DNA of 49,969 bases, from assembly GCF_016793225.1 (NCBI RefSeq), contig NZ_JAEUMN010000126.1:1-49969 (forward strand). The letters are read 5' to 3'. The stretch comes from Phenylobacterium sp. (GTDB lineage Bacteria > Pseudomonadota > Alphaproteobacteria > Caulobacterales > Caulobacteraceae). Shown piece after piece: positions 1-49,969 of the stretch. Under the pieces are notes generated by a model that was given only the letters and a program-made list of their open reading frames with translations, had not been told where the DNA came from and ran no database searches. Both the position numbers and the translations under genes were made by a program. Position 1 is the first letter of the stretch. Each line of letters begins with the position of its first letter.

Positions 1-3
1 CGA

Positions 4-1065
4 TCACGCCTGCCCGCTGCAGTACCGCAGCGCCCGGCGCGCCGTCCGCGCCCAGTCCTCCGGCGGGTCGAGGGCGAGGTAGCGTTCGTACAGCGCCGCG
101 GCGTCGCCCAGCGCGCCGGCCTTCATCCGCAGCTGCGCCAGGTTGAACACCGCGTCCGGGTGGCGCGGATCGGTCTCCAGCACGCGGGCCAGCTCGCCCG
201 CGGCGGCCTCCGAACGGCCCTGCGCGTCCAGCGCCTGGGCCAGGTTGTAGCGCGCCTCCACGAACCGGGGGTCGCGCCCCAGCGCCCGCTGGTAGGCCAG
301 CCGCGCCTGGTCGAAGGCGCCCTGGGCCAGCCGGATGTTGCCTTCGTTGTAGGGCGCGATGGCGTCGCGGCGATCGGCCCGGGCGCACAGGTCGTAGAGA
401 TGCGCCGCCGCCTCCAGGTCGCCCTCGGCCTCGGCCATGGCCGCGGCCTCGAACAGGTCGTCCACCGTGGCGTGAGCCTCGTCGAACGCCAGCTGCCCCT
501 GCCCTTCCAGGGTCGTCAGCCCGTCGGCCCACTTGAGCGCCGCGTCGCCCGCGGGCGTCAGCACGATCCGGTAACGGCCCCGCGGCGACAGGTCCCGCGC
601 GCGGGCCAGGATCCGCACGACGCCGCCCAGCGTGCGGCCGCCCGACATCAGGTCGGCCGCGGTGCGGATCAGCTGCGCGTCGCCGAAGCGCGTCCGGTCG
701 CCGTCCAGGCCGATCAGGTCGAAGGCGGCCAGCACCTGGGCGTCCTGCGCCGAGAGCGCCGTGCCCGCCAGCGCCGTCGCCAGCGGCAGCGTCGCTTCGG
801 TCGCCGCCTCGCCGGCCAGGGCCGCCGCGAACGAGCGCTCGCCCAGCACCGGGACCCCGCGCGCCCGCGCCGCCCCGATCCGCTGCGGGAGCGCGCCGGA
901 ATCGATGAGCGCGGTGGCGAGCTCGCCCACCACCAGGGCGTCGGACCGCCGCGTCAGGTCGCGCGCGACGACGCCGCCACGGGCCTCGATCTCGCCCGCC
1001 AGCCGCTCGCGCGCGCCCGCCTGGAACCGGCCGTAGAGGGCGATCGCGCGGTCACGCACATCCAT
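4..1065 (-). CDS. BRCT-domain/TPR protein in the NHEJ operon
   Basis: The 353-residue product starts with a BRCT-like fold (about residues 8-86: a GRF start, the GGVVARDLT strand, ALVVGE, then GVPVLGERSF). A central segment (about 103-155) resembles a MerR-type winged helix. Three or four TPR repeats follow (about 200-345: NEGNIRLAQG, YNLAQALDAQG, FNLAQLRMKAG). BRCT domains bind phosphopeptides or DNA ends and TPRs bind proteins, so a scaffold role is plausible, but this is inference. The start codon lies only 4 bases after the stop of ku, so it should be the third gene of a ligD-ku operon. No catalytic motif is visible. I cannot name it. Confidence is high that it is a gene and moderate for the BRCT call. 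Confidence 0.85.
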   Translation of the reverse strand: MDVRDRAIALYGRFQAGARERLAGEIEARGGVVARDLTRRSDALVVGELATALIDSGALPQRIGAARARGVPVLGERSFAAALAGEAATEATLPLATALAGTALSAQDAQVLAAFDLIGLDGDRTRFGDAQLIRTAADLMSGGRTLGGVVRILARARDLSPRGRYRIVLTPAGDAALKWADGLTTLEGQGQLAFDEAHATVDDLFEAAAMAEAEGDLEAAAHLYDLCARADRRDAIAPYNEGNIRLAQGAFDQARLAYQRALGRDPRFVEARYNLAQALDAQGRSEAAAGELARVLETDPRHPDAVFNLAQLRMKAGALGDAAALYERYLALDPPEDWARTARRALRYCSGQA

Positions 1066-1069
1066 CGGG

Positions 1070-1975
1070 TCAGGAAGCGGCGGGCGCCCGCTTCTTCGGC
1101 GGCGCCTTGGCGGCCGTCGCCTTCGCCGGAGCCTTGCCCGCGGCCGAAGCCTTCCCCCCGGCCGCCTTCGCGGCCTTCCCGAGGCTCGGCGCCGGCGGCC
1201 GGCGCTCCTCCTCGATCGAGCGGCGCAGCGCGTCCATCAGGTTCACCACATTGCCGCGCTCGGGCGCCTTGGTGATCACCGGCTGGCCGCCGGCGATCTT
1301 CGACTTCACCAGCGCCAGCAGCGCCTCCTCGTAGCGGTCCTCGAAGGCCGCCGGGGCGAAGGTCGCCTGCTTCGAGGCGATGATCTGCCCCGCCATGGCC
1401 AGCATGTCGTCGCCGTACTTGGCGTTCAGCTTCTCGAGCGCGCCCGAGGCCTCGCGGATCTCCTTGGCCGAGCGCAGCGTGGTCAGCCGGAAGCCGTCCT
1501 CGATGGGCTGGATCGCCACCAGGCGCTCGCGGCCGGACAGGACGATGCGGGCGATGGCCACCTTGTCGGCCCGGCGCATGGCCTCGAGGATGACGGCGAA
1601 CGTCTCCTCGGCGATCGGGCCGTCGGGCGCGAGGTAGTAGGTGGAGTCGAAGTAGATCGGGTCGATCTCGGCGGCGTCCACGAACCCGTCGATGTCGATG
1701 GTCTTCGAGGACTCGATCTCGATCTCGTCCAGCTCCTCGGCCGTGACGACGACGTACTTGTCCTTCTCGAACTGGTAGCCCTTCACCAGGTCGGCGCGGT
1801 CGATCTCGCCCAGTTCCGGGTCGTGGTACTTCTGCTGGACGCGGTTCAGCGTGTCCTTGTGCAGCAGGTTGAAGCTGATCTTGCCCGCGCTCGCCGACGT
1901 CGCCGGGAAGAGCTTCACCGGGCACGACACCAACGAGAGCTTGAGATAACCCTTCCAGCTCGCCCGACCGGCCAT
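1070..1975 (-). CDS. ku: Ku protein (non-homologous end joining)
   Basis: Bacterial Ku homodimer subunit, which forms a ring on double-strand break ends and recruits LigD. The 301-residue protein opens with the family hallmark WKGYLKLSLVSCPVKLFP and continues with the conserved core (FNLLHKDTLNRV, YEFEK-like YQFEKDKYV, Y-F-D-STYYLAPDG). The core ends near residue 260. A lysine/alanine/proline-rich tail (about 265-301) is of the kind known in some bacterial Ku proteins to bind DNA. It sits directly downstream of ligD (stop-to-start gap 7 bases) on the same strand and 4 bases upstream of the BRCT/TPR gene, so the three are probably cotranscribed. Confidence 0.97.
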   Translation of the reverse strand: MAGRASWKGYLKLSLVSCPVKLFPATSASAGKISFNLLHKDTLNRVQQKYHDPELGEIDRADLVKGYQFEKDKYVVVTAEELDEIEIESSKTIDIDGFVDAAEIDPIYFDSTYYLAPDGPIAEETFAVILEAMRRADKVAIARIVLSGRERLVAIQPIEDGFRLTTLRSAKEIREASGALEKLNAKYGDDMLAMAGQIIASKQATFAPAAFEDRYEEALLALVKSKIAGGQPVITKAPERGNVVNLMDALRRSIEEERRPPAPSLGKAAKAAGGKASAAGKAPAKATAAKAPPKKRAPAAS

Positions 1976-1982
1976 GCGGAAC

Positions 1983-4454
1983 CTACCTCTTCATCCCAAC
2001 GTCGCGGAGCATCTTAGTCGTAAGGTCTGAACTACTCGATACTAGACCATCCCACGGGTCCGCGGCCAAGGTCTCCAGCCGCCGGACCACTGAAAGACGG
2101 TCGAAGGTGTGTCCTCCCGACAACTTCCGCAGCTCGTCCCAGGCGATGGGCGTGGCTACCGGAAAGCCCGGCCGGGCGCGCAGAGAGTACGAGGCCACCG
2201 CGCTCGCGCCGCGGGCGTTGCGGATGTAGTCCACGAAGATCTTGCCCTTGCGCCGTTCCTTGCCCGAGACCGCCGTGAACAGGCTGGGGCTGTCGGCCGC
2301 GGCCGCCCGCGCCACCGCCTCGGAGAAGCCCTTCACCGTCGCCCAGTCGTGCCGCCCGGGCGTCAGCGCCACCACCAGGTGCAGGCCCTTGCCGCCCGTG
2401 GTGCGCAGGAAGGGCGTCAGCCCCAGCGCCTGCAGCCGGTCGCGCAGCACCTCCGCGCCGTCGCAGACCCGGCTCCACGGCACGCTCTCGTCCGGATCCA
2501 GGTCCAGCACGATCCGGTCCGGGTGCTCGGGGTCGTCGATCCGGCAGCCCCACAGGTGGAACTCCACGGCGCCGAACTGGGTCAGGCCCAGGTATCCCCG
2601 GGGCTCGGTGATGGCGATGAAGGCCGCCCGCCCCTCCTCGTCCGACAGCTCCACCGTCTCCAGGCCCGGCGGCAGGCCGTTGAACGCGTGGCGCTGGTAG
2701 AACAGCTCGCTCAGGTCCCCGCTCGGGCAGCGGATCACCGTCACCGGCCGGCGCAGCACCTCGGGCAGCAGCCAGTCGCCCACGCGGGCGTAGTAGATCG
2801 CCACGTCCAGCTTGGTGACGCCGGTGTCCGAGAACGCGCGCTGCGGGTTGGTCAGGTGGATCGCCGCCAGGTCGCGGTCGCTGACCAGCCGGGGCTTCAC
2901 CGCCCGCGCCGCCGGCTGCGGCTTCCAGGGCGCGATGGAGATCAGCGTCGGCGCCCGCGGCGCGCCGATCCGCGAACGGCTGCGGTAGCCCACCTCCACC
3001 TTCCACGCCGGATCCACCCACCTGGCGCCCGGCGTCGGCGGGACCGGCACGACCGGCTTAGCCCGCAGGTGCGGCTCCAGCGCCCGGTAGATCTCGCGCG
3101 CCAGGTCCTCCCCGATCCCCGAGCCCACGCGGCAGGCGTACTCCAGCTCGCCGCCGCGGTCCTCCGCCAGCACCAGCGACGAGGCGTTCTTCGGCATGTT
3201 CGACAGGAAGCCGATGACCACGAACTCATCGATCTCGACCCGCTTCACCTTCAGCCAGTTGGCCGACCGCTGCTGCACGTAGCGGCTGTCCGCGCGCTTC
3301 GAGACGATGCCCTCCAGGCCCAGCCGGCTGGCCTCGGCGAACAGCTGGTCGCCCTCGCCCTCGAAGTGGTCGCTGATCTGGATCTGCGAGCGGGGATCGG
3401 CCACCGGCGCGAGCAGCCCCTCCAGCGCCCGCTTGCGATCGATCAGCTTCGCGCCCGACAGGTCGTAGCCGTCCAGGTGCACGAGGTCGAAGGCGAAGTA
3501 GGTCATGGCGTGGCTGTCGCCCGCCGAGAGCGCCTGCTCCAGCAGGTCCAGCCGCGCCACGCCGCGCGGGTCCTGCACCACCAGTTCGCCGTCCAGGATC
3601 GCCGTCCGGCACGGCAGCCGCTCGAACGCCTTGGCCACGGCCGCGTAGCGGTGCGTCCAGTCCACGCCGTTGCGGGTGATCATCCGCACCTGGCCGTGGT
3701 CCACGAACACCAGCGTGCGATAGCCATCGTATTTGATCTCGTGGATCCAGCCCGGCCCCTTCGGCGCGGCGTCCGCCGGCGTCGCCAGCTGCGGCTTCCA
3801 CTTCGCCGGCAGGGAAGCGGCCACCGAGCCCTCGATCCTGCCCGGCGCCGCCTTCCTCACGGTCCTGCGCGGCTTCGGCGCCGGCTCGGGCTCGTCCACC
3901 GACCGGCCGCTGACCACGCTGTCCGGCGCCTCCACAAGGACGTCGTAGTCCTCGATCGGGCGCGCCGACGGGTCCCGCTCCTTGATCAGCAGCCAGTCGG
4001 TCCCGTCGCCCTTCAGCCGCACCAGGGTCCAGCCGCCCGACAGCTTCTCGCCCAGCAGCCGGAACTTGATCTCGCCGTCGGCCAGCCCCTGCTCGGGGTC
4101 CTTCAGCGTCACATAGGTCCCGCGGTCCCAGATGATGACATTGCCCGCCCCGTAGTTGCCCTCCGGGATGCGGCCCTCGAACGATCCGTACTCGAGGGGA
4201 TGGTCCTCGGTCAGCTTGGCGAAGCGGCGGACCTTGGTGTCCAGGCAGGGCCCCTCCGGCACCGCCCAGCTCTTCAGCACCCCGCCCATCTCAAGCCGCA
4301 GGTCGTAGTGCAGCCGCCGGGCCTTGTGCTTCTGGATGACGAAGATGGGCGCGTCCGACGCCCCGCCGCCCGGCCCGCCCGCCGGCTCGGGCGTCGCCGA
4401 GAAGCGCCGCTTGGCGCGGTAGCTGTCGAGCCGATCGGCCATCGCGCCGACCAT
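1983..4454 (-). CDS. ligD: Multifunctional DNA ligase D
   Basis: LigD repairs double-strand breaks with Ku. All three modules are present in the order phosphoesterase, ligase, polymerase. The 3'-phosphoesterase (about residues 35-160) shows FVIQKHKARRLHYDLRLE. The ATP-dependent ligase (about 215-510) has the nucleophile motif EIKYDGYR with Lys241. The archaeo-eukaryotic primase-like polymerase (about 530-815) shows HLWG, the catalytic DLDPDE and TTGGKGLH. The length of 823 residues is usual for three-domain LigD. The ATG used gives MVGAMADRL; an internal ATG at 4442 (MADRL) is equally possible because no clear ribosome site marks either. Its promoter must lie in the short space shared with the divergent hydrolase gene. 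It is the first gene of the ligD-ku-BRCT/TPR operon. Confidence 0.96.
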   Translation of the reverse strand: MVGAMADRLDSYRAKRRFSATPEPAGGPGGGASDAPIFVIQKHKARRLHYDLRLEMGGVLKSWAVPEGPCLDTKVRRFAKLTEDHPLEYGSFEGRIPEGNYGAGNVIIWDRGTYVTLKDPEQGLADGEIKFRLLGEKLSGGWTLVRLKGDGTDWLLIKERDPSARPIEDYDVLVEAPDSVVSGRSVDEPEPAPKPRRTVRKAAPGRIEGSVAASLPAKWKPQLATPADAAPKGPGWIHEIKYDGYRTLVFVDHGQVRMITRNGVDWTHRYAAVAKAFERLPCRTAILDGELVVQDPRGVARLDLLEQALSAGDSHAMTYFAFDLVHLDGYDLSGAKLIDRKRALEGLLAPVADPRSQIQISDHFEGEGDQLFAEASRLGLEGIVSKRADSRYVQQRSANWLKVKRVEIDEFVVIGFLSNMPKNASSLVLAEDRGGELEYACRVGSGIGEDLAREIYRALEPHLRAKPVVPVPPTPGARWVDPAWKVEVGYRSRSRIGAPRAPTLISIAPWKPQPAARAVKPRLVSDRDLAAIHLTNPQRAFSDTGVTKLDVAIYYARVGDWLLPEVLRRPVTVIRCPSGDLSELFYQRHAFNGLPPGLETVELSDEEGRAAFIAITEPRGYLGLTQFGAVEFHLWGCRIDDPEHPDRIVLDLDPDESVPWSRVCDGAEVLRDRLQALGLTPFLRTTGGKGLHLVVALTPGRHDWATVKGFSEAVARAAAADSPSLFTAVSGKERRKGKIFVDYIRNARGASAVASYSLRARPGFPVATPIAWDELRKLSGGHTFDRLSVVRRLETLAADPWDGLVSSSSDLTTKMLRDVGMKR

Positions 4455-4488
4455 GCCGGGGCGTGGCGGGATCGTCTATGGTCGCGCC

Positions 4489-5160
4489 ATGCCCGCCGAA
4501 CCGCTCGCCCTCGACCTTCCTGACGGCCAGACCGTCTCCGCCCTCTGGCAATCGCCGCCCTCGCCCCGGGCCGTGCTCAGCCTCGCCCACGGCGCGGGCG
4601 CCGGCATGACCCATCGCCACATGGCCGTCGTCGCCGACGGCCTGGAGGCGCGCGGCGTGGCGACCCTGCGCTACCAGTTCCCCTACATGGAGAAGGGCGG
4701 CCGGCGTCCCGACCCGCCGCGGGTCGCCCACGCCGCCGTGCGCGCCGCCGCGGTCGAGGCCGCCCGCCGTGCGCAGGGCCTTCCGCTCTTCGCCGGCGGC
4801 CGCTCGTTCGGCGCGCGCATGACGTCCCAGGCCCAGGCCGCCGCGCCGCTGGCCGACGTGCGTGGCCTGGTCTTCTTCGCCTTTCCGCTGCACCCGGCCG
4901 GAAAGCCGGGCGTGGACCGCGCCGATCACCTGAAGGCCGTGGAGGTCCCCATGCTCTTCCTGCAGGGCTCGGCGGACACCCTGGCCGACCTCGCCCTGCT
5001 GCGCCCCGTCGTCGAAGACCTCGGCCCGCGCGCCACGCTCGTGCTCGCGGAGGCGGCGGACCACAGCTTCCACGTCCCGGCCCGCACGGGCCGCAAGGAC
5101 GCCGACGTCATGGCCGAGCTGCTCGACCGGGCCGCCGCCTGGATGACCGGCCAGCCCTAG
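4489..5160 (+). CDS. Alpha/beta hydrolase of the KANL3/Tex30 type
   Basis: A small cytoplasmic alpha/beta hydrolase of 223 residues. It has the oxyanion-region motif LAHGAGAGM (about 32-40), FPYMEKGGRRPDPP typical of the Tex30/dienelactone-hydrolase-like family, a nucleophile elbow GGRSFG with Ser106, an acid-containing strand LFLQGSADTL and a final ADHSFH histidine. So the Ser-Asp-His triad looks complete. The substrate is unknown. I chose the ATG giving MPAEPLALDL; an upstream ATG at 4453 would overlap the divergent ligD start and add an unlikely leader. It ends 4 bases inside the convergent small-gene operon. Confidence 0.88.
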   Translation: MPAEPLALDLPDGQTVSALWQSPPSPRAVLSLAHGAGAGMTHRHMAVVADGLEARGVATLRYQFPYMEKGGRRPDPPRVAHAAVRAAAVEAARRAQGLPLFAGGRSFGARMTSQAQAAAPLADVRGLVFFAFPLHPAGKPGVDRADHLKAVEVPMLFLQGSADTLADLALLRPVVEDLGPRATLVLAEAADHSFHVPARTGRKDADVMAELLDRAAAWMTGQP

Positions 5161-5726
5161 GCCGCCAGGACGTCCAGGGCCACCTTCAGCAGCGCCTCCA
5201 GCCGCGCCGCCTCCCGCGGATCGCCGGCCGCCGCCTCGCGCGGCGTCTTCTCCTCGCCGCAGATCAGGTCGCAGGCGGCCACCAGGTCGGGCTGCCGCCA
5301 CAGCCGCCGGCGAAACTCGAGCAGCCGCCGGCGCGCCGCCTCCGTGCCCTCGCCTCGCGCCAGCACGTCCTCCAGCGCCGGCGGGACGAACTCGCCGCGC
5401 ACGCGCACGTCCAGGGTCGAGGGGATCGCCTTCTCCAGCTTCACCCGCCGGTACGCCGCGCCGTAGCGCTGCCCGGCCGCCAGACGGTCCGCGCCGATGC
5501 GGCCCTTCGCGGCCAGCCAGTCCAGCCCGCTCTGCCGGCGGTAAGGCTGGCCCCGCCGCCCCGCCGCCGGCTCGGCGATCGCCTCCCCCCGCGCCCGCGA
5601 TAGCGCCACGGTCTCGGCGACGCCCGCCTCCACGGCGGCGGCGTGCGCCTGCGCCTTGCGCTGGCGCTCCTGGCGGATCATCCGCTCGCGCGCGACGTCC
5701 TCCGGTCTCAGCTTCGCCCTGCGCAT
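5157..5726 (-). CDS. Unknown 189-residue protein, weakly like DUF6456
   Basis: Third gene of a leftward three-gene operon. Its start overlaps the stop of the preceding small gene (TGATG), showing translational coupling. The N-terminal 60 residues are highly charged (basic and glutamine/alanine-rich, likely helical). The middle segment reads SGLDWLAAKGRI then LAAGQRYGAAYRRV. The end reads LVAACDLICGEE and LLKVALDVLAA. This spacing (a W-L-A-x-[RK]-G start, LAAGxR, then a C-terminal L-x-x-AL-x-x-L) recalls DUF6456 proteins of Caulobacterales, some of which are phage-derived DNA-associated proteins. That similarity is by eye and weak. The operon is divergent from a LexA/CI-type repressor, which suggests stress-induced or prophage-like expression. 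Confidence 0.75.
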   Translation of the reverse strand: MRRAKLRPEDVARERMIRQERQRKAQAHAAAVEAGVAETVALSRARGEAIAEPAAGRRGQPYRRQSGLDWLAAKGRIGADRLAAGQRYGAAYRRVKLEKAIPSTLDVRVRGEFVPPALEDVLARGEGTEAARRRLLEFRRRLWRQPDLVAACDLICGEEKTPREAAAGDPREAARLEALLKVALDVLAA

Positions 5727-5923
5727 CACAGCTTCAGTCCCCGCGCCACAACCGCGTCGGCCAGCCGGTAGACCGCCTCCGACGCCTCCGCCTCGCCCTC
5801 GATCACCACCAGCCCGGCCGCCGTATGCGCCAGCAGCTCGCGCAGGAACTGCCCGCGCTCGCCGGGCTTGCGTCGGCCGAGGGCGCCGGCCACCAGCGTG
5901 GCGGCGTCGCCATCCCGGCTCAT
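5726..5923 (-). CDS. Small unknown protein (65 aa)
   Basis: Middle gene of the leftward three-gene operon, 65 residues starting MSRDGDAATLVAGALG. It is mostly predicted helix, with a conserved-looking GRRKPGERGQFLRELL segment and an acidic middle (IEGEAEASEAV). The ATG overlaps the stop of the upstream 77-residue gene (ATGA) and its TGA overlaps the next ATG, so all three are tightly coupled. No cysteine, membrane segment or signal peptide is seen. Function unknown; size and coupling would fit a small regulator or an antitoxin-like partner, but nothing in the sequence proves it. Confidence 0.65.
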   Translation of the reverse strand: MSRDGDAATLVAGALGRRKPGERGQFLRELLAHTAAGLVVIEGEAEASEAVYRLADAVVARGLKL

Positions 5924-6153
5924 CGGACGAGCACCGGATAGCCGCCGGCCGCCTGCACGGCCGCCACGTGCTCGGCGTGGCCTGCGAACCGCGGCCGGAT
6001 CGCGCGCCCGTCGGCGACGCCCAGTCCGGCCTGGAACCCGGCTTCCAGCCACGATCCACGTCCGGATCTGACGCCGGTCTCAGCGCAGGCTCGCGCCGGG
6101 GTCGCGCCGCCGCAGCGGAGCACGGAGTACGTTTCCTGATGTCTGTTCACCAT
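5920..6153 (-). CDS. Small unknown protein (77 aa), first gene of repressor-divergent operon
   Basis: A 77-residue protein starting MVNRHQETYS. It contains GSWLEAGFQAGLGV (about residues 33-46), which by eye resembles the core W-L-E-x-A-G-F-x-x-G of SymE-type SOS-induced toxins; the rest does not match well, so this is only a lead. It is the first gene of a coupled three-gene operon. A promoter with TTGACT (6188 to 6183, read leftward) and TATACA (6165 to 6160), 17-base spacing, places the transcription start at or very near the ATG, so the mRNA may be leaderless; indeed no Shine-Dalgarno sequence is visible. It is divergent from the LexA/CI-like repressor gene. Confidence 0.6.
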   Translation of the reverse strand: MVNRHQETYSVLRCGGATPARACAETGVRSGRGSWLEAGFQAGLGVADGRAIRPRFAGHAEHVAAVQAAGGYPVLVR

Positions 6154-6213
6154 GCGTTCTGTATATATTCTACATCGGCTTGAGTCAAATGCGATGACAT
6201 GTAATCTACAGCC
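6154..6213. promoter_or_regulatory. Divergent leaderless promoters with two operator dyads
   Basis: Rightward promoter: TTGAGT (6180-6185), 16-base spacer, TAATCT (6202-6207), start codon 7 bases later. Leftward promoter: TTGACT (6188 to 6183), 17-base spacer, TATACA (6165 to 6160), start codon 7 bases later. The two -35 boxes overlap in the palindrome TTGAGTCAA. Dyad 1, CTGTA-N7-TACAT (6159-6175), covers the leftward -10; dyad 2, ATGTA-N3-TACAG (6199-6211), covers the rightward -10. A GTTC-N7-ATTC sequence (6156-6170), one base off the alphaproteobacterial LexA box, overlaps dyad 1. The local AT-richness stands out against the coding GC. The arrangement predicts that one repressor silences both directions. 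Confidence 0.65.
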
Positions 6214-6861
6214 ATGGACGGACGCGCCGAGCGCCTCAGGCAGGCCCGCATCGAGCGGGGGTTCGACACCGCCGCCGCCGCGGCGGACGCCTTCGGCTGG
6301 AGCCGCAACACCTATGCGGCGAACGAGAACGGCAACGCGCCCTTCTCCTACCGGCGGGCCAAGGCGTACGCGGCCGCATTCGGCGTCACGGCCGAGTGGC
6401 TCTACGACGCGACCGGCGCCGCCGCGCCCGCGGGGGCCGCGGCGGAGTTCGTCCCGGTGATCGGGCATGTGGGCGCCAATCCCGAGGGCGTGGTCCTCTT
6501 CGCCCTCGGGCAGGACCCGGCGGAGATCGCGCCGATCCCGCCCGGGGGGACCGAGCGGGCGCGGGCGCTGCGCGTCGTCGGCCACTCCATGCGCGGCCTC
6601 GCCGACGACGGCGCCCTCATCTACTTCGAGGACCAGCGCACCGCGCCCACGCCCGACATGCTGGGCCAGGTCGTGGTGGTCGAGGTCGAGACCGACGAGG
6701 TGCTGGTCAAGCGGCTGCTGCGCGGATCTCGGCCCGGCCTCTACGACCTCGAGAGCATCGCCGGCCCCATGCGCCGGGACGCCCGGCTCCGCTGGGCCGC
6801 GCACATCACCGCGATCATCCCGCCATTCCAGGCCCGCCGGATCATCCGCGGCGCCGCCTGA
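6214..6861 (+). CDS. LexA/CI-like self-cleaving transcriptional repressor
   Basis: A 215-residue regulator with an N-terminal XRE helix-turn-helix (about 5-65: RLRQARIERGF, AFGWSRNTYAANENG, AFGVTAEWLY) and a C-terminal S24 peptidase domain (about 78-200). The catalytic pair is Ser125 in VVGHSMRG and Lys166 in VLVKRLL. The cleavage region is PVIGHVGAN (about 81-89), as in phage-type repressors. Such proteins bind operators as dimers and cut themselves when activated RecA appears, so its targets should be DNA-damage inducible. It is not the host LexA itself, whose N-terminus is a winged helix. It is divergent from three small genes and followed by the HMCES/YedK gene. The start appears leaderless. 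Confidence 0.9.
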   Translation: MDGRAERLRQARIERGFDTAAAAADAFGWSRNTYAANENGNAPFSYRRAKAYAAAFGVTAEWLYDATGAAAPAGAAAEFVPVIGHVGANPEGVVLFALGQDPAEIAPIPPGGTERARALRVVGHSMRGLADDGALIYFEDQRTAPTPDMLGQVVVVEVETDEVLVKRLLRGSRPGLYDLESIAGPMRRDARLRWAAHITAIIPPFQARRIIRGAA

Positions 6862-6862
6862 T

Positions 6863-6879
6863 CTGCATCTAAGATACAG
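6863..6879. promoter_or_regulatory. Operator-like dyad between repressor and HMCES genes
   Basis: CTGCATCTAAGATACAG is a 17-base near-perfect palindrome (CTGCA-N7-TACAG) starting two bases after the repressor stop codon and 30 bases before the HMCES/YedK start. It has the same half-sites and 7-base spacing as the dyad at 6159-6175, so it is a likely third operator of the same repressor. Confidence 0.55.
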
Positions 6880-6908
6880 CGCCGCTTCGACCGGAGTCCG
6901 TATATTTC

Positions 6909-7460
6909 ATGTGCAACGAATTCCGGTTCGAGAACTCGCTCCAGGACCTGCTCGAGGCCTTCAGCCAACTCAGCGTGCCCATCGACTGGGAGGGTGGCGC
7001 GCCGAACCTCGAGCCCCGCGCCTCCATCCGGCCCACGGACCCGGCCTACTTGCTGGCCGGCCGGCCCGGCGGCGGCGGGCGCCTTTCGCAGCTCCGCTGG
7101 GGCTTCCCGGGCCCGCGCGGACCCGTCATCAACTTCCGCTCCGAAGGCCGCACCTTCGGCTCGGGCCGCTGCCTCGTCCCGGCGGACGGGTTCTTCGAGT
7201 TCACCGGCGCCAAGGCGCCCAAGTCCAAGTGGCTGTTCACCGCGGCCGAGGGGGGCTTCTTCGCCATCGCCGGCCTCATCCGCGACGACCGCTTCACCCT
7301 GCTCACCTGCCCGCCCGGCCCCGACATCGCGCCATACCACGACCGCCAGATCGTCATCCTGCCCCGCCAGCACTGGGCCGCCTGGCTCGACACCGCCCAG
7401 CCCCAGCCCCCCATCGCCCCCCTCCCCGCGGGCGTCCTGAAGGTGACCCAGGTGCGCTGA
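6909..7460 (+). CDS. yedK: HMCES/YedK abasic-site crosslinking protein (SRAP)
   Basis: SRAP-family protein that shields abasic sites in single-stranded DNA by a covalent thiazolidine bond through Cys2. All key residues can be placed in the 183-residue sequence: Cys2 (MCNEF), Asn75 (INFRSEG), Glu97 (DGFFEF) and His144 (YHDRQIVIL). Variations from the common motifs are present (MCN for MCG, NFRSE for NARAE, FEF for YEW), so it is a divergent member. SRAP genes often sit beside SOS genes; here the gene follows a LexA/CI-like repressor with an operator-like dyad in the 47-base gap. A weak GGAG lies 12 bases before the ATG. Confidence 0.93.
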   Translation: MCNEFRFENSLQDLLEAFSQLSVPIDWEGGAPNLEPRASIRPTDPAYLLAGRPGGGGRLSQLRWGFPGPRGPVINFRSEGRTFGSGRCLVPADGFFEFTGAKAPKSKWLFTAAEGGFFAIAGLIRDDRFTLLTCPPGPDIAPYHDRQIVILPRQHWAAWLDTAQPQPPIAPLPAGVLKVTQVR

Positions 7461-7653
7461 AGAGCGCTTTGCCTTTCCCCTGTCATCCCGGTTTCGCCAC
7501 CGGCGAAGACCGGGACCCATAGACTCGGCGTCCCAGGCACATCCCCAACCGCCGCCGCCGCGTCATCACCTTCAATGCAGGCGCGTATGGGTCCCGGTCT
7601 TCCGCTCACGCGGAAACCGGGATGACAGCTGAAGGGAGAGCGCTTTGCCTTTC
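7461..7653. repeat. Inverted-repeat element flanked by 17-base direct repeats
   Basis: Two arms of about 40 bases, 7482-7521 and 7586-7626, are imperfect inverse copies of each other (GTCATCCCGGTTT... facing ...AAACCGGGATGAC; both end in CCGGGACCCATA or its complement). Each arm has its own small internal hairpin (cgccaccggcg; ccgctcacgcgg). The element lies inside two copies of AGAGCGCTTTGCCTTTC (7461-7477 and 7637-7653). It looks like a REP/MITE-type non-coding mobile repeat inserted between two genes. No ORF is present. Confidence 0.75.
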
Positions 7654-7668
7654 GCCGTCACCCCGCGC

Positions 7669-8265
7669 TCAGTCCCCCAAGCCACACCGCCGCAGTCGCG
7701 CCTTCAGCCGGCTCAGCCCCACCGGCGTGACCCCGATCAGCGCGGCGAGCTCGGCCTGCGGCGCCGCCTGCACCAGGGCCGGCCGCTCCCGGGTCAGCCG
7801 CGTCCAGCGCTCGGCGGCCGAGAGCGTCAGGAACTCGAACTCGCGGGCCTCCTTGCGCCGCGCATAGTCCATGAACAACCGGCGCGACGCCGTTTCCCAG
7901 GCGTGGTGGCGCGCCGCCTGCCGCTGCAGTTCGCTCCAGGGCGCCTGCTCGACCTCGGCCGCCGTGAGGGCCACCGCGCTAAAGCTAGCCCCCTCGCCCG
8001 CCAACGCCGCCATGCTGGCGAAGATGTCGCCGCCCTCCACGATCGACTTCGTGAAGGCCCTCCCCTTCGCATCCTCGTAGACCAGCTTCACCAGGCCGCA
8101 GATCACCAGCCGGACATGCCCGTCGGCGTCGCCCTGGTGGAACAGATGCTCGCCGGGCTTGTACCTGCGCGAGAGGACCTTCCGGTCGAGATCCTCTGCG
8201 CCGGGCAGCGGCCCGCCGGCGATGGTCGAAAGACGCTGCGAAAGAGCGGAAGTCCGGTCGCGCAT
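7669..8265 (-). CDS. Crp/Fnr family transcriptional regulator
   Basis: A 198-residue regulator with an N-terminal cyclic-nucleotide-binding-like beta roll (about 25-115: YKPGEHLFHQGD, GLVKLVYEDAKGR, IVEGGDIFASMAAL) and a C-terminal winged helix (about 140-198: AELAALIGVTPVGLSRLKARL). No Fnr-type cysteine cluster is seen, so it is not an iron-sulfur oxygen sensor. The canonical R-S/T cAMP contact is not evident either, so its ligand is open. I chose ATG at 8265; a longer start at 8310 would run into the control region of the divergent SDR gene. The two genes probably share the 66-base promoter region. Confidence 0.88.
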   Translation of the reverse strand: MRDRTSALSQRLSTIAGGPLPGAEDLDRKVLSRRYKPGEHLFHQGDADGHVRLVICGLVKLVYEDAKGRAFTKSIVEGGDIFASMAALAGEGASFSAVALTAAEVEQAPWSELQRQAARHHAWETASRRLFMDYARRKEAREFEFLTLSAAERWTRLTRERPALVQAAPQAELAALIGVTPVGLSRLKARLRRCGLGD

Positions 8266-8331
8266 TAACCGCGGATAATCGGGCAACCCGCGCGCCGTGG
8301 CCATTTGCATCTTCGATTTCGGGAGCGCGGC

Positions 8332-9081
8332 ATGGACCTTCGCAACGCCACTGTCCTCGTCACCGGGGCCACACGGGGCGTGGGCGCCGCCTTGACCCGC
8401 CGCCTGCTGGCCGAGGGCGCCCATGTCATCGCCCTGGCGCGGGACGCCGATCGCCTGGCCGAGGCGGCCCGGGACGCCGCGGGCCGCCTCACGCCCTGGC
8501 CCCTCGACCTCGGCCGCCGCGAGGACGTGGATGCGGCCGTGGCGACCCTGCTCTCGAGGCATCCCGAACTGTCCGTCGTGATCAACAATGCCGGCGTGCA
8601 GGTGGCGAGCGACTTCGTCCGTGGCGAGGCGGCCGCCCGCCTCGGCGACCTCCGCGCCGAGATGACGATCAACCTCGAGGCGGTGGTGGCCCTATGCGCC
8701 GGCCTGCTGCCGCACCTCGCGAGCCGGCCCCGCGCCGCGATCGTCAACGTGACGAGCGGCCTTGCGCTGGCGCCGAAGCGGTCGGCGCCCGTCTACTGCG
8801 CGACCAAGGCGGGGGTCCGGGCGTTCACCCGGGCGCTGCGCTACCAGTGCGAGGACGCCGCGCCGCATGTCCACGTGGCCGAAGCCGTCCTGCCGCTGGT
8901 CGACACCGACATGACGCGCGGGCGCGGCGCCGGCAAGCTCAGCCCGGATGCGGCCGCCTTTGGGTTGCTCGAGGGCCTCAAGGCCGGCCGGGGCGAAATC
9001 TACGTCGGAAAGGCCGCGGCCCTGCCGCCGCTGCTGCGTCTCGCGCCCGGCCTCGGCTACCGGCTACTGCGGGACGACTGA
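8332..9081 (+). CDS. Short-chain dehydrogenase/reductase (DltE-like)
   Basis: A 249-residue classical SDR. The cofactor motif TGATRGVG (11-18), the structural NNAG, the catalytic serine in VTSG and the YCATK (Tyr-x3-Lys) active site are all present. The residue pattern after strand 2 (ALARDADRL) favours NADP(H). It resembles the DltE-like SDR subgroup; the substrate cannot be told. A GGGAGCG ribosome site precedes the chosen ATG by 5 bases, which is why the upstream ATG at 8305 is not used. It is divergent from the Crp/Fnr regulator, which may control it, and convergent with the DUF3126 gene. Confidence 0.88.
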   Translation: MDLRNATVLVTGATRGVGAALTRRLLAEGAHVIALARDADRLAEAARDAAGRLTPWPLDLGRREDVDAAVATLLSRHPELSVVINNAGVQVASDFVRGEAAARLGDLRAEMTINLEAVVALCAGLLPHLASRPRAAIVNVTSGLALAPKRSAPVYCATKAGVRAFTRALRYQCEDAAPHVHVAEAVLPLVDTDMTRGRGAGKLSPDAAAFGLLEGLKAGRGEIYVGKAAALPPLLRLAPGLGYRLLRDD

Positions 9082-9093
9082 TCCCCGGCAGGC

Positions 9094-9300
9094 CTACGGC
9101 AGGTCCTCGGCCAGGATGGCCATCTCGAACATGAACGAGCCGTCCTCGTCCTCGTCCTGGAACACCACGCCGATGAATTCCTCGCCGATATAGACCTCGG
9201 CGGAGTCCTTCTGCTTGGGACGCGGCACGAGGTTGATCCGCGCGTTGGCGAAGGTGCCACGCAGATGGCCTTCGATCCTGCGGATGGTCTTCTCGTCCAC
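9094..9300 (-). CDS. DUF3126 family protein
   Basis: A 68-residue protein of the small alphaproteobacterial DUF3126 family, recognised by KTIRRIEGHLRGTF, RPKQKDSAEVYIGEEFIGVVF and the FMFEMAIL end. The family has no known function. I place the start at a GTG (9298-9300), preceded by AGGAG with a 7-base spacer. Longer readings (to 9396) add about 30 residues that do not belong to the family. Acidic and cytoplasmic. It is convergent with the SDR gene 12 bases away. Confidence 0.88.
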   Translation of the reverse strand: MDEKTIRRIEGHLRGTFANARINLVPRPKQKDSAEVYIGEEFIGVVFQDEDEDGSFMFEMAILAEDLP

Positions 9301-9545
9301 GCCAACGCTCCTGGGTTCGTACGGGCGACCTTCTAGATCAGCGAGCCGGAAGAAGGAACCACGGATAACGCGGACGGCAGCCTCCCGCGTCCGCACCGGC
9401 GCCCCGCGGTCAGGCGTGATCGCCGGTTCGTGGCCCCGGGGTCACTGCAGTTCGCCCAGGCGCGGTAGGCGCCCTTCCGTACCGTCCGTGGTTCTCGCGT
9501 CCCGTCGCGGTCAGGAGCCGCGCGGGCTGGCCCTCGCGGGTCCAA

Positions 9546-9570
9546 CGAGACCCGGGGAACCCGGGTCTCG
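9546..9570 (-). terminator. Strong hairpin after cysE
   Basis: A perfect 11-base stem (CGAGACCCGGG / CCCGGGTCTCG) with a 3-base loop lies 7 bases past the cysE stop. Only TT follows on the leftward strand, so it is a hairpin terminator candidate without a full T-tract. Confidence 0.6.
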
Positions 9571-9576
9571 CCGACG

Positions 9577-10404
9577 TCAGATCGAATAGTCCGGGATGAT
9601 CGGCAGGGTGTGGTCCATGGTCCGCGCCGGCTCCTCGCAGGTCGGGCAGTTCACCAGCCGCGCCGGCACGCCGGCCGCGGTGCAGCCGGCCGGCACGTCC
9701 TTCAGCACCACCGAACCCGAGGCCACCTTGGCGTAGTCGCCGATCTGGATGTTGCCCAGCACCTTGGCGCCGGCGCCCAGCAGGACGCCCTTGCCGATCT
9801 TCGGGTGCCGGTCGCCGCGCTCGGCGCCCGTGCCGCCCAGGGTCACGCCCTGCAGCATCGAGACGTCGTCGCCGATCACCGCCGTCTCGCCGATGACGAT
9901 GCCGGTGCCGTGGTCGACGAACACGCCCTTGCCGATGCGCGTGGCGGGGTGGATGTCCACCTGGAACAGCTCGCTCGTGCGGCTCTGCAGGTAGAAGGCC
10001 AGCGTCTCGCGGCCCTCGCCATACAGCCAGTGCGCCACGCGCTGTGTCTGCAGCGCCAGGAAGCCTTTGAAGAACAGGAACGGCTGCACGTAGCCCTTGC
10101 AGGCAGGATCGCGCTCGAACACCGCCTTCAGGTCCAGTTCGGCGGTCGCCACGATGTCGGGCTGCGACTCGTAGGCCTCCTCGATGGTGTCGCGCAGGCT
10201 CATGGCCCGCAGCTCCTGGTCGCCCAGCTTGCGCGCGAGCTGGTAGCTCAGCGCGTCGCCCAGCGTATCGTGGTTCAGGATGACCGCCGCCAGCAGGCTG
10301 GCGAGCGCCGCCTCCGACTTGGCGGCGGCGTAGGCCTCGTTGCGCAGCGCCGCCCACACCGGGGGCGGGGCGGTGACATCGACGACCTCAAGGCGCTGGC
10401 TCAT
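9577..10404 (-). CDS. cysE: Serine O-acetyltransferase
   Basis: CysE makes O-acetylserine from serine and acetyl-CoA for cysteine synthesis. The 275-residue protein has the helical N-terminal SATase domain (about 15-120: WAALRNEAYAAA...EPILASLL-like region with LASLLAAVILNH) and a left-handed beta-helix C-terminal domain with IGKGVFVDHGTGIVIGET and VTLGGTGAERGDRHPKIG, which hold the catalytic His/Asp residues. The C-terminal end (PDYSI) has the terminal isoleucine that in many species docks into cysteine synthase. The ATG chosen follows GAGAGGA with a 4-base spacer; the ATG at 10422 has no such site. A strong hairpin follows the gene. Confidence 0.96.
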   Translation of the reverse strand: MSQRLEVVDVTAPPPVWAALRNEAYAAAKSEAALASLLAAVILNHDTLGDALSYQLARKLGDQELRAMSLRDTIEEAYESQPDIVATAELDLKAVFERDPACKGYVQPFLFFKGFLALQTQRVAHWLYGEGRETLAFYLQSRTSELFQVDIHPATRIGKGVFVDHGTGIVIGETAVIGDDVSMLQGVTLGGTGAERGDRHPKIGKGVLLGAGAKVLGNIQIGDYAKVASGSVVLKDVPAGCTAAGVPARLVNCPTCEEPARTMDHTLPIIPDYSI

Positions 10405-10432
10405 GGCGTCCTCTCGACCCATTGGGTTCTCC

Positions 10433-11047
10433 CTACCCTAACATAGCGGCGGCCAAAGCCGGCGCCAGAAGCCCTTCACGAGCCATATGGTGGGCCTTCA
10501 GCAGCATCGCCACCGTCAGCATGTCCTGCAAATCGCCGGCCATCGCGGCGTCGAACGCTTCGCGGAACGGGACGCGCGCCTGCTCCAACGCCTCGGTGTC
10601 GTCGGCGTGTCGCCCGTCGCCGGCCGCGTGCAGCCCCGTCGCGAGGTATCCGATCGCCCGCTCGTCGCTGACCGAGTTCGAGAGCTGCGCGGTCAGGATC
10701 ACCTGCCAGTCCGTGGCCGCGAGACCGGTCTCCTCGGCCAGTTCGCGCTGCGCGCTCGCGAGCGGATCGTCGGCCAGGGGCCCGCCGCCTTCCGGGATCT
10801 CCCAGCTGTAGTCCATGGCCGGGAAGCGGTGCTGCCCCACCAGCACCGTGGTTCCGTCGTCGAACAGCGGCAGGACCGCGATCGCCAGGTTCTTGTAGCC
10901 CACCAGGCCGTACACGGCCGCCGCGCCGGTCGGCGCCGTGGCGGCGTACTCGGTCACGCGGATCCAGGGGTTGTCGTAGACCACGCGTTCGGGTCCGCGC
11001 ACCCACGGCGTCCCATGCGCCCGCAGCCAGGCCGGCTTTTCGCCCAT
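10433..11047 (-). CDS. Nudix hydrolase
   Basis: A 204-residue Nudix hydrolase resembling the ADP-ribose/nucleoside-diphosphate-sugar pyrophosphatases (GXKNLAIAVLPLFDDGTTVLVGQHR, YSWEIPEGG). The Nudix box runs from Gly87 to Leu109 (GX5-D-X7-RELAEETGL); the first glutamate of the usual GX5EX7REUXEEXGU is an aspartate here, a conservative change, while the metal-binding REUXEE core is intact. Substrate not assignable. It is divergent from the nitroreductase-like gene and lies upstream of cysE on the same strand (28-base gap), so the two may be cotranscribed. Confidence 0.9.
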   Translation of the reverse strand: MGEKPAWLRAHGTPWVRGPERVVYDNPWIRVTEYAATAPTGAAAVYGLVGYKNLAIAVLPLFDDGTTVLVGQHRFPAMDYSWEIPEGGGPLADDPLASAQRELAEETGLAATDWQVILTAQLSNSVSDERAIGYLATGLHAAGDGRHADDTEALEQARVPFREAFDAAMAGDLQDMLTVAMLLKAHHMAREGLLAPALAAAMLG

Positions 11048-11128
11048 CGAACTGTCCCTTGGCTTGCCGCCGGCTCGGCCGTCCCCATAAAGAGCCTCCC
11101 GTCTCCCCTCAAGCGCCGGACCGGTCCC

Positions 11129-11743
11129 TTGCCCTCGAAGCTCCCCGCGCCGCCCGCGTTCGGCGACACCCTGCCGCTCCAGCCGTCGCCCGAGGCGCTC
11201 CGGTTCCTGGCGCTGCGCCGCTCCACGTCGGCGCTCACCCTCGTCGAGCCGGCCCCGTCGGCCGAGGAACTGGCCGATCTCCTGCGCGTCGCCGCGCGGG
11301 TTCCCGATCACGGCAAGCTCTCGCCCTGGCGCTTCATCGTCGTGGCGGCGGTCGCCAAGGCGGCCCTGGTCGCCCGGCTGGCCGTGGTCGCCGAGGCGCG
11401 CGGCGACGCCGCCCTCATCACGAAGCTGGGCAAGCTCGCGGTCCCGCCTCTGGCGGTGGTGGTCGTCTCCGCGCCGCGCGCGGGGGCGGCGATCCCCGAA
11501 TGGGAACAGGTGCTCTCGGCCGGGGCCGTCTGCGCGAACCTGCTCTATGGCGCGCTGGCCATGGGCTACGGCGCGAACTGGATCACCGACTGGTACAGCT
11601 ACGACCCCGAGGCCGCGGAGGTCTTCGGCGTGCGGGCCGGCGAACGGATCGCCGGCGTCATCCTCTTGGGAACGCCCCGCGAGCCGCCTCTCGAACGCGA
11701 GCGGGCCGCGCTGGACCCCCTCGTGACGCATTGGGCGCCCTGA
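11129..11743 (+). CDS. Nitroreductase-family protein
   Basis: An FMN-dependent nitroreductase-like protein of about 204 residues (LALRRSTSALTL, AARVPDHGKLSPWRFIVV, LSAGAVCANLLYGALAMGYGANWIT, GVRAGERIAGVILLGTP). The R-R-S-x-x flavin-binding start and the C-terminal G-x-I-x-L-G-x-P strand are present. Oxidoreductase substrate unknown; similar proteins include the YdjA-type minimal nitroreductases. No ATG or GTG is available at the right place; the TTG at 11129 (LPSKLPAPPAFGD) is my best start and is uncertain. It is divergent from the Nudix gene. Confidence 0.82.
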   Translation: MPSKLPAPPAFGDTLPLQPSPEALRFLALRRSTSALTLVEPAPSAEELADLLRVAARVPDHGKLSPWRFIVVAAVAKAALVARLAVVAEARGDAALITKLGKLAVPPLAVVVVSAPRAGAAIPEWEQVLSAGAVCANLLYGALAMGYGANWITDWYSYDPEAAEVFGVRAGERIAGVILLGTPREPPLERERAALDPLVTHWAP

Positions 11744-12071
11744 CGGCGCGGGAGATACGCGCCCCGAGAAACACGACGGCCCGAGAAACACGACGGCCCG
11801 GAAACACGACGGCCGGACGACGCACCGCGCCGCCCGGCCTGAGGTGACACGCCCGAGGAGAGTTGGGCAAAGTCAACTCTAGGCTTCTGGCCCGCGTTTG
11901 CAACAGCCCCCGTCGATCTGCGACCCGCCGATCAACTGGCGTCCGGCACGGTGAACACGCGCACCGACAGTCCCCAAGGCCGCACATACTCAAGCTTTGC
12001 TTTGGAAGACTCGGTCTTGGACTCGCCCGACAACCTTCGCCGCGCCTCGGCAATTCAGTGCGGGCCGAGGA
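11744..12071. other. Gene-free spacer with short tandem repeat
   Basis: About 330 bases between the nitroreductase-like gene and the first PEP-CTERM gene. Apart from the tandem repeat at its left end I see no coding frame with family features; rightward frames here run antisense into the PEP-CTERM gene and are not believed. Confidence 0.5.
11763..11812. repeat. Three tandem copies of a 16-17 base unit
   Basis: CCCGAGAAACACGACGG occurs at 11763-11779 and 11780-11796, then as CCCGGAAACACGACGG at 11797-11812, just after the nitroreductase-like stop codon. Function unknown. Confidence 0.8.
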
Positions 12072-12752
12072 TCATCTGTCGGCTCGGATCGCCCGACAGG
12101 CTGGCTGGCGTCGCCGACGACGGATCGCCGCGCCGGTCGCGCCGAAACCGGCGATCATCAGGGTCCAGGTCGAGGGCTCCGGCACGGCCCCCAGCGGGTC
12201 GCCGAAAACTCGCAGCGAGAAGTCGAGGTCGTTCGTCGCGCTCCAGGTCCCGGTCGAGCGGCGGTGGGTGGCCTCCTTCACGGTCGGGTTCGGCGCAAAG
12301 AAGGCAAGGCCGCCCTCGTACTTGTCGTCCTCCCGGACCTCGAAGGTGATCCAGTACTCGCCGGGGCCCAGGACCACGTTCGCGCCGTGCACCCCGTGCC
12401 AGCCGTAGCCGAAGGGGACGTCTTCCGGAGGGATGTCGATCTGGGCGGAGAAGATCTCGCTGCCGGGAACCGCCCCGAGGCTGTCGGCGATCCCCATGTG
12501 GACCGACTGCGCCACCGGGTTGAGCGAGAAGAAGCTCTCGAAGTCGGTGATGCGTGTGGTCTGCGACAGGGTGAACGCTGCGGCGAGCCCGATGTGGTCC
12601 GGTGCGGGATGAGCCAAGGCGAACGCGCCGAGCGCCCATACGGCGGAGGGGAAGTGCACCTCGCCCGTGTCGACGATGACGTCGGCGGCGGCGGGCGCCG
12701 CGGGAAGGGCGAGCAGCGCGGCGGCGACCAGCGGTGCGAGTGACCTGGACAT
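12072..12752 (-). CDS. PEPxxWA-CTERM surface protein, copy 1
   Basis: An exported protein of 226 residues. It has a signal peptide (about 1-23, cut near AAPAAA-D), a beta-rich body, and a C-terminal PEP-CTERM type sorting signal: VPEPSTWTLMIAGFG, a hydrophobic stretch, then RRRRR. PEP-CTERM proteins are processed by an exosortase and often go with exopolysaccharide. Unlike copies 2 and 3 this copy has T in place of the A of the WA motif, and a longer tail after the arginines (about 11 residues), so sorting may be altered. The body is very similar to copies 2 and 3 (SLSQTTRITDFESFF, SEIFSAQ, GVHGANVVLGPGEYWITFEVRED). Function unknown; the body may be a beta-sandwich. Confidence 0.9.
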   Translation of the reverse strand: MSRSLAPLVAAALLALPAAPAAADVIVDTGEVHFPSAVWALGAFALAHPAPDHIGLAAAFTLSQTTRITDFESFFSLNPVAQSVHMGIADSLGAVPGSEIFSAQIDIPPEDVPFGYGWHGVHGANVVLGPGEYWITFEVREDDKYEGGLAFFAPNPTVKEATHRRSTGTWSATNDLDFSLRVFGDPLGAVPEPSTWTLMIAGFGATGAAIRRRRRQPACRAIRADR

Positions 12753-12838
12753 CGATCTGAACCCCCATCTTCGAGCGGCCCGGCGAACCGGGACGACTCC
12801 TGGACTTGTTGGCTATCCCGGGCCGGGAGGTCCGCGCC

Positions 12839-12854
12839 TCACCTGTTTGGGTGA
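12839..12854. promoter_or_regulatory. Conserved dyad upstream of PEP-CTERM copy 1
   Basis: TCACC-N5-GGGTGA type dyad (TCACCTGTTTGGGTGA) with its far end 102 bases upstream of the start codon. The same 16 bases occur upstream of copies 2 and 3. Likely binding site of a dimeric regulator; the neighbouring NarL-type response regulator is the obvious candidate, by inference. Confidence 0.6.
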
Positions 12855-12860
12855 TGGACA

Positions 12861-12940
12861 CGCCAGCGGGCGGCGGCGCGATCCGCATCGCCCTCGGCTA
12901 GGACAACCAGCGATGGCGACGTGTGCTCCCGGCGCCCGGG
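12861..12940 (+). pseudogene. Fossil of the response-regulator 5' end (between copies 1 and 2)
   Basis: This stretch aligns with the start of the response-regulator gene at about 14661-14740: both share GGGCGGCG, the block GATCCGCATCGCC, then AGGAC, ACC and GCGATGGCG. It has point changes, a one-base indel and an in-frame TAG, so it no longer codes. It shows that the duplicated unit once included the regulator's beginning together with the dyad and PEP-CTERM gene. Confidence 0.7.
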
Positions 12941-12944
12941 CGGC

Positions 12945-13592
12945 TCAGGCCGGCTCGTAGCGTCGCCGGCGACGGATCGCCGCGCCGGTCGCGCCGAGCC
13001 CGGCAATCATCAGGGCCCAGGCCGAGGGCTCCGGCACGGCCGTCAACGGATCGCCGAAGATGCGCAGCGAGAAGTCGAGATCATTCGAGGCGTCCCAGAC
13101 GCCCGTCGAGCGGCGATGGCTAGCCTCCTTCACAGTCGGGTTCGGCGCAGAGAAGGCGAGGCCGCTCAGGAAGAAGCTATCGTCCTCCCGCACTTCGTAG
13201 GTGATCCAGTACTCGCCGGCTCCCAGCACCACGTTGGCCCCGTGCACGCCGTACCACCCATAGGAATCGCCGTCGCCCTCGGGTTGGAGGTTCACCTGGG
13301 CTGAGAAGATCTCGCTGCCGGGAACCGCTCCGAGGCTGTTGGCGATCCCCATGTGGATCGACTGCGGCTGCGTTATGAGCCCGAAGTAGCTCTCGAAATC
13401 GGTAATGCGGGTCGTCTGCGACAGCGTGAACGCAGCGGCGCGCCCGATGTGGTCGCCAGAAAACTCCCCGAGCGCCCAGATGGTGGTTGGGGACTCCACC
13501 TCGCCGGTGTCGACGATGACGTCGGCGGCGGCGGGCGCCGCGGGAAGGGCGAGCAGCGCGGCGGCGGCGAGCGGTGCGAGTGACCTGGACAT
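12945..13592 (-). CDS. PEPxxWA-CTERM surface protein, copy 2
   Basis: Paralogue of the two flanking genes, 215 residues. Signal peptide about 1-23, identical in its first residues to copy 1 (MSRSLAPL then AAALLALPAAPAAA). The same beta-rich body follows, and the sorting tail starts near residue 186: VPEPSAWALMIAGLG, hydrophobic stretch, RRRRRYEPA. The tail is canonical for PEPxxWA-CTERM (P-E-P-x-x-W-A). The roughly 110 bases upstream are almost identical to those of copy 1, showing a recent duplication. Probably a secreted or surface protein linked to the exopolysaccharide produced by the genes further right. Confidence 0.92.
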   Translation of the reverse strand: MSRSLAPLAAAALLALPAAPAAADVIVDTGEVESPTTIWALGEFSGDHIGRAAAFTLSQTTRITDFESYFGLITQPQSIHMGIANSLGAVPGSEIFSAQVNLQPEGDGDSYGWYGVHGANVVLGAGEYWITYEVREDDSFFLSGLAFSAPNPTVKEASHRRSTGVWDASNDLDFSLRIFGDPLTAVPEPSAWALMIAGLGATGAAIRRRRRYEPA

Positions 13593-13678
13593 CGATCTGA
13601 ACCCCCATCTTCGAGCGGCCCGGCGACCCGGGACGACGCCTGGACTTGTTGGCTATCCCGGGCCGGGAGGGCCGCGCC

Positions 13679-13694
13679 TCACCTGTTTGGGTGA
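13679..13694. promoter_or_regulatory. Conserved dyad upstream of PEP-CTERM copy 2
   Basis: Same 16-base dyad TCACCTGTTTGGGTGA, again with its far end exactly 102 bases upstream of the start codon, inside a block nearly identical to the one upstream of copy 1. Confidence 0.6.
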
Positions 13695-13758
13695 TGGACA
13701 GGTCATGACGCCGACGCGGCTTCGTCCTTCGTCCTTGCCGCGCCGCAGCGACGCCTCG

Positions 13759-13810
13759 TTCGAGCGACGAGGAAGCCATGGCGTCGCCGGGCGGCGTGAG
13801 GATCCGGTGG
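13759..13810 (+). pseudogene. Fossil of the response-regulator 5' end (between copies 2 and 3)
   Basis: TTCGAGCGACGAGGAAGCC, then GCCGGGCGGCG and GATCCG, matches the response-regulator start region at 14633-14680 (TTGGAGCGACAGGAAGCC, GCCGGGCGGCG, GATCCG) with small indels. Only about 50 bases remain recognisable. It is the second remnant of the amplified unit. Confidence 0.6.
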
Positions 13811-13829
13811 TTGGGGGCGCCCGCGCGCC

Positions 13830-14474
13830 TCAGGCCGGCTCGCAGCGACGCCGACGACGGATCGCCGCGCCGGTCGCGCCGAAGCCGGCGATCATCAGGG
13901 CCCAGGCCGAGGGCTCGGGCACGGCCCCCACCGGGTCGCCGTAGATCCGCAGGGAGAAGTCGAGGTCGTTGGAAACGCCCCAGTTCCCCGTCGAGCGGCG
14001 GTGGCTGGCCTCCTTCAGGGTCGGGTTCGGCGCGTAGAAGGCAAGACCGCTCTCGAACGTGTCGTCCTCGCGGACTTCGAAGGTGATCCAGTACTCGCCT
14101 GGGCCCAGCACCACGTTCGCGCCGTGCACCCCGTGCCAGTCGTAGAAGTCGCCGCCCTGCTCGGCCGCGATGTTGACCTGGGCCGAGAAGATCTCGCTGC
14201 CGGGGACCGCCCCGAGGCTGTTGGCGATCCCCATGTGGAGCGTCTGCGGCTGCGCATTGAGCCCGAAGAAGCTCTCGAAGTCGGTGATCCGGGTGGTTTG
14301 CGACACGGTGAACGCCGCGGCGAGACCGATGTGGTCGTCACCGAACTCTCCGATCGCCCAGACGGCGAAGGGGAACTCCACCTCGCCGGTGTCGACGATG
14401 ACGTCGGCGGCGGCGGGCGCCGCGTGAAGGGCGAGCAGCGCGGCGGCAGCCAGCGGCGCGAGTGACCTGGACAT
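13830..14474 (-). CDS. PEPxxWA-CTERM surface protein, copy 3
   Basis: Third paralogue, 214 residues, with signal peptide (about 1-23), the shared body (TVSQTTRITDFESFFGL, LGAVPGSEIFSAQVN, GVHGANVVLGPGEYWITFEVRED) and tail VPEPSAWALMIAGFG plus RRRRRCEPA. It is divergent from the response-regulator gene, with the shared dyad lying between them, and is probably the founding copy because its upstream neighbour is the intact regulator. The shared motif HRRST and the acidic patches could bind ligand, but nothing catalytic is seen. Confidence 0.92.
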   Translation of the reverse strand: MSRSLAPLAAAALLALHAAPAAADVIVDTGEVEFPFAVWAIGEFGDDHIGLAAAFTVSQTTRITDFESFFGLNAQPQTLHMGIANSLGAVPGSEIFSAQVNIAAEQGGDFYDWHGVHGANVVLGPGEYWITFEVREDDTFESGLAFYAPNPTLKEASHRRSTGNWGVSNDLDFSLRIYGDPVGAVPEPSAWALMIAGFGATGAAIRRRRRCEPA

Positions 14475-14549
14475 GAAACAACCCCCATCTTCGAGCGGCC
14501 CGGGGCGAACCGGGACTCGCTGGCTAGCCCGGGCCGCCGTGGCCGCGCT

Positions 14550-14565
14550 TCACCTGTTTGGGTGA
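14550..14565. promoter_or_regulatory. Conserved dyad between PEP-CTERM copy 3 and the response regulator
   Basis: TCACCTGTTTGGGTGA again, far end 91 bases upstream of copy 3 and 67 bases before the probable TTG start of the divergent response regulator. It could serve both directions. Confidence 0.6.
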
Positions 14566-14632
14566 TGGACACGTCGTCGACGCCGCTGGCGCCTTCGTTC
14601 ATCATCGTCCCTGCGCCTTCAGGGGGGCCCTT

Positions 14633-15301
14633 TTGGAGCGACAGGAAGCCGGGACGCCGCCGGGCGGCGCAGCGATCCGCATCGCCATCGTCGAGGACGA
14701 CCCCGCGATGGCGGCCTGGCTCGCGGGCGTCATCGCGCCGGCCGAGGGCCTTCGGGTCGTCGCGACCGCCTCCACGGCGGCCGAGGGCGAAGCCCTTGTC
14801 GCCGCGGGCGGCTACGACGTCCTGCTGTGCGACCTGGGGCTCCCGGACGGGGACGGCATCGCGCTCATCCGCGGCAGCGCCCTTCGCCATCCGGGCGCGG
14901 ACGTCATGGTGGTCACCATGTTCGCCGAGCAGAGACGGGTGATCGACTGCATCCGGGCCGGCGCCCGCGGCTATCTCCTGAAGGACATGGAGCCGGAGGC
15001 CTGCGTCGCCGCCATCCGCGACGTGCGCCGCGGCGGTTCGCCCATCAGCCCCGCGATCGCCCGCCAGGTCCTGCGCCACATCCGCCCCGAGCCGCAGGCC
15101 GGCGACGCCACGCTGACCGACCGTGAGCGCGACGTCCTGAACATGCTCGCCCGCGGCTTCTCCAAGAAGGAATGCGCCGAGCTGCTGGGCCTGTCGGTCA
15201 ACACCGTGGGCACGCACGTGAAGAGCATCTACGTGAAGCTCGAGGTGAACTCGCGCGCGGAGGCCGTGTTCGAGGCCTCCAGCCAGGGAATCCTCGATTG
15301 A
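14633..15301 (+). CDS. NarL/FixJ-family response regulator
   Basis: A DNA-binding response regulator of about 222 residues. The receiver domain (about 15-135) has the acidic pocket IVEDD (Glu21-Asp23), phosphoacceptor Asp67 in LLCDLGLPDG and the conserved lysine in YLLKDME. The LuxR-type helix-turn-helix (about 155-215) reads LTDRERDVLNMLARGFSKKECAELLG then SVNTVGTHVKSIYVKL. The start is uncertain: no ATG or GTG fits, and the TTG at 14633 with AGGGGGG upstream is the best choice. It overlaps the histidine kinase gene by TTGA. It likely binds the repeated dyad next to the PEP-CTERM genes (inference). Confidence 0.9.
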   Translation: MERQEAGTPPGGAAIRIAIVEDDPAMAAWLAGVIAPAEGLRVVATASTAAEGEALVAAGGYDVLLCDLGLPDGDGIALIRGSALRHPGADVMVVTMFAEQRRVIDCIRAGARGYLLKDMEPEACVAAIRDVRRGGSPISPAIARQVLRHIRPEPQAGDATLTDRERDVLNMLARGFSKKECAELLGLSVNTVGTHVKSIYVKLEVNSRAEAVFEASSQGILD

Positions 15302-17178
15302 CCATCGCCGGGTGGTTCCCATGGCCGCTCAGGCTCTGGCTGGGCTGCCTGCTGGCGTTGACGCTCGGCGCGGCGGTGGCGTCGGCCCGGGCCGGGGACG
15401 GCCTCGTGGTGCGCGAGGCCGAGTTCGCCGTCTCCGAGAGCGACACCCCGCCGGCGTCGGGCTGGACGCGGCGTCCCCTGCCCCAGCTCTCGCTGGAGGA
15501 GGAAGCCCGCGCGCGGAAGCACCACAGGATCACGGTGTGGGTGCGGGCCCGGTTCGATATGGACCAGCTGGGGAGCGGCCCGCACGCGCTCTACACCGAG
15601 GACATCGCCGAGCGCTACGTCGCCTACCTGAACGGCGTCGAAGTCTATCGCACCTACGCGGGCAAGGACGACCGCGTCATCGGCTGGAACCGCCCGGTCC
15701 TCGTGCCGCTGCCGGCCCAGGCGCTGCGGGCGGGTCCGAACGAGCTGCTCCTGCGGGTCGACTCGGCGCTGGACTGGTTCCTGGTGGTGGGCGACATCCG
15801 CCTCGCGCCCCTGGCCGAGCTGCGCCCGCTCCACGCGCGCCAGACCCTGTGGCGGGTCAAGGGCGCCGAGATCGCCAACTACATCGTCCTGGCGCTCACC
15901 GCCGTCACCTTTCTCCTGTGGCTGTCACGCCGGCGCCAGGAGCCCGAGCTCGCCTGGCTGGCCGCGCTCGGCATCGCCTACTTCATTCGCGGCACGGTGT
16001 TCTTCTTCGAGCGGGCGCCCTTCGATCCGCTGCTCTTCGGCCTGCTCTCGCAGACGATGATCTTCTTCCTGACGCCGCTCGGCTTCGGGTTCGTCGGCGA
16101 GTATTTCAAGGTCCCGCACCGCGAGCGCTGGAACGTGCTGTGGTTCGCCCTGGGCGCCGCCAACGCCATCGCGTCCGTCGTCCTCACCGCCCTGGGGCAT
16201 GAGGGACGGATCTGCACCGCCATCGTCCTGGCCACCGGGGCCGTCAGCATCGGCGTGCTCGTGCGGGCGCCCTGGCGGGGCGACGCCTTCGCGCGCGTCC
16301 TGCTCCTCACGATCATGGCGGCGACGCTCGCCGTGGGCGTGCACGACCTGGGACGGCAGGACCACCTGCTCTGGTGGGACGGCGCCGGCTTCTATCTCCA
16401 GCCCTACAACGCCTTCGCCATCCTGGCCGCGTTCTTCTTCGTCGTCGGCCGCCGCTTCGTCTCGGCCGTCCGCACGGTGGAGTCGCTCAACGCCTCGCTT
16501 GAGGGCCGCATCGCCGCGGCGCGGGCCGACCTGGCCGCCAGCGAGGCCGCCCGCCGCCGGCTCGAGGTGGAGCGCGCCCTGGAAAGCGAACGCGAGCGCC
16601 TGATGCGCGAGGTGCACGACGGCATCGGCTCCAGCCTTGTGACCGCCCTCGCGGTGGCGCGGAAGCAGAAGCATCCTGCCGAGACGATAGACCTGCTGCG
16701 GCGGGCCGTGGCCGACCTGAAGCTCACCGTGGATTCCCTGGACCCGCTGGGCGGCGACATTCTCGCCCTGCTCGGGAACCTGCGGCACCGTTGGGAGCCC
16801 GACCTCGGGCGCGCGGGCCTCGTCGTGCGCTGGGATGTCGGCGATTGCCCTTCGATCGGGTGGCTGGACTCGGCGAACGCCCTGCAGTTCCTGCGGCTGG
16901 TCCAGGAGGCGGTGGCCAATGCGCTCGCCCACTCGGCCGCCAAGGTGCTCGTCTTCGCCTGCGCGCCCGAGACGCGCGAGGGCCGCCCGGGCGTCCGCGT
17001 CGCGATCACCGACAACGGCAGGGGCTTCGTCCGCGACGGCGAGCCGGGGTCGGGCAAGGGGCTGAGGACCATGGCCGCGCGCGCCGAGACGATCGGCGCC
17101 GTCTTCGCCTGCGCCAGCGCGCCCGGGCGCGGGACGACGGTGGAGGTCTGGCTGCCCGTGGATCGCCGCCGCGCCTGA
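15298..17178 (+). CDS. NarL-type sensor histidine kinase with 7TM-like sensor
   Basis: A 626-residue membrane kinase. Signal anchor about 10-30; a periplasmic beta-rich sensor domain (about 35-180, with YVAYLNGVEVYRT, N-E-L-L-L-R-V-D) recalls carbohydrate-binding 7TMR-DISM extracellular domains. Seven hydrophobic segments follow (about 190-385), then a coiled coil (about 390-430), a HisKA_3 box with His440 in MREVHDGIGSSL, and an HATPase domain with QEAVANALAHS (N box), DNGRGF and GKGLRTMAARA. It would phosphorylate the preceding response regulator, with which it overlaps (TTG start sharing TTGA). The sensor fold suggests an envelope or sugar ligand, by inference. Confidence 0.9.
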   Translation: MTIAGWFPWPLRLWLGCLLALTLGAAVASARAGDGLVVREAEFAVSESDTPPASGWTRRPLPQLSLEEEARARKHHRITVWVRARFDMDQLGSGPHALYTEDIAERYVAYLNGVEVYRTYAGKDDRVIGWNRPVLVPLPAQALRAGPNELLLRVDSALDWFLVVGDIRLAPLAELRPLHARQTLWRVKGAEIANYIVLALTAVTFLLWLSRRRQEPELAWLAALGIAYFIRGTVFFFERAPFDPLLFGLLSQTMIFFLTPLGFGFVGEYFKVPHRERWNVLWFALGAANAIASVVLTALGHEGRICTAIVLATGAVSIGVLVRAPWRGDAFARVLLLTIMAATLAVGVHDLGRQDHLLWWDGAGFYLQPYNAFAILAAFFFVVGRRFVSAVRTVESLNASLEGRIAAARADLAASEAARRRLEVERALESERERLMREVHDGIGSSLVTALAVARKQKHPAETIDLLRRAVADLKLTVDSLDPLGGDILALLGNLRHRWEPDLGRAGLVVRWDVGDCPSIGWLDSANALQFLRLVQEAVANALAHSAAKVLVFACAPETREGRPGVRVAITDNGRGFVRDGEPGSGKGLRTMAARAETIGAVFACASAPGRGTTVEVWLPVDRRRA

Positions 17179-17191
17179 GCCGCCCCGGGCC

Positions 17192-17647
17192 TTACCCGCG
17201 GCCGCGGTAGGGCGCGACGCCCTGGTCCGGGAGCCACAAGCCCTCAGGCGCCGGGCCGGTCTGCCAGAAGACGTCGATCGGGATGCCGCCGCGCGGGTAC
17301 CAGTACCCCCCGATCCTCAGCCACTGCGGCGACAGCTCGCGCACCAGCCGCTGGCCGATCGCGACCGTGCAGTCCTCGTGGAACGCCCCATGGTTGCGGA
17401 ACGACCCCAGGTAGAGCTTCAGCGACTTCGACTCCACCAGCCAGTCGCCCGGCGCGTAGTCGATCACCAGGTGCGCGAAGTCCGGTTGCCCCGTCACCGG
17501 GCAGAGCGACGTGAACTCCGGCGCCGTGAAGCGCACCAGATAGGTCGTCCCGGCATGCGGATTGGGCACGCGCTCGAGGACCGCCGCCTCGGGGCTCTCG
17601 AACCCCCGCGCCTCCCGCCCGAGCTGCGTGAGATGGGTCTCTTCCAT
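17192..17647 (-). CDS. queF: NADPH-dependent 7-cyano-7-deazaguanine reductase
   Basis: QueF reduces preQ0 to preQ1 in queuosine synthesis. The 151-residue protein is the short unimodular type. The nucleophilic cysteine is in [13 protein letters not shown], followed by the catalytic aspartate in the same motif (PDF). The QueF motif [20 protein letters not shown] is complete. Convergent with the histidine kinase gene and divergent from the SDR gene downstream; no other queuosine gene is in view. Confidence 0.96.
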
Positions 17648-17699
17648 GCGCGGCCTTTACCGGCTAGCACGGCCCCAAACAACAACGGGAGGACGCGCG

Positions 17700-18500
17700 A
17701 TGGCCCAGGGTGATTTTCACGACTTCGTGGTGGTGGTCACGGGCGCCTCCACCGGCCTCGGCCGCGCCGTCGCCGTCGAGGTCGCCTCCCGCGGCGCCAA
17801 GGCCGTGGTCATCAACTACGCGCGCAACCGGGACGACGCCGAGGAGACCGCCCGCCAGTGCCAGGCTCACGGCGCCGAGACCGTGCTGGTCCAGGGCGAC
17901 GTGGCGAACGACGACGACTGCCGCCGCATCGCCGCGGCCGCCGAGCCCTACGGCCGCATCGACGCGCTGTTCAACAACGCCGGCACGACGACGTTCAACA
18001 ATCACGCGAACCTCGACGGCGTCTCCGCCGACGACTTCCTGAAGCTCTACGGCGTCAACGTCATCGGCCCCTACCAGATGGTCCGCGCCTGCCGCACGCT
18101 GCTGGAGGCCGGCGAGCGCCCGGGCGCGGTGGTGATGACCGCCTCCATCGCCGGCGTCACCGGCATCGGCTCGTCGGTGCCCTACGCGGCCTCGAAGGGC
18201 GCGCTCAACACCATGACCCTGTCGCTGGCCCGCGCGCTGGCGCCCAAGATCCGCGTCAACGCCGTCTGCCCCGGCTTCATCGACACCCCGTGGTTCGGCA
18301 AGGGCGTCGGCGAAGCGGCCGCCGCTCGGGTCCGGGAGAACGCCGCGGCGGGCACCCCGCTGAAGGCCGCCTCCACCGCCGAGGACATCGCCGTCTCCGC
18401 CGTCTTCCTGGCCTCGCCGCACTCGCGTCACGTCACCGGCGAGACGCTCCTCGTGGACGCCGGCTCGCACCTGGGATTCGCCCCGCTCGTGGCCCGCTGA
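17700..18500 (+). CDS. Short-chain dehydrogenase/reductase
   Basis: A 266-residue classical SDR with TGASTGLG near residue 14, NNAG, the catalytic serine in MTASIAG, YAASKGA (Tyr-x3-Lys), a VCPGFIDTP loop and the C-terminal VTGETLLVDAG typical of FabG/glucose-dehydrogenase-like members. Substrate unknown. The start is fixed by GGGAGGA 7 bases before ATG. It is divergent from queF with a 52-base gap. Confidence 0.88.
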   Translation: MAQGDFHDFVVVVTGASTGLGRAVAVEVASRGAKAVVINYARNRDDAEETARQCQAHGAETVLVQGDVANDDDCRRIAAAAEPYGRIDALFNNAGTTTFNNHANLDGVSADDFLKLYGVNVIGPYQMVRACRTLLEAGERPGAVVMTASIAGVTGIGSSVPYAASKGALNTMTLSLARALAPKIRVNAVCPGFIDTPWFGKGVGEAAAARVRENAAAGTPLKAASTAEDIAVSAVFLASPHSRHVTGETLLVDAGSHLGFAPLVAR

Positions 18501-18507
18501 TCCGCCC

Positions 18508-18530
18508 CGGCGCCCATTTTTCAGGCGCCG
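18508..18530. terminator. Weak hairpin after the SDR gene
   Basis: CGGCGCC - 9 bases - GGCGCCG, 7-base stem, just past the SDR stop. No T-tract follows on the + strand, so only a weak terminator candidate. Confidence 0.3.
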
Positions 18531-18670
18531 CGCGCTCAGCCTGATTAATCGTTCGTCAGCGGACTCGTGGCTTCGCTGGACCGGCCCCCCCGCGTTGATC
18601 TGAGGCGTTCGCCGCCGACCATGGCGCGGCGTGCCGGTCACGGCCGGGTGCATCAAGAGGGGATAGACAA

Positions 18671-19375
18671 ATGAGAACGCTCAAACTCGCGCTGGCGGCA
18701 GCCGCCGCCTCGCTTTGCTTTGCCGGCGCGGCCGCCGCCCAGGAGGACAGCTCCGGCCCGTCCTTCTCGTTCAACATCGGCGCGTCGACCGACTACGTGT
18801 TCCGCGGCTTCAGCCAGACCGACGAGGATCCGCAGGTGTTCGGCGGCGTCGACGCCACCCTGGGCATCGGATACGCCGGCGTGTGGGTGTCCAACGTGGA
18901 CTTCCTGGACTCCACGGACGCCGAGTTCGACATCTACGCGGGCGTGAAGCCCACCGTCGGCGCGGTCACCTTCGACCTGGGCGTGATCTACTACGGCTAC
19001 ATCGACAAGGGCGCGTCGAACTACGACTACTGGGAGTTCAAGGCCGCCGCCTCGGTGCCGGCCGGCCCGGCGACCCTGGGCGTGGCGACCTACTATTCGC
19101 CGAACTTCTTCGGCGCCGCGGACGACGCGTTCTACTACGAGGCCAACGCGGCGGTGACGATCCCGGAGACCAAGTTCTCGGTGAGCGGCGCCATCGGCCG
19201 TCAGGAGCAGGACGGCGGCCTCGACTATACGACCTGGAACGTGGGCGTCGGCTTCGCGCTGACCGACAACGTGGGCTTCGACGTCCGCTACTTCGACACG
19301 GACGCCTCCAACGCCGCCGACCCGCTCGGCTACGGCGACTCCCGGGTGGTCGGGGCGATCAAGCTCGTCTGGTGA
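18671..19375 (+). CDS. TorF-family outer-membrane porin
   Basis: A 234-residue outer-membrane beta-barrel with a signal peptide (about 1-23, cut after AAAAQ or AAA). The first strand, FNIGASTDYVFRGFSQTDEDP, is the hallmark of the TorF putative-porin family. Alternating aromatic strands (GVIYYGYID, YYSPNFFG, FYYEANAAV, VRYFDTD) run to the terminal ...GAIKLVW; the final aromatic residue is the outer-membrane assembly signal. It is monocistronic, with its own upstream region (about 170 bases) and a hairpin terminator right after. Substrate unknown. Confidence 0.92.
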   Translation: MRTLKLALAAAAASLCFAGAAAAQEDSSGPSFSFNIGASTDYVFRGFSQTDEDPQVFGGVDATLGIGYAGVWVSNVDFLDSTDAEFDIYAGVKPTVGAVTFDLGVIYYGYIDKGASNYDYWEFKAAASVPAGPATLGVATYYSPNFFGAADDAFYYEANAAVTIPETKFSVSGAIGRQEQDGGLDYTTWNVGVGFALTDNVGFDVRYFDTDASNAADPLGYGDSRVVGAIKLVW

Positions 19376-19398
19376 CCGCTCGCGCGATTCGCGCAGGG

Positions 19399-19427
19399 GA
19401 GCCGCCGCCTGACCGCGGCGGCTCTTT
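19399..19427 (+). terminator. Rho-independent terminator of the porin gene
   Basis: Perfect 10-base stem GAGCCGCCGC / GCGGCGGCTC with a 6-base loop, followed by TTT, 24 bases after the porin stop. Confidence 0.8.
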
Positions 19428-19610
19428 CGTATCCGGCGAGGCCGTTCCGGGTTGCCTCCGGAGGCCGCAATACCTAGGTTCCGCCGCCCTGGCGGGCCGC
19501 GCCGGCCGAGCGGGCTGGCGCCTTGGCGCTTCCACGGCTTGTTTTGACTGACGGACCGCCTGCACCGCCCTATGGTCGGGAATCGACAGGACGTCAGCGG
19601 AGTTCGGCGC

Positions 19611-21542
19611 ATGGAGCGGATGACCGTTCGGGCCCAGACCGTCGTCTTCGACATGCTGCTCGCGGCTGTCGCCTTCTCCGTGGCCTTCTTCGTCGCGCCG
19701 ACGCAGCCCGAGCTGGGCTTCGGTCAGGCGGGCGCCATGTCCTTCTTCCAGCTCGCCGCCCTCTATGCGGCCATCGCCGGCGTCTTCAGCCTCGCGTTCC
19801 GGCGCGAGCTTTCGCCCTGGCGCTACGTGTCCATCCCGGATGCGCTGGTGCTCACGCGCAGCGCGGTGCTCACCGTGGGCGTCTTCCTGCTCGCCTGCTT
19901 CGTCCTCGACCGCGCCGAAGGGCTGCCGCGTTCCACGCTGGTGATGGCGCCCCTGTTCCAGATGGTCAGCGCCATGGGCGTGCGGATCCTGCGCCGCGCG
20001 CTGCACGAGCACGCCCTCGAGAGCTTCTCCCCGCTCAAGACCGCCACCGACCGCCTCGCCCAGGCCCCGTCCCTGCTGCTGATCGGTCCGCCGTCGCTCG
20101 CGGACACCTATCTGCGGGACGTCGCCCGCAGCAACGACCGCGCCTACACGCCGGTCGGAATCATCGGCACCGATCGCCGCGACGTGGGCGCACAGGTGCG
20201 CGGGGTCTGCATCCTGGAAGCCATCGATCGCCTGGACGCCGCGCTGGCCGACCTGCGGCGCTGGAACCGCTACCCGCGCGCGATCCTGTTCCTCGAAGAG
20301 CCGGCCAAGCTCAAGGGCCTCACCGCCGATGTCCTGGGCCGCCTCAAGACCGACGGCATCCGCCTGCTGCGGCTGCCCTCGATCGTCGAGCTGAGCCACC
20401 ACGAGGGGCTGACCCTCCTTCCGGTGCGCGACATCAACATCGAGGAGCTGCTGGCGCGCGACCCCATCGAGCTCGACCGGGGGGCCATCGGCCGCCTGAT
20501 CCAGGGCCGCCGCGTTCTCGTGACCGGCGCCGGCGGATCCATCGGCGCGGAGCTTTGCCGCCAGGTGGCCAGCTTCGGCTGCGGCCACCTCACGGTGCTC
20601 GACTTCTCGGAGACGGCCCTCTTCGAGATCGAGCGCGAGATGCGCGAGACCTATCCGCACATCTCCACCAAGGCCGTTCTCTGCGACGTCCGCCACGCCA
20701 AGCGCCTGGCCAACGTGTTCGTCCAGGAGCGGCCGCACCTCGTCTTCCACGCCGCGGCGCTGAAGCACGTGTCCATGGTCGAGCGGCATCCCGCCGAGGG
20801 CCTGCTCACGAACGTCGTCGGCACCTGGAACGTGTGCGAGGCCGCCAAGGCCGCCGGGGCCGGCCAGATGGTGCTGATCTCCACCGACAAGGCCGTCGAC
20901 CCCACGAACGTCATGGGCGCCACCAAGCGGCTCGCCGAAGCGGTCATCCAGGCCCAGCAGACCACCAACGACGGCGGCACGCGCTTCTCCGCGGTCCGCT
21001 TCGGCAACGTCCTGGGGTCCTCGGGCTCGGTGGTGCCGATCTTCAAATCGCAGATCGAGCGCGGCGGTCCGGTGACTGTGACCCATCCCGAGATGACGCG
21101 CTTCTTCATGACCATCCCGGAGGCCGCCCAGCTGGTGCTGCACGCGACCGCGGCGTGCCACGAGGACGATCGCCGCGACTCGCGGCTCTTCCTGCTCGAG
21201 ATGGGCGACGCGGTGTCGATCCTCGACCTGGCCCGGCAGATGATCGCGCTCTCCGGGCGCAAGGACGTGGAGATCGAGATCACGGGGCTGCGTCCGGGCG
21301 AGAAGCTCACGGAAGCCCTGCTGGACGAGACCGAGACCTCCCTCCCCGCCGCCTCGAAGGTCCTGGAAGTGATCTCCGGCTCAGCGGTGCGCATGACGCC
21401 GGGCCACCTGGAGGATCTGGCCCAGGTCGCCCGCGACGGCGACACCGAGGCTGTGAGGCGCGCGCTGTTCGACCTGGTCGCCCAGGTGCGCGGCGAGGCG
21501 CCCGCGGCGCCGCCCAGCCTCCGCGTCGTCAAGGGCGGCTGA
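19611..21542 (+). CDS. Membrane nucleotide-sugar epimerase/dehydratase (FlaA1/WbpM/CapD type)
   Basis: A 643-residue enzyme of the long form: four or so N-terminal membrane segments (about 5-110), a CoA_binding_3-like Rossmann region (about 140-260) and a catalytic SDR domain (about 290-590). The SDR domain has GAGGSIGAELCRQ, HAAALKHV, ISTDKAV, S-T-D-K and RFGNVLGSSGSVVP. The SDR tyrosine position is occupied by Met in the STDKxxxPTNVMG-x-x-K run, which is the rule for the 4,6-dehydratases of this family. It converts a UDP-HexNAc to a 4-keto-6-deoxy sugar for surface glycans. Start: ATG at 19611 (MERMTVRAQ) after GCGGAG; an upstream ATG at 19572 is less likely. Confidence 0.92.
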   Translation: MERMTVRAQTVVFDMLLAAVAFSVAFFVAPTQPELGFGQAGAMSFFQLAALYAAIAGVFSLAFRRELSPWRYVSIPDALVLTRSAVLTVGVFLLACFVLDRAEGLPRSTLVMAPLFQMVSAMGVRILRRALHEHALESFSPLKTATDRLAQAPSLLLIGPPSLADTYLRDVARSNDRAYTPVGIIGTDRRDVGAQVRGVCILEAIDRLDAALADLRRWNRYPRAILFLEEPAKLKGLTADVLGRLKTDGIRLLRLPSIVELSHHEGLTLLPVRDINIEELLARDPIELDRGAIGRLIQGRRVLVTGAGGSIGAELCRQVASFGCGHLTVLDFSETALFEIEREMRETYPHISTKAVLCDVRHAKRLANVFVQERPHLVFHAAALKHVSMVERHPAEGLLTNVVGTWNVCEAAKAAGAGQMVLISTDKAVDPTNVMGATKRLAEAVIQAQQTTNDGGTRFSAVRFGNVLGSSGSVVPIFKSQIERGGPVTVTHPEMTRFFMTIPEAAQLVLHATAACHEDDRRDSRLFLLEMGDAVSILDLARQMIALSGRKDVEIEITGLRPGEKLTEALLDETETSLPAASKVLEVISGSAVRMTPGHLEDLAQVARDGDTEAVRRALFDLVAQVRGEAPAAPPSLRVVKGG

Positions 21543-21614
21543 CCCCACGGCCCGCGTCCCCCAAAAGGTCAGGGCTATCGCATACGGCCGATGGCCTTCG
21601 CGCCGCCGCACCTT

Positions 21615-21637
21615 CCTCTCCCGCAAAGCGGGAGAGG
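21615..21637. repeat. Short palindromic repeat
   Basis: CCTCTCCCGC-AAA-GCGGGAGAGG, a perfect 10-base stem. It is of the type found in many copies in Caulobacterales intergenic regions (from memory) and could end transcription in either direction. Confidence 0.6.
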
Positions 21638-21736
21638 GGTACCGCCCGCCGAAGAGCGGGTGGTGGAGAGGGCGAGCGGCAGCCACAGCGCCGAGAACGA
21701 CCGCCGGGCAGGGCTGCCGCCGCAGGCGCTCGATCG

Positions 21737-21816
21737 AACCGCAGAGGACGCAGAGACGCACGCAGAGAGCGCAGAGATCTCCGCGGCCTCCGCGCTCCTC
21801 TGCGATCTCTGCGGTT
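21737..21816. repeat. Long inverted repeat rich in CGCAGAG
   Basis: AACCGCAGAG... (21737) faces ...CTCTGCGGTT (21816): the outer 20 bases pair almost perfectly. Between them lie four irregular direct repeats of CGCAGAG(A). It looks like an intergenic mobile or structural repeat; no coding frame. Confidence 0.65.
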
Positions 21817-21982
21817 GAAGCCGGGCGGCTCCACCGCCCCTCACGCCCGGCGACTTCACAGCCCGCCCCGGACGTGATCCGGGGGGGACCGCCGAAGGCG
21901 GTGGAAGGGGGCTGCCCGCGGTGCTCAACACCCCTCCACCCTGCTGCGCAGGGAAGTCAGGGAGTCGGCGGCGCGCCCGCGG

Positions 21983-23839
21983 CTATTCGGCCGCGACGAC
22001 CCGTTCAGGCGACTTGGCGGCTTCCAGGCGCGAGACCAGCGCCTCGTACTCGTCCCACAACGCCTTGGGCGTCGCCTCGCCGAAGCGCTCGTAGAACGCC
22101 GGGATCAGCGCCGCCTCCTGACGCCAGATCGCGGGATCGACCGTCAGCAGCAGGTCGAGTTGCGCATCCGTCAGGCTGAGGCCGGACGTGTCCAGGCTGG
22201 CCTTGGCCGGCACGAGGCCGATGGGCGTCTTCACCGCTTCCGCCTTGCCGTCGAGCCGCTCGACGATCCACTTCAGCACGCGGCTGTTGTCCCCGTAGCC
22301 GGGCCAGACGAACTTGCCCCGCTCGTCCTTGCGGAACCAGTTGACGAAGAAGATCCGCGGCAGCTTCCCGGCGTCGGGCGCGGTCTCGCCCATCTTCAGC
22401 CAGTGGGCGAAGTAGTCGCCCATGTTGTAGCCGCAGAACGGCAGCATCGCGAACGGGTCGCGGCGCAGTTCGCCGATGGCGTTCTCGGCGGCCGCCGTGC
22501 CTTCCGAGGCCACGTTCGAGGCCATGAACACCCCGTGACGCCAGTCCAGCGCCTCGGTGACCAGCGGAACGGCCGACGCGCGGCGGCCGCCGAACAGGAT
22601 CGCGGAGATCGGCACCCCGGCGGGGTCTTCCCACTCGGGCGCGGCCACCGGGCATTGGGCGGCCGGAACCGTGAAGCGCGCGTTCGGGTGCGCCGCGGGC
22701 TCGTCGCTGTCGGGGGTCCAGTCGCGGCCCTTCCAGTCGATGAGGTGCGCGGGCGGGGTGTCGGTGAGGCCTTCCCACCAGACGTCGCCGTCGTCGGTCA
22801 GCGCCACGTTGGTGAAGATGGCGTTGCCCCACAGGGCGTCCACGGCGTTCTTGTTGGTGACCTCGCCCGTGCCGGGCGCGACGCCGAAGAACCCGGCCTC
22901 CGGGTTGATCGCGTACAGGCGGCCGTCGTCGCCGAAGCGCATCCAGCAGATGTCGTCGCCGATCGTCTCGGCCTTCCAGCCCTTCAGCGTGGGCTGCAGC
23001 ATGGCCATGTTGGTCTTGCCGCAGGCGCTCGGGAACGCTGCGGCGATGTACTTCACCGCGCCCTCGGGCGACGTCAGCTTCAGGATCAGCATGTGCTCGG
23101 CGAACCAGCCTTCGTCGCGCGCCATCACCGAGGCGATGCGCAGCGCGAAGCACTTCTTGCCCAGCAGCGCGTTGCCGCCGTAGCCCGAGCCGTACGACCA
23201 GATCTCCCGCGTCTCGGGGAAGTGGACGATGTACTTCACCTCGTTGCAGGGCCAGGCGACGTCCTTGACGCCGTCCACCAGCGGCATGCCGACCGTGTGC
23301 ACGCAGGGCACGAAGAAGCCGTCGTCTCCCAGCATGTCGAGGGCGCCCTTGCCCATCCGCGTCATGATCCGCATCGAAACCGCCACGTAGGCGGAATCGG
23401 TGATCTCGACGCCGATCTGGCTGATCCGCGAGCCGAGCGGGCCCATGCAGAAGGGCACGACGTACATGGTGCGGCCGCGCATCACGCCCCTGAAGAGGTC
23501 CTTCAGGTCCGAGCGCATCTCGCTGGGGTCGAGCCAGTTGTTGGTCGGGCCGGCGTCCTCCGGCTTCTCCGAGCAGATGAACGTGCGGCTCTCGACGCGC
23601 GCTACGTCGCGGGGATCCGAGGCGGCGTAGAAGGAGTTCGGCCGCTTGGCCGGGTTGAGGGGCTTCAGCGTCCCCGCGGCCACCAGCTCGGCGGTCAGGC
23701 GGTTCCACTCTTCCTCCGACCCGTCGCACCAGACCACGCGGTCCGGCTCCGCCAGGTCGGCGATCTCACGCACCCATTGCACAAGCTTGGCATGTTTGGT
23801 CGGCGCGGGTTCGAGTCCCGGCACGGTCCTAAGGCTCAT
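21983..23839 (-). CDS. pckG: Phosphoenolpyruvate carboxykinase (GTP)
   Basis: GTP-type PEPCK converting oxaloacetate and GTP to PEP, CO2 and GDP (gluconeogenesis). The 618-residue protein is full length. It has the substrate-binding KYIVHFPE region, the kinase P-loop [13 protein letters not shown] with its hyper-reactive cysteine, the metal-binding [13 protein letters not shown] and the [12 protein letters not shown] motif, and the lid and GTP-binding region [20 protein letters not shown]. The ATG chosen (MSLRTVPGL) follows GAGGAG; an upstream reading to 23896 adds a leader without family similarity. Divergent from the ECF sigma gene. Confidence 0.96.
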
Positions 23840-24275
23840 AGATCTGCTACTCCTCGAACCCAATTTGGCACAGGGGCGTCCCCAGCGCCCCCTCACCGCG
23901 AGCGATCCTCATAGAGGCTGTAACCCCGTCTGCATACCGCGGGCCAATCCGTCACCGGCGAAGCTCGCGCTATCGTGTGGATAGAATACGGAAATGGCGC
24001 CCGGTTGGCTCATGTTCCAGGCATGCCGTTGCGGCAGACCAGGGCGCATCGGCGAATCGGCTGCGAGAATTCCTGGGGCTGGACGTGCGGGCCGCTCCCC
24101 CGCGACCCGCACGCCATGACGCCGCTCCCCAAGCGCGGCGTGCCCATCGAGGCGCCGCGAACCTAAGTGACGTCGAAGGCTAGACGCCGCCGATCGCGCC
24201 CGCCCCCCAGTGAATTCGCCCGGCGTCCGCTGCGACGTTGGCGACAGCGCCGGATTGAGGCATTTCTGACACCGT
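23840..24275. other. Divergent intergenic region, no convincing gene
   Basis: About 435 bases between pckG and the ECF sigma gene. Short open frames (for example 23975-24166) show no family features and no ribosome site. It should hold the pckG promoter and the promoter of the sigma/FecR/TonB operon; I cannot place either reliably. Confidence 0.45.
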
Positions 24276-24821
24276 ATGAGCCTGATGGCGAACCCCGGCG
24301 CCCAGCGGCCCACCGACCCGCTGCTCGAGATCTACCTCGAGCGGCGCGCCAATCTCGTCCGGTACTTCGCGGCGCGTTGCGGGTCGACCGAGCTCGCCGA
24401 GGATCTGGCCCAGGAACTCTACGTCAAGATCGCCACCCGTGACCTCAGCGTCACGGCCGAGAACCCCGTGGCCCTCATCTACCGCATCGCGGGCAACGTC
24501 ATGCTCGACCGCGCGCGGGGCGACGCGCGATCCAGCGCCCGCGACGCCGCCTGGCGGCGGGTCGCCCACGTCACGATCGGCGACGAGGACGTGGCCGAAC
24601 TCGCCCCGGCCGACGAAGCCGTGTCGTCCCGCCAACGCCTGCGCCAGTTGGTGGACGCTGCGGCCGAGCTGCCCCCGCAGCAGCGGCGCGCGTTCCGGCT
24701 GCACAAGCTGGAGGGCCGCAGCCACGCCGAGACGGCGCGGGAGATGGGAATCTCCGTCAAATCAGTGGAAAAGCATGTGTCGGCGGCGCTGAAGACGCTG
24801 ACGGCGAGACTCGGCCTATGA
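24276..24821 (+). CDS. ECF sigma factor (FecI-like)
   Basis: A 181-residue extracytoplasmic-function sigma factor. Sigma region 2 (about 20-85) includes AEDLAQELYVKI and YRIAGNVMLDRAR. Region 4 (about 125-180) includes LPPQQRRAFRLHKLEGRSHAETAREMG then SVKSVEKHVSAAL. The pattern fits FecI-type sigmas that direct transcription of TonB-dependent uptake genes. A FecR-like anti-sigma regulator and a TonB receptor with a signalling domain follow, so this is a cell-surface signalling operon. Start at ATG 24276; MANPG at 24285 is an alternative. Confidence 0.92.
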   Translation: MSLMANPGAQRPTDPLLEIYLERRANLVRYFAARCGSTELAEDLAQELYVKIATRDLSVTAENPVALIYRIAGNVMLDRARGDARSSARDAAWRRVAHVTIGDEDVAELAPADEAVSSRQRLRQLVDAAAELPPQQRRAFRLHKLEGRSHAETAREMGISVKSVEKHVSAALKTLTARLGL

Positions 24822-24921
24822 GGCTCTACCTGAAATTGTACCGGACGACCGGGGGGCAAGCGCCCTCGGCGACGTCTAACCGTGCGACGGGCCGTCGCAT
24901 GGGGCCTGTCAGGGGAGAGCG

Positions 24922-25911
24922 ATGAACCTCGGCTGGCGATACGGCGACGAGACGCGGCGCGAGGACGCCGCCGTCTGGGTCGTGCGGCTGGAAGCCGGAG
25001 ACCTTCGGGAAGCGGAGGCTGTGGCCTTCGACGCCTGGCTGTCGGCCAGCCCCCAGAACGCCGCCGCGTTCGACGCCGCCCTCGCCGTTTCGCAGGGCTA
25101 TGGCGCGCAGGGCCACGCGGTCGCGCGGGCGCTCGCCGAACGCCGCGCCACGCCGGCGCCGGTCGGCGTCGGTCGCCGTGCAGCCCTGGGGCTGGGCGCC
25201 GCGGCCGCGGCTGCGGCCGTCGCGGTGGTGCTCGCGCCTGAACTCGCCGGCCCCGAGACCCAGACCTTTGTCACGGCCAAGGGAGAGCGGCGCACGATCG
25301 CCCTCCCGGACGGCTCGACCCTGGACCTGAACGGCGGCACCCGCCTGACGGTCAGTTTCTCGCGCGGCGCGCGGCGCGTCACGCTCGAGGAGGGCCAGGC
25401 GGTCTTCGACGTGGCGCACGCGGCCCGGCGGCCGTTCGTGGTGGCGGCTGGCGACCGCCTCGTCCGCGTGGTCGGCACCCAGTTCGACGTCCGCCGGCTC
25501 GGCGGCCAGGTCTCCGTGACCGTCGCGCGCGGGTCGGTCGAGGTGCGCCCCGGCGACGGCGCCGCGGGCGAGGCGTACCGCCTCCGCCCCGGCCAGAGGT
25601 TCGAGCACGAGGAAGGCGCCGCCGAGGCCCGCGTAGCGGCCGCCGAACCGCGGGACGTCCTCGCCTGGCGCACGGGACGGCTCATCTACCGCGAGCAGCC
25701 CCTGCGCGAGGTCGTTGACGATCTCAACCAGAAGTTCCAGACCCCGATCCGCATCGAGGATCCGGCGCTCGGCGCCATGCCCATCTCGGGCGTGCTCGTC
25801 CTCGACGACCAGGCTGCGGTGATACGTCGCCTCGCCTTGCTCGTTCCCATAAGCGCGGTACGTTCCGGCTCGGCCGTGGTCCTCAAGCGCGATCCTGCGT
25901 CGGACCGTTAA
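24922..25911 (+). CDS. FecR-family anti-sigma/signal transducer
   Basis: A 329-residue inner-membrane regulator. The N-terminal cytoplasmic DUF4880-like domain (about 13-55: AAVWVVRLEAGDL, FDAWLSASPQNAAAFD) binds the sigma factor. One membrane segment follows (about 90-115, alanine/valine-rich), then the periplasmic FecR domain (about 120-225: RRTIALPDGSTLDLN, VVGTQFDVRR, V-A-R-G-S-V-E-V) and a C-terminal domain (about 255-325: YREQPLREVVDDLNQKFQ) that receives the signal from the TonB receptor. AGGGGAGAG precedes the ATG. It is 100 bases after the sigma gene. Confidence 0.92.
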   Translation: MNLGWRYGDETRREDAAVWVVRLEAGDLREAEAVAFDAWLSASPQNAAAFDAALAVSQGYGAQGHAVARALAERRATPAPVGVGRRAALGLGAAAAAAAVAVVLAPELAGPETQTFVTAKGERRTIALPDGSTLDLNGGTRLTVSFSRGARRVTLEEGQAVFDVAHAARRPFVVAAGDRLVRVVGTQFDVRRLGGQVSVTVARGSVEVRPGDGAAGEAYRLRPGQRFEHEEGAAEARVAAAEPRDVLAWRTGRLIYREQPLREVVDDLNQKFQTPIRIEDPALGAMPISGVLVLDDQAAVIRRLALLVPISAVRSGSAVVLKRDPASDR

Positions 25912-25956
25912 GCAGGGCGTGGAGCCATTCGACGACGGAGCCTGCCTCTCCGAGCG

Positions 25957-28410
25957 GTGCTGGGCGGCGTTGTCCTTGCCTGCGTAGCGGGCCGGGCCGA
26001 CGCGGCTGATGCGCGCCTGCGCCTCAACATCCCGCCGCGCTCCTACGCCGACGCGCTGATCGATCTGGCGCTGCAGGCCAACGTCTCCATCCTCGGGACC
26101 GCCACTTGCGGCGCCGGCGGCCGCGTCGAACTCTCGGGCTCCTACACGCTCGACGAGGCGCTGGACCGAATCCTGGCGGGGGCGCCGTGCCGCCATCGCC
26201 GCATCGATTCCCGCACGGTGCGGATCACCGCCGCGCCCCCCCGCATCTCGCTCCCGCCCCCGCCCGAGCCGCCACGCGCCGCGGCGGTGGTGGCCGAGGT
26301 GCTCGTGACCGCCACCAAGCGGCCGGCCGCGCTGGACCGCCTCCCCGCCGGGGTCAGCGCCATTTCACGCGACCAGATCGCCACCACGCGGGCAAACGAC
26401 GTCGGCCAGACGATCGGGCAACTGGCGGGCGTTCTTTCCACGAACCTGGGGCCGGGGCGCGACAAGCTGCTGGTCAGAGGCCTGTCGGACGGCGCGTTCA
26501 CGGGGCGCACCCGGACCACCGTGTCGACCTACCTCGACGACGCGCCGATCAACTACAACGCCCCGGACCCGGACCTCCGCCTGGTCGACGTCGAACGCAT
26601 CGAGGTCGTGCGCGGCCCCCAGGGCGCGCTGTACGGGTCGGGCGCCATCGCGGGCATCTACCGGATCGTGACGGCCAAGCCTGACGTCCGCGACGTCGCG
26701 TTCGGAGCTTCCGCGACGGTGGCGACCACCGAGGGCGGGAGCACCAGCCACGAACTCGACGGGTACATGAACCTGCCCCTGCTGCAGGACCGCGCGGGAC
26801 TTCGTCTCGTCGCCTACCGCGACGTGCAGGGCGGCTATCTCGACGACGTCCGCCTCAGGGTCACCAACGTCGATCAGACGCGGCGCGACGGCGGCCGCCT
26901 CGCGTTCCGGCTGCAGCTCAGCGACGACTGGCGGTTCGACGCCCTGGCCGCCACCCAGAACCTCCGCTCCAACGACACCCAGTACGTCACCGCCGAGATG
27001 ACGGGGGGCCGGCGGCAGCCCCAGGCGATGGCGCGGCCCGGCCGGGCCGCCGCGCCGGACGAGCGGGGGAACCGGATCCGCGAGACGCACAACAACGACT
27101 TCTCCTACGGGGGCGTGCGCCTGCAGGGGGACTTCGGCTGGGGGACCGTCGCGTCGTCGACGAGCTACATCCACCACGTCTTCGCCAGCCAGTACGACGC
27201 GTCGGCCGCGCGCGGGATCTTCGGGGCCGAACTGGCCGACCTCGGCGTCTATGACGAGCGCACCCGATCGACCATGGTCGTGCAGGATCTCGTGGTGCGT
27301 TCCTCGCCGGCGGCCCGCTTCGACTGGCTGGTCGGCCTCTATGCGGCCCGCACGCGCGCCCGCAGCCCGTCCACGCTGGAGTTCCTCTCGCCGGCGTCGG
27401 CGTCCACGGTCTACTGGGAGAGCCGGCGGGACAAGCTGACCGAGTACGCGCTCTACGGCGAAGGCTCGTACGACCTCGGCGGCGGCTGGACCGCCTCGCT
27501 GGGCGGCCGGGTCTTCCAGACGCGGGTCGTCACCACCGCCGACCTCAGGATCAGCCCCCCCTTCGCGCCGCGCTTCTTCGATCAGGCGCGGACCTTCGAC
27601 GGCTTCTCCCCCAAGATCTCGCTGCAGCGTGAGTTCCCGAACGGCGACCTCGTCTACGCCCTGGTCAGCGAGGGCTATCGCCCGGGCGGCTTCAATTCCT
27701 CGGGCTTCTTCCCGATCCGTACGACGCGGACGACCTTCCGGCCCGACCGGCTGCGCAACTTCGAGGTCGGCGCCAAGTTCCGCCGGCTGGACAACCGCCT
27801 CACCGTCCGCGCAGCGGCCTACTACGACGACTGGGCGAACATCCAGACCGACCAGTACCGGCAGTCCGGGCTCGCCTACACGGCCAACGTCGGAGACGCG
27901 CGCATCCTCGGCCTCGAGGGCGAGGCCGCCTACGAGTTCCCATCGGGGCTCACGGTGCAGGCGAACGGCCTTGTCTCGGACTCGCGGGTCAAGAACATCA
28001 ACCCCGACTTCCCGGTGTCGCCCGCCGCGCGGATCGCCGACGACCTGCCCGGCGTGCCGGATCTCTCCGCGGGCGTGCTGGTCACCTACCTGCGGCCGCT
28101 CGGCGACACGCTGTCCCTGCGCCTGGTCGCCGAGGCGAGCTACGTCGGTCGGTCCGGCCTGTCCTTCGATCAGCCGCCGCGCACCGACCACTACCTGCGC
28201 ACCGAGCTGGCCGCCGAGGTCTATGCCCGATACTGGCGGCTCACCGCCTTCGTGACCAATCCCCTGAACGACGATGGCGACACGTTCGCCTACGGCAACC
28301 CTTTCAGCTTCGCCGACAATCCCCAGACGCCCGACATCATCGAAGCCGTCCGCCAGGCGACCCCGCAACGCCCGCGCACCTTCGGCGTGAGACTCGCGGC
28401 CGCGTTCTGA
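25957..28410 (+). CDS. TonB-dependent receptor with N-terminal STN signalling domain
   Basis: An outer-membrane transducer of about 817 residues: signal peptide, STN/secretin-like signalling domain (about 20-90: IPPRSYADALIDLALQANV then LSGSYTLDEALDRIL), TonB-box/plug domain (about 115-230: VLVTATKRPA, LLVRGLSDG, VERIEVVRGPQGALYG) and a 22-strand barrel ending FGVRLAAAF. With the sigma and FecR genes it forms a cell-surface signalling system. The ligand is unknown; a plug of this kind (VLVTATKR) is shared by sphingomonad/Caulobacter receptors for varied substrates. The start is a problem: GTG at 25957 leaves a signal peptide without positive charges, while the in-frame sequence upstream (IRRRSLPLRAV, from an ATT at 25927 or a CTG at 25942) would supply them. 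Confidence 0.93.
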   Translation: MLGGVVLACVAGRADAADARLRLNIPPRSYADALIDLALQANVSILGTATCGAGGRVELSGSYTLDEALDRILAGAPCRHRRIDSRTVRITAAPPRISLPPPPEPPRAAAVVAEVLVTATKRPAALDRLPAGVSAISRDQIATTRANDVGQTIGQLAGVLSTNLGPGRDKLLVRGLSDGAFTGRTRTTVSTYLDDAPINYNAPDPDLRLVDVERIEVVRGPQGALYGSGAIAGIYRIVTAKPDVRDVAFGASATVATTEGGSTSHELDGYMNLPLLQDRAGLRLVAYRDVQGGYLDDVRLRVTNVDQTRRDGGRLAFRLQLSDDWRFDALAATQNLRSNDTQYVTAEMTGGRRQPQAMARPGRAAAPDERGNRIRETHNNDFSYGGVRLQGDFGWGTVASSTSYIHHVFASQYDASAARGIFGAELADLGVYDERTRSTMVVQDLVVRSSPAARFDWLVGLYAARTRARSPSTLEFLSPASASTVYWESRRDKLTEYALYGEGSYDLGGGWTASLGGRVFQTRVVTTADLRISPPFAPRFFDQARTFDGFSPKISLQREFPNGDLVYALVSEGYRPGGFNSSGFFPIRTTRTTFRPDRLRNFEVGAKFRRLDNRLTVRAAAYYDDWANIQTDQYRQSGLAYTANVGDARILGLEGEAAYEFPSGLTVQANGLVSDSRVKNINPDFPVSPAARIADDLPGVPDLSAGVLVTYLRPLGDTLSLRLVAEASYVGRSGLSFDQPPRTDHYLRTELAAEVYARYWRLTAFVTNPLNDDGDTFAYGNPFSFADNPQTPDIIEAVRQATPQRPRTFGVRLAAAF

Positions 28411-28481
28411 AGCGCTGCCGCGGCTGGGGGGCGGGCCCCTGCGGCGGCGTCTTTACCCATGGTGGGATGGGAGCGGGGTAC

Positions 28482-29309
28482 GTGGTAAAACTCACGGCGC
28501 TCGTTTGTGCGCAGAATCAGGACGCATCCCTGGATGCGTGCCTTCGCAAGCTGAGCTTCTGCGACGAGGTGGTGGTGGTCGCCGACCGCTGCACCGACCG
28601 CAGCCAGGAGATCGCGCGCCGCCACGGGGCGGTCGTGATCGACGGCATCTTCCCGCTCGAGAACCAGCGCCGGCAGGCGGGCATCGAGGCCGCCACCTCG
28701 CAGTGGATCCTCGAGATCGAGCCCGACGAGCTCGTGGACGCCGCGGTGGCGTGGGAGATCCGCGCCGCCATCCAGATGCGCCCGGTCGGCGACTGGTACG
28801 AGCTGCCCATCGACAACTACATCGGCGAGACGCGCGTCCGCGGCGGCTGGGCCGGTCCCCTCGCCCCGCGGCGGGAAGCGCGCCTCTACAAGCGCGGCCT
28901 GAAGGCCTGGGGCCCCCGGCGCCTCAACGCGCCCTATGTGCTCGCCGGCGCCTCGGGAGGCGCTCTGAAGGGCGCGATCCGCCGCTCGGTGGGCCGCGAC
29001 GCGGGCGGCGTCATCGCCCGGCTCGATCGTCTGACGGCGCTGGCGGCCGAGGATCTGGCCGAGGCCGGGCGCATCCGCGGCGCAGGCGCCATCGTCGCCT
29101 CGGGCCTCCTCACCTTCCTCGGCGCCTATGTCGCGCGGGGCGGATGGCGGGAAGGTCGCATGGGGGTGTTGGCGGCCACCGCCTCGGCGCTCTTCCCCGT
29201 GCTGTCGCGGCTGCGCGCCGCCGAGGCCGCCTCGGCCCGGCTGGAGGCGGCCTCGTCCGAGCCGACCGGCGTGGCGGCGCTGCGCAAGGTGGTCGGGCTC
29301 GGGCGCTAG
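28482..29309 (+). CDS. Glycosyltransferase family 2-like protein (WaaE-like)
   Basis: A GT-A fold protein of about 275 residues related to the WaaE/KdtX-type group. The start VKLTALVCAQNQDASLDACL, CDEVVVVADRCTDRS and WILEIEPDELV are in the expected order. The usual metal-binding LDADE is EPDE here, so the first acidic residue is changed and activity should be tested. The C-terminal third has a hydrophobic stretch (GAIVASGLLTFLGAYVARGG), a membrane-association segment seen in the family. I chose GTG at 28482 after GGAGCGGGG; an ATG at 28467 is possible. It is followed by a sugar epimerase, starting the polysaccharide region. Confidence 0.85.
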   Translation: MVKLTALVCAQNQDASLDACLRKLSFCDEVVVVADRCTDRSQEIARRHGAVVIDGIFPLENQRRQAGIEAATSQWILEIEPDELVDAAVAWEIRAAIQMRPVGDWYELPIDNYIGETRVRGGWAGPLAPRREARLYKRGLKAWGPRRLNAPYVLAGASGGALKGAIRRSVGRDAGGVIARLDRLTALAAEDLAEAGRIRGAGAIVASGLLTFLGAYVARGGWREGRMGVLAATASALFPVLSRLRAAEAASARLEAASSEPTGVAALRKVVGLGR

Positions 29310-29379
29310 TCAGGCGCCGCGACGCGGTTTACGCACGAGCCTGCGCGCCGTCGCGCGGATTCCTCGAGCGCAGGTTCCC

Positions 29380-30387
29380 TTGGCGATCCTCGTCACCGGC
29401 TCCGCCGGCTTCATCGGCTTTCATCTGGCCCGGCGCCTGCTGGCCGCGGGCCATGCCGTCGTCGGGCTCGACAGCCTGAACGCCTACTACGATCCCCAGC
29501 TCAAGCGCGCCCGGCTCGCGATCCTGGAGGCCTCCGCCGCGTATCGGCACGTGACCATCGACCTGGCCGACCGGGAACGCATGCCGGCGCTGTTCGCCGA
29601 GACCAGGCCCGAGGCCGTGATCAATCTCGCGGCCCAGGCGGGCGTCCGCTACAGCCTCGAGAGCCCCGAAACCTACGTGGACTCCAACGTCGTCGGTTTC
29701 CTGAACGTCCTGGAGGGGTGTCGGGCCCACCCGCCGCGCCACCTGATCTACGCGTCCACCAGCTCGATCTACGGCAATCACGCAAACCTGCCGTTCAGCG
29801 TGCACGACGCCGCCACGCACCCGATCACCCTCTATTCCGCAAGCAAGGCCGCGAACGAGGCCATGGCGCACGCCTACGCCCACCTGTTCGGCATCCCCTG
29901 CACCGGCTTCCGCTTCTTCACCGTCTACGGCCCCTGGGGTCGTCCCGACATGGCGCTCTTCAAGTTCACCGACGCCATCCTGAAGGGCCGGCCGATCGAG
30001 GTGTACGGCCAGGGCGAGATGCAGCGCGACTTCACCTATGTCGACGACATCGTCGATGGCCTCGTAGCCGCTATCGACCGTCCGCCGTCGGCCGATCCGG
30101 CCTGGGACGCCACGAAGCCCGATCCCGCGACCAGCGCCGCGCCCTGGCGGGTTCTGAACCTCGGCGCCAGCCGCCGCGTCGAGCTCATGCGCTACATCGA
30201 AGTCCTGGAGGAGAAGCTCGGCAGGAAGGCCGAGATCCACTTCCTGCCGATGCAGGCGGGCGACGTCGCCGCCACCGAGGCCGACACCGCCGAGACCCGG
30301 CGGGTCCTCGACTATGCGCCGTCCACGTCGATCGAGATCGGGGTCGGGCGGTTCGTGGACTGGTATCGCGAGTACTACGGGGTCTGA
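29380..30387 (+). CDS. UDP-glucuronate 4-epimerase-like protein
   Basis: An extended SDR of 335 residues: GSAGFIGFHLA cofactor loop (7-17), DSLNAYYDPQLKRAR (characteristic of UDP-GlcA 4-epimerases CapI/LspL), NLAAQAGVRYSLE, YASTSSIYG, LYSASKAANE (Tyr-x3-Lys), FFTVYGPWGRPDMALFKF and GEMQRDFTYVDDIV. It interconverts UDP-glucuronate and UDP-galacturonate for an acidic polysaccharide. No ATG/GTG fits; TTG at 29380 (LAILVTGSAG) gives exactly the family N-terminus. 70 bases after the GT2-like gene, probably cotranscribed. Confidence 0.9.
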   Translation: MAILVTGSAGFIGFHLARRLLAAGHAVVGLDSLNAYYDPQLKRARLAILEASAAYRHVTIDLADRERMPALFAETRPEAVINLAAQAGVRYSLESPETYVDSNVVGFLNVLEGCRAHPPRHLIYASTSSIYGNHANLPFSVHDAATHPITLYSASKAANEAMAHAYAHLFGIPCTGFRFFTVYGPWGRPDMALFKFTDAILKGRPIEVYGQGEMQRDFTYVDDIVDGLVAAIDRPPSADPAWDATKPDPATSAAPWRVLNLGASRRVELMRYIEVLEEKLGRKAEIHFLPMQAGDVAATEADTAETRRVLDYAPSTSIEIGVGRFVDWYREYYGV

Positions 30388-30412
30388 GGCGCGGCCGCCG
30401 CGCAGCGCGAGG

Positions 30413-31642
30413 TCAGACCGGCTGGTCCAGGGACTTCGCCGGCTGCGAGAACCACCTCGGCCCCTGCTCCGTCATGTGGAAGCAGTCCTCCAGGCGGACC
30501 CCGAACGCGCCCGGGAGGTAGATGCCCGGCTCGTTGGAGAAACACATGCCGGGCGCCAGCCGCGTGGTCTCACCGCGGACGAGGTTCACCGGCTCGTGCC
30601 CGTCCATGCCGATGCCGTGGCCCGTCCTATGGGAGAGACCGGGCAGCCTGTAGTCCGGGCCATACCCCAGGCTCGCGTAGTAGCCGCGCACGGCGTCGTC
30701 GACGCTGCCGCAGGTCGCCCCCAGCCGGGCGGCCTCGAAGACGATCTCCTGCCCGCGCCGGACCTCGCCCCAGACCTTGCGCTGCTGCGGCGTCGCCTCG
30801 CCGAACACGAACGTCCGCGAGATGTCCGACTGATAGCCCTGGAAGGTGCAGCCGCAGTCCATCAGCACGACCTCCCCGGGTTTCACCGCCTGGGGCTTGC
30901 CCGATCCATGCGGGTAGGCCGCGGCCTCGCCCAGCAGGACCAGCGCGAACTCGGGCCGCCCGCCCAACTTCACCGTCGCTCCGTTCATGATCGCGCCGAT
31001 GTCCTCGGGGCGCATGCCGGCCTCGATCCGCGGGACGGTGTAGCGATAGGCCGCCATCGTGATGTCCGACGCGTGCTGCATGAGCGCGATCTCGGCCGGG
31101 GTCTTCAGCATCCGGCAGGCGCGCACGACACCGGCGCCGCTGACGACGCGGACGCTTGGCAGGTTCCGCTTCAGCCCGTCCACGATGAAGAAGCGGCTGG
31201 TTTCCTCGATCGCGACGTCCTGTGACGCCGCCCCGCGGGCCTTCAGCCACGTCGCGACGATCGCCAGCGGATCCTCATGTTCGTGCCATGTCAGCACGTC
31301 GGCCGGCACGCCGAGGCTCTCGCGGATCGACGGCTCCTCGAAGAAGGGCGTCACCATGACGACCTCGCCGCGGGCCGGTATGAGCGCGCAGGTGAGCCGC
31401 TCGCTGCGGCCCCAGCGCACGCCTGTGAAGTAGACCAGGCTCGAGCCCGGCTCCACGATCAGCGCCGCGAGGCCCTCCCGCCGTAGCAGGCCCTGGACCT
31501 TGGCGATGCGCGCCGCCCGTTCCGGTCCGCCGATCGGCGGCGGCGGCGAGCCAGGCCCCTCAGGGCCCGGGGCCGCACCCCAAGTCAGCGACGGCGCCAG
31601 CGCGGCCAGGCTTCCGAAGCCCAAGAAGCTCCTGCGATCCAT
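30413..31642 (-). CDS. Tat-exported M24 (Xaa-Pro type) peptidase
   Basis: A 409-residue aminopeptidase-P-like protein. The N-terminus MDRRSFLGFGSLAALAPSL is a twin-arginine signal, so it acts in the periplasm. An N-terminal creatinase-like domain (about 45-165) is followed by the pita-bread domain with the metal ligands: Asp in MDCGCTFQGYQSD (two aspartates), His in GHGIGMDGHEP, Glu in FSNEPGIY and Glu in RLEDCF. So the dinuclear centre is complete. It probably trims proline-containing peptides. It sits alone within the polysaccharide region, convergent with the epimerase gene. Confidence 0.9.
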   Translation of the reverse strand: MDRRSFLGFGSLAALAPSLTWGAAPGPEGPGSPPPPIGGPERAARIAKVQGLLRREGLAALIVEPGSSLVYFTGVRWGRSERLTCALIPARGEVVMVTPFFEEPSIRESLGVPADVLTWHEHEDPLAIVATWLKARGAASQDVAIEETSRFFIVDGLKRNLPSVRVVSGAGVVRACRMLKTPAEIALMQHASDITMAAYRYTVPRIEAGMRPEDIGAIMNGATVKLGGRPEFALVLLGEAAAYPHGSGKPQAVKPGEVVLMDCGCTFQGYQSDISRTFVFGEATPQQRKVWGEVRRGQEIVFEAARLGATCGSVDDAVRGYYASLGYGPDYRLPGLSHRTGHGIGMDGHEPVNLVRGETTRLAPGMCFSNEPGIYLPGAFGVRLEDCFHMTEQGPRWFSQPAKSLDQPV

Positions 31643-31893
31643 GGGCGGGGACCGTCGCGCGACTCCGGGCCGGGCTCAAGCTCGACGGTGCGCGCCGAGG
31701 CGCCTGGCGGCACGCTTCCTGCAGGCCCGGGGGCTGCAGGCGGCCGTCGAAGGGATTTCTTCAAGGCTCAGCTTCGGCCGCCATCAGGGACCTGCTATTG
31801 GCGTTAACCCGGAGTTGGGTTGATCCAGCTCAAGGTCTCGCGCGTAGAGATCGGGTAGGTTGGAAGATCATGGCTGGAGTATCGGGGAGCGCA

Positions 31894-32760
31894 ATGCTGG
31901 CGGCTGAGAAGGTGGTGGCGACGACGCCGTACCTGCACGAGATGGATCCCGCCACGGGGTTCGTCCCTGCCGACATCGACCGCAAGAAGGGCCTGGAGCT
32001 GAACGCCGGCTACATGGCCGCCAAGCCGTTCCCCCACATCTGCATCGATGGGTTCCTTCCGCCGGAGGTGCTGCAGCGGTGCCTCGACGAGTTTCCGTCG
32101 AACCTCCGCTCAGAGGCGAACACCTTCGATCGGGACCAGGAACGCTACAAGTCGCAGTTCAACCCGGACGAGATGAACCCGTGGCTGCGGACGTTGTTCT
32201 ACAGCTTCAACTCACGACCATTCATCCAGGTCCTGCAGAACATTACGGGCATCAAGGGTCTGATTCCGGACCCGTACTTCCTCGGCGCCGGGTTCCACGA
32301 GATCCAGACCGGCGGCCACCTGGGGGTGCACGCCGACTTCAACCACCACAAGCCGATGAACCTGGAGCGGCGGATCAACGTCCTGATCTACCTCAACAAG
32401 GACTGGAAGCTGGAATACGGCGGCTCGCTCGAGCTCTGGAACGACGGCATGAGTTCGTGCGCACACAAGCTGGCGCCGGAATTCAACCGTTGCGTCATCT
32501 TCAACACGACGTCCGAGAGCTGGCACGGCAACCCCGAGCCGGTGAACCACCCTCAGGGTCTCAGCCGCCGGTCGATCGCGCTCTACTACTACACCTCCAC
32601 CTGGAGCGCTGCGAAACGCGATCACACGACCCAGTTCAAGGTTCGCCCCGGCACGGAGGACAAGACCGACTGGAAGGTGGCGCGCAGCGAACTGATCGCC
32701 GATCTTCTGCCGCCCCGGCTCTACCGGGCGATCAAGCGGAGTAGAGGCAGGCAGGACTAG
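31894..32760 (+). CDS. 2OG-Fe(II) oxygenase
   Basis: A 288-residue 2-oxoglutarate/Fe(II)-dependent oxygenase of the prolyl-hydroxylase-like superfamily. The facial triad is seen as His and Asp in LGVHADFNHH, and the distal His in SESWHGNPE. The 2OG-binding arginine is in LSRRSIALYYYTS. The start fits PHICIDGFLPPEVLQRCLDEF, the usual N-terminal strand. The substrate could be a sugar chain or protein of the neighbouring glycan system, but this is not shown. I chose ATG 31894 (MLAAEK) after GGGGAG; ATG 31870 is possible. It ends 4 bases inside the convergent dehydrogenase gene. Confidence 0.87.
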   Translation: MLAAEKVVATTPYLHEMDPATGFVPADIDRKKGLELNAGYMAAKPFPHICIDGFLPPEVLQRCLDEFPSNLRSEANTFDRDQERYKSQFNPDEMNPWLRTLFYSFNSRPFIQVLQNITGIKGLIPDPYFLGAGFHEIQTGGHLGVHADFNHHKPMNLERRINVLIYLNKDWKLEYGGSLELWNDGMSSCAHKLAPEFNRCVIFNTTSESWHGNPEPVNHPQGLSRRSIALYYYTSTWSAAKRDHTTQFKVRPGTEDKTDWKVARSELIADLLPPRLYRAIKRSRGRQD

Positions 32761-34040
32761 AGCCGCAGGTCCGCGGCGTCCTTCGGCAACACGGCCTTGA
32801 CGTCGAAGACCACGGCGTCGGGCCGGCCAAGGGCGCGAATCGCCTCGGCTCCGAGGGCGGCGAACTCTCGGTGCGCCACGGCCAGCACCACGCCGTCATA
32901 CGCCGCCCTCATCGGCTCGGAGACCATCTCCAGCCCGTACTCGTGGCGGGCCGCATCGTGGCTGATCCAGGGGTCCCAGACATCGACCCGGACGCCGTAG
33001 TCCTCGAGCTCGCGCACGATGTCGATCACGCGCGTGTTGCGCAGGTCGGGCGTGTTTTCCTTGAACGCCAGCCCCATCACCAGCACGCGGGCCCCTTTCA
33101 CCAGCACGCCCCGGCGGATCATCTCCTTGACCAGCTCCCGCGCCACGTGGCCGCCCATGCCGTCGTTGATCCGCCGTCCGGCGAGGATCACTTCCGGGTG
33201 GTAGCCGACGGCCTCGGCCTTGTGGGTCAGGTAGTAGGGATCCACCCCGATGCAGTGCCCCCCCACGAGGCCCGGCCTGAAGTTCAGGAAGTTCCACTTG
33301 GTGCCCGCCGCGCCCAGGACTTCCTGGGTGTCGATCCCAAGCCGGCCGAAGATCAGGGCGAACTCGTTCACGAGCGCGATGTTCAGGTCGCGCTGGGTGT
33401 TCTCGATGACCTTCGCCGCCTCGGCCACCCGGATGGAGCTCACGCGATGGGTGCCGGCCCGAACGATCGAGGCATAGAGCGCATCGACGAACTCGGCGGC
33501 GGCCGGCGTCGATCCCGCCGTCACCTTCACGATGTCGGCCAGCCGGTGGTGGGGATCACCTGGGTTGGCGCGCTCCGGGCTGTAGCCGGCGAAGAAATCA
33601 CGGTTGAACCCGAGACCGGAAACCTCCGCCACCACCGGCACGCAGTCGTCCTCGGTGGCTCCGGGGTAGACGGTGGACTCGTAGATCACCACCCCGCCTT
33701 GGCGGATGGCGCTTCCCACGGTGCGGCTGGCGGCCATGAGGGCGCTCAGGTCAGGGCGCTTGTGGCCGTCGATGGGCGTCGGCACCGTCACGATGAAGAC
33801 GTTGGCGCCCAAGAGCGCCTCGGGGTCGCTCGAGAAGCTCAGCCGACGGGCGGCGGCCAGCTCTTCGGCCCGCACTTCCATCGTCCGGTCCTGGCCGGCG
33901 GCGAGTTCGGCGATCCGGGTCTCGCTGAGGTCGAAGCCCACCACGTCGTGGTCGGCGGCGAACGCCACGGCGAGCGGCAGGCCCACATAGCCGAGGCCGA
34001 TGACCGCGATGCGGGCCGGCGTCCGTGTGAAGGGGTTCAT
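32757..34040 (-). CDS. UDP-N-acetylhexosamine 6-dehydrogenase (TviB/WbpO-like)
   Basis: A nucleotide-sugar dehydrogenase of about 427 residues. Rossmann motif AVIGLGYVGLPLAVAFA (about 9-25), YSPERANPGD, ENTQRDLNIALVNE and the catalytic cysteine in GLVGGHCIGVDPYYLTHKA are all present, as is the C-terminal domain LVMGLAFKENTPDLRNTRVID. The YSPER/GHCIGVDPYY pattern marks the UDP-HexNAc 6-dehydrogenase (Vi-antigen TviB) type, giving a uronic acid building block. Start ATG at 34040 or 34046 (MVMN). It lies 16 bases after the ManC-AGE gene on the same strand, so both are one operon. Confidence 0.93.
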   Translation of the reverse strand: MNPFTRTPARIAVIGLGYVGLPLAVAFAADHDVVGFDLSETRIAELAAGQDRTMEVRAEELAAARRLSFSSDPEALLGANVFIVTVPTPIDGHKRPDLSALMAASRTVGSAIRQGGVVIYESTVYPGATEDDCVPVVAEVSGLGFNRDFFAGYSPERANPGDPHHRLADIVKVTAGSTPAAAEFVDALYASIVRAGTHRVSSIRVAEAAKVIENTQRDLNIALVNEFALIFGRLGIDTQEVLGAAGTKWNFLNFRPGLVGGHCIGVDPYYLTHKAEAVGYHPEVILAGRRINDGMGGHVARELVKEMIRRGVLVKGARVLVMGLAFKENTPDLRNTRVIDIVRELEDYGVRVDVWDPWISHDAARHEYGLEMVSEPMRAAYDGVVLAVAHREFAALGAEAIRALGRPDAVVFDVKAVLPKDAADLRL

Positions 34041-34056
34041 CACCATCGGCGCGGGC

Positions 34057-36306
34057 TTACCATGGTTTGGCCGCCGCGCGCCTGAGCTCACGGATGGCGC
34101 CGTAGAGGTGGTAAAGCGACGTGGCCGGCGAGGGCTCTTCGAGGAACGCGCCGTCCGCGGCCATCCGCTCGCGCCAGCACCCCGGCTGAGGCGTGTCGAG
34201 GAAGGCAAGCAGGCCGTTCGCGGCCTCCAACGCCGCCCCCTGCTCGCCGAGCAGCACGGCCGCCTTCAGGTGCTCGGTCTGCGCCCACAGCCTGGCGCCG
34301 CCGTCCCGCACCGACAGGTCCGGCCAGACGGCGTTCTGGACGACCCCTCGCCCTGCGTCCCAACCCTTGCGCCCGGCGGCGAAGAGGCGCCGCGCGGCAT
34401 CCGCCGCGTCCGCGTCCCCCCGCGCGTTCGACCATTGGTGCAGCAGCCATGCCCACTCGAACTGGTGCCCAGGCTCGATGAGGCCGGCTTCGCCGTCCAC
34501 GGCGCTCCATCCGGCGTCGAAGAACTCTCGAACCGCCCCGGTCGCGGGATCGATGAACCGCCGCAGGGAAAGCGTCGCCACCTCGTCGGCCAGCGCCCGA
34601 GCCCAACCCGGAGCCCCTGCGGAGTCCCACGCCAGCGCCGCCTCCAGCAGGTGCATGTGGGCGTTGGCCTGGAACGGTTGCGGCCCAGCCTCTCGATAGC
34701 CGCCTTCGGGGTGCTGGAACTGCGTCCTGAGGCGTTCCGCGATCGAGGCCGCCTCTCCCGCTGCGTCGCCGTCACTCCGGCTGAGCGCGCAGAGCGCCAA
34801 CAGCACGAACGCGTGCTCATAGAGCCGCGGCTCAGGGTCGGTCACCTGACCTTCCACGGAGAAGGCGGTCGCATACAGGCCGTCCGCCCGCCTTCCCTGA
34901 CGGCGGAACCAGCCGAAGCCGTCCCGCGCCAGCATGCTCCAGGGGCCTGTGATCCCGTCCGCGTCGGCGCTTGCGAACACGAAGGCCTGGCGCGCCTGAA
35001 CGCGCGCACGTCTCCTGACATCGTGAACCGACCCGTCCCAGGTCAGGGCTTCGCGAAAGCCCCCCGTGGCGGCATCGACGCCCTGCGTCGCCCACAGCGG
35101 CAGGGCTGCGGCGTCCAGCCAGACGCCGAACCATTCGGCCGCCTCTTCGAAACTCCCGAAGGGCGTGCGGCGCGGCCGAAGCACGGGCTCGGGCGCGCGC
35201 ACCAGCACGGCCTGCGACGCGGCCACCACCGCGACGTTCGCGCCGACGACGGCGACCTCGACGCCCGGCGCCGCGCGCACCGATGCGAGAGCCGTGGCCG
35301 CCCGAGCCTCCCGGACGTCCTGGGCGGCCTCCAGCCCGCACACGAGCACGGCGTCCGGTTCCGCCACGACGACCAGCCGCCTCGCGCCGACGACCCGGAC
35401 GTCCACCCCGTCTGCTGCCCGCACCAGAACCTGCGACGCGCCGGGCGCCTGCACGCCCGACGTGAGGCTGTTGCCGTGCACATCCTGCTCGGATGCGGCA
35501 AGCACCGCATCCCAAGCGCCCAAGTCCGACCAGGCCCATTCAACCGGCAGCACCGCCCCCCGGTCGGTGCGTTCCATGACGGCGCGGTCGAAAGCGATCC
35601 GGGGCGCCCGACCGTAGCTCGCCCCGAGCCGGACCGCACCCGCCTCGGTCTGGACTTCCCGCAACGCAGCCTCGACCGCGCTCGCCACCTCCGCCGCATG
35701 GCGCGCGATCTCGTCCTGCAGCACCTGCGCCCGGGCGACGAAGACGCCGCCGTTCCAGAGCGCGCCCTCCGCGACCAGGGCCGCCGCACGCGCCGCGTCA
35801 GGCTTTTCCAGGAACTCGGCGATCGGCCGCACAGGCTCCCTTCCCTGCGCCGGCCGGATGTATCCGAGCGCCGTCGAGGGGCGATCCGGCCGCAGCCCCA
35901 GGGTGACGATCGCCCCGCCACGCGCGGCGACGACGGCCACCTCGACGGCGTCCCGAAAGGCGTCCGTGTCCGGGATGTGATGATCGGCGGGGAGCACCAC
36001 CAGCACGGCGTCCGGATCCTCTTGGGCGGTCCAGGCGGCCGCCGCGGCGATCGCCGGCGCGGTGTCGCGGCTCTCCGGCTCCAGGATGATGAGCGCGTCC
36101 ATGTCGACCGCCGCGAGCTGCTCACGCACGAGGGCCTCGTCCCGCGCCGCCGCTGAGACGATGATCTGGCCGCCGGCCAGCGCCCGGGCGCGCAGGAGCG
36201 CCGCCTGGAAGGTCGAGCGAGTCCCCAGAAGCGGGAGGAACGGCTTTGGCCGCCCGGGCCGCGACAAGGGCCAGAGCCGCTCGCCGACCCCGCCGCAGAG
36301 GATCAA
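34057..36306 (-). CDS. Mannose-1-phosphate guanylyltransferase / AGE epimerase fusion
   Basis: Two enzymes in one 749-residue chain. The N-terminal nucleotidyltransferase (about 1-340) has the signature LILCGGVGERLWPLSR with its GxGxRLWPLSR-x-x-x-PK-like core (PGRPKPFLPL), ADHHI and FLEKPD. The C-terminal half (about 385-749) is an N-acylglucosamine 2-epimerase/mannose-6-phosphate-isomerase-like alpha/alpha barrel with RARVQARQAFVFA, QANAHMHLLEAALAW, EPGHQFEWAWLLHQW and TEHLKAAVL. Together they could isomerise a sugar phosphate and make GDP-mannose. Start is unresolved: no ATG or GTG lies upstream in frame; only a TTG inside the motif (36306) or a rare ATA at 36327. The frame does continue upstream as IASPVYP, which matches the family's start. 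Confidence 0.9.
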   Translation of the reverse strand: MILCGGVGERLWPLSRPGRPKPFLPLLGTRSTFQAALLRARALAGGQIIVSAAARDEALVREQLAAVDMDALIILEPESRDTAPAIAAAAAWTAQEDPDAVLVVLPADHHIPDTDAFRDAVEVAVVAARGGAIVTLGLRPDRPSTALGYIRPAQGREPVRPIAEFLEKPDAARAAALVAEGALWNGGVFVARAQVLQDEIARHAAEVASAVEAALREVQTEAGAVRLGASYGRAPRIAFDRAVMERTDRGAVLPVEWAWSDLGAWDAVLAASEQDVHGNSLTSGVQAPGASQVLVRAADGVDVRVVGARRLVVVAEPDAVLVCGLEAAQDVREARAATALASVRAAPGVEVAVVGANVAVVAASQAVLVRAPEPVLRPRRTPFGSFEEAAEWFGVWLDAAALPLWATQGVDAATGGFREALTWDGSVHDVRRRARVQARQAFVFASADADGITGPWSMLARDGFGWFRRQGRRADGLYATAFSVEGQVTDPEPRLYEHAFVLLALCALSRSDGDAAGEAASIAERLRTQFQHPEGGYREAGPQPFQANAHMHLLEAALAWDSAGAPGWARALADEVATLSLRRFIDPATGAVREFFDAGWSAVDGEAGLIEPGHQFEWAWLLHQWSNARGDADAADAARRLFAAGRKGWDAGRGVVQNAVWPDLSVRDGGARLWAQTEHLKAAVLLGEQGAALEAANGLLAFLDTPQPGCWRERMAADGAFLEEPSPATSLYHLYGAIRELRRAAAKPW

Positions 36307-36503
36307 CGGATAGACGGGCGAAGCTATGGGGGTCTCCCGCGCGGGCCTGACAGGCGCTTCACCTAGCGCGTGTGCGCCGAAACGGGAACGGCCTCGCGCG
36401 ACGGCGTGGAGTTCGCCCTCGATTGCCCCTCAGAGGGCCCGCATGTAAAAGACGGCCGGAATTCGAGCAGGCGCGGTCCGCCGCGCCGTGGAGGGAGGTG
36501 CGC

Positions 36504-36659
36504 TCAGGCCACCAGTGCGCGCAGGCCGAGGCCGATGCAGGTCCACAGAGCGAGCGACGCGATCGCGCCCAGCGTCAGGCCGACACCGACGGGGATGCGG
36601 CGGGCCGGGGTTTCCACCGCGGCGGGCGTCATCAACTCGACAGACACGTCGGACGGCAT
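36504..36659 (-). CDS. 51-residue single-span membrane protein
   Basis: A short gene, MPSDVSVELMTPAAVETPAR at the start, then one clean membrane segment (about 24-49: VGVGLTLGAIASLALWTCIG) and end RALVA. An excellent GGAG ribosome site precedes the ATG by 7 bases. It is the first gene before the ManC-AGE and dehydrogenase genes, about 200 bases upstream of them, on the same strand. Function unknown; a small membrane regulator or partner of the polysaccharide machinery is a guess. It is divergent from the first sugar-phosphate transferase. Confidence 0.7.
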   Translation of the reverse strand: MPSDVSVELMTPAAVETPARRIPVGVGLTLGAIASLALWTCIGLGLRALVA

Positions 36660-36796
36660 CTTTCTACTCCGACTCCGCCCGCTTTTCGGGCTCGGACGAG
36701 TTAAGCCCGACGAGCGTGAACAAGTCGTTTGGGGAAAGAGCTAACGGGACGGCAACCATAAGGGCGCGGCGGCCCAGGACGCCGGCAGAGGAGTGA

Positions 36797-37489
36797 GTGC
36801 TCAAGGCGATGACGGACGTCCTCGCACGAACGACAGAGGAAGGCGCGGCGACAGACCGGCCGACCGCGGCGCGTGGTCGCGACGTCGAGGTCTCCGCGGC
36901 CTCCAGCGTGGCGAAGCGCTGCATCGACATCGCCGGCGCCGCCCTCGCCCTCCTGGCGTTCCTGCCGCTCCTGCTCACCATCGCCCTGCTCGTGCGCATC
37001 GAGTCCGGCGGTCCGGTGATCTTCAAGCAGCGGCGGACCGGCCGCGGCGGGCGCGTCTTCACGATCTACAAGTTCCGGACCATGACGGTGGCCGAGGATT
37101 GCGCCAACGTGCGCCAGGCCACTCGCGGCGACTCGCGCGTGACCGCGGTGGGCGCGGTGCTGCGGAAGCTCAGCCTGGACGAGCTGCCCCAGTTCCTGAA
37201 CGTCCTGAAGGGCGACATGTCGATCGTCGGCCCTCGGCCGCATGCTCTCGCCCACGACGAGCACTACGCCGAGCACATCCCGACATACCGCGACAGGTTC
37301 CGCGCGAAGCCCGGCCTTACCGGCCTCGCGCAGGTCAATGGGCTCCGTGGCGAGATCCGGGACATCGACTGCATGCGCGACCGGATCGCCGCCGACAACC
37401 TCTACATCGACAGCTGGTCGCTGGGCCTGGACTTCGCGATCCTCGCCAAGACGGCGGTCATCATTTTCCGCGATCCCCAGGCGTACTGA
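36797..37489 (+). CDS. Initiating sugar-phosphate transferase 1 (short form)
   Basis: Polyprenyl-phosphate glycosyl-1-phosphate transferase of 230 residues, starting a repeat unit on undecaprenyl phosphate. It has a single re-entrant membrane helix (about 45-70) preceded by KRCIDIAGA, then QRRTGRGGRVFTIYKFRTM, LDELPQFLNVLKGDMS, IVGPRPHA and KPGLTGLAQVNG, with the catalytic Asp-Glu pair in LSLDELPQ. This is the compact monotopic form without the extra Rossmann domain. Start GTG at 36797 after AGGAG; MTDV at 36809 is an alternative. First of three such enzymes in a row. Confidence 0.92.
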   Translation: MLKAMTDVLARTTEEGAATDRPTAARGRDVEVSAASSVAKRCIDIAGAALALLAFLPLLLTIALLVRIESGGPVIFKQRRTGRGGRVFTIYKFRTMTVAEDCANVRQATRGDSRVTAVGAVLRKLSLDELPQFLNVLKGDMSIVGPRPHALAHDEHYAEHIPTYRDRFRAKPGLTGLAQVNGLRGEIRDIDCMRDRIAADNLYIDSWSLGLDFAILAKTAVIIFRDPQAY

Positions 37490-37640
37490 CGCCGCTTCGG
37501 CGCCATGGTTGACGATTGATCAACGCCGCATGCAACCGAACGGTCGCATCGTCCGAATATAGAGCGACCGCCCGGGAAGGACGGGGCCGTGGCGCGGCTC
37601 TTGCTCGGTTCCCGGCGTGGTCGACGGGACGGCGGGGAAG

Positions 37641-37871
37641 ATGTCCGGAATTGAAACGCGGTTCGGAGCCGAGGAAGACGCCGAGCGCATTCGCGCCGCC
37701 TTCTACGGCTTTCTCAACGCGCACGAGGGCGAGGTCGACGGCGATGCCCGGATCTCCACCGAGATCGGCTCCCGGGGCCCCCGCCTCAGCGTCCGGCTCT
37801 GGAGCCCGGAAGCCATGGAGGCGTTCCTCCGCGGACTCGGCAAGCCTGACCGCCGAGCCTGCTATGAATAA
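37641..37871 (+). CDS. Unknown small protein (76 aa) overlapping transferase 2
   Basis: A 76-residue protein starting MSGIETRFGAEED, with an alternating polar beta-like middle (GEVDGDARISTEIGSRGPRL) and a helical end (SPEAMEAFLRGLG). It is cytoplasmic, acidic and unknown to me. GGGGAAG precedes the ATG. It overlaps the start of the next sugar transferase by 8 bases, so translation is likely coupled. It may be a regulator or partner of that enzyme. Confidence 0.6.
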   Translation: MSGIETRFGAEEDAERIRAAFYGFLNAHEGEVDGDARISTEIGSRGPRLSVRLWSPEAMEAFLRGLGKPDRRACYE

Positions 37872-38571
37872 GCTGGCGGAGTTTCATGGTCATGCCGAGC
37901 CGGCCAAGTGGACGCCTGCCAGCCCGCCCCGGGCCGCCGTCGCGCCACTCCCGCAGGCCGTTCCGGTGAAGGCCAAGGTCGCCACCAGCCGGCGCAAGCG
38001 CGCCTTCGACATCGTGATGGCGCTGGGCGCGCTGCTCGTCTTCCTGCCCCTCCTGCTCACGATCGCTGTTCTCGTCCGCGTCGAGACGCCTGGTCCGGCG
38101 CTCTTCCGGCAGCGCCGCACGGGCCTGAACGGCGTGATCTTCACGGTCTACAAGTTCCGCACCATGACCGTGGCCGAGGACGGCGACGTCGTACGGCAGG
38201 CGACCCGACAGGACGCCAGGGTCACGGCGCTCGGGTCGATCCTGCGCAAGTTCAGCCTCGACGAGCTGCCCCAGTTGCTGAACGTCCTGAAGGGCGACAT
38301 GTCGCTGATCGGCCCGAGGCCGCACGCGGTCGCCCACGACGAGGCCTGGAGCAAGACGGTGCCCGGCTACGACCAGCGTTTCCGCGCGCGCCCGGGCCTG
38401 ACCGGCTATGCCGCGGTCTGCGGTTTCCGTGGCGAGGTCCGCGACCCGCAGGCGATCATCGACCGGGTCCAGAGCGACAACGAGTACATCGATACCTGGT
38501 CCTTCGCGCTCGACATGAAGATCGTGTGGCGGACCCTGCCGCTGATCTTCGGCGACGAACGCGCCTACTGA
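37864..38571 (+). CDS. Initiating sugar-phosphate transferase 2 (short form)
   Basis: A 235-residue paralogue of the first transferase, with a longer proline/alanine-rich N-terminus (about 1-35), one membrane helix (about 50-75), FRQRRTGLNGVIFTVYKFRTM, LDELPQLLNVLKGDMSL, IGPRPHA and RPGLTGYAAVCGFRGE. The catalytic region is intact. It differs from transferase 1 mainly in the N-terminus and the region after KPGLTG, which often sets sugar choice. The ATG overlaps the preceding small gene. Confidence 0.92.
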   Translation: MNKLAEFHGHAEPAKWTPASPPRAAVAPLPQAVPVKAKVATSRRKRAFDIVMALGALLVFLPLLLTIAVLVRVETPGPALFRQRRTGLNGVIFTVYKFRTMTVAEDGDVVRQATRQDARVTALGSILRKFSLDELPQLLNVLKGDMSLIGPRPHAVAHDEAWSKTVPGYDQRFRARPGLTGYAAVCGFRGEVRDPQAIIDRVQSDNEYIDTWSFALDMKIVWRTLPLIFGDERAY

Positions 38572-38637
38572 TCCCGGTTAACCGATCGCTCAGAGCCCCC
38601 GGCTAGGGTCGCGCCCGAGACGGTTGGGGAGGCCAGA

Positions 38638-40113
38638 ATGGCCGACGATACCGGCGCCTTCCGCGCCGTTCCTGAAACTCAGGACGCCGCGCCTGTCCAT
38701 CGGCGTGGCCCGCTGCGTCCGGCGCAGCTGCACAGCGTGCGGTCGCGCATTTCCGGCGCGGGCCTGGCGCGCCTGTTCCAGGCCGGCGACGTCGCGGCTC
38801 TGATGGCGGCGTCGAGCGTCGCGACGCTCCTGACCCGGCTTCCCGAGGTGATGTGGCTGGGCGCGCCGATGCTGGCGCTCTTCCTGCTCGTCGCCACCGG
38901 CGCCTATTCGATGAACGCGCGCGAGCGCGCGCGCCGCCGTTTCGGCCGCCTGCTGCTGGCGGCCGCCGCGGCGGGCGGCGGCGCGGGGGCCCTCTACGCG
39001 GCCTTCGACCCGGCCTTCCCGATGATCGCCTGCACCATCTGGGTGGCCGCGGCCGCGACCGCGCTGTGCGTGAGCCACATCGCCTGGCGAGCCGTCGTCC
39101 GCACGCTGCGCAGGAAGGGGCACATCACCCCGAACCTCATCATCGTAGGGGGCACGTCGGCCGCGCAACGCCTGATCCGGCGCGCGCTCAGGACCCGTGA
39201 CGTCAACATCCTCGGCATCTTCGACGACCGCCGCGACCGGGTCGGCCCGGAAGTGGCGGGCGTCCCCGTGCTCGGCAAGACCGCCGACCTGATCGACCAC
39301 CGCATCCTGCCTTTCGTCGACCGCATCGTGATCACCGTGCCGCCCAAGGCCAGCGGGCGCATCGCCGAACTGCTCGAGCGGCTGGCGCCGATCCCGAACC
39401 CGATCTCGCTCCTCCTCGACGACGCCGACGACGAAACCGAGGCCCAGGCTGTCGGTCGCGTCGCCGACTTCGACCTCGCGCACATCTCGGGGACTCCGGA
39501 GAAGTCCGGCTACCTCGCCGCCAAGCGCGTCCTGGACCTGACGCTCTCGGTGATGGGCCTGATCGCCCTCGCCCCGCTGATGCTGGCCGTGGCGGTCGCC
39601 ATCAAGCTCGACAGCCCCGGCCCCGTCTTCTTCCGCCAGCGCCGCCACGGCTACATGAACGAGGAGTTCCTGGTCTGGAAGTTCCGCTCGATGCGGGTCG
39701 AGGCGACCGACCACAAGGCGGCCCGCCAGGTGACCGCCGACGACGACCGCGTCACGCGCGTGGGCCGGTTCATCCGCAAGACGAGCCTCGACGAACTGCC
39801 GCAGATCTTCAACATCATCACCGGCGAGATGTCGATCGTGGGCCCCAGGCCCCACGCCATCGGGATGCTCAGCGGCGGCGCCGAGGCCTCGAAGCTCGTC
39901 GAGACCTATGCCCACCGGCACCGGATCAAGCCGGGCCTCACCGGCTGGGCCGCGGTCAACGGCAGCCGGGGTCCGGTCGACACGCCCGAGGATGTCCGCC
40001 GCCGCGTCGCCCTCGACCTCGAGTATGTCGAGCGCCGCTCCTTCTGGCTCGACGTCGCCATCATCCTGCGCACCGCGCCCTGCCTCCTCGGCGACAGCGG
40101 AGCCGTACGCTGA
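38638..40113 (+). CDS. Initiating sugar-phosphate transferase 3 (long form, WcaJ/HfsE-like)
   Basis: A 491-residue exopolysaccharide polyprenyl glycosylphosphotransferase. N-terminal membrane segments (about 45-150), a Rossmann-like CoA_binding_3 domain (about 160-275), and the C-terminal transferase with KRVLDLTLSVMGLIALAPLMLAV, FFRQRRHGYMNEEFLVWKFRSM, TSLDELPQIFNIITGEMS, IVGPRPHA and KPGLTGWAAVNGSRG. The type is that of WcaJ/HfsE, which adds glucose-1-phosphate in known members. The start is ATG 38638 (MADDTGAFR). In Caulobacter the holdfast system is known to use several redundant initiating transferases (HfsE, PssY, PssZ); the three here may be a similar set. Confidence 0.93.
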   Translation: MADDTGAFRAVPETQDAAPVHRRGPLRPAQLHSVRSRISGAGLARLFQAGDVAALMAASSVATLLTRLPEVMWLGAPMLALFLLVATGAYSMNARERARRRFGRLLLAAAAAGGGAGALYAAFDPAFPMIACTIWVAAAATALCVSHIAWRAVVRTLRRKGHITPNLIIVGGTSAAQRLIRRALRTRDVNILGIFDDRRDRVGPEVAGVPVLGKTADLIDHRILPFVDRIVITVPPKASGRIAELLERLAPIPNPISLLLDDADDETEAQAVGRVADFDLAHISGTPEKSGYLAAKRVLDLTLSVMGLIALAPLMLAVAVAIKLDSPGPVFFRQRRHGYMNEEFLVWKFRSMRVEATDHKAARQVTADDDRVTRVGRFIRKTSLDELPQIFNIITGEMSIVGPRPHAIGMLSGGAEASKLVETYAHRHRIKPGLTGWAAVNGSRGPVDTPEDVRRRVALDLEYVERRSFWLDVAIILRTAPCLLGDSGAVR

Positions 40114-40146
40114 CAACGGCGCGGCGGCTCCGCTAGAAGGGACGGC

Positions 40147-40737
40147 ATGTCACGCCTCGCCGTCCCCTTCGTGGCCGCCATCCTCTTTGCCGGTCCCGCC
40201 ACCGCCGGCGAGGCCTTCGTCGGCGTCTACGCTCACGACATCGACGACGGCATTTCCTACGGCAAGTTCGAGGACGGGGCGCAGATCGTCGGCGGCGTGC
40301 GGACGACGGCCCTCGACGAACTGGCGTTCCTCGGCCGGCCGCGCGTGCACCTGCTGGCGGGGCTCAACACCTCGGGCGGCGTCAACTACGTCGCCAGCGG
40401 CCTCGCCTGGCGGTTCGACCTGACGAAGCGCCTTTACGTCCAGCCCGGCCTCGGTCTGGCGATCCACGACGGCCGGGTGGCGTTCCCTTCCCCGGACGAG
40501 CCGGGCATCAGCCCTGCGGAGCGCCTGAAGCGTCTGAACGACTTCCAGACGAAGCTCGACCTGGGCTCACGCGTGCTCTTCGAGCCCGAACTCTCCATCG
40601 GCTACAAGGCCACGCGGCGGCTCTCGCTCGAACTCTCCTGGATTCACCTGAGCCACGGCCGCCTCGCCGGGCGCTACAACCCCGGCGTCGGCGACGTCGG
40701 ACTGCGCGTGCTCTATCGCTACGGCCTCGACCGCTAG
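40147..40737 (+). CDS. PagL-like lipid A 3-O-deacylase
   Basis: A 196-residue outer-membrane barrel with a signal peptide (about 1-20, cut after ATA-G). It carries the PagL active-site pattern His167-Leu-Ser169 in SWIHLSHGRLAGRYNPG, with the family NPG. PagL removes the 3-O acyl chain of lipid A, altering LPS. I do not see the PagL acid at the expected offset, so the catalytic triad is not fully confirmed. It follows the third transferase by 33 bases on the same strand and overlaps the convergent synthase-like gene by 4 bases. Confidence 0.85.
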   Translation: MSRLAVPFVAAILFAGPATAGEAFVGVYAHDIDDGISYGKFEDGAQIVGGVRTTALDELAFLGRPRVHLLAGLNTSGGVNYVASGLAWRFDLTKRLYVQPGLGLAIHDGRVAFPSPDEPGISPAERLKRLNDFQTKLDLGSRVLFEPELSIGYKATRRLSLELSWIHLSHGRLAGRYNPGVGDVGLRVLYRYGLDR

Positions 40738-42200
40738 CCGAAGCGCTTGCGCAGCTTCTTGATCACGAGGTTGGGGTTCCGCATCGCGCGGCCGAGCGGC
40801 CTCAGGACGTCGCGATAGTCCCCGTAGCGGTTGATCGGCAGGCTAAGCAGCTCGGGCCAGGCCAGCTCGATGCCCCGGATGATCATTCGGTTGGTGCGCC
40901 GCCAGTCGGGCGGCAGCGACAGCATGGCGGCGAACGCCTCGCGGGAGATCATGGGGTGGATCGCATAGTTGTCCGGCGTGGCGTACGCCTGCGCGAAGGC
41001 CCAGCAGCTCATGCGAAGCTCAAGGTACGCAAGGTCCATCATCAGATAGCCGTCCACGGGCGGGACCGTCGCCATCCATTGCTCCACCGCCGAGACGACT
41101 TCGGGGCTGATGGGCATCCCGAAACGGACGGCGATGTCGTGCGCGGAGTGCTGGCTCGCCTCGGTGTCGGTGGGCCGCCAGAAGAAGGCGCGCCCGATCT
41201 CCCCCCCGAGTCCTCCGGAAACGAAGTCGAACGACGCCAGCGCCTCGACGGTCGGGAAGCTCAGCATGTTCGGACCGCCGATGCTGTGGCCGGCGCGCGC
41301 ATGCCATTGTTCCGCCTGCTCGGGCGTGGCGTAGCGGATGGGCAGCAGGCGGTGATTGAGTCCGAAGCGCTTGGCGAGTTCCTGCGCGCGCTTGGCGTCG
41401 AGCCGCGTCTCGACGCTGTCGACCGTGTAGAAGTTCAGCTGATCCTTGATCTCGCGACAGGCCGCCAGGATCATTCGCGTCTCGTTGCCGGCCGTGAGCG
41501 TCGTCGTCAGCCTACCGCCCGCGTGAAGCGCGCGGACCGTGTCGACGATGGAGGCGTTGATCCGCCGGATAGCCGCATCGGGATCGTCGGTGATGGCGAT
41601 CTGGCCGGTGGGCCAGTGACGGTGCGTACGGCCTTCGTCCAGGTCCAGGTAGTGATTGCACATCAGCCGCGAGATCCCGACGTGCGCCGTCAGGCCGGCC
41701 GGAAACCAGCCGTCGGCGCGCACATTCAGGAACTCGTGGAGCTCGCGCCGGAACCGAGCGTCGTACGCCTCGCGGTCCAGCAACAGGCCCGCCGTCGCGG
41801 CACAGACCTTGCGTTCCGCGTCATAGACGGCGGAAAGCGACCCATCCGCGTCCAGGTAGACCCGGCGCGCCGTCGGCTGGTCGAGGATGAAGAGGAAACT
41901 GCCCGAGTGGCCGAAGACGAAATCCTCGACGAATGCGTCCAGTTGCGCAGCGCTGGGCGCCGGGGCGTCCAGCCGGATGTCCTCCTGGATCACCGCGCCC
42001 CGGCGATAGTCCACGGGGAAACCCAGGAAGCCGCCGAGCAGCGCGCCGTCCGCCGCGTAGACCCGCCGGAGCGGGATCCGCCCGATCGTGACGACCTCGA
42101 GGTCGTTCAGCACCGCCGTCTGGCTTCCCGCCGGAGGGGTCACCACCCCGCACCGAGCGACCGTGAATTGCCGGTCGAAGCTCTCAGGGTAGGCGATCAT
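40734..42200 (-). CDS. Degenerate asparagine-synthase-like protein
   Basis: A 488-residue protein with the overall layout of the asparagine synthase family: an N-terminal half (about 1-205) and an ATP-pyrophosphatase-like half (from about 210). In the PP-loop, the usual SGGxDS is LTAGNETR (235-242); GGLGGEIGRAF comes later. There is no N-terminal Cys2 amidotransferase start. Such homologues are frequent in exopolysaccharide gene clusters and are thought to modify sugars or transfer amino groups, but the altered ATP loop makes activity doubtful. Gene is convergent with the PagL-like gene and divergent from the methyltransferase. Confidence 0.8.
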   Translation of the reverse strand: MIAYPESFDRQFTVARCGVVTPPAGSQTAVLNDLEVVTIGRIPLRRVYAADGALLGGFLGFPVDYRRGAVIQEDIRLDAPAPSAAQLDAFVEDFVFGHSGSFLFILDQPTARRVYLDADGSLSAVYDAERKVCAATAGLLLDREAYDARFRRELHEFLNVRADGWFPAGLTAHVGISRLMCNHYLDLDEGRTHRHWPTGQIAITDDPDAAIRRINASIVDTVRALHAGGRLTTTLTAGNETRMILAACREIKDQLNFYTVDSVETRLDAKRAQELAKRFGLNHRLLPIRYATPEQAEQWHARAGHSIGGPNMLSFPTVEALASFDFVSGGLGGEIGRAFFWRPTDTEASQHSAHDIAVRFGMPISPEVVSAVEQWMATVPPVDGYLMMDLAYLELRMSCWAFAQAYATPDNYAIHPMISREAFAAMLSLPPDWRRTNRMIIRGIELAWPELLSLPINRYGDYRDVLRPLGRAMRNPNLVIKKLRKRFG

Positions 42201-42340
42201 TTACGTCCTCACCTAAAATATCGGCCGCTGATTCCTGTTCGGCTCGGCGGCGCTCTAGACTCCGTCACAGTTCGACCGTCAATCCTGGCTTGGCGGCGTT
42301 CTGATGAAGGGCCTCCTATTACACAGTTCGGATCGAATTG

Positions 42341-43060
42341 ATGAACGACGCGCCGGCCGCCAATCACAAGACCCGTCTGCGGCTCGCCGACACGGCAGAT
42401 CCGACGTCCCTGTCCAGCCGCTTCCGGCAAAAGCGGGACCTGCGGCTGCGCGAACTCATCGGCGGCATAGCGGGCGGCGGCAAACCGCTGCGCATCCTGG
42501 ATGTAGGGGGATCGGTCGAGTACTGGCGGCGCGTGGGCCTGGACTTCCTGCGCGACGTCGACGCCCGAGTCGTCGTGATGAACGTGACGGCCTTCGAGCT
42601 GAAGGCGGAAGGCGCCGACGCCACCCTGTTCGAGGCGGTGGTCGGCGACGCCTGCGACCTCTCGGCCTACCCTGACGGCGGCTTCGACCTGGTGCACTCG
42701 AACTCGGTGATCGAGCACGTGGGCAACTGGAGCCGCATGAAGCAGTTCGCGAGCGAGACGCGACGCGTCGGCCGCAGCTACTACGTGCAGACCCCGTACT
42801 ACTGGTTCCCCATCGAGCCGCACTTCTACCGGGCGCCCATGATCCACTGGATGCCGCGCCCGCTGGCCGCTCGAGTGATGACGACGTTCCCCGTGACCTA
42901 CTCCGGCAAGGCGAAGTCCCTCGACGCCGCCTTCGGCGTCCTGGACGGCACTCAGCTCATCGACCGGCGGCAGTTCCGCTTGCTGTTCCCGGATGCGCAG
43001 CACGTCTCGGAGCGCGTCCTGGGGCTCACCAAGTCGCAGATCGCCATCCGTCGCGCATGA
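42341..43060 (+). CDS. SAM-dependent methyltransferase
   Basis: A 239-residue class I methyltransferase: motif I ILDVGGSVEYW (about 52-62, DxGG instead of DxGxG), VVVMNVTAFEL, the acidic pocket GDACDLS, and FDLVHSNSVIEHVGNW (motif with the typical SNSVIEHV of the sugar/EPS methyltransferases). The target is unknown; O-methylation of a glycan is a reasonable inference from the neighbourhood. Start ATG 42341. It is followed after 88 bases by the adenylation-carrier-acyltransferase gene and likely cotranscribed with it. Confidence 0.87.
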   Translation: MNDAPAANHKTRLRLADTADPTSLSSRFRQKRDLRLRELIGGIAGGGKPLRILDVGGSVEYWRRVGLDFLRDVDARVVVMNVTAFELKAEGADATLFEAVVGDACDLSAYPDGGFDLVHSNSVIEHVGNWSRMKQFASETRRVGRSYYVQTPYYWFPIEPHFYRAPMIHWMPRPLAARVMTTFPVTYSGKAKSLDAAFGVLDGTQLIDRRQFRLLFPDAQHVSERVLGLTKSQIAIRRA

Positions 43061-43148
43061 GGAAACTGGCCTACCTTGTGTCGGCCGGGTCGGCCAGGCG
43101 AACCGGGGAGACGCTGCGACGTTCCCGGGAGCGGTCCGGGCCGCAGCT

Positions 43149-45734
43149 GTGAGCACAGCCGCAGGCAAGCCCGGCTGCGCCTTCGCGCGTGACCTCGAGA
43201 GTTTCGGATCGACGGCGGCCGTCGTCACGGACGCCGGCCGTACGGTGACGTACGCCGAGCTCGCCGGCCTCGCGGACGCGTTCGCCGCACGGCTGGGCGC
43301 CCAGCGCCGCCTGCTCCTGATCGAAGCCGCCAACGCCCTCGAGCCCCTGGCCGCATACCTGGGCGCGCTGCGGGCCGGACATCCGGTGATCCTGACGGCG
43401 GCCGGAGGAGATCACTCGCGGCTGGTCGAGGCCTTCCGGCCGGATGCGCGCTACGCCCTGGTCGGCGCCGAGTGGCGCCTGACCCTGACCGACGCCGCAG
43501 GTCCCGAGCTGCACCCCGAGCTGGCCGTCCTGCTCTCGACCTCCGGCACCACCGGGGCGACGAAGCTCGTTCGCCTGAGCGGAGATGCGGTTGAGGCCAA
43601 TGCCCGGTCCATCGTGGAGTACCTCGGCATCACCGCGGACGACAGAGCCGTCACCTCGCTGCCGTTCCACTACAGCTACGGCCTCTCCGTCATCAATTCT
43701 CACCTGCTGGCGGGCGCGACCGTCCTGCTCACCGACAAGTCTGTGGTCGAACCCGCGTTCTGGAGCTTCGTCGAAGGCCAGGGCGCCACATCACTGGCCG
43801 GCGTGCCCTACACCTATGAGCTCCTCGAACGCGTGCACTTCCGGGATAGAGCCCCGGCCACGATCAGGACGCTGACCCAGGCGGGCGGGCGCCTGCCGCC
43901 CGAACTCGTGCGGCGGATGGCGGAGTGGGCGAAAGGGCGCGGCGTCCAATTCTTCGTCATGTACGGGCAGACGGAGGCGACCGCCCGGATGGCATACCTG
44001 CCGCCCGACGTCGTCCTCGATCGCCCCGAGGCTATCGGCCGGCCGATCCCGGGGGGCGAGTTCCGCCTGATCGACGAGGACGGCGGCGCCTTGGACGGCG
44101 TCGAGGAAGCCGGGGAGCTGGTGTACCGCGGCCCAAACGTCATGATGGGCTATGCGACGGCCGCCGACGATCTCGCGCGGGGTCGGGACCTGGATGAGCT
44201 CCATACGGGCGATCTGGCCGTCAGGTCCGCGGACGGGCTCTATCGGATCACGGGGCGCAAGAGCCGTTTCGCGAAGATCTTCGGGCTGAGGATCAGCCTC
44301 GACGAGGTCGAGGCGCGGCTCGGCCAGCTGGGCGTGCGGGGCGTCGTCGTCAGCGACGACGAGTTGATCTACGTGGCGCTGACCGAGGACGGTGACCCTG
44401 CGGTTGTCGGGCGTCAGCTGTCCACGGACTACAAGATCCCGGCCAGCGTGTTCCACGTGGCCACCTGGAGCGAACTCCCGACGCTCCCGTCCGGAAAGGT
44501 CGACTACCAGTCCATCCTGCGCCAGTCCCGCGCGCGCGCGTCTGGCGCCCCGGTGGAGGCCCCCTCGTCAGCCAACCCCATCGACGCCGCCTTCGCGCAT
44601 GCGTTTCCCGGCAAGACCATCAAGGCCGACGACAGCTTCGTCAGCCTGGGCGGGGACTCGCTCAACTACGTTTCCATGTCGCTGGACCTCGAGAGGATCC
44701 TCGGCTTCCTGCCGGAGGATTGGGAGCAGCTCAGTCTGCGGGACCTGACGGCTTTGCAGCCTCTCTCGGAGCCTCGCCGCTGGTGGAGCCTGCGCACGCT
44801 GGAAACCGAAGTGGTCCTGCGGATGCTCGCCATCCTGGCGGTGGTCGTGAATCATGCGTCGGACCTGGTGGTCGGCGGCGGGGCCGAGGTCCTGCTCATC
44901 CTCGCCGGCTACAACCTGGCCCGCTACCAGAAAGCCCGCCTTAGGGAGGGCCGCGCCTTCGAGTTCACGCTCTCGTTCGCGCGTCGGATCATCCTGCCCT
45001 ACTACCTGCTCCTGGTGCTCTACCTCGCCGCCAAGCAGGACTTCGATGTTCCGTCCCTGCTCCTCGTCAGCAATTTCTTCGGGCGCTTCAGTTCACTCCT
45101 CGAGCCGTTCTGGTTCCTCGAAGCGATCATCCAGTCCCTCGTGATCGTCTCGGCGATCACCTTGCTGCCCCCGGTCCGACGCGCCATCGCAGCCGATCCG
45201 TGGAGAGCGGGACTGGCGTTCCTGGTGGCTGCAACGGTGTTGAAATGCGCCGCCTTCGCCATCTTCCAGCACGATCACCTCGTCAACCGCACGCCGGACT
45301 CGACGCTTCTTCTCATCGCCGTCGGCTGGTGTGTCAACGAAGCCGTGACACGGGCTCGCCGCACGCTCATGACGGGCGTGCTGCTGGCGCTTGCCGTGCT
45401 CTCCGTGGTGGGCGTGCCCGGGCTGTGGCAGCCCTACCCCCAGCCCTCGAGCTACGCCCACGCCGTGTGGCTTTCGGCCAGTGCGGTCGGGATGCTGTGG
45501 ATGCGACGCATCCCGGTCCCTTCGATCCTGCACGGCCTCGTCGGCGCCGTGGCCGCAGCCAGCTTCTACATCTACCTCACACACGTCGCGCCGCTCTGGC
45601 TGCTCTACTGGAAGCTGGGCGTGAAGAACCTGGGGGTGAACCTCATTGCAGCGGTGGCCTTGGGGCTCGCGACCTGGTGGGCCGCCGACCGGTTCGCCGA
45701 GTTCGCCAGCCGTCGCCGGGCCGCCGCGTCCTGA
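43149..45734 (+). CDS. Adenylation domain-carrier-acyltransferase-3 fusion
   Basis: An unusual 861-residue protein with three modules. (1) An AMP-binding (ANL) adenylation domain, about 1-460: P-loop LSTSGTTGATKL (about 129-140), MYGQTEATARM, the ITGRKSRFAKIFG A8 motif, and the C-terminal catalytic Lys450 in LPSGKVDY. (2) A carrier domain, about 470-550, with phosphopantetheine Ser504 in LGGDSLNYVS. (3) A multispanning acyltransferase-3 domain, about 555-860 (OatA-like), with the conserved His569 in VVVNHASD. One chain could activate an acid with ATP, hold it as a thioester, and pass it to an acceptor at or across the membrane, likely a glycan. GTG start is uncertain (no good ribosome site). 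Confidence 0.92.
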   Translation: MSTAAGKPGCAFARDLESFGSTAAVVTDAGRTVTYAELAGLADAFAARLGAQRRLLLIEAANALEPLAAYLGALRAGHPVILTAAGGDHSRLVEAFRPDARYALVGAEWRLTLTDAAGPELHPELAVLLSTSGTTGATKLVRLSGDAVEANARSIVEYLGITADDRAVTSLPFHYSYGLSVINSHLLAGATVLLTDKSVVEPAFWSFVEGQGATSLAGVPYTYELLERVHFRDRAPATIRTLTQAGGRLPPELVRRMAEWAKGRGVQFFVMYGQTEATARMAYLPPDVVLDRPEAIGRPIPGGEFRLIDEDGGALDGVEEAGELVYRGPNVMMGYATAADDLARGRDLDELHTGDLAVRSADGLYRITGRKSRFAKIFGLRISLDEVEARLGQLGVRGVVVSDDELIYVALTEDGDPAVVGRQLSTDYKIPASVFHVATWSELPTLPSGKVDYQSILRQSRARASGAPVEAPSSANPIDAAFAHAFPGKTIKADDSFVSLGGDSLNYVSMSLDLERILGFLPEDWEQLSLRDLTALQPLSEPRRWWSLRTLETEVVLRMLAILAVVVNHASDLVVGGGAEVLLILAGYNLARYQKARLREGRAFEFTLSFARRIILPYYLLLVLYLAAKQDFDVPSLLLVSNFFGRFSSLLEPFWFLEAIIQSLVIVSAITLLPPVRRAIAADPWRAGLAFLVAATVLKCAAFAIFQHDHLVNRTPDSTLLLIAVGWCVNEAVTRARRTLMTGVLLALAVLSVVGVPGLWQPYPQPSSYAHAVWLSASAVGMLWMRRIPVPSILHGLVGAVAAASFYIYLTHVAPLWLLYWKLGVKNLGVNLIAAVALGLATWWAADRFAEFASRRRAAAS

Positions 45735-45764
45735 GACGCGCCGGCCACGGCCGCCGTCGTTCCG

Positions 45765-47408
45765 TCAGAGGATGAAATCGCTCGCCGTCATCGTGCCGAC
45801 GCCCACGACGCGGATGGCGAAATCGGCGACGCCATCGCCGTTGAGATCGCCCATCACCCGCACTTCCGTCTTCGAAACCGCCTCGTACCGCAGTTCGCCG
45901 GGGTTGCGCGTGAAGGCGCCGGCGCCGAGGAACCTGAAGTCGTGGTCGCCGGCGATCAGGCTGTTGGCATCGATCGAGTGCACGTTGATGCGGTCGCCGT
46001 CGGCGCGCGAAAAGTCCGCGATCAGATCCGTGCCGCCCCTGCCGATATAGCTGCCGGCGAAGACGAAGCGGTCGGCTCCCCCGCCCCCGATGAGATGGTC
46101 GTTCCCGCCGCGGCCCGTCAGAAGGTCGTTGCCCTCGCCGGCATTGAGCGTGTCGTTGCCGCCGAGGCCGACCAGCGTGTCGTTTCCGAGCCCCCCCCGC
46201 AGCGGGGTGTCGGCGTTGCTCTTGGCCGCCAGCTTCTGGTCTGCGGTCACGTCCGTCGCCACCACAGGCTCCCCGTCGCCGAGGGCGCCCAGGACGTAGT
46301 TCACGGCCGCGCTGCCCGTGAGGTCTGCGACGGTTTCCAGGACGACACTGTCGTAGTAGCCCGGCAGGGACGCATCGACGGGCTGGGCGATCGTGTTGCT
46401 CCCGATGTGACCCGCATTGGTGTTCTGCACATCGGTGATGAAGCCCAGGATGTTGTCCACGACCGTCACGTGGTGGGTCTTGTCGGTCAGGTAGATGCCG
46501 GGCGGCTTGTTGTCCTCTCCGGGCGTCTGCAGGAAGACGTTGCCGCGGATGGTCGACGCGGAGGTGTTCTCGAGGCGCACGCCGATCGAGTTGCCGTTCA
46601 GGAGAACGTTCCCCGACACCTCCACACCCCGGAAGCCGACGTTGTTGCCGTTGTCGTCGAGGTAGATGCCAAGGATCGCGATCCCGTCGCCCTGTTCGAT
46701 GTGGTTGTTGGTGATCCGGATGTCGGTGCTGGCGGCGCCCTGGGACTTGTTTGTCCAGAAGTGGATGAAGTCGGCGTGATCGCCCTTGCCCCAGTTCCAA
46801 GGGTGCGACGACGAGAGCGTGTTCCCGTCGACGACCATGCGGCTGACCTCGGCGCCCGTGACCATGCCGGTGCGCATGTCCTCGATGTGGTTGCCCCGGA
46901 TCGCGACGCCCGAGACCTTGTAGAGCACGACGCCCTTGAAGAAGCTCGAGATGTCGTTGCCGTCGATGCGGACATCGCTCGACCGCTCGATCGAGACGGC
47001 CCGGGCAGTTGGAAGGCCGAGCACGTTCCCCGTCGAGTCGGTGTCCGCGGCGGTCCTCGGCACCCCGGTCACTGCGCCGCCGCCCTTGATCGTCCCCCCC
47101 GAGAAACTGATGTCGCTCGACGCGCTGATTTTGACGGCGGAGGAATAGGTGGTGGTGGCGGCGTTGGGCGTGAAGTTCACTGTCAGGTTGCTGAAGCTGA
47201 GCCCGGACGACCCCGCGACGGTCAACGAACGAAGAACGGCCTCACGCGCCGGATCGGCGGACGTGATCGTCACGTCCGTAGCGAAGGTCATTCCCGCGAT
47301 ACTGACATCGCCGTAGTTCCCCGGCGCCAGCCTGATGACGTCGCCCCCCTTGGCGGACGCCAGCACGGCGCTGAGCTGAGACGAGTTTGCCACGAGCATG
47401 TCCGCCAC
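45765..47408 (-). CDS. Secreted beta-helix protein with RTX calcium repeats
   Basis: A 547-residue protein with no N-terminal signal peptide but C-terminal RTX nonapeptides (about 405-460: LRGGLGNDTLVGLGGND, LNAGEGNDLLTGRGGND, LIGGGGADRFVF), as in type I-secreted proteins. The N-terminal 370 residues form a right-handed beta-helix (repeated SSDVRIDGNDIS, VAIRGNHIED, IRITNNHIEQ, TIRGNVFLQ), of the kind found in polysaccharide lyases and alginate epimerases. It may bind or modify the extracellular polysaccharide; no catalytic residue can be assigned. Start GTG 47408 after GGAGAG; the TTG at 47423 is worse. No type I secretion genes are in view. Confidence 0.87.
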   Translation of the reverse strand: MADMLVANSSQLSAVLASAKGGDVIRLAPGNYGDVSIAGMTFATDVTITSADPAREAVLRSLTVAGSSGLSFSNLTVNFTPNAATTTYSSAVKISASSDISFSGGTIKGGGAVTGVPRTAADTDSTGNVLGLPTARAVSIERSSDVRIDGNDISSFFKGVVLYKVSGVAIRGNHIEDMRTGMVTGAEVSRMVVDGNTLSSSHPWNWGKGDHADFIHFWTNKSQGAASTDIRITNNHIEQGDGIAILGIYLDDNGNNVGFRGVEVSGNVLLNGNSIGVRLENTSASTIRGNVFLQTPGEDNKPPGIYLTDKTHHVTVVDNILGFITDVQNTNAGHIGSNTIAQPVDASLPGYYDSVVLETVADLTGSAAVNYVLGALGDGEPVVATDVTADQKLAAKSNADTPLRGGLGNDTLVGLGGNDTLNAGEGNDLLTGRGGNDHLIGGGGADRFVFAGSYIGRGGTDLIADFSRADGDRINVHSIDANSLIAGDHDFRFLGAGAFTRNPGELRYEAVSKTEVRVMGDLNGDGVADFAIRVVGVGTMTASDFIL

Positions 47409-47818
47409 GAATACTCTCCACAATTACGGTTGTAGTTGTCCGCGCACACTACGGACAGACGAAATCCGTCGTAACGCGCCCCTAGAGAGGACGTCGTTGA
47501 AATTGCGGAGTCGTTACGATGATTGTTCGGATCGATCTAGAGGGTGCGACGATTGCGCACGCCAAGTCTAGCCGAAATGTAGGCTGACAATTTAGCGCCA
47601 CATTTATGACTATGTTGAGCCAATACTTAATGGCGAGACGGTGGCGCATGCCGCGGCCGCCGAGCGGCAACACCGCCATCTCCGGCACGCCACGGCGCCC
47701 GTCGCGTCCATACGCCGGGGCGGCGCCGCGACAGGCGGCCTGCGACGACTTTCAGGGCAAGGGTTCGAGGCGACCCGACGGCCGCCGCGATTTCACGACG
47801 TCAACGCCCGCGCGCGGC
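47409..47818. other. Gene-free, relatively AT-rich spacer
   Basis: About 410 bases between two leftward genes. The stretch 47440-47640 is more AT-rich than any coding region nearby and presumably holds the promoter of the beta-helix gene. A loose inverted pair CGCCACATT... / ...TAATGGCG flanks 47600-47635. Open frames on both strands here are short and lack family features. Confidence 0.5.
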
Positions 47819-48097
47819 TCAGCGCTTGCCGGGGAACTTGAAGTCGAAGCCGAACGGCTTGAGCACGATCAGGATGTAGATCAGCACGGCCGCCACGATG
47901 AGGAACGACAGCAGGCCGTTGCCCATGCCGCTGGGTTCAGGGTTGCCGACCCAGTTGGCGGCCATGCAGCCGAGGGATGGGGGCAGGTACTGTAGGATGT
48001 GATCCTGCGGCTCGCCCGGCTGCACCGAGCGGTGCAGGAACAGGACAACGAGGCCGCCGAAGATCGCCACGGTGATCCAATCGTAGACGGTTTCCAC
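47819..48097 (-). CDS. XrtV sorting-system accessory-like protein
   Basis: A 92-residue inner-membrane protein with two membrane segments (about 7-21 and 62-80). The sequence METVYDWITVAIFGGLVVLFLHRS (split by a TM), HILQYLPPSLGCMAANWVGN and LIYILIVLKPFGF matches, from memory, the small accessory family annotated with exosortase V in PEP-CTERM-producing alphaproteobacteria. That fits the three PEPxxWA-CTERM proteins and the polysaccharide genes in this window. The exosortase itself is not here. Start is GTG at 48097 after GGAG. Confidence 0.75.
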   Translation of the reverse strand: METVYDWITVAIFGGLVVLFLHRSVQPGEPQDHILQYLPPSLGCMAANWVGNPEPSGMGNGLLSFLIVAAVLIYILIVLKPFGFDFKFPGKR

Positions 48098-48246
48098 CAG
48101 GTTGCTCCGTGTTCCGTGTAGCGCTCTTACGTATCAGGAAGCCCGGCGGGCGCAATCGTCCCCGAGCCGTCCGTTTCGGTCAAACGGACGCTGCACCTGA
48201 GCAAGACCCGTGCCGCCACGGCGATTTCCTGATCTAACGCCCGGCG

Positions 48247-49302
48247 ATGACCTGTGCGGGTACGAAACGCAGCCGGCTGAGCGGCGCGCTGCTGCTGGCG
48301 GCCGTCGCCGCCTTCCTCGCCGGCTGCGGCTCCGCCCCGGCGGTGGACGCGGCGACCGGCGCCTTTGGGCGGCCCGGCCGACTGGTCGAACTGGAGGACG
48401 GACGCCGCATCAACCTGCGCTGCGCCGGCCGCGGCTCGCCGACGGTGATCCTCGAATCCGGCTTCGGCGCAAGCTCGGCGGCCTGGGCGCGCGTGCAGCC
48501 GCAGTTGAGCCGCACGACGCGCGTCTGCGCCTACGATCGCGCCGGCTATGGCTTCAGCGATCCGGGCCCCCTCCCCCGCGACGGCGCCGCCATCGCGCGC
48601 GATCTCGACGCGGCCCTGGAGCGCGCCGGGATCGAAGGGCCGTTCGTGGTGGCCGGTCACTCGGCCGGCGGGCTGTACGGCCGCCTCTTCGCCGGCCGCC
48701 GGCCCGGAGAGGTGCGGGGGTTCGTGCTGGTCGATCCGACGGTGGAGGGCCGCGCCCCGCCCGGACGCGACGGCCTCGACGGGATCCGCCGGCGGCTGCG
48801 GCGTTGCCTGGCGGCGGCCGAGGCGCAACCTCAGCCCCCCGAGGCCGCGCCGGATTGGGAGGGTTGTGCGCCGGCGCGCGCCGATGTGCGGACGCGCGAG
48901 ATCGCGCGCAATCCCGCCACGTGGCTCGGCCAGCTCTCCGAGCTCGACGCGATCTTCGGACGGACATCCGAGGCCGTGAACCGGATGGGCGGCCTGCTGG
49001 ACGAGATCCCGATGTACGTCCTCACCGCCTCGGAGACAGCGGCGGCCGCACAGCAGGTCGGCTTCGAGAAGCCCGTTTCGATGTGGGAGCTGCAGCACGT
49101 GCGCCTAGCGCTGGGTTCGCGCGGCGGATCGCAGCGCACCGTGCTGTCGTCGCACCTGGTCATGAACGAGCGTCCCGAGGTGGTCATCGAGACCATCCAG
49201 ACCATGGTGCGGGCTGTGCGCGCCGGGACGCCGCCCGAGCCGCTGCCGCTGAGCGAGACCTCAACCCTGGGGAACGACCCCGCGTCGGAGCAGCCGCGCT
49301 GA
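48247..49302 (+). CDS. Lipoprotein alpha/beta hydrolase
   Basis: A 351-residue alpha/beta hydrolase with a lipoprotein signal: a hydrophobic run then LAGC with Cys27, so it is membrane-anchored in the envelope. Motifs: LESGFGASSAAW (oxyanion), YDRAGYGFSD, nucleophile Ser139 in VVAGHSAGG, VLVDPTVEG (acid strand region), and a late histidine in LSSHLVMNERPEVV. The triad appears complete. Substrate unknown; ester or amide hydrolysis in the periplasm. Not linked tightly to its neighbours. Confidence 0.87.
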   Translation: MTCAGTKRSRLSGALLLAAVAAFLAGCGSAPAVDAATGAFGRPGRLVELEDGRRINLRCAGRGSPTVILESGFGASSAAWARVQPQLSRTTRVCAYDRAGYGFSDPGPLPRDGAAIARDLDAALERAGIEGPFVVAGHSAGGLYGRLFAGRRPGEVRGFVLVDPTVEGRAPPGRDGLDGIRRRLRRCLAAAEAQPQPPEAAPDWEGCAPARADVRTREIARNPATWLGQLSELDAIFGRTSEAVNRMGGLLDEIPMYVLTASETAAAAQQVGFEKPVSMWELQHVRLALGSRGGSQRTVLSSHLVMNERPEVVIETIQTMVRAVRAGTPPEPLPLSETSTLGNDPASEQPR

Positions 49303-49305
49303 CGG

Positions 49306-49596
49306 CTACTTCGCGCTGGCGAGCTCCCGCTTGAGCTTGCGGGCCTCGGCGGCCGTGATGCACTTCGGCGCAGCCCACGACCCGCCCGTAGCCGCAGCCT
49401 GATCGGCTTTGACGAACTGCGCGGCGACGCCGAACTCCCGCTCGAAGCCGCGGCGCGTGGCGGCCGACTTGTCGCAGACGTAGACGGTCCTGGACGGCTT
49501 CGCGCCGGGTTCGCCGGCCTGCGCCGGGGCGGGCTGCGCGAGGGCGGGACCGGCGATCATGGCCGAAAAGACGGCGGCGCAGAGCATGGCGCGCAT
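49306..49596 (-). CDS. Small secreted protein (96 aa), unknown
   Basis: A 96-residue exported protein. Signal peptide MRAMLCAAVFSAMIAGPALA, a proline/alanine linker, then a small domain with two cysteines (VYVCDKSAATRRGF and AAPKCITAAEARKL) that may form a disulfide. GGAGG lies 7 bases before the ATG. Convergent with the lipoprotein hydrolase gene 4 bases away. Function not recognised. Confidence 0.78.
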   Translation of the reverse strand: MRAMLCAAVFSAMIAGPALAQPAPAQAGEPGAKPSRTVYVCDKSAATRRGFEREFGVAAQFVKADQAAATGGSWAAPKCITAAEARKLKRELASAK

Positions 49597-49844
49597 GGGC
49601 GTTCCTCCGGACTTGGCGGCTCGCGAGCCGCTCTTCGGAGACAAACGACAACGTATATCGCGTCTATGCAACAGTTTTTCGACACTTTAGGGCGGTTCGA
49701 CTTATCATCAGCCGACCTCGTCTTTCATGACAGCGGCATCGAGGTTTCACAGAACTGTCACATACCGCGCACATATTCGGAATCTGCAAAGGACGGCAGT
49801 GGCGGACTTGAACCGCGGAGCGTCCGTCAGGGGAGCCTTCGCCG
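49597..49844. promoter_or_regulatory. Divergent upstream region
   Basis: About 250 bases upstream of both the small secreted protein and the rightward truncated gene. It is clearly richer in AT than coding DNA, consistent with promoters in both directions, but no specific box can be assigned by eye. Confidence 0.4.
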
Positions 49845-49969
49845 GTGCGCTATGGCGTTGTCCGTCCTTCGCCGGACCTTCCGCCGGCGAGTGTCCAGCG
49901 CCGCCGCATCGAGATGGCCGGGAGCGACGTCATCGTGGCCGACGGCGCACACAGGCTTTGGGCCGCACG
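49845..49969 (+). CDS. Possible resolvase-like protein, truncated by window edge
   Basis: The open frame starts at GTG 49845 with GGGGAG upstream and runs off the window. The visible 41 residues read VRYGVVRPSPDLPP and VQRRRIEMAGSDVIVADGAH. The order (Y-G-x-V-R-x-S, then Q-x-x-x-I-x-x-AG-x-D) is reminiscent of the serine-recombinase N-terminus (YARVSTxxQ...aGc), but the family's usual residues between are degenerate. Treat as tentative. Confidence 0.4.
   Translation, partial: MRYGVVRPSPDLPPASVQRRRIEMAGSDVIVADGAHRLWAA

Follow-up and report, generated by a model that had tools for sequence, protein, structure and literature searches.

The A-T-AT3 gene and its surroundings in the Phenylobacterium locus

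The window, by which we mean the whole 49,969-nucleotide stretch of Phenylobacterium sp. DNA analyzed here, carries a gene that joins an adenylation (A) domain, a carrier (T) domain and a membrane acyltransferase of the AT3 type in one chain, together with a set of polysaccharide genes:

43149..45734, + strand: A-T-AT3 gene, 861 aa, GTG start
43149..44528, + strand: adenylation (ANL) domain, residues 1-460; Pfam AMP-binding; A10 Lys450 codon at 44496-44498
44556..44768, + strand: carrier (T) domain, about residues 470-540; Ser504 codon at 44658-44660, in LGGDSL; PP-binding 18.5 bits
44781..45731, + strand: membrane AT3 domain, residues 545-861; Acyl_transf_3 44.4 bits; RxxR motif absent
44820-44822 and 44853-44855, + strand: codons of AT3 residues Arg558 and His569 (R-x10-H motif)
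42338..43060, + strand: SAM methyltransferase-like gene directly upstream of the A-T-AT3 gene; Pfam Methyltransf_11
38638..40113, + strand: HfsE/WcaJ-type polyprenyl-phosphate sugar transferase (polysaccharide context)
37516..38571, + strand: bacterial sugar transferase (polysaccharide context)
36797..37489, + strand: bacterial sugar transferase (polysaccharide context)
34057..36306, - strand: mannose-1-phosphate guanylyltransferase fused to a GlcNAc 2-epimerase-like domain
32757..34208, - strand: UDP-glucose/GDP-mannose dehydrogenase; homologue at 71-72% in L019, L027 and L200
29128..30387, + strand: NAD-dependent sugar epimerase/dehydratase; 71-72% in L019, L027 and L200
19572..21542, + strand: Polysacc_synt_2 (CapD-like) enzyme; 67-68% in L019, L027 and L200

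The A-T-AT3 gene is a single uninterrupted frame, which is open from 42993 and from there shows the codon-position GC pattern of a coding frame (0.69/0.50/0.87). The three parts that the sequence-only reading had described as fused do lie in one 861-aa frame with no frameshift between them, and the single frame together with the conserved relatives rules out a frameshift or a chance fusion. Lys450, Ser504 and His569, the residues named in that reading, proved to be the right ones, each being present in the window protein. Of the domain composition it had proposed, AMP-binding (3.2e-44, 151.7 bits; cut-off 29.9) and Acyl_transf_3 (1.5e-11, 44.4 bits; cut-off 31) were recovered above the Pfam cut-offs, while PP-binding (0.0024, 18.5 bits) fell below its cut-off of 20.8 in the window copy; relatives P0002 and P0005 pass this cut-off and P0003 and P0004 miss it. 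The carrier has its phosphopantetheine serine (Ser504, in a DSL motif), and one match to an ACPS-family phosphopantetheinyl transferase was found in the organism's own genome. The assignment of the third domain as an acyltransferase is upheld by the Acyl_transf_3 score and by Arg558-x10-His569, R-x10-H being a motif of AT3 proteins (PMC9833829). AF2 modeled the whole chain with a mean pLDDT of 91.5 and a pTM of 0.60, and the top Foldseek match of this model was the EntE-EntB adenylation-carrier fusion. The AT3 domain alone was modeled with a pLDDT of 92.6 and a pTM of 0.91; since a fold search with this domain gave no PDB match at E<=0.001, its identity rests on Pfam and motifs and not on fold. 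An anti-phage role was also considered, and PADLOC gave no match for the A-T-AT3 enzyme.

Eight relatives of the Phenylobacterium clade also lie among polysaccharide genes (L017, L018, L019, L026, L027, L028, L077 and L200, with L019 nearly a duplicate of L027). Seven of these eight have an AAA ATPase together with rhamnose genes downstream, and the ATPase is also present in the short loci of the orthologues L170 and L171. None of these polysaccharide genes, nor the ATPase, was found with the more distant paralogue L016 or the relatives L029 (a near relative) and L185. A polysaccharide locus as the setting, as read from the sequence, is borne out for the window copy and its eight clade relatives, but it does not extend to the family: actinobacterial copies often lie next to a putative ferric ABC transporter, nine annotated plasmid regions showed no recognisable polysaccharide genes adjoining the A-T-AT3 gene, and most contexts seen outside Phenylobacterium differ, so that a polysaccharide locus as a general rule is rejected. 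The polysaccharide that the surrounding genes produce is the most probable acceptor in this organism; elsewhere the acceptor need not be a glycan, because most contexts seen outside Phenylobacterium, and that of the near relative L029, are without polysaccharide genes. The adjacent methyltransferase had been put forward as one that may prepare or modify the substituent; a role in preparing it is not supported, because a homologue occurs in the same cluster of L200 only and was not found in the other seven clade loci. No MBOAT DltB or DltD partner was found in the chain or among the scanned neighbors of the window copy.

The A-T-AT3 family, its acid and its acyl donor

A-T-AT3 proteins appear to form a widespread, unnamed family. 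A pattern scan of named genomes, with two peptide patterns that included pocket residues, gave at least 584 loci, of which the best 80 were kept. Among these 80, 78 encode the relative as a single long frame, while L048 and L065 have no full frame and were excluded from the alignments and the iron-box counts. The AT3 Arg and His are retained in 76 of the 78 single-chain relatives, which belong to Actinomycetota (57), Pseudomonadota (19) and a cyanobacterium (1), with one unplaced; two relatives, L013 and L028, have a C-A-T-AT3 architecture. In the aligned family members Lys450 and Ser504 are conserved in 92/92, and Arg558 and His569 in 90/90 once two SGNH-type Photobacterium rows are set aside. 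When 54 of the 83 members of alignment A2 were scanned singly, AMP-binding and PP-binding were each found in 54/54 and Acyl_transf_3 in 47/54 (E<=0.1), two of the seven exceptions being the SGNH-type Photobacterium proteins. Closer to the window, full-length orthologues above 50% identity occur in 4 of 36 genomes of its genus, its own included. At E<=1e-90, 16 of the 199 genomes searched in the taxonomic family had a match, as did 4 of the 289 in the class; with the A domain alone at E<=1e-70, 21 of 398 genomes in the phylum did so. A-only and A-T proteins are included in all three counts.

The adenylation pocket bears on the nature of the acid. At GrsA position 235, the place of the amine-binding Asp, the 92 members have Cys (60) or Ser (32), the pocket positions having been mapped by hand from printed alignments; the role of Asp235 and its absence from aryl-acid enzymes have been described (PMC11253843). 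Because this position is Ser or Cys in 92/92, an alpha-amino acid is unlikely, and both amino-acid loading and the aminoacyl decoration that had been suggested from the sequence are disfavored. DltA models were absent among the 25 best of 81 NCBIfam matches. The pocket is nearly constant in the family (S/C-Y-S-G-T-A-M-A-R-K), a conservation that in the 80 loci was partly selected for because the search patterns include pocket residues; a further 19 A domains, taken from genome searches with L190 and L191 left aside, include 14 with exactly SYSGTAM[A/P]RK. We know of no match for this ten-residue code, and the acid cannot be named from it. Twelve stand-alone A proteins with a like pocket in fetched regions (a table that omits L146 and L147) have within seven genes LuxE and LuxC in all 12, a carrier in 11, FabG in 9 and NeuB, which acts in nonulosonate synthesis, in 6. 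A Maf flagellin glycosyltransferase is present at the stand-alone A locus L186, and L146 has carrier, FabG, DegT and PglD-like genes, LuxE and LuxC being absent among the genes listed. In our reading one acid, or closely similar ones, would serve all family members, and it is probably not an alpha-amino acid. It may also be used to acylate sugars, and our guess of a short hydroxy- or oxo-acid is made by analogy, because sugar-acylation cassettes use the same kind of A domain.

The A-T part pairs with interchangeable membrane transfer parts, namely AT3, SGNH and MBOAT. In two Photobacterium proteins (L070 and L100) an SGNH (GDSL-type) domain follows A-T in place of AT3, and an MBOAT gene lies immediately downstream; that of L100 has a Pfam MBOAT match, and the L070 frame, truncated where its contig stops, shares 55% identity with its L100 counterpart over 192 aa. 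By analogy, L070 and L100 may be said to hold the DltA-DltC-DltD-DltB parts list packed in two genes. A-T and AT3 are adjacent separate genes in L184 and L192, and L147 has genes for a small carrier, A, LuxE, LuxC, MBOAT and an AlgX-like SGNH protein. The Dlt-like logic that had been read into the fusion is strengthened because of the A-T-SGNH/MBOAT swaps in Photobacterium and the neighboring A-T and AT3 genes in two genomes, and the loss of the RxxR motif, described next, adds to it.

AT3 proteins are described as users of acyl-CoA (PMC9833829, PMC12423673). Ordinary members carry RxxR in TMH3, and published simulations place one of its two Arg in contact with the CoA 3'-phosphate; in OafB this phosphate is met by R74 (the second Arg of RxxR), R14, R338 and K279 (PMC9833829). 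Both RxxR Arg were present in 26 of 27 ordinary AT3s (non-redundant hmmsearch matches from fetched loci, a control tilted by 13 profile seeds that were picked by eye and bear the motif) versus 0 of 92 carrier-fused AT3s, which comprise 90 of the family and two NRPS-type proteins. The first Arg is lost in 92/92 carrier-fused AT3s and in 8/8 further cases, among them the two separate AT3s beside A-T genes (L184, L192) and the L181/L182 pair, while the second is retained, by alignment, in 63/92. A carrier-borne pantetheine arm is without the CoA 3'-phosphate, and for this reason the absence of RxxR fits a carrier-borne donor. Arg558 in TMH1 is kept, though the simulations also bring its counterpart in OafB into contact with this phosphate (PMC9833829). 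At the level of sequence, then, acyl-CoA is argued against as the donor, and the earlier proposal that free acid and ATP would supply the enzyme through the carrier instead gains support. The AT3 of the L181/L182 pair, whose Pfam score is much higher, may have been acquired separately.

Iron signals around the relatives

A three-gene putative ferric ABC transporter adjoins the gene in 31 of the best 80 loci, all 31 of them from Actinomycetota and L048 counted among them. The trio occurs in four arrangements that are scattered over the tree (FastTree, long branches flagged; 30 rows bear the transporter label since L048 is off the tree), and three of nine annotated plasmid regions also have the transporter (L106, L108 and L114). 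It is related to a trio annotated as an iron transporter in plasmid records. In an NCBIfam scan the L106 transporter genes reached no cut-off, the best names for the substrate-binding protein and the ATPase being 2-aminoethylphosphonate ones; the label "ferric" is putative and rests on the record annotation and the iron boxes.

These boxes were scanned from -300 to +60 of the start. A DtxR-type box (TWAGGTWAGSCTWACCTWA, at least 15 of 19 positions) was found in 53 of 61 actinobacterial loci, which are not independent, many being from related Streptomyces or Arthrobacter, versus 1 of 1768 control windows taken from these loci, and it is still present in 21 of 27 loci without an adjacent transporter trio. 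L108 and L114, both on plasmids, are likewise very similar to L037 and L043. The family's boxes resemble the DmdR1 sites listed in Table 1 of PMC7174319. Several copies are lone genes, and no partner biosynthetic genes were recognized alongside the lone copies that were read. In many soil bacteria the family thus bears the promoter mark of an iron-starvation gene, and from its promoters and neighbors the enzyme looks like one in Actinomycetota.

In rhizobial-type loci, TTGAC-N8-TCA, which we take to be the pattern of RirA boxes, stands in 10 of 12 promoters, partly related and with variable spacers, against 19 among 1200 control windows; a -35 box, too, can read TTGAC, and the looser TGA-N9-TCA occurs in 66 of these 1200. 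In Rhizobiales, too, the promoter sequences make the enzyme look, probably, like an iron-starvation gene. Upstream of the window copy no iron box was found, the best scores being 9/19 for Fur and 11/19 for DtxR; a Fur, Irr or Zur site was rejected for this copy on its low best scores, which are without a shuffled control. Two further candidates were discarded. A Fur-like match of 15/19 at L017 was not counted, as it seems to fall within coding DNA upstream and the corresponding L018 site reaches 12, and none of three Rhodobacterales loci has the Iron-Rhodo-box TGA-N9-TCA, the two Leisingera ones showing only a look-alike with one mismatch.

Probable carrier-fed acylation, its alternatives and known systems

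We consider it probable, from the sequence evidence above, that the protein is a self-sufficient, carrier-fed transmembrane acyltransferase. Given the conserved ANL motifs, the A domain would activate a free carboxylic acid with ATP to an acyl-adenylate, the acyl group would move to the phosphopantetheine arm on Ser504, and, as in the AT3 family, it would then be transferred, His569 taking part, to an extracytoplasmic acceptor.

The iron signals bring a different reading into play, in which the protein is a one-module NRPS-like enzyme that makes or completes a small molecule, either secreted or linked to lipid; its AT3 domain would then acylate this product and not a glycan, and in actinobacteria the product might be an iron chelator. 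The DtxR-type boxes (53/61), the adjacent transporter (31/80, in four arrangements), the RirA-like palindrome (10/12), the C-A-T-AT3 relatives L013 and L028 and the existence of lone copies would all suit such an enzyme, but the window copy and eight Phenylobacterium-clade loci sit in glycan loci, the lone copies read have no recognized biosynthetic partners, and a like A-domain code recurs in sugar-acylation cassettes; we regard it as possible but doubtful. It is very improbable, in our judgment, that the AT3 domain takes ordinary acyl-CoA and that the fusion merely co-locates it with a separate A-T activity. Such a donor would accord with the retained Arg558-x10-His569, with the second RxxR Arg kept in 63/92 and with the published description of AT3 proteins as acyl-CoA users (PMC9833829, PMC12423673), but an intact RxxR is missing from all 92 fused AT3s and from both separate ones beside A-T genes, and the A-T part occurs in fusions or pairs with AT3, SGNH and MBOAT parts alike.

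A more speculative proposal, which we think unlikely, is that the family is an iron-starvation system: when iron is scarce, a common metal-binding cytoplasmic acid would be attached through an ester or amide bond to the cell surface or to an exported acceptor, forming an iron trap held at the surface and passing ferric iron on to the neighboring ABC transporter, and Phenylobacterium would have turned the same enzyme to polysaccharide decoration.

Among known systems, the carrier-fed acyltransferase resembles Dlt (DltA, DltC, DltB, DltD), in which an ATP-activated acid is loaded on a carrier and taken through the membrane to a polymer on the other side, and the Photobacterium relatives have the A, carrier, SGNH and MBOAT parts. 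It differs in that the window protein is one chain with AT3 in place of MBOAT and DltD, and its family, being without the amine-binding Asp, probably does not use D-alanine. Epsilon-poly-lysine synthetase, which likewise has A-T followed by membrane segments, ends in tandem condensation-like domains and uses lysine, whereas the window protein has AT3 and no amine-binding Asp. EntE-EntB is the best whole-model fold match and has an A domain that loads no amino acid, but its components are soluble siderophore enzymes whose pocket residues differ from those of the window protein. With the AT3/TmAT proteins OafB, OatA and HGSNAT the window protein shares Acyl_transf_3 (PF01757) and R-x10-H, but it has a carrier in the chain, no intact RxxR in TMH3 and no SGNH domain. 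The AT3-SGNH and AT3-alanine racemase fusions reviewed in PMC9558356 also join AT3 to a second enzyme, but there the partners are C-terminal, whereas the window protein has an N-terminal, donor-supplying A-T didomain; the available text of that review does not contain the word "adenylation" and names no A-T fusion. AimS of Acinetobacter, an AT3-only protein linked to metal starvation in a preprint (PMC13345540), differs in lacking an A-T part and in having an RxxR that is present and needed (PMC13345540).

No report of the A-T-AT3 architecture, in which an AT3 enzyme would bring along the module that loads its carrier, was found in the open-licence literature searched. If the carrier-fed reading is true, it would add a second donor type for AT3 enzymes, otherwise described as acyl-CoA enzymes, a single protein would acylate a surface from free acid, and a single-polypeptide model would be at hand for how acyl groups cross membranes. 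The iron boxes would in turn offer a directly testable physiological role for a gene with 99 matches in plasmid records, the feature being mostly named "AMP-binding protein" among the 50 listed.

Modular relatives of the A-T-AT3 enzyme

Among the loci of other genomes fetched for relatives of the A-T-AT3 protein (fused adenylation, carrier and acyltransferase-3 domains) or of its A domain, three encode the following chains:

L028 5721-9821, +, Condensation-A-T-AT3 chain, 1366 aa
L013 88-4113, +, Condensation-A-T-AT3 chain, 1341 aa
L011 1069-3831, +, A-T-AT3 chain

The first two are NRPS modules with AT3 as the last domain. In L028, from a Phenylobacterium metagenome genome, an A-T-AT3 gene lies directly downstream of the 1366-aa chain. 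The A domain of the L011 chain carries SFDVS at the A4 region and is closer in look to amino-acid A domains, and in its AT3, the TMH3 motif RxxR of ordinary AT3 proteins is not intact either.

Gene neighborhoods of A-T-AT3 and stand-alone A genes

In seven Phenylobacterium loci (L017, L018, L019, L026, L027, L077 and L200), an AAA/nSTAND-type ATPase of ~510 aa is kept immediately 3' of the A-T-AT3 gene and is followed by rhamnose genes.

In L183, L186-L191 and L195-L199, an adenylation protein with a similar pocket is encoded separately; its gene is grouped with LuxE and LuxC, mostly also with a carrier and FabG, and NeuB or DegT genes lie near many of these cassettes. The cassettes probably make an acyl group destined for sugar acylation.

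Other genes in the window

12072-14474, -, three tandem, similar secreted proteins, 214-226 aa
34057-36306, -, 749-aa fusion of mannose-1-phosphate guanylyltransferase and a GlcNAc 2-epimerase-like domain
40734-42200, -, 488-aa protein, by eye resembling an asparagine-synthase-type enzyme
45765-47423, -, neighbor of the A-T-AT3 gene, encoding a beta-helix protein that bears RTX calcium repeats

A PEPxxWA-CTERM signal was found in the one secreted protein scanned, and the genome holds one exosortase match. The 488-aa protein had no Pfam match and has a 32% relative in L026. Relatives of the RTX protein, at 29-30%, occur in L017, L018 and L077.
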